Shown here piece after piece: positions 1-37,649 of a stretch of 37,649 nt of DNA. The translations under genes were made by a program, and so were the position numbers. This stretch comes from Gelidibacter algens. GTDB taxonomy: Bacteria > Bacteroidota > Bacteroidia > Flavobacteriales > Flavobacteriaceae. The stretch is from the NCBI RefSeq assembly GCF_001678675.1, contig NZ_LZRN01000040.1, positions 1 through 37,649 on the forward strand, in the 5' to 3' direction. The notes beneath the pieces were generated by a model, which saw only the letters and a list, made by a program, of their open reading frames with translations, searched no databases and was not told the origin of the DNA. Within the stretch, counting starts at the first letter, position 1, and the number at the start of each line of letters is the position of its first letter.

Positions 1-165
1 TAACGACACAGTGTATTTAGAAAATGTATTCTTATTATCGTACCAAAACCAAATTGTTTCTATAACAAAGTGGGTAAGGGTTTTAATTAAAGCTATTTGT
101 CTTTTTACTTTAATTAAACAAAAAAAAACTATTCTCTCGTCGGCCTATTGACGACCTAAATAGTA
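1..165 (-). other. possible degraded 3' continuation of the GT4 gene
   Basis: This stretch lies downstream of the stop that ends the truncated glycosyltransferase at 166-168. Read in the same minus-strand frame it gives YYLGRQ, a stop (TAG, 147-145), ADERIV and then an open frame to the window edge. YYLGRQ resembles the (F/Y)LGRQ strand that usually follows the GDG motif in GT4 enzymes, so the stops may sit inside a decayed GT4 C-terminal half. The remaining 48 codons show no clear GT4 signature and have no ATG, GTG or TTG start. They could belong to an unrelated truncated gene. Confidence 0.3.
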
Positions 166-954
166 TTATTTGTTTTTATAATCATAAATATTTTTTTTAA
201 TAATTTCTCTCATATAACCATCCCCTATAATTTTCAAATTGTAGGGAAGATCTTTGAATGCTTCAATTAAAAGATGAATTCCTTTTTCTTCAGAAAGTCT
301 TCCTACATAAATAAAATCATTTCCCTTTTCTGCTATTTTATTGTTTTTTGATTGAAACACAAAATGTGGTTTGACTAAAAAAGAGCTATTATTTATGCTA
401 AAGTTAGAGTCTTTATAGAGTTTAGCCATTGATGGGGTTAGACATATAAAACAGTTGATTTTATCCCAGGTTCGAATTTTTTTATGACTCCAAACTATGA
501 TTGCTAACCAAAAGGTCAATACCCATGAGTTTTTATAAACTTTATTCTTAATGGCTTTCCATGGAAAACTTTGCTCTAGGCTATCTAAAAATAAGATGTT
601 TTTATTTAGTAAGGTTGCCGAGGGACATAGCAATCTGTAATTATGTAAAGTACACACCAATGGGACACCCATTTTTTTAATGGTTCTTATTATTAAAGGC
701 CCAGTTGAAAAATGCCAATTGTGTAAGTGAACGATGTCTGGTTTGAACGCTTTAATTTTTGCTTTAACAATTTTCGCTTTTTTAATATTCCAGATGGAGG
801 AAGCAAACTGAATGGCGCCTTTGAGCCCATTATGGTTTTTAAATATTAAGGAGTCAACAACATAACTTTTTTTTAGAATTTCAATCTCTTGGTCAACAAC
901 ACTATCCTCCCCACCAAAGTGATAATATTGTGTATGAATAATTAAGATTCTCAT
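166..954 (-). pseudogene. GT4 (group 1) glycosyltransferase, C-terminally truncated
   Basis: A retaining glycosyltransferase of the GT4 family, presumably adding a sugar to the lipid-linked repeat unit at the cytoplasmic face of the inner membrane. The N-terminal GT-B domain is recognisable from its start (MRILIIHTQYY, then FGGEDSVVDQEIEIL). It contains PDIVHLHNWHF near residues 73-83 and the start of the nucleotide-sugar half (FIYVGRLSEEKGIHLLIEAF, then IIGDGYMREI). The protein stops at 262 residues where the family runs to about 370-400. The missing part would hold the E-x7-E donor-binding motif, so the product should be inactive. It is the last gene of the polysaccharide operon visible here. 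Acceptor and donor sugar cannot be deduced. Confidence 0.7.
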
Positions 955-997
955 TTGCTTGATAGATATAAATTTTGAAACTTATATTTAATTATTA

Positions 998-1058
998 AGT
1001 GCTTTTAAAAGTTTTTTAAGGTAAGACAAAATATAAAATCCACCTTTTCAAAAGCACT
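998..1058. repeat. inverted repeat between two glycosyltransferase genes
   Basis: AGTGCTTTT (998-1006) is repeated in inverse orientation as AAAAGCACT (1050-1058), with 43 bases between. It sits in the 148-bp gap separating the GT2 stop (1103) from the truncated GT4 start (954). The arms could pair in the transcript, but no T-run follows a compact stem, so it is not a typical intrinsic terminator. Function unknown. Confidence 0.3.
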
Positions 1059-1102
1059 CTTTATTTAACTATAAATATTTCTCTATTGAATGGTAACCTG
1101 TT

Positions 1103-1843
1103 TTAGGAAAAAATAGTTTTCTTAAGAATTCTTGTAAAAAGTGCAAAAACGTTTTCAAAAATATTCATTCCTGCATTTTTTCTTGCAACAAAACCTTGAT
1201 CTAATTCTTCTCGCAAACTTAACTGTCCACTGATTCCTCCTACTCGAAAGTTTACAATGGGTTTATTGATATGAACAAATTTGTTACCGCTCAAAAAAGC
1301 CGTTAAAGAAAATTGATAGTCTGCATAAGATGTTAATGCAATATTATATGAATATTTTTTATAGAGTTCTTTGGTAACAAACATTGAAGGATGTGAAAAA
1401 GTCATGCTTAAATATTTGAGCTTAAAAATGGAAGGATTATAAATGTATTCTTTTCTTGTATTATCTTGATTTACGTCATATCTGTTGCCATGAATTACTT
1501 TAGCTGAAGGATCTTTCAAATACAAATTTACAACTAATTCAACGGCATCTAATTCATACCAGTCGTCGCTGTTTATAGTGCCTATAAGCTCACCCTTTGC
1601 TATTTTCACACCTTTGTTCATAGCATCATAAAGACCTTTGTCAGATTCACTTATCCAGTAGGATATGTGGTCTTGGTTTTTCTTAATGATATTGATCGTA
1701 TTATCAGTTGAGCCTCCGTCTATAATAATATACTCAATATTTTTATAGGTTTGGTTTTTTACACTGTCAATGGTTTGCTGCAAATAGTTTTCGCCGTTGT
1801 AAACAACCGTAATAATACTTACTAATGGTAATGATGTATTCAT
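1103..1843 (-). CDS. GT2 family glycosyltransferase (WcaA-like)
   Basis: An inverting glycosyltransferase with a GT-A fold, expected to add one sugar to the growing undecaprenyl-linked repeat unit in the cytoplasm. The N-terminus PLVSIITVVYNGENYLQQTI is the standard opening strand of the family. DGGSTDNT (42-49) and NSDD (91-94, the DxD-like metal and nucleotide-sugar site) are in place, as is ESDKGLYDAMNKG (66-78), typical of WcaA/PGL-type members. At 246 residues it has normal length and appears complete, unlike its neighbours. Its ATG overlaps the TGA of the upstream polymerase gene by 4 bp (ATGA), so the two are translationally coupled. The sugar transferred is not predictable. Confidence 0.85.
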   Translation of the reverse strand: MNTSLPLVSIITVVYNGENYLQQTIDSVKNQTYKNIEYIIIDGGSTDNTINIIKKNQDHISYWISESDKGLYDAMNKGVKIAKGELIGTINSDDWYELDAVELVVNLYLKDPSAKVIHGNRYDVNQDNTRKEYIYNPSIFKLKYLSMTFSHPSMFVTKELYKKYSYNIALTSYADYQFSLTAFLSGNKFVHINKPIVNFRVGGISGQLSLREELDQGFVARKNAGMNIFENVFALFTRILKKTIFS

Positions 1844-3076
1844 TTGAATTTTATTAAAGAGTTTATTTCATTATCGTTCATCTGTCTGTATCTCTTTGAT
1901 AGAACAGTACCTATAGCCATCCATAAAAAAATAAAGGTAGGTGTAAACGCTGGTCTAAATTCTACTAAACTTAAAATTGACATCACAAGTATATAGTACC
2001 CCAATCTGCTTATGAACTTATTGTTTGACCTGAAAATACCTAAGTAGATCGCATAAATATAAAAAAGCATATGCAGCGCAAGCAAAATAAAACCCCCTTT
2101 TAATATCATTTGTAGATAGCCTACTTCAGTTGTAATTCTGATTGAAGAATCTCCATACCATTCTTTTTTCAAAATTTCTACGACATAATATCTGGTGTGT
2201 TCAAAATATTCACTGTAGTAGGTGCCTAATGACCCTCTGCCAATAAATTTTTCCATTGTCGATAATTCATTTGACAACTCTGTGAATAAAAATATCCTAG
2301 ACTCTTGAAAATTAATAAATGATGCAATAAAATTAGATATAACCTCATATCCAAGCGTAAATATAATTGTAAACACAAATAGAAATCCAAATAAAATATA
2401 TCTCAAAATAGTTTTTCTATCTCTAAGTAAAAGGAGCTTGTCCATTAATAAAAGTGAGAACGTCAAAAATAGAAAGACCAAATCTATTCGACGTGATGTA
2501 AAATAAGCATTTAATAAAATGTAAATAATAATAATTAAAAAGACTTTTATCTTATCAAATAACCGGTAATGATAAAGCCCTATTAGTAAAATAAAGTTAA
2601 CTGGCCTAACCAACATTGCCCAATCATTATAACCTTTATTATAAAAAAAGGAAATTAAAAAAAGTAGGAACATTAAATGAAACATGAAGAAAATAGTTTT
2701 GAAAACTGTAGTCCAGTTTTCAATCTTTAAACCTGGTATCAGTGCAATTGGCGCTATCCATGCGGCAGCCATATAGATATTCCCGAAATTTGTAACCCAA
2801 TCTTGGATAGATAATGAAAACCCTCTAATGATTATAATACACGACCCAAAAAATGATTAGATAAAATATTAATCTCGCATAACTGGAAATAGCTTTCAGT
2901 TGCTTGCTGTTTTTAATGCCTATTGTAATGAAGGCGATTAAGGAAAATAGCATGAAACTTGTAATTATAATCTTTTGAATATTAATTCCCTGGGGTACAA
3001 ATATTATATTTAAAAAAATATAAATTACAACACTATATAAAGCCCATTGTAATAATCTTTTTACTGTAATAAACAT
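1840..3076 (-). pseudogene. wzy: Wzy-like O-antigen polymerase, frameshifted
   Basis: Two overlapping-frame pieces make one polytopic membrane protein. The 83-residue N-terminal piece (3076-2825, three hydrophobic segments) ends at TAG 2827-2825. The second piece is open from about 2856 through its first ATG at 2772 to 1840, because the frame upstream of that ATG already reads RGFSLSIQDWVTNFGNIY. Removing one base between 2825 and 2856 joins them into about 411 residues with some ten membrane segments and a periplasmic loop (about ESRIFLF to RITTEVGYLQ). That is the size and layout of Wzy/O-antigen-ligase-like proteins, which polymerise lipid-linked repeat units. These proteins have little sequence conservation, so the name rests on topology and context. 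As written, the gene cannot give a full product. Confidence 0.6.
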
Positions 3077-3153
3077 TTGTAGGGTTTTATAATTTATATC
3101 TGTAAAATGCTCAAATTTGCTTAGACATCTATTTTAGCACTTTTTCTTCCGCT

Positions 3154-4293
3154 CTATGTCGTTTTGCTGCTATAAAATTCTTTTATAGTTTTTACTATTT
3201 TATCAATAGACAATTCTTCTAATTCATAATACATTGGTAATCGCAATAAGTGATTTGAATAATAGTCACTTTGTGGTAGTTCCCTTCCTCCATGAATACT
3301 CGAATAATAATTACTGTTATGCAAACTTAAATAATGAAAAACTGCAAAGATATTTTTCTTCTTTAGAAAATCGATAAGCTGGGCTCTGTCATTTTCTGAA
3401 TTACAAACAATGTAGAACATGTGACCATTATTTGTAGCATTTTCAGTGACAACTGGCAACTTCAATTTTCCTTCTTTCTCTAAACTTATTAAGCCATTAT
3501 AATAATGATGCCAATTAGATATCCGTTTTTTTTGAATTTCCTCTATATTTTCGAGTTGAGCAAACAGGAATGCTGCCGTTAGTTCTGAAGGCAGAAATGA
3601 AGATCCAGTATCGACCCATCCATACTTATTAATTTCTCCTCTAAAAAAAGAAGCTCTATTTGTACCTTTTTCCCATAGAATTTCGGCTCTTTCTATAAAT
3701 TTGTCTTCATTGATTATTAAGAGGCCGCCTTCACCGGCAATGACATTTTTTGTTTCGTGAAAAGAAAATGCTCCTAAATGGCCTACTCCTCCCAAGGGCT
3801 TATTTTTATAATAGGAATCTACGCCTTGAGCCGCATCTTCCACAACATAAAGGTTGTATCTATCTGCTAGTTGCATAATTTTATCCATTTCAACAGCGAC
3901 TCCTGCATAGTGAACTGGAACGATTGCTTTGGTGTTGTTATTAATAAGAGATTCTATGGCGTCCACATCCATATTTGGCTGAGATTTGCCCGAATCAACG
4001 AAAACAATTTTCGCGCCTTGTCTTACAAAGGCCAACGCTGTAGAAACAAAAGTATAAGAAGGCATTATGACCTCATCTCCTTCTTTAATATCTAACAGCA
4101 TAGCACACATTTCTAAGGCATCAGTACAAGAAGTCGTAAGTAACGTTTTCTTAAACTTATATTTTTCTTCAAAAAAAGTTTGACATTTTTTCGTGTATTT
4201 CCCATTGCCAGACAAATGGCCTGAATACACAGCATCTTGGATATAAAAGGTCTCTTTTCCCGTCAAATAGGGCTTATTAAATGGAATTTTCAC
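3154..4293 (-). CDS. wecE: dTDP-4-amino-4,6-dideoxygalactose transaminase
   Basis: A PLP-dependent sugar aminotransferase (DegT/DnrJ/EryC1 family). It would aminate C4 of dTDP-4-keto-6-deoxyglucose, the RmlB product made in this locus, using glutamate. Similarity to E. coli WecE/RffA runs through the whole length. Shared stretches include EGDEVIMPSYTFVSTA (71-86), IVPVHYAGVAVEMDKIM (124-140) and VVEDAAQGV (150-158, Asp contacting the PLP ring). GAFSFHETKN (174-183) supplies K182 as the PLP Schiff-base lysine, and AVFHY lies near the C-terminus. Length 379 residues is normal. The start is GTG at 4293 and gives the expected family N-terminus (MKIPFNKPYL). It overlaps the repaired end of wecD by 17 bp. 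Intact. Confidence 0.9.
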   Translation of the reverse strand: MKIPFNKPYLTGKETFYIQDAVYSGHLSGNGKYTKKCQTFFEEKYKFKKTLLTTSCTDALEMCAMLLDIKEGDEVIMPSYTFVSTALAFVRQGAKIVFVDSGKSQPNMDVDAIESLINNNTKAIVPVHYAGVAVEMDKIMQLADRYNLYVVEDAAQGVDSYYKNKPLGGVGHLGAFSFHETKNVIAGEGGLLIINEDKFIERAEILWEKGTNRASFFRGEINKYGWVDTGSSFLPSELTAAFLFAQLENIEEIQKKRISNWHHYYNGLISLEKEGKLKLPVVTENATNNGHMFYIVCNSENDRAQLIDFLKKKNIFAVFHYLSLHNSNYYSSIHGGRELPQSDYYSNHLLRLPMYYELEELSIDKIVKTIKEFYSSKTT

Positions 4294-5007
4294 TGTCTTT
4301 TTTATTTAAAATGAAATGATATATATTAGATTTTGTCTCAACTTTATAACCTAACCTGCCATAAAAATTGAGCGCTTTTTTATTTGTTTATTTGGGTTGC
4401 TACAGAAATATTATCTATTCCTAACCCAATCAAATGATTTTCAGCTATACACATAAGTTCGTACCCTAATCCTTTACCTTGCATACTATTGTCCACGGCA
4501 ATAAGACCAACACTACCTGAATTTGAACTTATTTCTAAGGTTATAAAACCAACTATATTATTTTCTATGTTTGCAAACATAAATTACACAGTTTTTATTC
4601 ATGCATGAATTCTCGATCCATAAGTTGTACATTTTTTCAAATGTAAAACTCGGTAGCCTTTTATCGGTTTTGTATCGGGAATATTTTCCGCTGATTCTCG
4701 CTAATTCGTATAACTTGTCATTTGGGATCGTCTCAGTATATAATTCAAAACTGTTTGTGATATTATTTTTAAATTCTAGCCCTTGCTTTGTAAATAGCAC
4801 TTTTTCATCGACCAGTTTCCCATTATAATTAGCTAAAACACTTGCATTTAAGATTATATTTTCACTAAAAACATAATATAACGCGGTTTGATTACGATTG
4901 ACAGAAAACACTTTTTCAATTTCAACATCGCTAGTATAATCTATTTTAAACACTGGGAAGTCAAAAAAATTTGAATCCCATTCTAAATATTTAACAAGTG
5001 AGTTCAT
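4277..5007 (-). pseudogene. wecD: WecD-like dTDP-fucosamine N-acetyltransferase, two frameshifts
   Basis: A GNAT-family N-acetyltransferase that would acetylate the 4-amino sugar made by WecE. Three reading-frame pieces line up. Piece one (5007-4558) has the WecD-like N-terminus YLEWDSNFFDFPVFKI. Piece two carries the acetyl-CoA domain, with NNIVGFITLEI and GLIAVDNSMQGKGLGYELM (the Q/R-x-x-G-x-G/A loop). A third, just downstream, reads ALNFYGRLGYKVETKSNIYH and ends at TAA 4279-4277. The frame changes between 4557 and 4586, and again at the AAA run 4383-4385, where removing one A restores TQINNKKALNFYG. The repaired protein is 242 residues, close to the 224 of E. coli WecD. It overlaps the flanking GT4 by 17 bp and wecE by 17 bp. 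As written it is non-functional. Confidence 0.75.
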
Positions 5008-6285
5008 TACTATTTATGATTTTCAAAAAATTATTAGCCGATACTTCTCTTGAATATTCTTTTCTAGCCAATAAAGCACAATTTTCTTTTACAATAGTCC
5101 TTGCCTCCTTGTCCAAATCATACAGTTTCTTAATTCCCTTAGCTATTTCTTTGGCGTTATATAATTCGGCTTTAAATCCTGTTTTTCCATTAATTACAAT
5201 ATCTCTAGCGACACCAATATCAAAACAAACTACAGGTGTTCCACAAGCAATTGACTGATTGACCATCATTGGCCCAGAATCTTGTATAGTTGTTGTAACA
5301 AATACGTCGGCCAGATTATACACATCCGCTAATCGATGATAATCTGAAATGTAACCTAAATTAACAATATTAAAGCTTGTATTCGGCAACAAATCTTCAA
5401 GTTTACCATTGCCAATTGACACTATTGTAACGTTACTTGTTTCATTGTTTTTGCATAAAAAATTAATGGCATCTATAAAATACTCAACCCCTTTTCTTAA
5501 CTCACCTACCCTTACTGCACCAAATAGAATAACAAAATCATTTATTGGAACGCTATTATGCTTTTTTAAGGCGGTTTGGGCTATTTTTATAATTGAACAC
5601 GTTAAGATTAATACCACCCAAAACGAAAGTAAACTTTTTTTGATTTAAACAGCGTGCTTGCTTTTGCATAAGCATAATCTTGAGATGAAAGAGCAATTAA
5701 GTTAATGTCCATTTTATCGATAAAGTCTTTATTTAGTTTCAAATTATCTTGAGCATAATGTTTATACCTTTCTTCAACAATTGCAGGACACCCTGAACAA
5801 TTATTTTTATACCCTAAGCAATTCCAAGCATAATGACAACCTCCTGTAATATAGACCATATCAGCCATCACCAAATAGACTGGTACGTTATTATATTTGG
5901 CCTGCAAATTATATAAATCTTTAATTGTAAAGAAGCCCCCCATAAAATAAGCAATAATAATGTCTGGCTTTTTTATTTTTTGTACAACCTTGTTTATATT
6001 AATAAGACTCTTACTTTGATCTACATCAAAGAAATAGTATTTCGGGTTGGTTTCTATTCTGTTTTTATCAAAAAAGAGATCAATTAGCTTATTCTTTGCT
6101 CGTTTTAGAAACCATTCGGAGGACGAATTATATGAAACGACACCTTTCTCTTTAACCTTGGTGTGCAATGTTAGAATTTCAGAATTATTCCGTTCTGCCA
6201 ACGGCTTATGCAAGTCATAAGCTATTATACCAGAAGCACTATTAACATCAGAAGACGATATGATTAATATATTACGCTTATTCAA
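4991..6285 (-). pseudogene. GT4 glycosyltransferase (WcaC-like), two frameshifts
   Basis: A GT-B fold glycosyltransferase for repeat-unit assembly. The N-terminal piece (6285-5608) starts NILIISSSDVNSASGIIAYDL and has a Cys cluster, GGCHYAWNCLGYKNNCSGCP, typical of WcaC-like and related GT4 enzymes. The C-terminal piece (about 5560-4991) has DFVILFGAVRVGELRKGVEY and ADVFVTTTIQDSGPMMVNQS followed by ACGTPVVCF. Between them a third frame reads VLGGINLNVFNYKNSPNRL, which is the expected linker. Removing one base near 5625 (extra C on the coding strand) and one A from the A6 run at 5562-5567 joins all three into about 430 residues, the family length. Its start overlaps the wzx stop by 8 bp. Sugar specificity is unknown. 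Confidence 0.75.
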
Positions 6286-7694
6286 TTTCTAACTTTCGTA
6301 TTGTTTTTTTATAGTAAATAGGATACACAACAAGTCCCATAACATTGGCAACAATGGTAGCCAATATGACTCCTGATACTCCAAAGTTTAAATTTTTCGC
6401 AAAAAAAATGGAGAGTGGTATATTAAGCAATGCGCTAAATACGCCGAGGCCTAGTTGAACGTTTATTTTTCCTGTGCCATTAATAAAAAATATAAAGGGT
6501 TGGGTCAATAAAGTCGTGATTACAAATAACGACATAAAAATTGATAGGCGTTTAGAAATGACGACTTCTTCCCCTACCCATATTTCATATACCCACCCAG
6601 CGATAAAAACCATGGCAATTGCAACGATTGAAAATAAGAATGACAATTTAATAAGGTTAGTCATGGATTTCTTTATCCAGAGGATGTCGTGTTTTGCATA
6701 TGCATCAGTAATCGCCGACCAAAAAGGAGTTACAATAATTGAAAAACCCATAGTAACAATACTAAAATATTTAAATGCAACATTATATGGGATGATATCT
6801 GCTGGAGAAAATAAATGAGTAATAATTAAATTATCGGTTGTATATAAGACTATGGCAGCAATTTGAATAACAAAAAACTTCATGCCCAAGCCCATAATAT
6901 CAATTACATATTCCAATTTAAAAAGCTTAAAACTTGGTTTCAAATCTTGATAATCTGTGTTAAAAGCATATAAATTAAAAAACACAAGCAATAGTAATGG
7001 AACAATTGAAAAAATAATTGAGAACATAAGAAGCGATGAACTAAAAAAATTTGTCAGGACAAAAACTGATGCTACTAATAAAATTTGAGTCAAAAGCTCA
7101 ATAAGGCCTTGCATTGCAGGCCGTTGATCGGCTATATAAATAGTAGATATTAATTTAACAATAAATTGAATTGAAAAACATCCAAATACAACTAACATTA
7201 TTAAAGATAAATCGGAGACTAAATTTACATCAGTATTAAAAACCTTTGTCCAATCTATAAAGAGGTTGGCTATATAAAATAAAACAAAAAGTGATGCACT
7301 AATAATGGTAATAAAAAAATATGAAGAACTAATATATGCTTTTGCCAGTTGCATATTATCATTAGCCTTGGCTTCTGTAAATTTATTTCTCAAACCGTGT
7401 CCTAATCCAATATACAAAAAATGTGAACCACGAAATAAACGACGTAATTATGAGCCAGATCCCATAATTCGTAGTATCTAGATAGTTAATTATTAGTGGG
7501 ACTAATAATAAACTGGCCAGAATACTACCTCCTTTATAAAAAAAGGAGATTGAAATATTTTCAACTATATTTTTTGTTCGGGCACTTTTAACTCCAAGAG
7601 TATCTAATATTTTAAGTATGTTTTCTTTCAACAGTTTTCTATTAATATTCCAATTGTTAAATTTTCTGGTTTGCTTCTTCAAATTCAACTGCAT
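6278..7694 (-). pseudogene. wzx: Wzx-type polysaccharide flippase, frameshifted
   Basis: An inner-membrane flippase of the MOP/PST superfamily that moves the undecaprenyl-linked repeat unit to the periplasm. The N-terminal piece (7694-7383) contains SFFYKGGSILASLLLVPLII and GIWLIITSFISWFTFF. The rest (7417-6278) has about ten further membrane segments. The break falls at the signature FDIGLGxGLRNK. The sequence reads TTTTTTGTATATTGG, and removing T at 7414 gives TTTTTTGATATTGG, restoring FFDIGLGHGLRNK. The repaired length is about 471 residues, normal for Wzx. The apparent TTG start of the second piece at 7417 is a consequence of the shift, not a real start. The true start could be a later codon, since the first residues before LLKENILKIL are not family-like. 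Confidence 0.8.
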
Positions 7695-7806
7695 GTTTCG
7701 ATCCCATACGATTTAATTTAGAACCATTGGCTAGTTTTCTTATAGTTCCTTCTAATTTTGATGATTCACGAGCTGATTCTTCTTTAAATTTCATGATAGA
7801 TTTCAT
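7657..7806 (-). CDS. 49-residue hypothetical ORF between rmlD and wzx
   Basis: A short ORF in the 324-bp space between rmlD and wzx. It starts at ATG 7806 (a second ATG is at 7794) and ends at TAA 7659-7657, overlapping the annotated wzx start by 38 bp. The product is polar and charged (MKSIMKFKEESARESSKLEG at the N-terminus, GSKHAVEFEEANQKI at the C-terminus), with no membrane segment or signal peptide. I do not recognise it. The frame runs a few codons upstream of the first ATG, and a neighbouring frame encodes a helix-like LYVLSNLIRLLHFAKLLSES that ends at a stop. The whole may be the remnant of a longer broken gene. If it is real, wzx probably starts later than 7694. Confidence 0.3.
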   Translation of the reverse strand: MKSIMKFKEESARESSKLEGTIRKLANGSKLNRMGSKHAVEFEEANQKI

Positions 7807-8018
7807 TATATCTTTGACTAATTCAAAATAATCGATTCTGATAGAAGTTTAGCGAAATGCAATAATCTAATCAAGTTCGATAATACATACAATTTTTCTA
7901 AATCGAAGTGCTGATTAATGCCAAGGCATTACTGCATTGCAAATTATGTCTGATCTCTACTATATAAAAAATATTCCCTGACTGTTTATCACTAATTTGG
8001 ATAGATAACTTTAAGCTT
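7807..8018. other. intergenic remnant upstream of the wzx block
   Basis: No complete gene is visible between rmlD (ending at 8019) and the short ORF starting at 7806. One minus-strand frame is open for about 35 codons without a start (HFDLEKLYVLSNLIRLLHFA and onward) and stops just inside the 49-residue ORF. This looks like gene debris. It marks the junction between the intact rml block and the frameshift-rich assembly block. Confidence 0.3.
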
Positions 8019-8888
8019 TTAAAATGTCGGTTTTTTTGGCTTTTCTAAACATAACTCCAAACTATCCCTCCAATACATAGGCCTGCTATTAAAAACCAGT
8101 TTTATTTTTGTTTTATCCAAAACACTAAACGTTGGTCTCCTGGCCAATGTAGGGAAATCACTTGACGGAATTGGGACAACGTTAATATTCACCTTATTAA
8201 TTTCAAATATGGCCTTCGCAAAATCATACCAACTGGCAACACCTTCATTACTATAATTATACGTGCCAAATTTTACACTCTCCGTAGTAATCAACTCTAT
8301 GATAAATTGGGCTAGATCTCCAGCATAAGTTGGTGTTCCAATTTGATTGTCAACTACATTGAGTACTTTCTTCTCATTGGATAAATTTAGCATGGTGAGC
8401 ATAAAGTTCTGTCCAAACTCACTATATAACCAAGAGGTCCTAAGAATAAAATACTGTTCTAAAATTGACGCGATCTCTAGTTCCCCTTGCAATTTTGTTT
8501 TTCCATAACTATTTAAAGGTCCAGTAGCGTCATATTCTGTGTAGGCCATATTTTGCTTTCCATCAAAAACAAAATCCGTAGAAATATGAACCAGTTTGGC
8601 AGTATGTTTTTCACACGCCTGTGCTAAATTTTTGGCACCAGTGACATTTACGTTTTGAACTAACTCTTGTTCTATTTCGGCACGATCTACAGCAGTATAG
8701 GCGGCACAATTAATGCACCAATCGATCTTGTTGTTGTTGAAGAATTCTAAAACATTTAAGGCATTAGTAATATCTAATACATTTTTATCTACAAAAATAA
8801 AATGGAGCTTAGGATAGAGCTGTGAGATGGCGTTTATACAACTTGCCAATTGGCCGTTACCACCAGTAACAAGGACAGTTGCTTTCAT
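8019..8888 (-). CDS. rfbD: dTDP-4-dehydrorhamnose reductase
   Basis: RmlD, the last step of dTDP-L-rhamnose synthesis: NAD(P)H-dependent reduction of dTDP-4-keto-L-rhamnose. It is a short-chain dehydrogenase with the nucleotide-binding loop GGNGQL (9-14), a THR-like site HISTDFVFDG (101-110) and the catalytic YGKTK (Y128, K132). Downstream VLRTSWLYS-type sequence (ILRTSWLYSEFGQNF) and DNQIGTPTYAGDLA are RmlD signatures. It has 289 residues, normal. Its ATG overlaps the rfbC stop by 4 bp (8885-8888). It closes the intact rml block, after which the 324-bp gap precedes wzx. Confidence 0.95.
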   Translation of the reverse strand: MKATVLVTGGNGQLASCINAISQLYPKLHFIFVDKNVLDITNALNVLEFFNNNKIDWCINCAAYTAVDRAEIEQELVQNVNVTGAKNLAQACEKHTAKLVHISTDFVFDGKQNMAYTEYDATGPLNSYGKTKLQGELEIASILEQYFILRTSWLYSEFGQNFMLTMLNLSNEKKVLNVVDNQIGTPTYAGDLAQFIIELITTESVKFGTYNYSNEGVASWYDFAKAIFEINKVNINVVPIPSSDFPTLARRPTFSVLDKTKIKLVFNSRPMYWRDSLELCLEKPKKPTF

Positions 8889-9430
8889 TTGAAAAGAGTT
8901 TCAAATGTTGGAAGCTCTTTATCTTTTTCTGAAATAACAAACGCATCTTCTGGCAACTTCCAATCAATGTTTAAGGATTTATCATTATAAATAATACCGC
9001 CTTCAGAAGCTTTATTGTAATAACTATCACATTTATAAGAAAATATGGTGTCGTCTTCCAAGACTAAAAATCCGTGTGCAAACCCTTGAGGAATATAAAG
9101 TTGTTTATTATTTTCAGCACTCAGAACTAGCGAGAAGTGTTGACCCAAAGTTTCAGACTGTGGACGGATATCAACAGCCACATCTAAAACACTCCCTTGT
9201 ATGACTCTAACCAATTTAGCCTGTGCAAAGTTTCCCATTTGAAAATGGAGTCCTCTGAGCACCCCCTTCTGTGAAGTTGATTGATTGTCTTGAACAAATT
9301 CAACACAATGACCTGTCAACTCTTCAAACTTCTTTTTATTGAAACTTTCAAAAAAAGTTCCTCGAGAATCCGCAAAAACTCTTGGTGAAATTAAATAACA
9401 GTCATTTAGATATGTTTGTTCTATTTCCAA
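8885..9430 (-). CDS. rfbC: dTDP-4-dehydrorhamnose 3,5-epimerase
   Basis: RmlC, a cupin-fold epimerase that inverts C3 and C5 of dTDP-4-keto-6-deoxyglucose to give dTDP-4-keto-L-rhamnose. The active-site segment KGVLRGLHFQ contains catalytic H62. KLVRVIQGSVLDVAVDIR and YIPQGFAHGFLVLED (the second conserved His region) follow in the usual order. At 181 residues it has family length. It starts 7 bp after the rfbA stop and overlaps rfbD by 4 bp. It competes with WecE for the same intermediate, so it is one arm of the branch point in this locus. Confidence 0.95.
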   Translation of the reverse strand: MEIEQTYLNDCYLISPRVFADSRGTFFESFNKKKFEELTGHCVEFVQDNQSTSQKGVLRGLHFQMGNFAQAKLVRVIQGSVLDVAVDIRPQSETLGQHFSLVLSAENNKQLYIPQGFAHGFLVLEDDTIFSYKCDSYYNKASEGGIIYNDKSLNIDWKLPEDAFVISEKDKELPTFETLFK

Positions 9431-9437
9431 CGTCCAA

Positions 9438-10295
9438 TTATTTTAACTCTAATAAATATTTACCATAGCCACTTTTCAAAAGAGGTTCTGCCAACGCATG
9501 TAATTGCTGTATATTTATGAAGCCCATCTTATAAGCCGCTTCTTCAATAGAACCAATTTTGAGCCCTTGGCGCTCTTCAATAACCTCAACAAACTGAGAG
9601 GCCTGCATCAATGATTTAAAGGTACCTGTATCTAACCAAGCGGTTCCTCTGTCCAAAATACTGACACTCAGTTTTCCTTGTGCTAAATAGGCCTTATTCA
9701 CATCAGTAATTTCAAGCTCTCCTCTCTTACTTGGTTCAATATTTTTAGCAATAGTGATCACATCATTGTCATAAAAGTAAATTCCGGGAACTGCGTAGTT
9801 GGATTTTGGATGGGTCGGTTTTTCTTCTATGGAAATGGCATTGTTGTCATCATCAAATTCAACCACACCATAACGCTCAGGATCATTGACATGATAGGCA
9901 TAAATAATCCCTCCTTCGGGATTACTATTTTTTTGTAATAACTCAGATAATCCAGATCCATAAAAAATATTATCACCCAAAATCAAGGCCACTTTGTCTT
10001 TACCTATAAACTTTTCTCCTATTAGAAATGCTTGTGCCAAACCATTGGGCTCTGCTTGTACTTCGTAATGAAATTCACAACCAAATTGAGTGCCATCTCC
10101 TAACAATAGCTTAAATAGCGGCAAGTCTTGAGGTGTAGAGATAATTAAAATTTCCCTAATTCCTGAATACATTAAAGTAGAAATTGGGTAATAAATCATA
10201 GGTTTATCATAAACAGGCATCAATTGCTTGCTTATGGCCAACGTTAATGGATGTAACCTCGTACCCGACCCTCCTGCTAAGATGATTCCTTTCAT
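9438..10295 (-). CDS. rfbA: glucose-1-phosphate thymidylyltransferase
   Basis: RmlA couples dTTP and glucose-1-phosphate to dTDP-glucose and pyrophosphate, the first committed step for both dTDP sugars of the locus. The nucleotidyltransferase signature [11 protein letters not shown] is at 8-18. [28 protein letters not shown] and the late [14 protein letters not shown] and [10 protein letters not shown] motifs match RmlA throughout. At 285 residues it is complete. Its ATG begins on the base right after the rfbB stop codon, consistent with coupled translation. RmlA enzymes are generally feedback-inhibited by dTDP-rhamnose. That is family knowledge, not visible here. Confidence 0.95.
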
Positions 10296-11339
10296 TTAAT
10301 TGTATTGTTTTTGATAATACGATTGATAATCGCCACTGGTAACACTTTGCAACCAAGTTTCATTATTTAAATACCAATCGATGGTAATCTCTAGTCCTTC
10401 TTCAAAAGTTACCGAGGGTTTCCAACCCAATTCTTTATTTATTTTTGAAGCGTCAATAGCATATCTTAAATCGTGTCCTGGTCGGTCTTTGACATAAGTG
10501 ATCAACTTTTCTGAAGCACCCTTCTCTCTGTTCAGTTTTTTATCCATTTGTCGACACAACAGTATTACCAAATCGATATTTTTCCATTCATTAAAACCTC
10601 CAATATTGTAGGTCTCATGATTTTTACCTTTGTGAAACACTAAGTCGATTGCTATGGCATGGTCTTTTACATACAACCAATCCCTAGTATAATTGCCATC
10701 ACCATACACAGGCAACGGTTGATTATTTATGATATTGTTTATAAAAAGGGGAATCAATTTTTCAGGAAATTGATTTTGTCCATAATTATTGCTACAGTTA
10801 GTTATGACATAAGGCATTCCGTAGGTTTCACCATACGCTCTTACAAAATGATCAGAACTTGCTTTGGAAGCAGAATAGGGTGAGTTTGGATCATAAGGCG
10901 TTGTTTCGGTAAACAAGCCAGTTGGTCCTAAGGAACCATAAACCTCATCAGTACTGATGTGATAAAACAGTTTATTGTTGAAATTATCTTTCCAAGTGTT
11001 TTTGAACGCGTTTAGAAGAATCATGGTGCCAATAACATTTGTTTTCACAAATGCTAATGGGTCTTTTATAGAACGATCTACATGGGATTCAGCTGCCAGA
11101 TGAATGACGCTTGCAAACTTATGTTTTTCAAATAAGTCGTTTATAAAAACTTCGTTAGTGATGTCTCCTTTAATAAACGTGTAATTTGGTTTGTTTTCAA
11201 TATCCTTTAAATTTTCTAAATTACCAGCATAGGTGAGTAAGTCTAAATTAAATATCTCATAATTAGGATAATTATTGACAAATAATCTTACGACATGCGA
11301 CCCTATAAAACCTGCGCCTCCTGTAATTAATATTTTCAT
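10296..11339 (-). CDS. rfbB: dTDP-glucose 4,6-dehydratase
   Basis: RmlB, an extended short-chain dehydrogenase that converts dTDP-glucose to dTDP-4-keto-6-deoxyglucose with bound NAD+. Visible are the dinucleotide loop GGAGFIG (7-13), HLAAESHVDRSI (80-91), STDEVYG (129-135, with the Asp-Glu acid/base pair) and YSASK (Y155, K159). NYGQNQFPEKLIPLFI and DRPGHDLRYAID follow in order. Length 347 residues is normal. Its product is the branch point between RmlC/D and WecE/D. The start overlaps the upstream Wzz-like gene by 4 bp (11336-11339, ATGA). Confidence 0.95.
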   Translation of the reverse strand: MKILITGGAGFIGSHVVRLFVNNYPNYEIFNLDLLTYAGNLENLKDIENKPNYTFIKGDITNEVFINDLFEKHKFASVIHLAAESHVDRSIKDPLAFVKTNVIGTMILLNAFKNTWKDNFNNKLFYHISTDEVYGSLGPTGLFTETTPYDPNSPYSASKASSDHFVRAYGETYGMPYVITNCSNNYGQNQFPEKLIPLFINNIINNQPLPVYGDGNYTRDWLYVKDHAIAIDLVFHKGKNHETYNIGGFNEWKNIDLVILLCRQMDKKLNREKGASEKLITYVKDRPGHDLRYAIDASKINKELGWKPSVTFEEGLEITIDWYLNNETWLQSVTSGDYQSYYQKQYN

Positions 11340-12397
11340 GTTATGTTATTTCTACTATAATTTTTAAGATACTTGTTTAATGATAGCAATAATATAAGTA
11401 GCACTGTTACAATTAAAAGTGCACTAGGTATTAGAAACTTATAGCTTTTTAAAATTCCTTTGTCGCGTACGCCTTTTCTAGGAAAATCAGAAATCACGTT
11501 TAGAATACTAGACTTATTGCCTCGTTCCTTGTTAAGTTCTACAAGACCTAATTGCAAATCTTCCATTTTATTAATCAATGAAAGCTCTTTGTTATCCTGT
11601 CTGCCATTTTCGCCAAGGCTAATGTTTGTGCCTTGTAATGAACGCTCCGCTTCTTTGAGCATCACCCTTTTATATAGTAACTGCAAAGAATCTATTTCTG
11701 TAATTTGCTTGTTATAAAGACTGTCTTGTAATTTGATATTGCTATCGCTAATATCTTTTTGCAAATTGAAATAGCTATTATTTGAAATAGAAGAAATGAT
11801 GGCAGGCTGAATTTTTTTTGCAACGGTATTAACACTTGCTATAACGGATATTGTATGAAAGCGAGCATCATATGAATTAAAATTTTCAAGATATGATTTC
11901 ATATCTATCGCTTTTTGAGTTGTGGTATCCAAACTACGCACAAATTTATCAAATAATACTATTTTCTGATTTTCATCAGAGTAGGATTCCACTTTGAACT
12001 TTCTTATAGCCAAGGCCTCTGTTTCAGTAATACTTAAGGCTTCAGAAAGAGACAGAAAATCTTCAGCCTTTGCTAGCTCGTTGTAAAAAGCAATATTATT
12101 GTATAGTTGTTGAACACTATTAAAGTTAGGTTCAATGACCATAGTTGAAATATATTTAGGCTCTTTCTTTGCGTCTAAGATGGCACCTATAATAAAACCT
12201 ATAACAACAACAACAGCAAATTTTACAAAATGCTTTTGGATGAAAAATAAAAACAGAAGGATCACTCCAAATAGTCCTTTAAAAATACGTCCTATAAATC
12301 TGAAAAACCGTTCAAAAAGCCTTCCAATAGCATTAAATAATTGACCTAAATCCACCTCCTCATTTGGCGGCTGTGGTTTTCTTAAATCTTCATTCAT
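11336..12397 (-). CDS. Wzz-like chain-length determinant family membrane protein
   Basis: A 353-residue inner-membrane protein with the layout of polysaccharide co-polymerases. It has a cytoplasmic proline-rich N-terminus, hydrophobic segments at about 41-54 and 57-75, a long periplasmic region with coiled-coil character (about 80-315) and a C-terminal membrane segment (321-340). YISTMVIEPNFNSVQQLYNN after the first segment resembles the extracytoplasmic start of Wzz domains. It directly precedes the rml genes and would set the chain length of the polymer made by Wzy. It lacks a C-terminal tyrosine-kinase domain. Membership is inferred from topology and context, as sequence identity to classical Wzz is not obvious. 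It begins 9 bp after the preceding gene, so it may share its transcript. Confidence 0.6.
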   Translation of the reverse strand: MNEDLRKPQPPNEEVDLGQLFNAIGRLFERFFRFIGRIFKGLFGVILLFLFFIQKHFVKFAVVVVIGFIIGAILDAKKEPKYISTMVIEPNFNSVQQLYNNIAFYNELAKAEDFLSLSEALSITETEALAIRKFKVESYSDENQKIVLFDKFVRSLDTTTQKAIDMKSYLENFNSYDARFHTISVIASVNTVAKKIQPAIISSISNNSYFNLQKDISDSNIKLQDSLYNKQITEIDSLQLLYKRVMLKEAERSLQGTNISLGENGRQDNKELSLINKMEDLQLGLVELNKERGNKSSILNVISDFPRKGVRDKGILKSYKFLIPSALLIVTVLLILLLSLNKYLKNYSRNNIT

Positions 12398-12406
12398 AAA
12401 TTTAAA

Positions 12407-14095
12407 TTAATTAAATATTTGATGTAATATTTTTCGTGTGATGAGATAGGTGGGCTTTACACCTGAGGTTCCCAAACCACCTGAGGCCAAAGTACTTCCT
12501 GTTTCCAAAGGATTATCACTGGCATAATACGCATATCTCACCTTAACTTTAGGGTTGATACTCCCCCTTACCTTTGAGGCAGCTTGTATCGCTTTTTGAT
12601 AATGTGCACCTTCCATTTCCAGTCCAATAACATTCCAGGTTGAATTGTAAAAGAATTTTAAAATCTCCTTATTTTGAAGTGATGTCCCTAAAACCGTAAT
12701 CATAGATCCTTCATAGACGTTGATGCCATGGCCTTCAAAATCACCTTTTGAAAGTTCATTTTCGAGCGGATAATTATCTGCTGTCCCCTCAAATATATGA
12801 GCTGACGGGATCATGATATCCCCTTTTCCGCCTTCTAAAATTCCGGCTTTCCCCATAATTGAAATGGAATCTACATTCAGAAAAATTTTCTTGCCGTTTA
12901 CTTTTATAGGCTTTAGTAATTCGTCAATTGTTTCATAGGCCTGTTCCCCAAACGCGTAGTCCATCACAAAAAGTACCGGTTTTTCTGAATCCTCCATCAT
13001 TTTGGGTGCATCGAGATCTGTTTTAAGAAAATCAATCTTAGCGGTGTCAAAAATCTGCACGTCAATATTTGTTCCTGAAGTATCAGGAATATAAATCATC
13101 CCTCTTTGCAAGGCCTCTTTGGTGACTTTATTGCGCAATTCTTGATTTTCTTTTTGGCTTAAGGCTTCATAAACCTCAAACATGTTCTTTTTAGCAGCCA
13201 GCGCTTTCAGGGCCTGAGGCGCAAAAAGTGAATTCATGACACTGTGCATGTTTGCACTGATGACATGGATAGGACGTTCTATGAGTCCGTTTTTCAAGAG
13301 TGCCTCCTTAATGCTGTCTGCCCAAATTTCGCCATGGATATGATGCCCCAAACGCTCCCTTAGTACAGGACTAAACGTAACCGTACGCCTGTTGTTATTA
13401 ACCACTTCCTCAATGGCCAATTTACCCAACCAATACACTAAATGCAATAAGCGCTCTGGCTGATTTGGCAAGGAAAAAGCACTGTACACTTCAGTAAGCT
13501 CATTAAACGTTCTACCCAAAATATTGGCTGTATGTGTAATGGCAACCTCTCTATCTTGTTGTGATAATTCTTGATTTGAAAGCACTGCCTTCTCCAATTT
13601 TATCCAATCGCGGGTGGTTGTTCCTTGCTCATCAATAAGCACGCGTTTGCTTATTTTGTGCGACTCGACAAACATAAAGGTCAAGTGGGTTAGAATATCA
13701 TAGATTTCTGAACGACCACGAGTGATTTCAATATTCATTTGCTCATCGTCAATCCGAAAACAATTACGTCTTCTTTTTGGCGGAATTATGGCTTTAAAAT
13801 GAGAATTGGTGTAACCTTCATCACTGGTGAGGTTGATAAACGTGCACTCTTCGATTCCATAAGGAAGGCGATCAATGACATAGAGAAGCCCTTCCAATTC
13901 TGCCTTCTCTTCGCCTATGGAACCATAAATTTCAGGTCTTAAAAGTAATAAGGATTCACGAAGCGTTTCGCCAGAAATGCCCATAGGTTTGTAAAATCCG
14001 CGATTGAACAAATGCCGCATTGTAATGTACATTCTTTCAATAGCATTAGAGCTTTCTTGAGCTCGCGTTCTGGCATGATGCTTTTTATTACTCAT
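12407..14095 (-). CDS. uncharacterised protein with nucleoside-phosphorylase-like C-terminal half
   Basis: A 562-residue soluble protein that I take to be one of the uncharacterised families common in Flavobacteria. The C-terminal half carries what look like PNP/UDP superfamily landmarks in the right order. These are a glycine-rich GKAGILEGGKGDIMIPSA (415-432; compare G-x-A/G-G-x-L and GDIVIP of phosphorylases), NVYEGSMITVLGTS (459-472), GLEMEGAHYQKAI (491-503; the ME-G-A motif whose Glu contacts ribose) and YYASDNPL (523-530; compare the catalytic SD-x-P-L of AMP nucleosidases). The N-terminal 400 residues are mostly helical and not recognised. A nucleosidase or phosphorylase role is an inference from these motifs. 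It has its own TATATTTG -7 element and sits just upstream of the Wzz-like gene. Confidence 0.6.
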   Translation of the reverse strand: MSNKKHHARTRAQESSNAIERMYITMRHLFNRGFYKPMGISGETLRESLLLLRPEIYGSIGEEKAELEGLLYVIDRLPYGIEECTFINLTSDEGYTNSHFKAIIPPKRRRNCFRIDDEQMNIEITRGRSEIYDILTHLTFMFVESHKISKRVLIDEQGTTTRDWIKLEKAVLSNQELSQQDREVAITHTANILGRTFNELTEVYSAFSLPNQPERLLHLVYWLGKLAIEEVVNNNRRTVTFSPVLRERLGHHIHGEIWADSIKEALLKNGLIERPIHVISANMHSVMNSLFAPQALKALAAKKNMFEVYEALSQKENQELRNKVTKEALQRGMIYIPDTSGTNIDVQIFDTAKIDFLKTDLDAPKMMEDSEKPVLFVMDYAFGEQAYETIDELLKPIKVNGKKIFLNVDSISIMGKAGILEGGKGDIMIPSAHIFEGTADNYPLENELSKGDFEGHGINVYEGSMITVLGTSLQNKEILKFFYNSTWNVIGLEMEGAHYQKAIQAASKVRGSINPKVKVRYAYYASDNPLETGSTLASGGLGTSGVKPTYLITRKILHQIFN

Positions 14096-14112
14096 AATTA
14101 GTGTTTAGCCTG

Positions 14113-14120
14113 CAAATATA
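14113..14120 (-). promoter_or_regulatory. -7 promoter element (TATATTTG)
   Basis: On the minus strand TATATTTG matches the Bacteroidota -7 consensus TAnnTTTG. It is 18 bases before the ATG at 14095 of the nucleosidase-like gene. No clear -33 TTG is seen. It suggests that a transcript, perhaps continuing into the polysaccharide operon, starts here rather than at the GH3-like gene. Confidence 0.4.
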
Positions 14121-14127
14121 GGATTAT

Positions 14128-15627
14128 TTAGTTAAATTTTTTTGGTATCAAAATGTCTGCTATTTTCCGGTCGTTGGAGAGTCTGGGGATTTTATTTTGT
14201 CCTCCCAATTTCCCTATGGATTTCATGTAATCTTGAAAGCCATTCTTTTTCACTACAGTGATTTTTAATGGCTGAAGTACTTTCCCTCCAATCAAATCAA
14301 AATAATAGCTGTTTTGTGTTTGTAAGGAGGCTTCAATCTTTTTTGCCAATTGGGGCAGATTTTCAGGTTCGTTTTCAAACTCAATAAACCATTCATGATA
14401 CGGCAATCCGCTAGAAGGACTGATTTGTGGCGCCACAGTAAATTCTGATACCTCCACGTTAGAACCTTCAACAGCTTCCTTAAGCGCCTGCTCTACTTCC
14501 TTACCAATAACATGCTCACCAAAAGCAGAAATAAAGTGCTTAATGCGGCCAGAAACTATTACTCGATAAGGTTTTAACGACGTAAACTCTACAGTGTCTC
14601 CAATGTTATACGCCCAAAGACCTGCGGTGGAAGAAATAATCATTACATAATTGGTCTTCAAAGCCACATCTTTGATGGTGACTCGTTTGGGATCCTTATC
14701 AAAAAAAGCTTCAGCTTCAACAAATTCATAAAAAATACCAGAATTTAATTGAAGTAGCATGCCCCTTTCATTCTGCTGATCTTGATAGGCGAAAAACCCT
14801 TCGCTGGCAGGATATAGTTCGATACTGTCAACCTTTCGTCCTATAAGACTTTCAAATTTGGCACGATAAGGTTCATAGTTGACCCCTCCAAAAATAAATA
14901 AGTTGAAGTTTTTAAAAACATCACCCACTTTTTTCCCAGTCTTCTGATTAATTTTTTCAAAATACATCTGTACCCATGAGGGTATTCCAGAAATCACGGT
15001 CATATTTTCGGGCAACGTTTCATCAACAATAGCTTCCACTTTAGTTTCCCAGTCCTCAATGCAGTTGGTTTCCCAAGAAGGCATTCTATTTTTTTGGAGA
15101 TATTTTGGAACAAAATGCGCCACGATACCTGATAAGCGTCCTAGCTGTATCCCGTTTTTCTCATGTAATACTGGACTCCCTTGAAGGAAAATCATCTTCC
15201 CATTGACAAAATCAGAGTTCCCCGTTTCTGCAATGTACATCAGAATGGCATTCCTGGCGGCCTCAATATGGGTTGGCATACTCTCTCTAGTAATGGGTAT
15301 GTATTTAGCACCAGAGGTGGTTCCGGAGGTTTTTGCAAAATAAAGTGGCTTGCCTTTCCATAAAATATCAGGTTCTCCAGCAACAACCCGTTCAACATAA
15401 GGCTTTAGATCTTCATAATCACGGATGGGAACCTGGGTTATAAAATCTGAATGGGATTTAATATTTGAAAATTCATGGTCCTTGCCAAAGGAAGTGTCCC
15501 TTGCCTCATCAATAAGGTTTTTAAACACAGCGTCTTGAGTTTCAATCGGATTATTGGCCCATTTTAAGACCGATCTTTTTATAAAGAACGCAAAGGGTTT
15601 GGCTAGTGCAGATTTTATTGAAAACAT
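14128..15627 (-). CDS. GH3-like acyl-adenylate-forming enzyme
   Basis: A bacterial member of the GH3 (auxin-responsive promoter) family, adenylating enzymes of the ANL superfamily that in plants join amino acids to small carboxylic acids. The ATP-binding loop KTSGTTSGAKYIPIT (99-113) is plain. Downstream ELYPASEGFFAYQD (motif with the acidic AMP ligand), WAYNIGDTVEFTSLKPYRV (hinge region) and VSGRIKHFISAFGEHV follow in GH3 order. At 499 residues it has family length and no signal peptide. The bacterial substrate is not known to me. Its ATG shares one base with the TAA of the upstream M23 peptidase gene (TAATG), so the pair is co-translated. A link to envelope synthesis is only suggested by position. 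Confidence 0.85.
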   Translation of the reverse strand: MFSIKSALAKPFAFFIKRSVLKWANNPIETQDAVFKNLIDEARDTSFGKDHEFSNIKSHSDFITQVPIRDYEDLKPYVERVVAGEPDILWKGKPLYFAKTSGTTSGAKYIPITRESMPTHIEAARNAILMYIAETGNSDFVNGKMIFLQGSPVLHEKNGIQLGRLSGIVAHFVPKYLQKNRMPSWETNCIEDWETKVEAIVDETLPENMTVISGIPSWVQMYFEKINQKTGKKVGDVFKNFNLFIFGGVNYEPYRAKFESLIGRKVDSIELYPASEGFFAYQDQQNERGMLLQLNSGIFYEFVEAEAFFDKDPKRVTIKDVALKTNYVMIISSTAGLWAYNIGDTVEFTSLKPYRVIVSGRIKHFISAFGEHVIGKEVEQALKEAVEGSNVEVSEFTVAPQISPSSGLPYHEWFIEFENEPENLPQLAKKIEASLQTQNSYYFDLIGGKVLQPLKITVVKKNGFQDYMKSIGKLGGQNKIPRLSNDRKIADILIPKKFN

Positions 15628-16502
15628 TATTTAAAATCTATAAAATTGGTTGGATTGATTGGGTAACCTTTACTCCATAACTCAAAATGCAAATGTGGTC
15701 CTGTAGAATATTCTCCGCTATTTCCTGCCATAGCAATAACTTCCCCTGCTTTTACAATATCTCCTTGCTCTTTGGTCAGGGACGCATTGTGCTTGTATAC
15801 TGAGATCAATTCATAACTGTGTTCTATAATAACTACGTAACCCGTTGCTGCCGTCCATTCTGCAAAAATAACAGTACCATCGGCCGTAGCCTTTACGGGC
15901 GTATTTTTTGCAACAATAATATCTACCGCATAATGTTTTTCCTTCACATTATAGCCTTCTGAAATATTCCCGTTTACTGGAGGAAACAGCACAAAATTTG
16001 ATGCAGATATGGCAGATTCAAAAAGGTTGTACTTGTCTTCTTTGTCCACTTTTTCGCGCAGCAGAGAGTCTTCTTTGGTTGGTTTTATAGTTAATTCAGC
16101 AGTATCCTGGTTGGCAGCATTTAAAATAGAATCTTTATTGAATTGGATGGTTTTGACATCTCCGTTCAACACACGCTTTATAGAACTAAAATATTTGTCA
16201 TTTACTTCAATAATTTGCTGTAAGGAATCAGTCTTAAAACTGAGCTCCGTGGCTTGTCTTTTTAATTTAGCTGAAGAATAACCAGGAATAAACTCTCTAA
16301 GGGATGTAAATGCAATTAAAAAAATTGTGGCGGCTACTAAAAGGATCGTGGATAATGAAACAATAACGAACACATTTAAGCGCGTCAATTTAATGGCAAA
16401 ACGCTCTTCAAAAGTATCTTCATTAAGCACTACCAAACGGTACTTATGAAGTAATTTCTTTTTAAATTTCTTCTCTTTTTTTATAGTTGTCATGCAAAAC
16501 AA
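15627..16502 (-). CDS. M23 family metallopeptidase, membrane-anchored
   Basis: A peptidoglycan endopeptidase of the LytM/M23 type. It has a short basic cytoplasmic tail, one membrane segment (about 43-66), a periplasmic coiled region (75-160) and a C-terminal M23 domain (about 175-285). The zinc and catalytic residues are all present: H190 and D194 in HYAVD, H238 in VYKHN, H270 and H272 in GPHLHFELW. It is therefore likely active rather than an EnvC/NlpD-like activator. The annotated start (16502) gives MFCMTT. The ATG at 16493 (residue 4) is more likely, because the -7 element at 16500-16507 overlaps the first start. It is followed with a one-base overlap by the GH3-like gene. Confidence 0.9.
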   Translation of the reverse strand: MFCMTTIKKEKKFKKKLLHKYRLVVLNEDTFEERFAIKLTRLNVFVIVSLSTILLVAATIFLIAFTSLREFIPGYSSAKLKRQATELSFKTDSLQQIIEVNDKYFSSIKRVLNGDVKTIQFNKDSILNAANQDTAELTIKPTKEDSLLREKVDKEDKYNLFESAISASNFVLFPPVNGNISEGYNVKEKHYAVDIIVAKNTPVKATADGTVIFAEWTAATGYVVIIEHSYELISVYKHNASLTKEQGDIVKAGEVIAMAGNSGEYSTGPHLHFELWSKGYPINPTNFIDFK

Positions 16503-16507
16503 AATTA
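16500..16507 (-). promoter_or_regulatory. -7 promoter element (TAATTTTG), decides M23 start
   Basis: TAATTTTG on the minus strand is a perfect TAnnTTTG. It covers the upstream ATG of the M23 gene (16502-16500), so transcription would begin about at the second ATG (16493). This favours the shorter protein with an almost leaderless message. No convincing -33 element is visible. Confidence 0.35.
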
Positions 16508-16580
16508 AATAAAATTAGGGCAATTTTTTATGTCTTTCATCTAAAGTTTGTTTTTAACGTATAATTTGAAGTTTAATTAT

Positions 16581-16588
16581 TAAATTTG
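16581..16588 (+). promoter_or_regulatory. -7 promoter element (TAAATTTG) of tatA
   Basis: TAAATTTG matches TAnnTTTG and ends 18 bases before ATG 16607. It overlaps the earlier in-frame ATG at 16586, which supports 16607 as the true tatA start. Confidence 0.4.
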
Positions 16589-16606
16589 CAATTCAAATCA
16601 AATGTT

Positions 16607-16801
16607 ATGATAGCAGCAAGTATTTTTTTAGTTATTGGAGTTTGGCAAATAGTAGTTGTAGTTGTTTTGGTATTATTACTTTTTGGAGGGAAGAAAATCC
16701 CGGAACTCATGAGAGGTTTAGGAAGCGGTATTAAAGAGTTCAAAGATGCCAGTAAAGAAGACGGTGACGAGACAAAAACATCGACAGATAAAAAGCAATA
16801 A
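16607..16801 (+). CDS. tatA: twin-arginine translocase subunit TatA/E
   Basis: The small membrane subunit that forms the protein-conducting assembly of the Tat pathway for folded proteins. Starting at 16607 the protein has 64 residues: a membrane helix (about residues 4-26, ending [10 protein letters not shown]), the FG hinge, the amphipathic helix [20 protein letters not shown] and a charged tail. This is the full TatA layout and conserved FGxKKIPEL motif. An in-frame ATG at 16586 would add MQFKSNV, which is atypical and lies over the -7 element, so I reject it. It stands alone between two minus-strand genes. tatC is not in the window. Confidence 0.93.
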
Positions 16802-16828
16802 TTGTATTTTTGTCTTTAAATAAAAACG

Positions 16829-16858
16829 AAAGAGCCAACTTGAACAGTTGGCTCTTTT
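16829..16858. terminator. bidirectional intrinsic terminator between tatA and the DUF4837 gene
   Basis: A perfect 12-bp stem, AAAGAGCCAACT (16829-16840) with AGTTGGCTCTTT (16846-16857), and loop TGAAC. A-runs precede and T-runs follow, so it works in both directions for the convergent genes tatA (+) and the lipoprotein gene (-, ending at 16861). Confidence 0.85.
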
Positions 16859-16860
16859 GT

Positions 16861-17832
16861 TTATTGTATTTGTATGGATTTAATAATCGCTTCCAACTCA
16901 AAAATATTGTCTCTTTTTTCAACAGAAGGCGAAAATACGTAGCCTTCAATAACGACATATCTATTGTTGGCGGTATCCTTGATGGCATAATTTACAAATG
17001 GCCCAGACATAAAGGCGTTTTTCACGTCCCAAAGACCTTTTGTTTCGTACGTCGGTTTGCCATCAAGTTTGGTCTCAAACAGAAAGGGCGTGTAGGCCTC
17101 TTCTGTAATCATATAAGAGCCTTCTACCGGCCCAGGAATATGAACCTTTCCAATAGAGTCTCTCATTCTCACAATATCCACAATAGTACTGTCTCCTTTT
17201 TCAATGGTACTTAACGGTACTTCATAAATCATGATATCCATGGTTCCAGTGGGAATTTCTTTTCGGATCCAGAAGAAATCTTTATCCTGTTTAGCAATTC
17301 TATAAGCTGTTTGGAATTTCAATTTGACACCTAAAGCTTTTTCAAGTGCTGCGTCATCCATTAATGAAATTTTAATACGGCGCTGGTTTTCCTTTAGTTC
17401 TTCCTTTTTGAAAGCTGCAATGATTTTATCTCCATTACTTTCAAGCTGCTCTTTGATTTCCTGGTCTGTTTTGCCAGACACGACCACTACCGTTTGAGGT
17501 CTGGCGTACACATCGTTTTTGATAACCATACCCGCTGGCCCTCCTTTCTCGATTTTTAGGATGGTTCTGCTTTTTGTTGCAAAGCCGTCAAATACCATAG
17601 GTGGCATTTGGCTGAGGGAGAATAATGGTTCCTCCTGATTTAATGCTGGCACAGGAGCCGCCACGACATCTCTAATAGTTTCTCCTACGCTATCCTCCCA
17701 TAAGAGGTTATCGACAACCACTAAAAGATCATTAATGTTTCCATTAGATCCTGGAATAATTCGTTGGTCTTTGCCATTATTGCAAGAAGTAAACAGAATT
17801 AAGGCAAAGACAGTAGCGTAAAAGGTTTTCAT
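16861..17832 (-). CDS. DUF4837 family lipoprotein
   Basis: A 323-residue envelope lipoprotein of a family restricted, as far as I know, to Bacteroidota and of unknown function. The signal peptide MKTFYATVFALILFTSC ends in lipobox LFTSC, with C17 as the lipidated residue. The mature part contains NINDLLVVVDNLLWEDSVGE, a feature I associate with DUF4837, and several beta-rich repeats near FFWIRKEIPTG and GPVEGSYMITEEAYTPF. No enzymatic motif is visible. It follows the LysM transglycosylase gene with a 26-bp gap and is closed by the bidirectional terminator, so the two genes probably form an operon tied to cell-wall upkeep. Family assignment is from recall of these sequence features. Confidence 0.75.
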   Translation of the reverse strand: MKTFYATVFALILFTSCNNGKDQRIIPGSNGNINDLLVVVDNLLWEDSVGETIRDVVAAPVPALNQEEPLFSLSQMPPMVFDGFATKSRTILKIEKGGPAGMVIKNDVYARPQTVVVVSGKTDQEIKEQLESNGDKIIAAFKKEELKENQRRIKISLMDDAALEKALGVKLKFQTAYRIAKQDKDFFWIRKEIPTGTMDIMIYEVPLSTIEKGDSTIVDIVRMRDSIGKVHIPGPVEGSYMITEEAYTPFLFETKLDGKPTYETKGLWDVKNAFMSGPFVNYAIKDTANNRYVVIEGYVFSPSVEKRDNIFELEAIIKSIQIQ

Positions 17833-17858
17833 GGTATAGTTTTTAAGAATTAGTACAC

Positions 17859-19448
17859 TTAGCGTGAAATTTTAAGTGTTGTACCTACTTTTAAATTATT
17901 ACCACTAATATCGTTCCAATCTTGGATATTCTGCATGGAAACCCCAGGAAATTTTTTAGAAATGCTCCATAAAGAATCTCCAGACCTCACTTTATACGTT
18001 TTTGCGGAATTTGAAGTTGTACTTTTTGAATCTGAACTACTAGATGCATTGGTTGTAGTTGATGATGTTGAAGTTGCAGGCTGTGATTTATAAACCGAGA
18101 GGCGTTGGCCTATCCTGATATTGTTACTGCGCAACCCATTCCATGATTTCAGTTGGGATACCCTTACATTAAATTGCCGCGCAATCTTACCCAAATTATC
18201 TCCTGATCTGACTTTATAGGTGGATTTCGTCTCAGAATCAAAAAATTGAGGTAGCGGTTTTTCACGCTTGTTCATTTCATTGGTAACATGTTCGTAAATA
18301 CTCGCTTCATTATTTACAAACTTACCAACGGCATGTCTTGGCAATCTCAACGTATAATTTTCGCCTTCAATAAAGGGAATAATATCTAATTTATAAGAGG
18401 GGTTTAAGAACTGAAGCTCTTCCATAGGAAGCTCCAAAAGTTCAGACACTTGATCCAAACTGATCATTTGTTTCACGTGGATGGTATCTGTCTCCATATA
18501 CCTAAAATTTGGTCTATGTTTTTTGAAGCCATGTTCCTCAGCATATTCAAAGATATACATCGTAGCCAAAAAAGCTGGCAAGTACCCTGCGGTTTCGCGA
18601 GGCAAATGGGGTCTGATATTCCAATAATTTTCATACCCTCCAGATCGACGGATGGCTTTACTTACGTTACCCGGGCCCGAATTATAGGCTGCAAGAGCCA
18701 AATCCCAATCGCCAAAAATCTCATATAGTTTAGCCAAATATTTACTGGCTGCTTCTGTTGATTTTATAGGGTCACTGCGCTCATCAACATAGCTGCTCAC
18801 ATTTAACCCGTACATTTTACCCGTAGCAAACATAAATTGCCATAACCCGGTTGCGCCAACACGCGATTTTGCGCGTGGTTTCAAAGCCGATTCAACAATT
18901 GCCAAATATTTTATCTCTAAAGGAATGTTGTAATTGTCCAGCTCCTTTTCAAACAAAGGAAAATAATAATCGCTCAAAGACATTAATCGCTCCAAAGAAT
19001 TACGTCTGTGTTTTAAATAGGATTTAATGACACTTTCCAAAGAGGGATTGTACTCAATATTGAAAGGCGTTTTAGCACTTAATTTTTTGAGACGAACTTT
19101 TAACGTATCAGTAGGCAACTCCGGATAATCGACGGCATCATATTTTAGATCCGTGACAGATTGATAAATACTATCAAAAAGTTCGTTACCGTAAAGTTCA
19201 TCAAGCCATTTTTGGTCAATATTAAAGGCGATGTCTAAATCTTCAATCTTTTTTGCGTTCAAAGAGTCAGCAACGGGCTCTATGTCTTTCACATCCAATT
19301 TATTCCCATCACTAATGGAATCAATTGGAACTGAAACAGTTTTATCGGGTGCTTTTGTAGCATCTTTTTTAGAAGTTTTAACTTGCGAAAAAGTAAGGCC
19401 ACATATACATAAAGCACCAAACGTTAGAGATACTATTTTTTGGTTCAT
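17859..19448 (-). CDS. MltD-like lytic transglycosylase with two LysM domains
   Basis: A peptidoglycan-cleaving enzyme that cuts the MurNAc-GlcNAc bond to form 1,6-anhydro ends. A signal peptide (about 1-22, SLTFGALCICGLTFSQ) directs export. The SLT domain (about 170-300) has catalytic E186 in AIVESALKP, then SRVGATGLWQFM (196-206) and ALAAYNSGPGNVSKAI (251-266), all canonical family 1 motifs. Two LysM peptidoglycan-binding domains follow (411-453 and 485-527), joined by a Ser/Thr-rich linker (458-483). At 529 residues it matches MltD-type proteins, though the first 130 residues are not recognised. It is upstream of the DUF4837 lipoprotein gene and downstream of pgk. Confidence 0.92.
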   Translation of the reverse strand: MNQKIVSLTFGALCICGLTFSQVKTSKKDATKAPDKTVSVPIDSISDGNKLDVKDIEPVADSLNAKKIEDLDIAFNIDQKWLDELYGNELFDSIYQSVTDLKYDAVDYPELPTDTLKVRLKKLSAKTPFNIEYNPSLESVIKSYLKHRRNSLERLMSLSDYYFPLFEKELDNYNIPLEIKYLAIVESALKPRAKSRVGATGLWQFMFATGKMYGLNVSSYVDERSDPIKSTEAASKYLAKLYEIFGDWDLALAAYNSGPGNVSKAIRRSGGYENYWNIRPHLPRETAGYLPAFLATMYIFEYAEEHGFKKHRPNFRYMETDTIHVKQMISLDQVSELLELPMEELQFLNPSYKLDIIPFIEGENYTLRLPRHAVGKFVNNEASIYEHVTNEMNKREKPLPQFFDSETKSTYKVRSGDNLGKIARQFNVRVSQLKSWNGLRSNNIRIGQRLSVYKSQPATSTSSTTTNASSSSDSKSTTSNSAKTYKVRSGDSLWSISKKFPGVSMQNIQDWNDISGNNLKVGTTLKISR

Positions 19449-19610
19449 TAGTAAGGTGTTTTATAGATCAACGATTTGTTCGTTAGAATCGTACAATAAT
19501 ATTCAAAATGATGGTAGAAAACAACATTTTAACACAATAATCTGCATTTCATCGGATAATTACGCTTTTAAACTTCATTCAATTACTCACGCTTTTGTAT
19601 TTGATGGCAA

Positions 19611-20798
19611 CTATTCTAAAATCGCTGCGATGCCTGGCAATGTTTTTCCCTCCAAACTTTCCAACATTGCGCCGCCACCTGTACTGACATAACTCACTTT
19701 ATCCTCAAATCCAAATTGTTTTACCGCAGCAACAGAATCGCCACCACCTACAAGTGAAAATGCGCCATTTTTGGTAGCTTCTGCAATGGCATTTCCAAGT
19801 TCAATAGTTCCTTTGGCAAAATTCTCCATTTCGAAAACGCCCAACGGTCCATTCCATAAAATGGTTTTGCATTGTAGTACCACATCATGGAAATTCTGAA
19901 TAGATTCCGGCCCGGCATCTAACCCTTGCCATCCATCTGGTATGTGAGCCACTTTTACAATTTGAGTGTTGGCATCGTTACTGAAGGCATCAGCAGCCAC
20001 AACATCAACAGGAAGGTGTACTTTGACATTTTTAGCTCGTGCTTTTTTAAGGATTTCTAAAGCCAATTCCATTTTATCATCTTCACAAATAGATTCACCA
20101 ATGTTTCCCCCTTGTGCTTTAACGAAGGTAAAGGTCATTCCGCCTCCAATAATCAAGTGGTCCACTTTATCTAATATGTTTTCTATAATGGTGATCTTAG
20201 AAGATACTTTGGCGCCACCAAGAACAGCCAATACAGGTTTTTCACCCGTTTCCATAACTTTCTTGATGCTTTGAATTTCCTGTTCCATCAAATACCCAAA
20301 ACATTTTTTATCTGGAAAAAACTGAGCAATAACGGCGGTTGAAGCATGTGCTCTATGCGCCGTACCAAAAGCGTCATTAACATAAATATCGCCTAATTTC
20401 GATAATTTTTCGGCAAAAGTCTTGTCACCTGCTTCCTCTTCCTTGTAAAATCTCAGATTTTCAAGCAATAGAATTTGACCTGGTTTTAAATTATCTGCAG
20501 CAGTTTGGGCTTCTTCGCCAATACAATCTGAAACAAAAATGGTTTCAACGCCAATAATTTGTTCCACGTCATTTAAAATGTGTTTTAAAGAAAACTCCTC
20601 CTGAACACCCTTTGGTCTTCCTAAGTGTGACATTAGGATACAACTCCCGCCATCTTCCAATACTTTGATAATAGTTGGTTTTGCCGCAGCAATTCGCGTA
20701 TCATCGGCTACTTTTAATTGGTCGTCCAGAGGGACATTAAAATCTACTCTGATAAGTGCTTTTTTGTCTTTAAAATTGAAGTCGTTTATGGTTTTCAT
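19611..20798 (-). CDS. pgk: phosphoglycerate kinase
   Basis: A cytoplasmic glycolytic enzyme that moves the acyl phosphate of 1,3-bisphosphoglycerate to ADP. The signature RVDFNVPLD (17-25) is at the N-terminus, followed by [22 protein letters not shown] and [11 protein letters not shown]. The nucleotide domain has [22 protein letters not shown] and [14 protein letters not shown]. At 395 residues it has normal length and all motifs are intact. It is preceded by a TACATTTG -7 element. About 160 bp without recognisable features separate it from the transglycosylase gene, so pgk is probably transcribed from its own promoter. Confidence 0.97.
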
Positions 20799-20825
20799 TG
20801 AAGTTTGTTTTTATTGAATGGAAAA

Positions 20826-20833
20826 CAAATGTA
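20826..20833 (-). promoter_or_regulatory. -7 promoter element (TACATTTG) of pgk
   Basis: Minus-strand TACATTTG, a perfect TAnnTTTG, ends 28 bases before the pgk ATG (20798). The T-rich stretch about 20 bases further upstream has no exact TTG. Confidence 0.45.
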
Positions 20834-20907
20834 ACTAATTCTAAAACGATAAAAAATGCATTCTTTTAGGAATTGGAATTCCAACATCTTTAATGAAAAA
20901 AAATACA

Positions 20908-20915
20908 TAGTTTTG
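20908..20915 (+). promoter_or_regulatory. possible -7 element (TAGTTTTG) of holB
   Basis: TAGTTTTG fits TAnnTTTG but lies only 4 bases before the holB ATG (20920). It would give a leaderless transcript if used. No -33 TTG is seen at the right distance. Confidence 0.25.
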
Positions 20916-20919
20916 TGCC

Positions 20920-22074
20920 ATGCAATTCAGTACTCTTTTAGGCCAAGAACATCTTAAAAACCATTTGACCCAAAGTGTGGACAACGGCCGCATACCTCAT
21001 GCACAGCTATTTGTCGGGCCTGAAGGTTCAGGCACTTTGTCCATGGCTATCGCTTATGCACAGTATATTCTTTGCGGCAATAAACAAAGTGAAAATACGG
21101 GAGGCAATGAAAGCTGTAACTTGAAATTTCAAAACTACGCCCACCCTGATCTACATTTTGCTTTCCCTGTTGCTACAACCGATAAGGTGAAAAAACATCC
21201 GGTTTCAAATCATTTTATGGCAGAGTGGCGCCAACTACTTAAAGAACAACCTTACGGTAATCTTTTTGATTGGTACCGTCTTTTGGGCATTGAAAACAAA
21301 CAGGGACAAATTGGGGTTGACGAGGCTTTAAATATTGTCAGAGCACTCTCACTAAAATCTTATGAGGGCGGTTACAAAATAATGCTTATTTGGATGGCAG
21401 AAAAGATGAACACCTCTGCCGCTAACAAACTGCTCAAACTTATTGAAGAACCTCCTGCTAAAACGGTATTTATACTTATTGCAGAAGACGAAGCACAAAT
21501 TATCAATACCATCAGATCCCGCTGTCAGGTATTACACTTTCCGCCATTAGCTGAAGCTGTCATTACAGAGGCGTTACAAAAAAATTACCAATTAGATGAA
21601 GCTACTGCTACCAAAATAGCACATCAATCTAATGGTAATTATAATAAAGCCTGTGATTTGGTATATCAAGATTCTGAAGATCTTCAGTTTGAAGAATGGT
21701 TTGTATTCTGGATCCGCAGTGCATTTAAGGCAAAAGGCAATAAAACGGCAATTCACGATTTAATTAGTTGGAGTGAGCAGATTGCCAAAACTGGTCGTGA
21801 AACACAAAAACAGTTTTTACAATTCTGTCTTGATTTTTTCAGACAAGCCCTTTTGATGAATTACAAGGCCAACCAATTGGTCTTTATGGAGCCGAAAACA
21901 AAAAATTTTAAGTTAGAAAATTTTGCGCCATACATACATGAAGGTAATATTATGGATATCAGCCAGGAACTTCAGGATGCCATTTACCATATTGAACGCA
22001 ACGGAAATTCGAAAATAATTCTGACGGATTTGTCGATAAAATTGACGAGGTTATTGCATAAAAAAGCCAGTTAA
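20920..22074 (+). CDS. holB: DNA polymerase III clamp-loader subunit delta'
   Basis: The delta' subunit of the clamp loader, part of the replisome complex that loads the beta sliding clamp. The N-terminus FSTLLGQEHLKNHLTQSV and RIPHAQLFVGPEGSGTLSMA (24-43) match DnaX/HolB AAA+ proteins. The P-loop GPEGSGTLS lacks the Walker lysine, as expected for delta', which does not hydrolyse ATP. MLIWMAEKMNTSAANKLLKL followed by EEPP and INTIRSRCQVLHFPPL (sensor 1 with the SRC motif) are diagnostic. The usual zinc-binding cysteine cluster is reduced. The length is 384 residues. A terminator hairpin overlaps its stop codon. Confidence 0.88.
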   Translation: MQFSTLLGQEHLKNHLTQSVDNGRIPHAQLFVGPEGSGTLSMAIAYAQYILCGNKQSENTGGNESCNLKFQNYAHPDLHFAFPVATTDKVKKHPVSNHFMAEWRQLLKEQPYGNLFDWYRLLGIENKQGQIGVDEALNIVRALSLKSYEGGYKIMLIWMAEKMNTSAANKLLKLIEEPPAKTVFILIAEDEAQIINTIRSRCQVLHFPPLAEAVITEALQKNYQLDEATATKIAHQSNGNYNKACDLVYQDSEDLQFEEWFVFWIRSAFKAKGNKTAIHDLISWSEQIAKTGRETQKQFLQFCLDFFRQALLMNYKANQLVFMEPKTKNFKLENFAPYIHEGNIMDISQELQDAIYHIERNGNSKIILTDLSIKLTRLLHKKAS

Positions 22075-22087
22075 AAACTGGCCTTTT
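22066..22087 (+). terminator. intrinsic terminator overlapping the holB stop
   Basis: GCCAGTT (22066-22072) pairs with AACTGGC (22076-22082) around a 3-base loop and is followed by CTTTT. The stem begins inside the last codons of holB, whose TAA is 22072-22074. Confidence 0.65.
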
Positions 22088-22098
22088 ATATAATATTA

Positions 22099-22120
22099 TG
22101 AGCAGTTTTTTAACTGCTCA
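22099..22120. repeat. hairpin between convergent holB and the OmpH-like gene
   Basis: TGAGCAGTT (22099-22107) and AACTGCTCA (22112-22120) form a 9-bp stem with loop TTTT. No T-run follows on either strand, so it may be a transcript-end stabilising hairpin or a backup terminator for either convergent gene. Confidence 0.4.
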
Positions 22121-22152
22121 GCTAGATTGTTAACGTTTATATGACTTTTAAA

Positions 22153-22668
22153 TCAGTCTTTTTTACCCTCAGCATTAAGAGCCTCTAAAATAGTTTTTGT
22201 CAAATCTTGGCTGTCATCACCATACATCACGCTTCCTGCTTCATTACTACCCAAAATGTAAGAATAACCATTCTTTTCTCCATAACCCTTAACAAAAGCT
22301 TTGACTTCTTTAATAAGCGTATCTATTTGAGATTGACTTTCCTTTTGGATTTGTTGCTCCTCCATTTGAAATTGCTGTTGGAAACGTTGGTATTGTTGGG
22401 CCAATGCTTGGTATTTTTCTTGAGAGCTTTTCTGAACCATGTTAGGGTCTTGGCCTTGCATTTCTGCGGCTTGTGCTTGAAAAGACTGACCTATACTATC
22501 AACCTTTTTATTGAAGGCATCGATTTCCACCTGAAATTTAGCTTCAATATCTTTCTTCTTTTGATAGTCATTAATTAATTTGCTGTTATCAACAAATCCA
22601 ATTTTTGTTTGCTCTTGACATGATGACAACATCACTAAAGTTAATAGAGCGATAAAACCTTTTTTCAT
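22153..22668 (-). CDS. OmpH/Skp family protein, predicted lipoprotein
   Basis: A periplasmic chaperone-like protein of the OmpH/Skp family, which holds unfolded outer-membrane proteins. After the leader comes the family start KIGFVDNSKLINDYQKKKDI, then a long Gln-rich coiled coil (about 40-140: YQRFQQQFQMEEQQIQKE), then the C-terminal beta strand GYSYILGSNEAGSVMYGDDS. This matches OmpH order. Unlike soluble Skp, the leader MKKGFIALLTLVMLSSC ends in a lipobox with C17, so the product should be lipid-anchored. It has 171 residues and stands alone, with a good promoter (TTTTTG, 21 bases, TACATTTG) upstream. Confidence 0.85.
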   Translation of the reverse strand: MKKGFIALLTLVMLSSCQEQTKIGFVDNSKLINDYQKKKDIEAKFQVEIDAFNKKVDSIGQSFQAQAAEMQGQDPNMVQKSSQEKYQALAQQYQRFQQQFQMEEQQIQKESQSQIDTLIKEVKAFVKGYGEKNGYSYILGSNEAGSVMYGDDSQDLTKTILEALNAEGKKD

Positions 22669-22692
22669 TCTTTGTTTGTATTAAGTTTTTTG

Positions 22693-22700
22693 CAAATGTA
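22693..22700 (-). promoter_or_regulatory. promoter of the OmpH-like gene
   Basis: Minus-strand TACATTTG (-7) lies 21 bases after TTTTTG, which fits the flavobacterial -33 TTG and -7 TAnnTTTG arrangement. It is about 25 bases before the ATG at 22668. This is the best-formed promoter in the window. Confidence 0.5.
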
Positions 22701-22865
22701 ATAAAGTCATTGGGAAATTAGCAAAAATATGTCCCATTGATTATATTAATGGAAATTTTAAAAACCATAGATTATATAAATCCAAAATAGCCTAACACGG
22801 TTAATTTACAGCTTGTTTTAAAAATTTGGAATATTCAATCCTCATGCGAGGTACAAAAAGCCCTA

Positions 22866-22886
22866 AAAACGCTTTAAATCGCGTTT
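22866..22886 (-). terminator. intrinsic terminator overlapping the methyltransferase stop
   Basis: On the minus strand AAACGC (22886-22881), loop GATTTAAA, GCGTTT (22872-22867) and a short T-run form a 6-bp stem that includes the stop codon of the methyltransferase gene (22887-22885). Confidence 0.5.
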
Positions 22887-23778
22887 AAGTCTTCTTTATG
22901 ACATAAATCAGGGAAGAATACTCACCAGATTTTCTCGCACTAACATTTGAGCGCCACCCATTCCAAAAACCTTTGAGATAATTCATTTTACCTGATTTAT
23001 ATTTTTCAGACAACAAGCTTACATAATAAGCGTCAAATTTCATCGGTACGGTTTCGACTAATTTCATATCTGCCTTATCCGCCAATTTTTTTAACGTGTT
23101 TTGACTAAAATGCCAAAGATGTCTTGGCACGTCATAAGCAGCCCAAAATTCGCTGTACACTTGAGCATCATAACTTTTATAATTAGGGACAGCAATAATC
23201 AGAGCACCATCTGATTTCAACAATTTTTTAAAGAGTGAAAGGTGTTGGTCAAGATCAGGCAAATGTTCTAACACATGCCAGAGCGTGATCACATCAAAAC
23301 TTTCAGATTCCAATTTGAAAAGTTGATCGGTATTAAAAACAGCGCCATTGGTTTTTTTGTTGGCAATTGCCCTAGCTTCCTCATCGGGTTCTATTCCAGA
23401 TATTGTCCATCCAGCCTTGTGAGCGACGTGCAGAAAATCGCCAGTTCCGCATCCTACATCCAATACTAATTTTGAGTCTTTCGCTATCGAATCTATGAGC
23501 TTTAATTTTCTTTTTAAGGCAATGCCTTTTATAAGATGATATATTTTTTCAAATAGATTTCGTTTAGAGTCTGTATGCGAAATGTAATCTTCGCTTTTAT
23601 AATAATCAGGCAATCTTTCTTGAGATGGCTTTGGAAAGGTCTCTAGCATTTCCAACTCATCATTCAAAATTAATTCGAAGTCTTCTCCAGAAACTGAATG
23701 ATCCTTAACTTTTATATAGATGATTTTTGGGGATGATTTTGACACGTGATGATTACTATTTACAATTAATTTGTTCAA
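22885..23778 (-). CDS. class I SAM-dependent methyltransferase
   Basis: A methyltransferase of the UbiG/Methyltransf_13-like type, substrate unknown. The SAM-binding motif I LVLDVGCGTGDFL is at about 104-116. ISGIEPDEEARAIA (acidic end of strand 2), FDVITLWHVLEHLPDLDQHL (motif with W-H-V-L-E-H) and LIIAVPNYKSYD follow as expected. The N-terminal 90 residues, with DYYKSEDYISHTDSKRNLFE, look typical of a flavobacterial subfamily. The length is 297 residues. The annotated start is TTG at 23778. The first internal ATG is residue 48, which would cut conserved sequence. A GTG at residue 12 is the alternative. It is convergent with nothing and ends at its own terminator. Confidence 0.82.
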   Translation of the reverse strand: MNKLIVNSNHHVSKSSPKIIYIKVKDHSVSGEDFELILNDELEMLETFPKPSQERLPDYYKSEDYISHTDSKRNLFEKIYHLIKGIALKRKLKLIDSIAKDSKLVLDVGCGTGDFLHVAHKAGWTISGIEPDEEARAIANKKTNGAVFNTDQLFKLESESFDVITLWHVLEHLPDLDQHLSLFKKLLKSDGALIIAVPNYKSYDAQVYSEFWAAYDVPRHLWHFSQNTLKKLADKADMKLVETVPMKFDAYYVSLLSEKYKSGKMNYLKGFWNGWRSNVSARKSGEYSSLIYVIKKT

Positions 23779-24229
23779 GGCGAATTTAATAAATAGTAGA
23801 CATCTTTGGCAAAAATTAGCATTTACTTTTCTCGAGGAATTTCACTTCATGAGTCTTTCCTGTTTTCACACCAAAGTCATCATAGACACCAAACTCAAAA
23901 ACTGCTACAAATTAAATATTCGAATTTGTCATTCCACTTTAGTAATTTTCAAGACAGGTACTTCTGATTATACCGATAATGAGACACGAATATCATCAAT
24001 TATCACGAACTAATTCATTAGAAATTGGTGTTTCCGTATTGAAATTTACAAAAAGATGATACACCCATAATCGATTTTAAATCCATTATTGATACCCTAA
24101 TGCCACTAACTATAACATAAAAATTGAAGGTAATTTATACTTGAAAATTGAAATTTCTAAACCCAAAATAGATATCGAAAGTGATATTTTCAGATAAAAA
24201 ACGCAACTAATACAAAAGTATTATTGAAG
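23779..24229. other. 485-bp gap between the methyltransferase gene and mnmG
   Basis: I see no convincing gene. A plus-strand frame of 80 codons (23771-24013) has no family resemblance and begins inside the methyltransferase start. Further downstream a plus-strand frame (about 24120-24200) reads KIEGNLYLKIEISKPKIDIE before a stop. Together these could be debris of a plus-strand gene. The gap ends with the parS-like palindrome at 24230. Confidence 0.3.
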
Positions 24230-24243
24230 GTTCCACGTGGAAC
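24230..24243. promoter_or_regulatory. parS: parS-like ParB-binding palindrome, downstream of mnmG
   Basis: GTTCCACGTGGAAC is a perfect 14-bp palindrome 20 bp beyond the mnmG stop. It matches the core of the chromosomal ParB site (TGTTnCACGTGnAACA, the CC/GG variant known from several phyla). A second, longer copy is on the other side of mnmG. Confidence 0.7.
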
Positions 24244-24263
24244 ACTCGAGTTTGATTTCATAA

Positions 24264-26135
24264 TTATCTGCCCATATACACCAAGAGAACAGAAACATCA
24301 CTAGGTGATACGCCACTGATTCTAGATGCTTGAGAGATGGTGCGAGGCTTAATCTTCTCTAACTTCTGTCTTGCTTCTGTGCTCATAGATTTCATTAGGG
24401 AATAATCAAAATCGGATGGAATCTTAAGGTCTTCCAAACGGTTCAGTTTCTCAGCGTTATTCTTTTCCTTATCTATATAACCAGAATACTTTACTTGTAT
24501 TTCGGCCTGCTCTATAGTTTCCTTGTCAAGATCATGCCCTTGTATGTAGGCCTCTACACTATCAATTTTCCGTATATCTTCCATAGAGATATTTGGTCTT
24601 GCAAAAATTTTAAACAGCTTTCCTGATTGATTCACAACGGCCGAATTATTGACTTCTAAAATGGGGTTGATATCTTGAGACTGGACACTCGTGTCTTTAA
24701 AGAATTCTACAAACGCCTCTGCTTTTGAATGTTTTTCTTCCATTCGTTTAAGACGTTTTTCACAAACCAACCCAAGCTCATATCCTTTAGGGGTTAATCT
24801 CAAATCAGCATTATCCTGACGCAAAAGCGTCCTATATTCTGCTCGAGATGTAAACATTCGATAAGGCTCTTCAGTGCCCTTGGTAATCAAATCATCCACC
24901 AAAACACCAATATAGGCTTCATTACGCTTTAATGTAAACTCGTCTCTTTCCTGAACTTGAAGGGCTGCATTTATACCCGCCATCAATCCCTGAGAAGCAG
25001 CCTCTTCATAACCTGTGGTTCCATTAATTTGACCAGCAAAAAACAGACCTCTTACCAGTTTCGTTTCTAGTGTGTGTTTCAATTGTGTCGGTGGAAAATA
25101 ATCATACTCTATAGCATAACCAGGCCTAAAGAATTTCACTTTTTCAAAACCCTCCACAGATCGCAATGCCTTAAATTGGACATCCTCTGGTAGCGAAGTT
25201 GAGAATCCGTTGACATACACCTCAACAGTATTCCACCCTTCTGGCTCAACAAATAACTGGTGACGATCTTTAGTTGCGAATCTATTGATCTTATCTTCAA
25301 TAGACGGACAATAACGTGGTCCTGTACTTTGAATCCTACCATTAAACATTGGCGAACGGTCGAACCCTTCACGCAATAAATCATGAACTAGCGGACTGGT
25401 ATAACTCATATGACAATCACGCTGATGAGTCAATGGTTTCGTGACGTCAGAATAAGAAAACTTTTCCGGAACCTCATCACCGGGTTGCACTATCATTTTT
25501 GAATAATCCAATGACCTTCCGTCTACGCGTGGTGGAGTCCCTGTTTTCATCCTGCCAGATTCAAAGCCCAACTGAACGAGCTGCTCAGTTATACCAGTTG
25601 CAGCCCTCTCACCTGCTCTTCCCCCTCCAAAGTTCTTATCTCCTATATGAATCAATCCATTCAAAAAAGTACCATTAGTAAGAACAACAGATTTGGCTCT
25701 GATCTCTAAACCTAGTGACGTCCTTACACCAACAACTTTATGATTTTCCACTATCAATCCTGAAACCATCTCTTGATAAAAATCAAGATTAGGCGTGCGC
25801 TCAAGCATCAATCTCCAATCTTCAGCAAATCGCATCCGGTCACTTTGAACCCTCGGACTCCACATTGCAGGTCCCTTAGACTTATTCAGCATTTTAAATT
25901 GGATAGCAGACGTATCACTCACAATGCCACTATACCCTCCCAAAGCATCTATCTCACGAACTATTTGCCCTTTCGCAATTCCACCCATGGCAGGATTACA
26001 AGACATCTGCGCAATATTTTGAAGGTTCATCGTAATCAGCAAGGTAGCACTTCCCATGTTGGCAGCAGCAGCCGCAGCTTCACTCCCTGCATGCCCTGCG
26101 CCCACAACGATTACATCATATACATTCTCAAACAT
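24264..26135 (-). CDS. mnmG: tRNA uridine-5-carboxymethylaminomethyl(34) synthesis enzyme MnmG (GidA)
   Basis: An FAD-dependent enzyme that works with MnmE to install the cmnm5 group on wobble uridine 34 of several tRNAs. The dinucleotide loop VVGAGHAGSEAA (10-21) opens the protein. QMSCNPAMGGIAKGQIVREI and GTFLNGLIHIG follow, then RMKTGTPPRVDGRS and GLFFAGQINGTTGYEEAASQ (second FAD motif). The C-terminal helical domain ends SVLLVYMGR. At 623 residues it is complete. It is transcribed alone, with 150 bp to ybeY upstream. mnmG is often near the replication origin in bacteria, and here two parS-like sites flank it. Confidence 0.97.
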   Translation of the reverse strand: MFENVYDVIVVGAGHAGSEAAAAAANMGSATLLITMNLQNIAQMSCNPAMGGIAKGQIVREIDALGGYSGIVSDTSAIQFKMLNKSKGPAMWSPRVQSDRMRFAEDWRLMLERTPNLDFYQEMVSGLIVENHKVVGVRTSLGLEIRAKSVVLTNGTFLNGLIHIGDKNFGGGRAGERAATGITEQLVQLGFESGRMKTGTPPRVDGRSLDYSKMIVQPGDEVPEKFSYSDVTKPLTHQRDCHMSYTSPLVHDLLREGFDRSPMFNGRIQSTGPRYCPSIEDKINRFATKDRHQLFVEPEGWNTVEVYVNGFSTSLPEDVQFKALRSVEGFEKVKFFRPGYAIEYDYFPPTQLKHTLETKLVRGLFFAGQINGTTGYEEAASQGLMAGINAALQVQERDEFTLKRNEAYIGVLVDDLITKGTEEPYRMFTSRAEYRTLLRQDNADLRLTPKGYELGLVCEKRLKRMEEKHSKAEAFVEFFKDTSVQSQDINPILEVNNSAVVNQSGKLFKIFARPNISMEDIRKIDSVEAYIQGHDLDKETIEQAEIQVKYSGYIDKEKNNAEKLNRLEDLKIPSDFDYSLMKSMSTEARQKLEKIKPRTISQASRISGVSPSDVSVLLVYMGR

Positions 26136-26159
26136 AGTTTGTAAATTTTAATTTATCAG

Positions 26160-26175
26160 TGTTCCACGTGGAACA
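26160..26175. promoter_or_regulatory. parS: parS-like ParB-binding palindrome, upstream of mnmG
   Basis: TGTTCCACGTGGAACA is a perfect 16-bp palindrome identical to the full parS consensus (CC/GG variant). It is 24 bp upstream of the mnmG ATG, so ParB bound here could also affect mnmG transcription. The partner site at 24230-24243 is 1.9 kb away. Confidence 0.8.
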
Positions 26176-26284
26176 TCATATAGCTCTAATCTCTAACCGA
26201 CGATAACTGCAAATACCACCAGATATCACCTATCCATTACAGGCGAAAAGAAAAGTTTGCAAATATACGTTGATTTCAAGATAG

Positions 26285-26695
26285 TCAGTCGAGCTGTGCT
26301 AAGTAGTAATTTTCTTTCGAACGCATCTCAGCCTCGTCTGCTTCGCTCTTGTCTTTGTAACCGCAATAATGTAGAATTCCATGTATCAACACCCGACTCA
26401 TTTCGTTCTCAAAACTTACCGCATAATCTTTGGCATTCTCCCTTACGCGCTCAGCAGAAATATAAACATCACCGTTTATTTGCTTCCCAAGAGTATAGTC
26501 AAAACTAATAATATCGGTTAAAGTGTCATGATCTAAATACTGCACATTCAACTTTAAGAGATATGCATCATCACAGAAAATGTAATTAATTTCACCTTCG
26601 TTGAAGCCTTCCTCAGTAATGGCTTTTGCTATCCATTCAGACAACTTTTGCTCATTGTCCAATTGTAATTCTGTTTCGTAATTATAACTAATCAT
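26285..26695 (-). CDS. ybeY: endoribonuclease YbeY (rRNA maturation)
   Basis: A zinc-dependent endoribonuclease involved in 16S rRNA 3'-end maturation and ribosome quality control. The diagnostic metal motif HGILHYCGYKDKSEAD starts at H105, with H109 next. The usual third histidine is replaced by D115 (GYKD rather than GYDH), a variant I have seen in Bacteroidota. NYIFCDDAYLLKLNVQYLDHDTLTDIISF, split here as INYIFCDDAYLLKLN and HDTLTDIISFDY, matches the family's central region. GDVYISAERV is also conserved. It has 136 residues, normal. Its start overlaps the end of the DUF4175 gene by 8 bp, so both are co-translated. Confidence 0.93.
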   Translation of the reverse strand: MISYNYETELQLDNEQKLSEWIAKAITEEGFNEGEINYIFCDDAYLLKLNVQYLDHDTLTDIISFDYTLGKQINGDVYISAERVRENAKDYAVSFENEMSRVLIHGILHYCGYKDKSEADEAEMRSKENYYLAQLD

Positions 26696-29600
26696 TCTCC
26701 TTTTTAAAATACTCTTGAACCTTCTTCTTATAAATTTGCTGCAAAGGTAAGGCTTGCCTATTTAATATTTCAGTAGTATTAAAATATTCTTTGGCTGTAG
26801 GAATTTGATTGTTAGAGGTGTTCTCAAACTGCTTCAAATTGGTATTAGACTCTCGCCTATTTTCTTCTCCTTGCATAAAGGTGGCATTCTCCAGTTTCAA
26901 CAGTTGATGCTGTAAACTCATCATCCGCTGCAAGGTCTGATTGGTAAATCCTTTATTGATCAAATCTGATTCAATAGCCTCCATTTGCTTCAAGAGATTT
27001 TGACCTTGAACCGACTTACCCATTTCTTGTAATTTATTTTCTAAAGCCTGCCGTAACTGTTGCTGTTGTTGGTAAATACGATAAAGTTCACCATTCATAG
27101 TTTCAGAAGAGCCCTCACCTTCTCCGTCAGATGTACCCCCGTTCCCTTCTTTTCCTTCTTTACCAGACTTTCCATTCTCTTTCTCACCTTTTTCACCATC
27201 ACCGTTCTCATTTCCTTCCCCATTTTTTGGTTTACCCGAGCTACTCTTTTTTAAGCCTTCTTCCATCTGTTTGTTCAATTCCTTCTGACTCATAATAATA
27301 TCTGGCAATTGCATCCCTTCACCTCCTTGTCCTTTCCCCTTTCCTTGTCCGGGATTCATTGCCGATTCCATATTGTCCAAAATATCACTTAAATAACTAG
27401 CCAAATCATTGGTAGCCGTAATAGTATATTGTTGCGTCGCCACCCCTTGATAGAGTAAGTTCTCAGAAAGTTGTCCCATAGACTTGTCTATGTTATAAAA
27501 AACGTCAGTTATCTTCTTATTGACATCCTCTGACAGTTTCGGCTGGCGAAGGGACAATGCGAACAAACTATCATCGATATGCTCAAAATGCTCTCTTAAG
27601 CTACTTTGCTTGCGTAGAAATTTACCATATTGATTATGGTTTATTTGAATGCTTTTAAATTGATTCATCAAACCCTCTTGATCAAATGAAAACAACACCA
27701 AATTATCCAAAATTTGGCGTAACATTTCTGCATCTTCCTGCATTTGTTCTTGACCTCCAGACATCATTGACTGGCTCATTTTAGCACTCATTTGCTTCAT
27801 TTTCTTTGCAGCGTCTTTTTGTTTTTGTTGCGCACTCTTTTGCTTCTGATCAACAGTATTTTGGTCATTCTTTTCTTCTGCATCTTCTTTCTTTTCAAGA
27901 TCCTCAGATGCTTCTTGTTGATCTTTTTGAATTTCCTTTTCTGTCTCTAAGTCCTGAGGCACATTCAATGGTTTCTTCAAGGCCTTATTCTCTTGTTGCA
28001 GTTTATCCAATTCCATTTGGAAATCTTCAAAGTCCTCATTTAAATCATCCTGCTTTTCTTTAGTATTCTCCTCTTTATTTTCTTTGGACAATTCATCTTG
28101 ATCTTCAGCCAATTTTTCAAGATCTTCTTGCAACTTTTCTGCTTTCTTTGCCACATAATACCTTTTGGTCAATTCCAACAATTGCTGTAAACTCTTTTGT
28201 TTATTCTTATTTTGCTTGGCAAGGTCATCCAATTTTTCAGTCAGTTCTTCCTTTTGGATTTTATCTTGAAGCGCTTCAAGTTCCTTTAAAAGTTTTTCGT
28301 CCTTTTGCAGTTGCTCTTCATTATCTTTTAAACGCTCTTTAAGATCTTCTTTAAATGGATCGTTCTCGGTATTTTCCTTTTGGAAATCCTCAAGATTTTC
28401 TTTGAGTCGTTTATTGAAATTTTTCATCATCTCCTCTTGCTGCTTTTGACGCTGGATAAAACTTTCAAGTTTTTTTTTGTCATTGAAATTGAGCTGTTCT
28501 TTTTCCTTTTGAGTTTTTGATAATTCTTCCAACTGCTTCTCCTGAAGTTTCATTTTTTCAAAAGAATTGTCCAAATTTTTAATCGTTTCATTCTGCTCCT
28601 TCAATTGTTTAACCTCTTCTTCATCCTTAGTGAGCTTTCGATAAGTATACACATTACTTTTTACACTCTTAAATTTATGAATGGCATCATTATCAAATAC
28701 TTGAAAGTAAATTTCGTAAGTGACACCCTCTTCTAAAAACAAATTATTGGGGAAAGCACTCACAAATTCAGCAAAATTTGACTGGACGACAGGAATGTCT
28801 TCCATTTTTTTATCAACTTCATTTTCTGCGGGATAGTACACCAATTGCAATTTGCTCAAGCCATAATCATCACTAGCCTGGCCGTAGAAGTAGAGTGATT
28901 GCTGGTCAATAGAATCTAGTTCAACCTTCATATTAAGTTCAGGGTACGCATCTTTGGTGACTTGAATACTATATGCCAAATTTTCATAGTTCTTCAGCGA
29001 TTTGTTACTTGTCGCAATATTGTATTCCAAATTTGAATAGAGACGTTTGGAAATTTCAAAGCTACCCTCGCTTTTGATATCAAAATCCAAAGTATCATTA
29101 GCATACATGACCACTTGCTCTGTAGAGCGGGTCTTGATTTTCCAAGTGATAGCGGTACCTTCAGGGACAGTCGTATTTCCTGTACTTTTCAAGACCTCAT
29201 CTACCCTATTGGTATATGACGGATAATCCAAGACCATCTCAAAATTCACCAACGTGGGCACGTTAACAATATTTAGTTCATAAGGTTTTGAGATCACACC
29301 ATTCGCTGAAAGTGTAAATGAAACGTCGTTCTTTAATTGCGGAAAAATATATTCAAAGGCTCCTGGAGCTGTTGGTCTTAAAAAATAAGTTTCACCCAAA
29401 TAGTGGATTTGAGCATTTTCTGGAACAACCTTCCCTGCAGTTTTTACAACCAATTTAAATTCTTTGTTTTCTATAGTCTGAAGCTGCTCATTTACCACAA
29501 AAAACTGAAAAGGTGCAGGTGGTTCATAAGCGGTTTTATAATTGACCACACGTTGATAACTGTCACTGAACCAGTTAAAATGCCCAGTAAAGAACGTAAG

Positions 29601-30092
29601 TAGTAAGATTAATACAGGAATGGCCGCATATTTCAGATAAACAAGGCTTTTTCTAAAATTAACAGCCAGTTTAAAAGGCACAGGATGTAATTCCGTAGAT
29701 TTCTGTTCAATACTTGCCATTAAAAGTTCTGACTGTTGGGAGGTTTTTTGAAGTTGGAGTACGTTCAGTAATTTGTCATTGACCTCAGGAAAGTGTTTGC
29801 CAATTATCTTGGAAGCCTCCTCAAAGTCGATTCCATCCTGAAATTTAAATAATTTTAATAATGGCCAAAGTATAAACCTCACAAACAGGCCCAATTCAAC
29901 TGCAACAAAAACCCAAAACAAAATGGCCCTTGCCGTTGGATTCAGCCATAAGATATACTCAATAAACAAGGTTATCAAAAGATATATAAACCCAATGGCA
30001 AAGAAAAGAATGCTGCCTTTTAGCAAGTCGTTAGTGTAGTAACGCCTGATAAACTGTTCGAGTTTGGTTTGTATGCTGCTGAAATTGTTCAT
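26688..30092 (-). CDS. large membrane-anchored coiled-coil protein (DUF4175 family)
   Basis: A 1134-residue protein of a family common in Bacteroidota with unknown function. Membrane segments lie at about 25-47, 55-77 and 150-170. A beta-rich, probably periplasmic part follows (about 190-480, with repeats such as VTKDAYPELNMKVELDSIDQ). Then comes a very long charged coiled coil rich in Lys, Glu and Gln (about 490-800), a Gly/Lys/Glu low-complexity stretch (about 940-1010, GKGKGQGGEG) and a helical C-terminus (QQQQLRQALENKLQEMGKSV). No enzymatic motif is visible. The layout suggests a spacer or scaffold in the envelope. It precedes ybeY with an 8-bp overlap. Family name is from recall of this architecture. 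Confidence 0.75.
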   Translation of the reverse strand: MNNFSSIQTKLEQFIRRYYTNDLLKGSILFFAIGFIYLLITLFIEYILWLNPTARAILFWVFVAVELGLFVRFILWPLLKLFKFQDGIDFEEASKIIGKHFPEVNDKLLNVLQLQKTSQQSELLMASIEQKSTELHPVPFKLAVNFRKSLVYLKYAAIPVLILLLTFFTGHFNWFSDSYQRVVNYKTAYEPPAPFQFFVVNEQLQTIENKEFKLVVKTAGKVVPENAQIHYLGETYFLRPTAPGAFEYIFPQLKNDVSFTLSANGVISKPYELNIVNVPTLVNFEMVLDYPSYTNRVDEVLKSTGNTTVPEGTAITWKIKTRSTEQVVMYANDTLDFDIKSEGSFEISKRLYSNLEYNIATSNKSLKNYENLAYSIQVTKDAYPELNMKVELDSIDQQSLYFYGQASDDYGLSKLQLVYYPAENEVDKKMEDIPVVQSNFAEFVSAFPNNLFLEEGVTYEIYFQVFDNDAIHKFKSVKSNVYTYRKLTKDEEEVKQLKEQNETIKNLDNSFEKMKLQEKQLEELSKTQKEKEQLNFNDKKKLESFIQRQKQQEEMMKNFNKRLKENLEDFQKENTENDPFKEDLKERLKDNEEQLQKDEKLLKELEALQDKIQKEELTEKLDDLAKQNKNKQKSLQQLLELTKRYYVAKKAEKLQEDLEKLAEDQDELSKENKEENTKEKQDDLNEDFEDFQMELDKLQQENKALKKPLNVPQDLETEKEIQKDQQEASEDLEKKEDAEEKNDQNTVDQKQKSAQQKQKDAAKKMKQMSAKMSQSMMSGGQEQMQEDAEMLRQILDNLVLFSFDQEGLMNQFKSIQINHNQYGKFLRKQSSLREHFEHIDDSLFALSLRQPKLSEDVNKKITDVFYNIDKSMGQLSENLLYQGVATQQYTITATNDLASYLSDILDNMESAMNPGQGKGKGQGGEGMQLPDIIMSQKELNKQMEEGLKKSSSGKPKNGEGNENGDGEKGEKENGKSGKEGKEGNGGTSDGEGEGSSETMNGELYRIYQQQQQLRQALENKLQEMGKSVQGQNLLKQMEAIESDLINKGFTNQTLQRMMSLQHQLLKLENATFMQGEENRRESNTNLKQFENTSNNQIPTAKEYFNTTEILNRQALPLQQIYKKKVQEYFKKEND

Positions 30093-30276
30093 AATCGCTT
30101 TGAAAGACCTAACTATTTAACTTACTAAACTACAATTTTATTTTAACCTATAATTGCCTTAATTAGATAAGCTTGTGTTAATTTAGAGCAATCAATGAAA
30201 GTTTTTTGCGCGTCCGGTTGCGAAACCATGACTTCAAACTAAATCACTATGGACTAAAGTGCCATAGATTTTTTAA

Positions 30277-30295
30277 AACAGACTGAAAGTCTGTT
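30277..30295. repeat. compact hairpin AACAGACT-GAA-AGTCTGTT
   Basis: AACAGACT (30277-30284) and AGTCTGTT (30288-30295) form an 8-bp perfect stem around a GAA loop. No T-run follows on the plus strand. It looks more like a dispersed palindromic element than a terminator. Confidence 0.45.
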
Positions 30296-30350
30296 GCATT
30301 CGTGAAATTTACAGTAAATGATTTACGACTGTATTTTCAATGAACCAATG

Positions 30351-30379
30351 AATTCGTGAAAATTCGTGAAATTCGTGTC
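30351..30379. repeat. tandem AATTCGTGA repeats (three copies)
   Basis: AATTCGTGAA, AATTCGTGA and AATTCGTGTC lie head to tail (30351-30360, 30361-30369, 30370-30379). A fourth related word occurs at about 30298. Function unknown. Confidence 0.5.
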
Positions 30380-30508
30380 AAAATTTTTAGAAGCTAAAGC
30401 GAGATGCACTAAAGTACATAGTTTTAACAAAATCTGAGACCAATAAAATTAGGTCAATAATTTTCTTAGGACTGTCATTCTAGTCTAAAATGAGCTTTCC
30501 TTCGGTAC

Positions 30509-31573
30509 GTGAACAAACATAAATTATCCATGAAAGATTTAAAATATTTATCGGCATTTTCTATTCCATTTATGGCGTTCTTGGGATTGTACTATCAAGG
30601 TCTTTTTAGCTTCATAACGCCAATTTATGCTTTTGTAATGATTCCAATTCTTGAAATACTATTTCCTGTTGATACTTACAACATCTCCAAAGAAGAATCT
30701 GAAAACCTCTTAACAAAAAGAGTTTTTGACTGGTTTTTATATCTCAACTTACCAATCGTTTATGGCTTATTGATTTTTTCTTTTATTACCGTAAGCACGG
30801 TATCTTTAAAAATGTATGAGTATGTTGGACTGATCCTATCCGTGGGTATTGTTTTAGGCGTGAACGGCATCAATGTCGCCCATGAATTGGGTCACCGACA
30901 AAGTACTAATGAACGGTATCTCGGAAAAGCGCTCCTACTTCCTGCCCTATACATGCATTTTTATATTGAGCATAATTTTGGACATCATTTACATGCCGCT
31001 ACAAAGGAAGACCCTGCAACAGCACGTTATAACCAGACTGTCTATAGCTTTTGGATCACTTCCGTTTTTAGACAATATGCAAACGCATGGCGCATCCAAA
31101 TAAATTTATTAAAAGGAAGAAACGCCGCATTCATCAGCAGTTATAATGACATGTTGTGGTATGCTTTATTGCAAATCGCTTATTTGGTTACTGTGTTTCT
31201 AATATTTGGAAACGCGGCTTTTATTTTTGCCCTTTTCGCCGGAATTGTTGGTTTTGTATTACTAGAAACGGTGAACTACATTGAACATTACGGACTTATA
31301 AGAACCAAACTGCCCTCAGGACGTTATGAGCGCGTGTCTAAAATCCATTCCTGGAATTCCAATCATGTAATAGGTCGCATTGTACTTTATGAATTGACAC
31401 GGCATAGTGATCACCATTATAAGAGCACAAAAAAATACCAGATTTTAGACTGTCATTTAGAGAGTCCGCAAATGCCATTTGGATATCCAACATCGATGGT
31501 TTTGGCACTTATGCCACCACTTTGGTTTGCTATTATGAACAAACGGATTCCACATGAAATGGTTTCTCCCTAA
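30509..31573 (+). CDS. alkB: AlkB-type alkane 1-monooxygenase / membrane di-iron hydroxylase
   Basis: An integral membrane non-haem di-iron hydroxylase of the alkane monooxygenase and fatty-acid desaturase group. It would hydroxylate the terminal carbon of alkanes or a related hydrophobic substrate, with electrons from a rubredoxin or ferredoxin. All histidine boxes are present: HELGHR (125-130), EHNFGHHLH (154-162), NYIEHYG (256-262) and RHSDHH (298-303) followed by KKYQ, the usual AlkB box. About six membrane segments are seen. The length is 354 residues. The annotated start is GTG 30509; ATG 30530 (MKDLKYLSAF) is equally good. No rubredoxin gene is adjacent, so the substrate is uncertain. 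Confidence 0.85.
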   Translation: MNKHKLSMKDLKYLSAFSIPFMAFLGLYYQGLFSFITPIYAFVMIPILEILFPVDTYNISKEESENLLTKRVFDWFLYLNLPIVYGLLIFSFITVSTVSLKMYEYVGLILSVGIVLGVNGINVAHELGHRQSTNERYLGKALLLPALYMHFYIEHNFGHHLHAATKEDPATARYNQTVYSFWITSVFRQYANAWRIQINLLKGRNAAFISSYNDMLWYALLQIAYLVTVFLIFGNAAFIFALFAGIVGFVLLETVNYIEHYGLIRTKLPSGRYERVSKIHSWNSNHVIGRIVLYELTRHSDHHYKSTKKYQILDCHLESPQMPFGYPTSMVLALMPPLWFAIMNKRIPHEMVSP

Positions 31574-31672
31574 TTAAATCAAAAACAGATATAATGTTTC
31601 TGTAAAGGTTTCAATTATAAAAGATTTTATGTCTTTTTCTCCATTCTTTTTTCCCTGTTCTAACATCTCAAC

Positions 31673-31680
31673 TATCTTTG
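31673..31680 (+). promoter_or_regulatory. -7 promoter element (TATCTTTG) of gltX
   Basis: TATCTTTG is a perfect TAnnTTTG and ends 20 bases before the gltX ATG (31700). No clear -33 TTG is visible. The upstream region is T-rich. Confidence 0.45.
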
Positions 31681-31699
31681 TAAGCATAAATCAAACAAA

Positions 31700-33211
31700 A
31701 TGACTGATCACGTTCGTGTGCGTTTTGCACCAAGTCCAACAGGACCGCTTCATATTGGTGGTGTCCGTACCGCTTTATTCAACTATTTATTTGCGAAAAA
31801 ACACAATGGAACTTTTATTCTGAGGATAGAAGATACAGATCAAAACAGGTATGTAGAAGGTGCTGAAAAATATATGATTGACGCTTTAAATTGGTGCGCA
31901 ATCTCTTTTGACGAAGGTCCAGGTAAGAATGAGAAATTTGGTCCTTACAGACAAAGCGAACGCAAACATTTGTACAGAGATTATGCTGAGCAACTGATTG
32001 CTTCTGGTAATGCCTATTATGCGTTTGATACTGCTGAGAGTTTGGAACATTATAGAAAAGATCATGAATCAAAAGGGAAAACCTTTATCTACAATTGGCA
32101 TAACAGAAAGTTATTGTTGAACTCCGTGTCACTTTCCAAAGAAGAAACTCAGAAAAAAATAGACAATGGTGACGATTATGTCATCCGATTTAAATCACCT
32201 AAAAATGAAACCTTGCACTTAACAGATATGGTGAGAGGCGACATTACTATTGATACCAATATTTTGGATGATAAAGTATTGTTCAAAAGTGACGGCATGC
32301 CCACTTACCATTTGGCCAATATTGTGGACGACCATTTAATGGAAATCTCCCATGTGATCCGCGGTGAAGAATGGCTACCTTCCCTAGCCTTACATTATCA
32401 ATTGTATGATGCGTTTGGATGGGACAAACCTCAATTTGCACATTTGCCATTGCTTCTTAAACCGACAGGAAAAGGGAAGTTGAGCAAGCGTGACGGTGAT
32501 AAATTAGGCTTTCCAGTATTTCCTTTGGAATGGAAAGATCCGCAATCTGGTGATATTTCGCGTGGTTATAGAGAAGACGGTTACTTTGCAGATGCTCTAG
32601 TCAACTTTTTAGCCTTTCTGGGATGGAATCCAGGTACAGAACAAGAGCTTTTTTCTATGGAAGAACTAACGCAAGCATTTGAATTGGATCGTGTCCATAA
32701 ATCTGGAGCACGCTTTGATCCTGATAAAATTAAATGGTACAACCATCATTATATGCAAATGCAAAATGATGACGAGCTGGCCGAAGCTTTTAAAAATAAT
32801 CAGCCTGAACTCAAAGATATTGACGTCAATTACGTGTCGTTGGCTGTTGGAATGATTAAGGAACGTGCCACCTATATTTCTGATTTCTGGGACTTATCTT
32901 CCTTCCTTTTTGAACCGCCTAAAAGCTATGATGAGAAATCATTTACAAAAATCATGAACAATGACGCTCGCGAATTGATGAGTGAGTTGGCTCAAATTAT
33001 CAGTCACAGTTCTGATTTTACGGTTGACAACATTCAGACAGATGTCAAAACTTGGATTGGCAAAAAAGACGTCAGTTTTGGAAAAGTAATGCAACCGTTG
33101 CGCTTGGCTTTAGTTGGTGCCATGCAAGGTCCTGATGTTTTTGAAATCATGTTTATGATTGGAAAAGCTGAGACTGTTCAACGCATTGAAAATTTAGTGC
33201 AGACCTTATAA
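31700..33211 (+). CDS. gltX: glutamyl-tRNA synthetase
   Basis: A class I aminoacyl-tRNA synthetase that charges tRNA-Glu. The HIGH-type motif HIGG (18-21) sits inside RFAPSPTGPLHIGGVRTALF, and the second motif is KLSKR (260-264) inside GKGKLSKRDGDKLGFP. EDTDQNRYVEGAEKYM and SDGMPTYHLANIVDDHLM are also diagnostic. At 503 residues with a normal anticodon-binding C-terminus it is complete. A nearby GlnRS gene (glnS) suggests direct charging of tRNA-Gln, so this enzyme is probably discriminating. That is inference from the presence of glnS. It is transcribed alone and ends at a strong terminator. Confidence 0.97.
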   Translation: MTDHVRVRFAPSPTGPLHIGGVRTALFNYLFAKKHNGTFILRIEDTDQNRYVEGAEKYMIDALNWCAISFDEGPGKNEKFGPYRQSERKHLYRDYAEQLIASGNAYYAFDTAESLEHYRKDHESKGKTFIYNWHNRKLLLNSVSLSKEETQKKIDNGDDYVIRFKSPKNETLHLTDMVRGDITIDTNILDDKVLFKSDGMPTYHLANIVDDHLMEISHVIRGEEWLPSLALHYQLYDAFGWDKPQFAHLPLLLKPTGKGKLSKRDGDKLGFPVFPLEWKDPQSGDISRGYREDGYFADALVNFLAFLGWNPGTEQELFSMEELTQAFELDRVHKSGARFDPDKIKWYNHHYMQMQNDDELAEAFKNNQPELKDIDVNYVSLAVGMIKERATYISDFWDLSSFLFEPPKSYDEKSFTKIMNNDARELMSELAQIISHSSDFTVDNIQTDVKTWIGKKDVSFGKVMQPLRLALVGAMQGPDVFEIMFMIGKAETVQRIENLVQTL

Positions 33212-33236
33212 ATTTAGAGTTTCAATTAAAAAATAT

Positions 33237-33273
33237 AGGCTTAGTTCAGCATAATTGAACTAAGCCTTTTTTT
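33237..33273 (+). terminator. intrinsic terminator of gltX
   Basis: AGGCTTAGTTCA (33237-33248) pairs perfectly with TGAACTAAGCCT (33256-33267) around a 7-base loop and is followed by a T-run to 33273. Confidence 0.9.
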
Positions 33274-33415
33274 AACGTGTAGAATGCATTAAATAGGTTT
33301 CGGGGCTACAAGTATAATAGGTAAAATGCCTGAGCTTTTAAGAAAAAATAGAAGTTTCCGAGCAATTATAGTTTAATTTAGTATTCTAAATTATTTAACC
33401 CTAAAAAAACATACT

Positions 33416-34357
33416 ATGTTCCCATTTGTTTTCCCAATTATTGTCATATTTCTATTCATCATATTCCTGTCCTCATTTTTTACCGTAAAGCAACAATCTG
33501 CGGCTATTGTTGAGCGTTTTGGAAAATTTTTGAGCATTCGTCATTCTGGTTTGCAGATGAAAATTCCAATTGTAGATCGTATAGCAGGTCGGATGAGCCT
33601 TAAAATCCAACAGCTTGATGTGATTGTAGAAACCAAAACCTTAGATGATGTTTTTGTACGTTTAAAAATCTCTGTTCAGTTTATGGTGATTTCAGAAAAA
33701 GTATACGACGCCTTCTACAAACTGGATTATGCACATGATCAAATTACAAGTTATGTGTTTGATGTGGTGCGTGCCGAAGTACCTAAAATGAAATTGGATG
33801 ACGTTTTTGTCAAAAAAGATGACATTGCCATTGCCGTTAAAACAGAATTGAACGATGCCATGTCAGACTATGGTTATGACATCATCAAAACCCTAGTGAC
33901 AGATATTGATCCTGATGCACAAGTGAAAGCTGCCATGAACAGAATTAACGCTTCTGAGCGTGAGAAAATCGCTGCTCAGTTTGAAGGTGATGCTGCTCGT
34001 ATTTTAATTGTAGAACGTGCCAAAGCAGAAGCAGAAAGCAAACGCTTGCAAGGACAGGGTATTGCTGACCAACGTCGGGAAATTGCACGTGGTCTTGAAG
34101 AATCGGTTGATGTTTTAAATCGGGTGGGTATCAACTCACAGGAAGCTTCAGCATTAATTGTGGTGACACAACATTATGACACCTTACAATCTATTGGGGA
34201 ACACGTGAACAGTAACTTGATTTTGTTGCCAAATTCACCCCAGGCTGGAAGTGACATGTTAAATAACATGGTGGCCAGCTTTTCAGCAAGTAACCAAATT
34301 GGTGAAGCTATGAAAGAAGCTAAAAACAAGAAGAAAGAAAATGAAAAGAAGCAGTAA
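33416..34357 (+). CDS. SPFH/Band 7 domain membrane protein (stomatin-like)
   Basis: A membrane-anchored SPFH protein, of a family that forms large ring or raft-like assemblies and partners with membrane proteases. It has one N-terminal membrane segment (about 5-23), then the Band 7 domain starting TVKQQSAAIVERFGKFL and continuing through LDDVFVRLKISVQFMV and VFDVVRAEVPKMKLDDVF. A charged helical stretch (about 180-235, EREKIAAQFEGDAARILIVE) follows. The C-terminus ends in a Lys/Glu-rich tail. The length is 313 residues. No NfeD-like protein is adjacent, so it resembles a stand-alone YbbK/stomatin-type member. Function in this organism is not known. Confidence 0.92.
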   Translation: MFPFVFPIIVIFLFIIFLSSFFTVKQQSAAIVERFGKFLSIRHSGLQMKIPIVDRIAGRMSLKIQQLDVIVETKTLDDVFVRLKISVQFMVISEKVYDAFYKLDYAHDQITSYVFDVVRAEVPKMKLDDVFVKKDDIAIAVKTELNDAMSDYGYDIIKTLVTDIDPDAQVKAAMNRINASEREKIAAQFEGDAARILIVERAKAEAESKRLQGQGIADQRREIARGLEESVDVLNRVGINSQEASALIVVTQHYDTLQSIGEHVNSNLILLPNSPQAGSDMLNNMVASFSASNQIGEAMKEAKNKKKENEKKQ

Positions 34358-34456
34358 TAAATCTCAAAAAGGAAGGAGTCTCAAAACAAAAACTAGTCAT
34401 TGAGAATTGAATATTTAAGAAATGGTCTCCAATTGGAGTCCGAAAGTAAAAAAGAG
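34358..34456. other. spacer after the SPFH gene
   Basis: No gene is visible here. It leads into the terminator hairpin at 34457. Together with the small ORF and the stretch to 34852 it makes up the 495-bp interval between the SPFH gene and glnS. The bases from 34670 to 34852 also show no recognisable feature. Confidence 0.4.
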
Positions 34457-34496
34457 AAAGAGGCTATTTCATGAATTATGAGACAGCCTCTTTTTT
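34457..34496. terminator. intrinsic terminator, probably bidirectional
   Basis: AAAGAGGCT (34457-34465) pairs with AGCCTCTTT (34485-34493). TTTCAT and ATGAGA pair inside with one wobble. A T-run follows to 34496 and an A-run precedes. It lies between the SPFH gene (+) and the end of the small ORF (-, stop at 34499), serving both. Confidence 0.75.
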
Positions 34497-34498
34497 AT

Positions 34499-34669
34499 TT
34501 ATTGCGCTTTCTTGAATTTTTTGACCAGTTCTTTTAAACTGCTCAAATAATTCTTAAAAGTTTCAATAATTACCTCAACATCGGATTTGTCAGCTTCATG
34601 GAGCGTCATCGTGTTTTCATCCAAATATTTTTGATACGCAGGATAATTATCTTTCCGATCTCTTGTCAT
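34499..34669 (-). CDS. 56-residue hypothetical protein
   Basis: A small minus-strand ORF from ATG 34669 to TAA 34501-34499. An in-frame stop six codons before the ATG fixes the start. The product is soluble and highly charged, with MTRDRKDNYPAYQKYLDENT at the N-terminus and a predicted amphipathic C-terminal helix ending LKELVKKFKKAQ. It has no cysteine, signal or membrane segment. Its stop abuts the bidirectional terminator, as expected for a real transcription unit, and codon use resembles neighbouring genes. I do not recognise a family. It is convergent with the SPFH gene and has the same direction as glnS. Confidence 0.5.
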   Translation of the reverse strand: MTRDRKDNYPAYQKYLDENTMTLHEADKSDVEVIIETFKNYLSSLKELVKKFKKAQ

Positions 34670-34852
34670 CTGTGTGTTTTCAGCTTATGATAGTCCAATT
34701 CGTACTGTTCCTACCAACTTTCCTCAACACCTACTCCATCTGAACCTGACGTGTGTGAAAACAGACATACATTATCAAATGGAAAATATTGTTGGTATAC
34801 CCTTTTATAGCTTTAAGGATGCATGACTCAAAACTGCATTAGTTAAGTCTCT

Positions 34853-36871
34853 TTAAAGTCTAGAAATGTTTTTTGACTCCGTAACCAAAGCCTCATTAGT
34901 ATCCTCTAATCCAGAGGCAACAAAGGTGTTAATATCTTCATTTTTGTCTAGACCTTGTTCCAATAATACCCTAAGCGTAATCATAGTGGCAATACGCGTG
35001 CCCACTTTTTTAGCTGCTGTATTAAACCAAGGATGCAAGTCGTCATAACTCACATTTTTTGCATGTTCTTGGATTTCAGCTTTCGTTTTTAACTGTTTTT
35101 CTTCGGGAAGATTGGTGTACTTTTTTCCTAGTTGCTGAATGATATCAATCGCCTTTCGCTGTGGTTGGTTATTTTGAGCTTTTGATTGTTTCTCAGATTG
35201 TTTTTCACCACTCCCAACACTTTGTGATTCCTTGGCCCAAGAATCACGTAAGCCAACTGTTTTATTGAACATTAGCTTTTCAGCAGATGAATCTTTGTCT
35301 ACATTAAAATAGCCCAGGCGTTGAAATTGATAACGCTCTCCAATTTTTGCGTCTTTTAAACTCGGTTCTACATATGCTGTTATAATTTTTAAGGATTCCG
35401 GATTTAAAAACTCCATAAAATCCTTTTCAGGATGTGCATCTGGAGACTCATCCATAAACAGACGGTCATATTCACGAACTTCAGCCTTAATAGCATGCTT
35501 AATAGACACCCAATGTAAGGTTCCCTTCACTTTTTTAGAAGTATCTTCAGTATAGGTACAGTGAATTTCAGTAATGTTCCCAGCAGCATCCTTAACCACA
35601 CGTTCACCTTTAATGATGTAAGCATTTTTTAAACGCACTTCTTTCCCTAAGGTCAACCTGAAATAGTTGCTGCTTGCTTGTTCTTTAAAATCGTCTCTTT
35701 CAATATATAATTCTCGAGAAAAAGGTACTTTCCTGAAACCTGCACTGTCATCTTCCTGATTGTTTTCAGCTTCCAACCACTCCTCTTTTCCTTCTGGATA
35801 GTTGGTGATTACCAATTTTACGGGATCCAAAACGGCCATAACTCTTGGCGCTGTTTTATTTAAATCTTCTCTGATACAAAATTCTAACAATGCCACATCA
35901 ATAACATTATCACGTTTGGCAACCCCAACAGTTTCAACAAATTTACGAATAGCATTGGGTGTATAACCACGCCGGCGCAAGCCAGAAATGGTAGGCATAC
36001 GCGGATCATCCCATCCGGAAACAATGTTATCTTCTACCAATTTAAGCAACTTCCGTTTGCTCATAATGGTATAACTCAGGTTTAAACGCGCAAATTCGCG
36101 TTGTTTTGGACGTATGGTGTCTGATGCGACTACTTGGTCCAAGAACCAGTCATAAAGCTCTCTGTGAGGCTTAAATTCAAGCGAGCATAAACTGTGCGAG
36201 ATACGTTCTAGGTAATCACTTTCGCCATGCGTCCAATCATACATTGGGTAAATGCACCAATCGTTACCCGTTCTGTGGTGATGTTTTTTCAAAACACGGT
36301 ACATCAATGGGTCACGCATCAACATGTTGGTATGTTTCATATCAATTCTGGCACGCAACACATGAGAACCTTCTTCACATTCCCCATTTTTCATTTTTTG
36401 GAAAAGTTCAAGATTTTCGGCAATACTTCTATTGCGATATGGTCCATCCACTCCCGGTTGGGTTGGCGTTCCCTTTTGCTCAGCCATAGCTTGAGAAGAT
36501 TGCGAATCCACATAGGCTTTCCCTTCTTTAATAAGATAGACGGCCCAATCATACAACTGTTGAAAATAGTCAGAAGAATACAATTCCTTGGACCAGGTAT
36601 AGCCTAACCAAGAAATATCCTCTTTAATGGCATCTACATATTCTTGTTCTTCCTTAGCAGGATTGGTGTCATCAAACCGAAGGTTCACAGGCGCATTATA
36701 TCTTTCACCCAAACCAAAACTAATACCGATGGCTTTGGTGTGGCCAATATGTAAGTAACCGTTAGGCTCAGGAGGAAACCTAAATCTGAGGTCATCTTTA
36801 GACATTCCGTTGGTCAAATCTTCTTCTATAATGTGTTCAATAAAATTGAGTGATTTTGATTCTTCTGACAT
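34853..36871 (-). CDS. glnS: glutaminyl-tRNA synthetase with C-terminal extension
   Basis: A class I synthetase that charges tRNA-Gln directly. FPPEPNGYLHIGHTKAIGI holds the HIGH motif (41-44), and the second signature is MSKRK (270-274) in LSYTIMSKRKLLKLV. LRFDDTNPAKEEQEYVDAI and the two beta-barrel anticodon domains follow. At 672 residues it is about 115 longer than E. coli GlnRS. The extra part, from about residue 555 after a Gln/Lys/Ser-rich linker, reads AIDIIQQLGKKYTNLPEEKQ then a helical segment ending TMITLRVLLEQGL. Such C-terminal additions in some GlnRS are tRNA-binding YqeY-like modules. Whether this one is related is not clear. A -7 element lies at 36932-36939. Confidence 0.95.
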   Translation of the reverse strand: MSEESKSLNFIEHIIEEDLTNGMSKDDLRFRFPPEPNGYLHIGHTKAIGISFGLGERYNAPVNLRFDDTNPAKEEQEYVDAIKEDISWLGYTWSKELYSSDYFQQLYDWAVYLIKEGKAYVDSQSSQAMAEQKGTPTQPGVDGPYRNRSIAENLELFQKMKNGECEEGSHVLRARIDMKHTNMLMRDPLMYRVLKKHHHRTGNDWCIYPMYDWTHGESDYLERISHSLCSLEFKPHRELYDWFLDQVVASDTIRPKQREFARLNLSYTIMSKRKLLKLVEDNIVSGWDDPRMPTISGLRRRGYTPNAIRKFVETVGVAKRDNVIDVALLEFCIREDLNKTAPRVMAVLDPVKLVITNYPEGKEEWLEAENNQEDDSAGFRKVPFSRELYIERDDFKEQASSNYFRLTLGKEVRLKNAYIIKGERVVKDAAGNITEIHCTYTEDTSKKVKGTLHWVSIKHAIKAEVREYDRLFMDESPDAHPEKDFMEFLNPESLKIITAYVEPSLKDAKIGERYQFQRLGYFNVDKDSSAEKLMFNKTVGLRDSWAKESQSVGSGEKQSEKQSKAQNNQPQRKAIDIIQQLGKKYTNLPEEKQLKTKAEIQEHAKNVSYDDLHPWFNTAAKKVGTRIATMITLRVLLEQGLDKNEDINTFVASGLEDTNEALVTESKNISRL

Positions 36872-36931
36872 AATACGCTTACTTATTTCTTATTCATTAA
36901 TGTCTTTAAATGCGCAATACGCATCCAAATG

Positions 36932-36939
36932 CAAAATTA
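36932..36939 (-). promoter_or_regulatory. -7 promoter element (TAATTTTG) of glnS
   Basis: Minus-strand TAATTTTG, about 60 bases before the glnS ATG (36871), leaving a leader of about 50 bases. It is only 27 bases from the opposite-facing folB element, so the two divergent promoters are back to back. Confidence 0.45.
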
Positions 36940-36966
36940 GGGATTTTTTTAGTTCTATAAATGCCT

Positions 36967-36974
36967 TATTTTTG
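36967..36974 (+). promoter_or_regulatory. -7 promoter element (TATTTTTG) of folB
   Basis: TATTTTTG fits TAnnTTTG and ends 17 bases before ATG 36992. It overlaps the GTG at 36974 that would be the longer start, which argues for 36992. Confidence 0.45.
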
Positions 36975-36991
36975 TGGCTATAAATGGAATT

Positions 36992-37354
36992 ATGGGCATT
37001 ATAAAAGTTGAAAATATCAGGGTTTTTGCACACCATGGTTGTTTAAAGGAAGAGACAAAAATTGGTAGTGACTATCGTGTAGACCTTAAAGTGAAAGCAG
37101 ATTTGCAACCCTCTGCAACCACAGATAAATTAAGTGATACTGTGGATTATGTTTTGTTAAACAAGATTATCAAAGAAGAAATGCAGATCCCATCCTATTT
37201 GCTTGAAACGGTTGCCAAACGTATATTGAATCGTATTTTTAGAGAAGACCAGTTGGTTACAAAAGCCACGGTTTGCGTGAGTAAACTAAACCCTCCTATT
37301 GGTGGCGATGTGGAAAAAGTGACCATAAAAATGACAGAGAGGCGAAAAACATAG
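36992..37354 (+). CDS. folB: dihydroneopterin aldolase
   Basis: FolB cleaves 7,8-dihydroneopterin to 6-hydroxymethyl-7,8-dihydropterin and glycolaldehyde in folate synthesis. Starting at ATG 36992 the protein has 120 residues, the family length. The N-terminal IIKVENIRVFAHHGCLKEET supplies the G-x-x-x-E-E-type active-site loop (Glu of KEET). DTVDYVLLNKIIKEEM and the catalytic-lysine region LLETVAKRILNRIF follow, ending SKLNPPIGGDVEKVTIKM. The GTG at 36974 would add MAINGI, but it lies over the -7 element. It diverges from glnS and is followed by tRNA-Cys. Confidence 0.93.
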   Translation: MGIIKVENIRVFAHHGCLKEETKIGSDYRVDLKVKADLQPSATTDKLSDTVDYVLLNKIIKEEMQIPSYLLETVAKRILNRIFREDQLVTKATVCVSKLNPPIGGDVEKVTIKMTERRKT

Positions 37355-37406
37355 AACTATATAGCTTACCAAGTTTATTTTTTTTACTATTTGCACTTCC
37401 AAATTT

Positions 37407-37477
37407 GGCATCATGGCCGAGTGGCTAGGCAGAGGTCTGCAAAACCTTCTACAGCGGTTCGAATCCGCTTGATGCCT
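37407..37477 (+). tRNA. tRNA-Cys (anticodon GCA)
   Basis: A 71-nt cloverleaf. The acceptor stem is GGCATCA/TGATGCC with discriminator T (as expected for Cys), and the D arm is GCC...GGC. The anticodon stem GAGGT/ACCTT (one G-U pair) has loop CTGCAAA, giving anticodon GCA. A 4-nt variable loop and T arm AGCGG-TTCGAAT-CCGCT follow. CCA is not encoded. Confidence 0.97.
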
Positions 37478-37478
37478 C

Positions 37479-37509
37479 AAAAACCTTCAACTTTTGTTGA
37501 GGGTTTTTT
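37479..37509 (+). terminator. intrinsic terminator of tRNA-Cys
   Basis: AAACCTTCAAC (37481-37491), loop TTTT, GTTGAGGGTTT (37496-37506) is an 11-bp stem with one wobble, extended by flanking A/T pairs and ending in a T-run. It starts directly after the tRNA. Confidence 0.9.
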
Positions 37510-37548
37510 ATTTCCAATTTTTATAAAAAATTGATTAAAGTACATAAA

Positions 37549-37590
37549 CTTCTACAGCGGTTCTCCCGATGCGTCGGGACGCTTGATGCC
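37549..37590 (+). pseudogene. tRNA-Cys 3'-half remnant with inserted palindrome
   Basis: CTTCTACAGCGGTTC (37549-37563) and CGCTTGATGCC (37580-37590) repeat the variable region, T arm and acceptor 3' strand of the tRNA-Cys at 37407. The five bases GAATC of the T loop and stem are replaced by a 16-bp near-palindrome, TCCCGATGCGTCGGGA (37564-37579). The 5' half of the tRNA is missing, so no tRNA can be made. A terminator like that of the real gene follows. Confidence 0.8.
37564..37579. repeat. 16-bp inverted repeat TCCCGA-TGCG-TCGGGA inside the tRNA remnant
   Basis: TCCCGA and TCGGGA pair around TGCG. CCCGA/TCGGG palindromes of this kind are, to my recollection, scattered in intergenic DNA of many flavobacteria, so this may be a copy of a small dispersed palindromic element. 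No other copy was noticed in this window. Confidence 0.6.
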
Positions 37591-37592
37591 CC

Positions 37593-37623
37593 AAAAACCT
37601 AAAACTTTTGTTTGGGGTTTTTT
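37593..37623 (+). terminator. terminator-like hairpin of the tRNA remnant
   Basis: AAAAACCTAAAAC, loop TTTT, GTTTGGGGTTTTTT is homologous to the terminator at 37479-37509. One C-G pair of the original is an A-T pair here and one pair is lost. The stem is weaker but still followed by six T. Confidence 0.65.
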
Positions 37624-37649
37624 AGTTTTCCTAATTTTATTAAAAATTA

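Follow-up and report, generated by a model that had tools for sequence, protein, structure and literature searches.

Does a polysaccharide locus whose genes are split by frame changes record the decay of a pathway, or is its sequence in error? The question is raised by a window consisting of one entire contig (C40, 37,649 nucleotides) of assembly G000 of Gelidibacter algens, a sea-ice bacterium. It carries what we take to be a Wzx/Wzy-type polysaccharide locus of Flavobacteriaceae, resembling that class in its wzx, wzy, GT4, GT2, DegT and rml genes, with orthologues in the congeners G006 (G. salicanalis), G002 and G005. A sequence-only reading had described six single-base insertions in four of these genes, and had weighed recent loss of the surface polysaccharide against insertion errors in a badly covered or strain-mixed locus of a long-read assembly.

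Frame changes in the four polysaccharide genes

Congener proteins were searched by tblastn against the window, and genes yielding collinear pieces in changing frames were recorded (Table 1). The wzx, GT4, WecD-like and wzy genes carry 1, 2, 2 and 1 frame changes, respectively, with respect to their congener orthologues. All six are +1, five being read off against the G006 partners and the wzy one being obtained by arithmetic on the tblastn frames. The six insertions of the sequence-only reading were thus recovered by homology, as were the surpluses of 1, 2, 2 and 1 bases beyond whole codons that it had counted in the spans of wzy, WecD-like, GT4 and wzx. Its predicted lengths for the repaired GT4 and WecD-like proteins (430 and 242 residues) are exactly those of the G006 orthologues, whereas for wzx and wzy it had predicted 471 and 411 residues and the orthologues have 467 and 408, alike in G002 and G005. 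It had also proposed a comparison with the same locus in relatives: each congener orthologue used is in a single frame, except the wzx of G006, which is split at another place than the wzx of the window. An ab initio codon-usage frame decoder was tried and discarded in favour of homology, as it switched near only 1 of the 6 known shifts in these atypical genes.

Table 1. Features of the window, with the position of each frame change and the tblastn reading frames on either side.
Feature	Positions	Strand	Evidence
Contig end dense in insertions, containing the tail of gene 166-954 (GT4-type glycosyltransferase)	1-172		Comparison with G002 and G005
GT4-type glycosyltransferase	166-954	-	Single frame over residues 1-261 of a 391-aa orthologue; frame lost beyond this, in the contig-end patch
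GT2 glycosyltransferase	1103-1843	-	PF00535, 6.2e-31; residues 9-248 of 252 in single frame (tblastn)
wzy-like polymerase gene	1840-3076	-	One +1 change within 2840-2850 (frame -2 to -3); 408-aa G002 and G005 orthologues, tblastn
DegT/DnrJ/EryC1 aminotransferase	3154-4293	-	PF01041, 4.1e-83; full length, single frame
WecD-like GNAT acetyltransferase gene	4277-5007	-	Two +1 changes, 4565-4570 and 4387-4392 (frames -3 to -1 to -2); 242-aa G006 orthologue, tblastn
GT4 glycosyltransferase gene	4991-6285	-	Two +1 changes, 5617-5663 and 5562-5587 (frames -3 to -1 to -2); 430-aa G006 orthologue, tblastn
wzx-like flippase gene	6278-7694	-	One +1 change within 7414-7420 (frame -1 to -2 at 7416-7420); G006, G002 and G005 orthologues, tblastn
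rmlD, rmlC-like, rmlA and two more genes	8019-12397	-	First part of remainder without frame changes

Apart from their frames, three of the split genes look constrained at the codon level. The usual marks of a pseudogene, namely mixed insertions and deletions, nonsense changes and relaxed codon constraint, were absent from the wzx, GT4 and WecD-like pieces, in which only +1 changes were found. The five frame pieces tested from these three genes contain no in-frame stop, and third codon positions hold 48-70% of the differences in them, against 71% in DegT. The six sites are linked to homopolymers: taking alignment gap placements as site positions, and the middle of its interval for wzy, five of the six lie at most 5 bases from a run of at least 5 (P=0.003 against random positions). 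A test for the 454 flow-order signature of the inserted bases gave no signal in either direction.

These comparisons indicate that the six frame changes are most probably sequencing or assembly errors in a 454 draft and not gene decay, a reading to which we assign a probability of about 0.93. We infer that wzx, GT4, the WecD-like gene and wzy are intact in the living strain. It is very unlikely that the lesions are mostly artefacts with one or two real ones among them. Such a mixture could accommodate six sites that look alike at the sequence level, and the wzx of G. salicanalis, which also came up in the reverse scan described below, is split too, elsewhere in the gene; against it, the sign is common to all six sites and closeness to a run to five of them, so that no site stands out. 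We give equally little credence to the view that at least one lesion is real, most plausibly that of wzx, this gene being repeatedly switched off in the genus as an on/off control of the polysaccharide.

Other genes of the window

The piece 4991-5617 of the GT4 gene matches PF00534 (9.8e-22). For the Wzx family PF01943, the window piece scores 23.4 bits, below the curated cut-off of 28.2, and the unsplit G002 orthologue 28.1 bits; the gene probably encodes a Wzx flippase, a name kept by homology and context. The G006 orthologue of the WecD-like protein matches PF00583 (1e-16) in its C-terminal half, while a scan of the window gene limited to its N-terminal piece returned no Pfam match. Neither the two window pieces of wzy nor the G002 orthologue matched a Pfam polymerase family, and the gene is called wzy-like from its position and context and from its naming in the sequence-only reading. 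The name rmlC-like, a likely one, comes only from the position of the gene between rmlD and rmlA.

Between 8 and 37.6 kb, the parts of the window that are covered by congener ORFs showed no real frame change. A seeming shift at 9430-9528 (rmlC) is located upstream of where rmlC starts and is an effect of using stop-to-stop ORFs. A tRNA-Cys was the only match of the Rfam and tRNA scans in the window, and Rfam gave nothing at gathering scores in 17 small contigs, nine of which read N.

The contig end and the sequencing method

The sequence-only reading had found no lesion in the other 30 kb of the window. This agrees with the covered part of 8-37.6 kb but overlooks the terminal 172 bases, where alignment to G002 and to G005 alike calls for 16 insertion events totalling 32 bases and for not a single deletion. 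Mismatches there amount to 18.4-19.1%, close to the 15.0-17.5% of the remaining gene. Only 2 of the 16 insertions lengthen a run, versus 6.0 at random, which speaks against simple overcalls; signal dephasing would be needed. At five ends of contigs C5, C20 and C26, gene-level matches reaching within 57-772 bases of the end showed no frame change, and a noisy tail of this kind is not established as a general trait of contig ends.

The insertion-only noise of the contig end resembles raw single-molecule reads, and the insertions here and in a second patch, on C32, are mostly not homopolymer lengthenings, as might be expected if the errors came from a long-read or strain-mixed assembly. That origin is nevertheless highly improbable. 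The assembly comprises 4,506,948 bp in 140 contigs with an interpolated N50 of about 87 kb, and among the sampled contigs those numbered 100 or above are each at most 2.8 kb. The genome paper of G. algens ACAM 536 reports 140 contigs, an N50 of 88 kb, 4.50 Mbp and 30-fold coverage, from 454 GS-FLX/Plus reads assembled with Newbler 2.8. We infer that G000 is this published draft, its figures matching except for an interpolated L50 of about 15 versus the printed 13. Since G000 matches a 454/Newbler draft, the frame changes would be pyrosequencing errors and not long-read errors. Strain mixture left no sign in the two contig overlaps of the sample (9,842 and 961 bases), both 100% identical. Insertion-type errors at a badly covered locus, as the sequence-only reading had supposed, thus appear strongly supported by the comparisons, and its long-read and strain-mixed details do not.

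According to Gilles et al. 2011 (PMC3116506), insertions are the most frequent 454 error, are related to homopolymers and increase towards the read 3' end. The frame changes are alike in these respects to residual errors of 454/Newbler drafts, as they are in affecting genes within an otherwise sound draft. The terminal patch differs, being far denser in insertions than the mean error rate of 1.07% given in that study, and its insertions are unlike such errors in mostly not lengthening runs.

Frame changes elsewhere in the genome

All 12 frame changes found in G000 (contigs C40, C49, C38, C32 and C26) are +1 modulo 3, most places searched outside C40 having been picked for low GC. Contig C26 has one, in an unnamed gene and at an ordinary GC of 0.381; C38 has one at about 5 kb, in an RteC-like gene; C32 has two at about 32.2 kb, in a NOV_C/HATPase gene that also holds another insertion-rich patch; and the adjoining C49 has two at about 24.9 kb, one of which depends on 31-37% identity (signs by arithmetic for C38, C32 and C49). 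Compared with G007 (89% identity), C32 shows 7 insertion events and a single deletion packed into 130 bases, whereas its remaining ~6.9 kb have one isolated insertion and a compensated pair; 2 of the 7 insertions lengthen a run, versus 3.0 at random.

A scan outside the window gave 1 frame change in 100,982 covered bases of G000, and the reverse scan gave 4 among the 131,544 bases covered in G006. Errors are not abundant in G000 away from AT-rich DNA, where its frame changes do not outnumber those of G006. Six changes in ~6.5 kb are unexpected at the outside-window rate (P ~1e-10), a rate for DNA of ordinary GC, only 1,194 of the covered G000 bases having a local GC of at most 0.33. The link between frame changes and AT-richness rests on hand-chosen stretches because genome-wide coverage held so few AT-rich bases.

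This excess, together with the restriction of the frame changes inside the window to one pathway, would suit a real and recent loss of the surface polysaccharide through independent insertions in wzx, GT4, wecD and wzy, for example after phage or predator selection. We consider such a loss extremely improbable. The one-pathway argument, on which the sequence-only reading had relied, is weakened because +1 changes of the same kind occur on C26, C32 and C38 in genes with no evident link to polysaccharide; the confinement holds within the window but not in the genome. One lesion would presumably suffice and selection would not drive six. All six are +1, and the five tested pieces are free of in-frame stops with codon-level constraint apparent. 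The terminal patch also argues against loss, and we know of no mutational process giving 16 insertions and no deletions as in these 172 bases. Programmed frameshifting or homopolymer phase variation of the locus, although the sites are mostly near homopolymer runs and the G006 wzx is split, has a negligible probability given six separate sites with no shared slippery motif visible by eye in the alignments and orthologues otherwise in single frame.

AT-richness and the probable origin of the frame changes

The GC content of the polysaccharide locus is 30.5%. The terminal 2 kb of contigs have a mean GC of 0.349 (n=60), versus 0.375 in interior stretches (n=120), and a GC of at most 0.315 was found in 12/60 ends versus 0/120 interior stretches. 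Leaving aside contigs shorter than 21.7 kb and the C49 end, the ends still average 0.351 (n=41), 6 of the 41 being at or below 0.315 (P=8e-5). The sampled contig ends, AT-rich like this locus, are consistent with thin coverage.

Sequencing or assembly error probably arose as follows. The AT-rich locus would have been thinly covered by 454 reads of G. algens, the six sites included, and the assembly would have broken at the contig end. With few overlapping reads, single inserted bases would have been kept in the consensus, about 1 per kb and mostly near homopolymer runs. The last 172 bases look like the noisy end of a single read or of very few. Not all AT-rich DNA is damaged: on C35 a 614-aa orthologue is in a single frame at 2.1-3.9 kb despite the AT-rich DNA, and C85 and C90 (32% GC) contain long ORFs. 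For contig C80 and for the AT-rich end of C26, searches met too little congener DNA for a judgement.

The broken surface-sugar genes are thus most likely an ordinary finding and not a real feature, and to read the locus as a loss of surface polysaccharide is most likely wrong. Apparent pseudogene clusters call for caution where older drafts cross variable, AT-rich loci, since they can be artefacts of coverage; the 181 pseudogenes published for ACAM 536 may include some. Unlike the Wzx/Wzy-type locus to which we compare it, the window is a mosaic: 3172-7650 finds its match in G006, and both 1-2309 and the rml side find theirs in G002 and G005.

Frame changes in the polysaccharide locus

The six single-base insertions that the sequence-only reading had placed in four polysaccharide genes were borne out by alignment with congener proteins from three genomes (G002, G005 and G006, the latter taken as Gelidibacter salicanalis). 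Frame switches numbered 1, 2, 2 and 1 in the wzx-like, GT4, WecD-like and wzy-like genes, respectively, each being +1 with collinear pieces. The partner was G006 only for GT4 and the WecD-like gene, G002 and G005 for wzy, and all three for wzx. GT2 and DegT, located between the broken genes, were each in frame; the DegT protein is 88% identical to a protein of G. salicanalis IC162. Wherever congener ORFs cover the window (26.6 to 29.3 kb in total per congener), no real frame change was detected beyond 1-7.7 kb.

The same reading had left the choice between real decay and assembly error undecided. We consider, with a probability of about 0.93, that the frame changes in the four genes are an artefact of a 454 draft, and decay of the polysaccharide genes is very unlikely. 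Assembly error is favoured over decay by the uniform +1 sign, by the occurrence of frame changes in other genes, and by an insertion-rich patch at the contig end that had previously been missed. In this patch, which spans the terminal 172 bases, blastn comparisons with G002 and with G005 each required 16 insertion events, totalling 32 bases, and deletions were absent. Mismatches amounted to 18-19%, near the 15-17.5% of the remainder of the same gene. The patch thus appears to resemble noisy reads rather than a gene in decay.

Five pieces of wzx, GT4 and the WecD-like gene were tested; none contained an in-frame stop, and 48-70% of their differences to G006 fell at third positions (71% for DegT). 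The sites in the window, as placed by alignment gaps, lay at a mean distance of 6.7 bases from the nearest run of at least 5 bases, versus 31.5 at random (P=0.003). Run lengthenings were a minority of patch insertions, 2 of 16 at the contig end and 2 of 7 in a second patch on contig C32.

The wzx gene of G. salicanalis is also split, into ORFs of 200 and 245 aa, at a site differing from that of the window. This split may be real, because the record title states a SPAdes-style coverage of 183. Separately, the locus is a mosaic of matches to different congeners, a sequence pattern that suggests recombination between two locus types.

Frame changes in the rest of the genome

The lesions had been described as confined to the polysaccharide pathway, which holds within the window but not for the genome: +1 changes were also found on contigs C26, C38 and C32. 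A scan of 921,121 bases of G. algens DNA with 742 ORFs from G006 covered 125,954 of them. The 100,982 covered bases beyond the window, almost wholly of ordinary GC (local GC at or below 0.33 in only 1,194 bases), contained a single frame change, the +1 on C26, at ordinary GC. An added search addressed four AT-rich stretches picked non-randomly for low GC, together with C80 and the end of C49; C38, C32, C35 and C49 were readable, and the left part of C26, one of the four stretches, and C80 matched too little congener DNA for a reading. One +1 change was identified in an RteC-like gene of C38, and two in a C32 gene whose 1529-aa counterpart in comparison genome G007 carries NOV_C and HATPase domains. 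C49, which holds the opposite side of the same polysaccharide locus, showed two, in a bacterial sugar transferase gene and an epimerase gene (the latter at 31-37% identity only). The covered parts of C35 (2.1-3.9 kb and 4.8 kb onward) showed none. All 12 frame changes found in G. algens were +1 modulo 3; for C49, C38 and C32, with five changes between them, the sign was derived by arithmetic.

The second patch lies in the interior of C32, within the NOV_C/HATPase-related gene. Compared with G007 (89% identity), it comprises 7 insertions and 1 deletion within 130 bases; in the other ~6.9 kb, a single isolated insertion and a compensated pair were seen.

In the reverse scan, G. algens ORFs covered 131,544 bases of G006 and revealed four frame changes there (+1, -1, +1, -1), whose mixed signs are unlike those of G. 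algens. Outside AT-rich DNA, frame changes in G. algens (1 in 100,982 bases) were no commoner than in G006. The errors are local, not genome-wide.

Provenance of the assembly and base composition

The assembly, of which the window makes up the entire contig C40, comprises 140 contigs and 4,506,948 bp, with an N50 of ~87 kb and an L50 of ~15 as interpolated from 41 known contig sizes. The published draft of G. algens ACAM 536 was obtained with 454 GS-FLX/Plus (average reads of 430-440 bp, 30-fold, Newbler 2.8) and has 140 contigs, an N50 of 88 kb, an L50 of 13, 4.50 Mbp and 181 pseudogenes (PMC5009979). We infer that the two are the same. An assessment of 454 data describes insertions as the commonest error, increasing toward the read 3' end and tied to homopolymers (PMC3116506).

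The GC content of the polysaccharide locus is 30.5%, versus 36.7% in the remaining window. Terminal 2-kb pieces of sampled contigs had a mean GC of 0.349 (n=60, including small contigs and one duplicated end) versus 0.375 for interior pieces (n=120), with 12/60 and 0/120, respectively, at or below 0.315. Without contigs below 21.7 kb and the C49 end, the terminal mean was 0.351 (n=41), with 6/41 at or below 0.315 (P=8e-5). The assembly is broken within the locus, where C49 ends and the window's contig begins. The 2.3 kb separating them in G005 had no match in searchable G. algens DNA, in which sampled contigs of at most 2.8 kb read N, and G. algens may differ there. Thin coverage over AT-rich DNA, if present, would produce contig breaks and errors jointly. 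Undamaged AT-rich DNA exists on C35, C85 and C90, and near five contig ends, belonging to C5, C20 and C26, matches at the gene level were free of frame changes.

Other features of the contig set

Redundant and repeated sequences, and a protein with strong GC and AT skew in its gene region, are listed with the other features below.

Coordinates of the features described (L, DNA stretches with local coordinates)
Feature	Sequence	Coordinates	Remark
Contig-end patch	window	1-172	
Four broken genes	window, minus strand	1840-7694	
Locus mosaic	window	1-12463	3172-7650 matches G006 (77%); 1-2309 (78%) and rml side (73-74%) match G002 and G005
Second patch	C32	~32.2 kb (L199 4379-4508)	
Split wzx, T run	G006 contig C18	L094 4228-4240	
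1134-aa protein	window	26688-30092	long Glu/Lys/Gln-rich stretch; no NCBIfam match
Redundant contig	C72 and C11 (L135 and L151)	all 9,842 bases of C72	100% to end of C11
Shared segment	C65 and C32 (L133 and L124)	first 961 bases of C65	C32 2081-3041 reversed, 100%
213-base repeat	window	30237-30449	97% to C2 site (L209 10876-11088); flanked by ORF ending 30092 and ORF starting 30509
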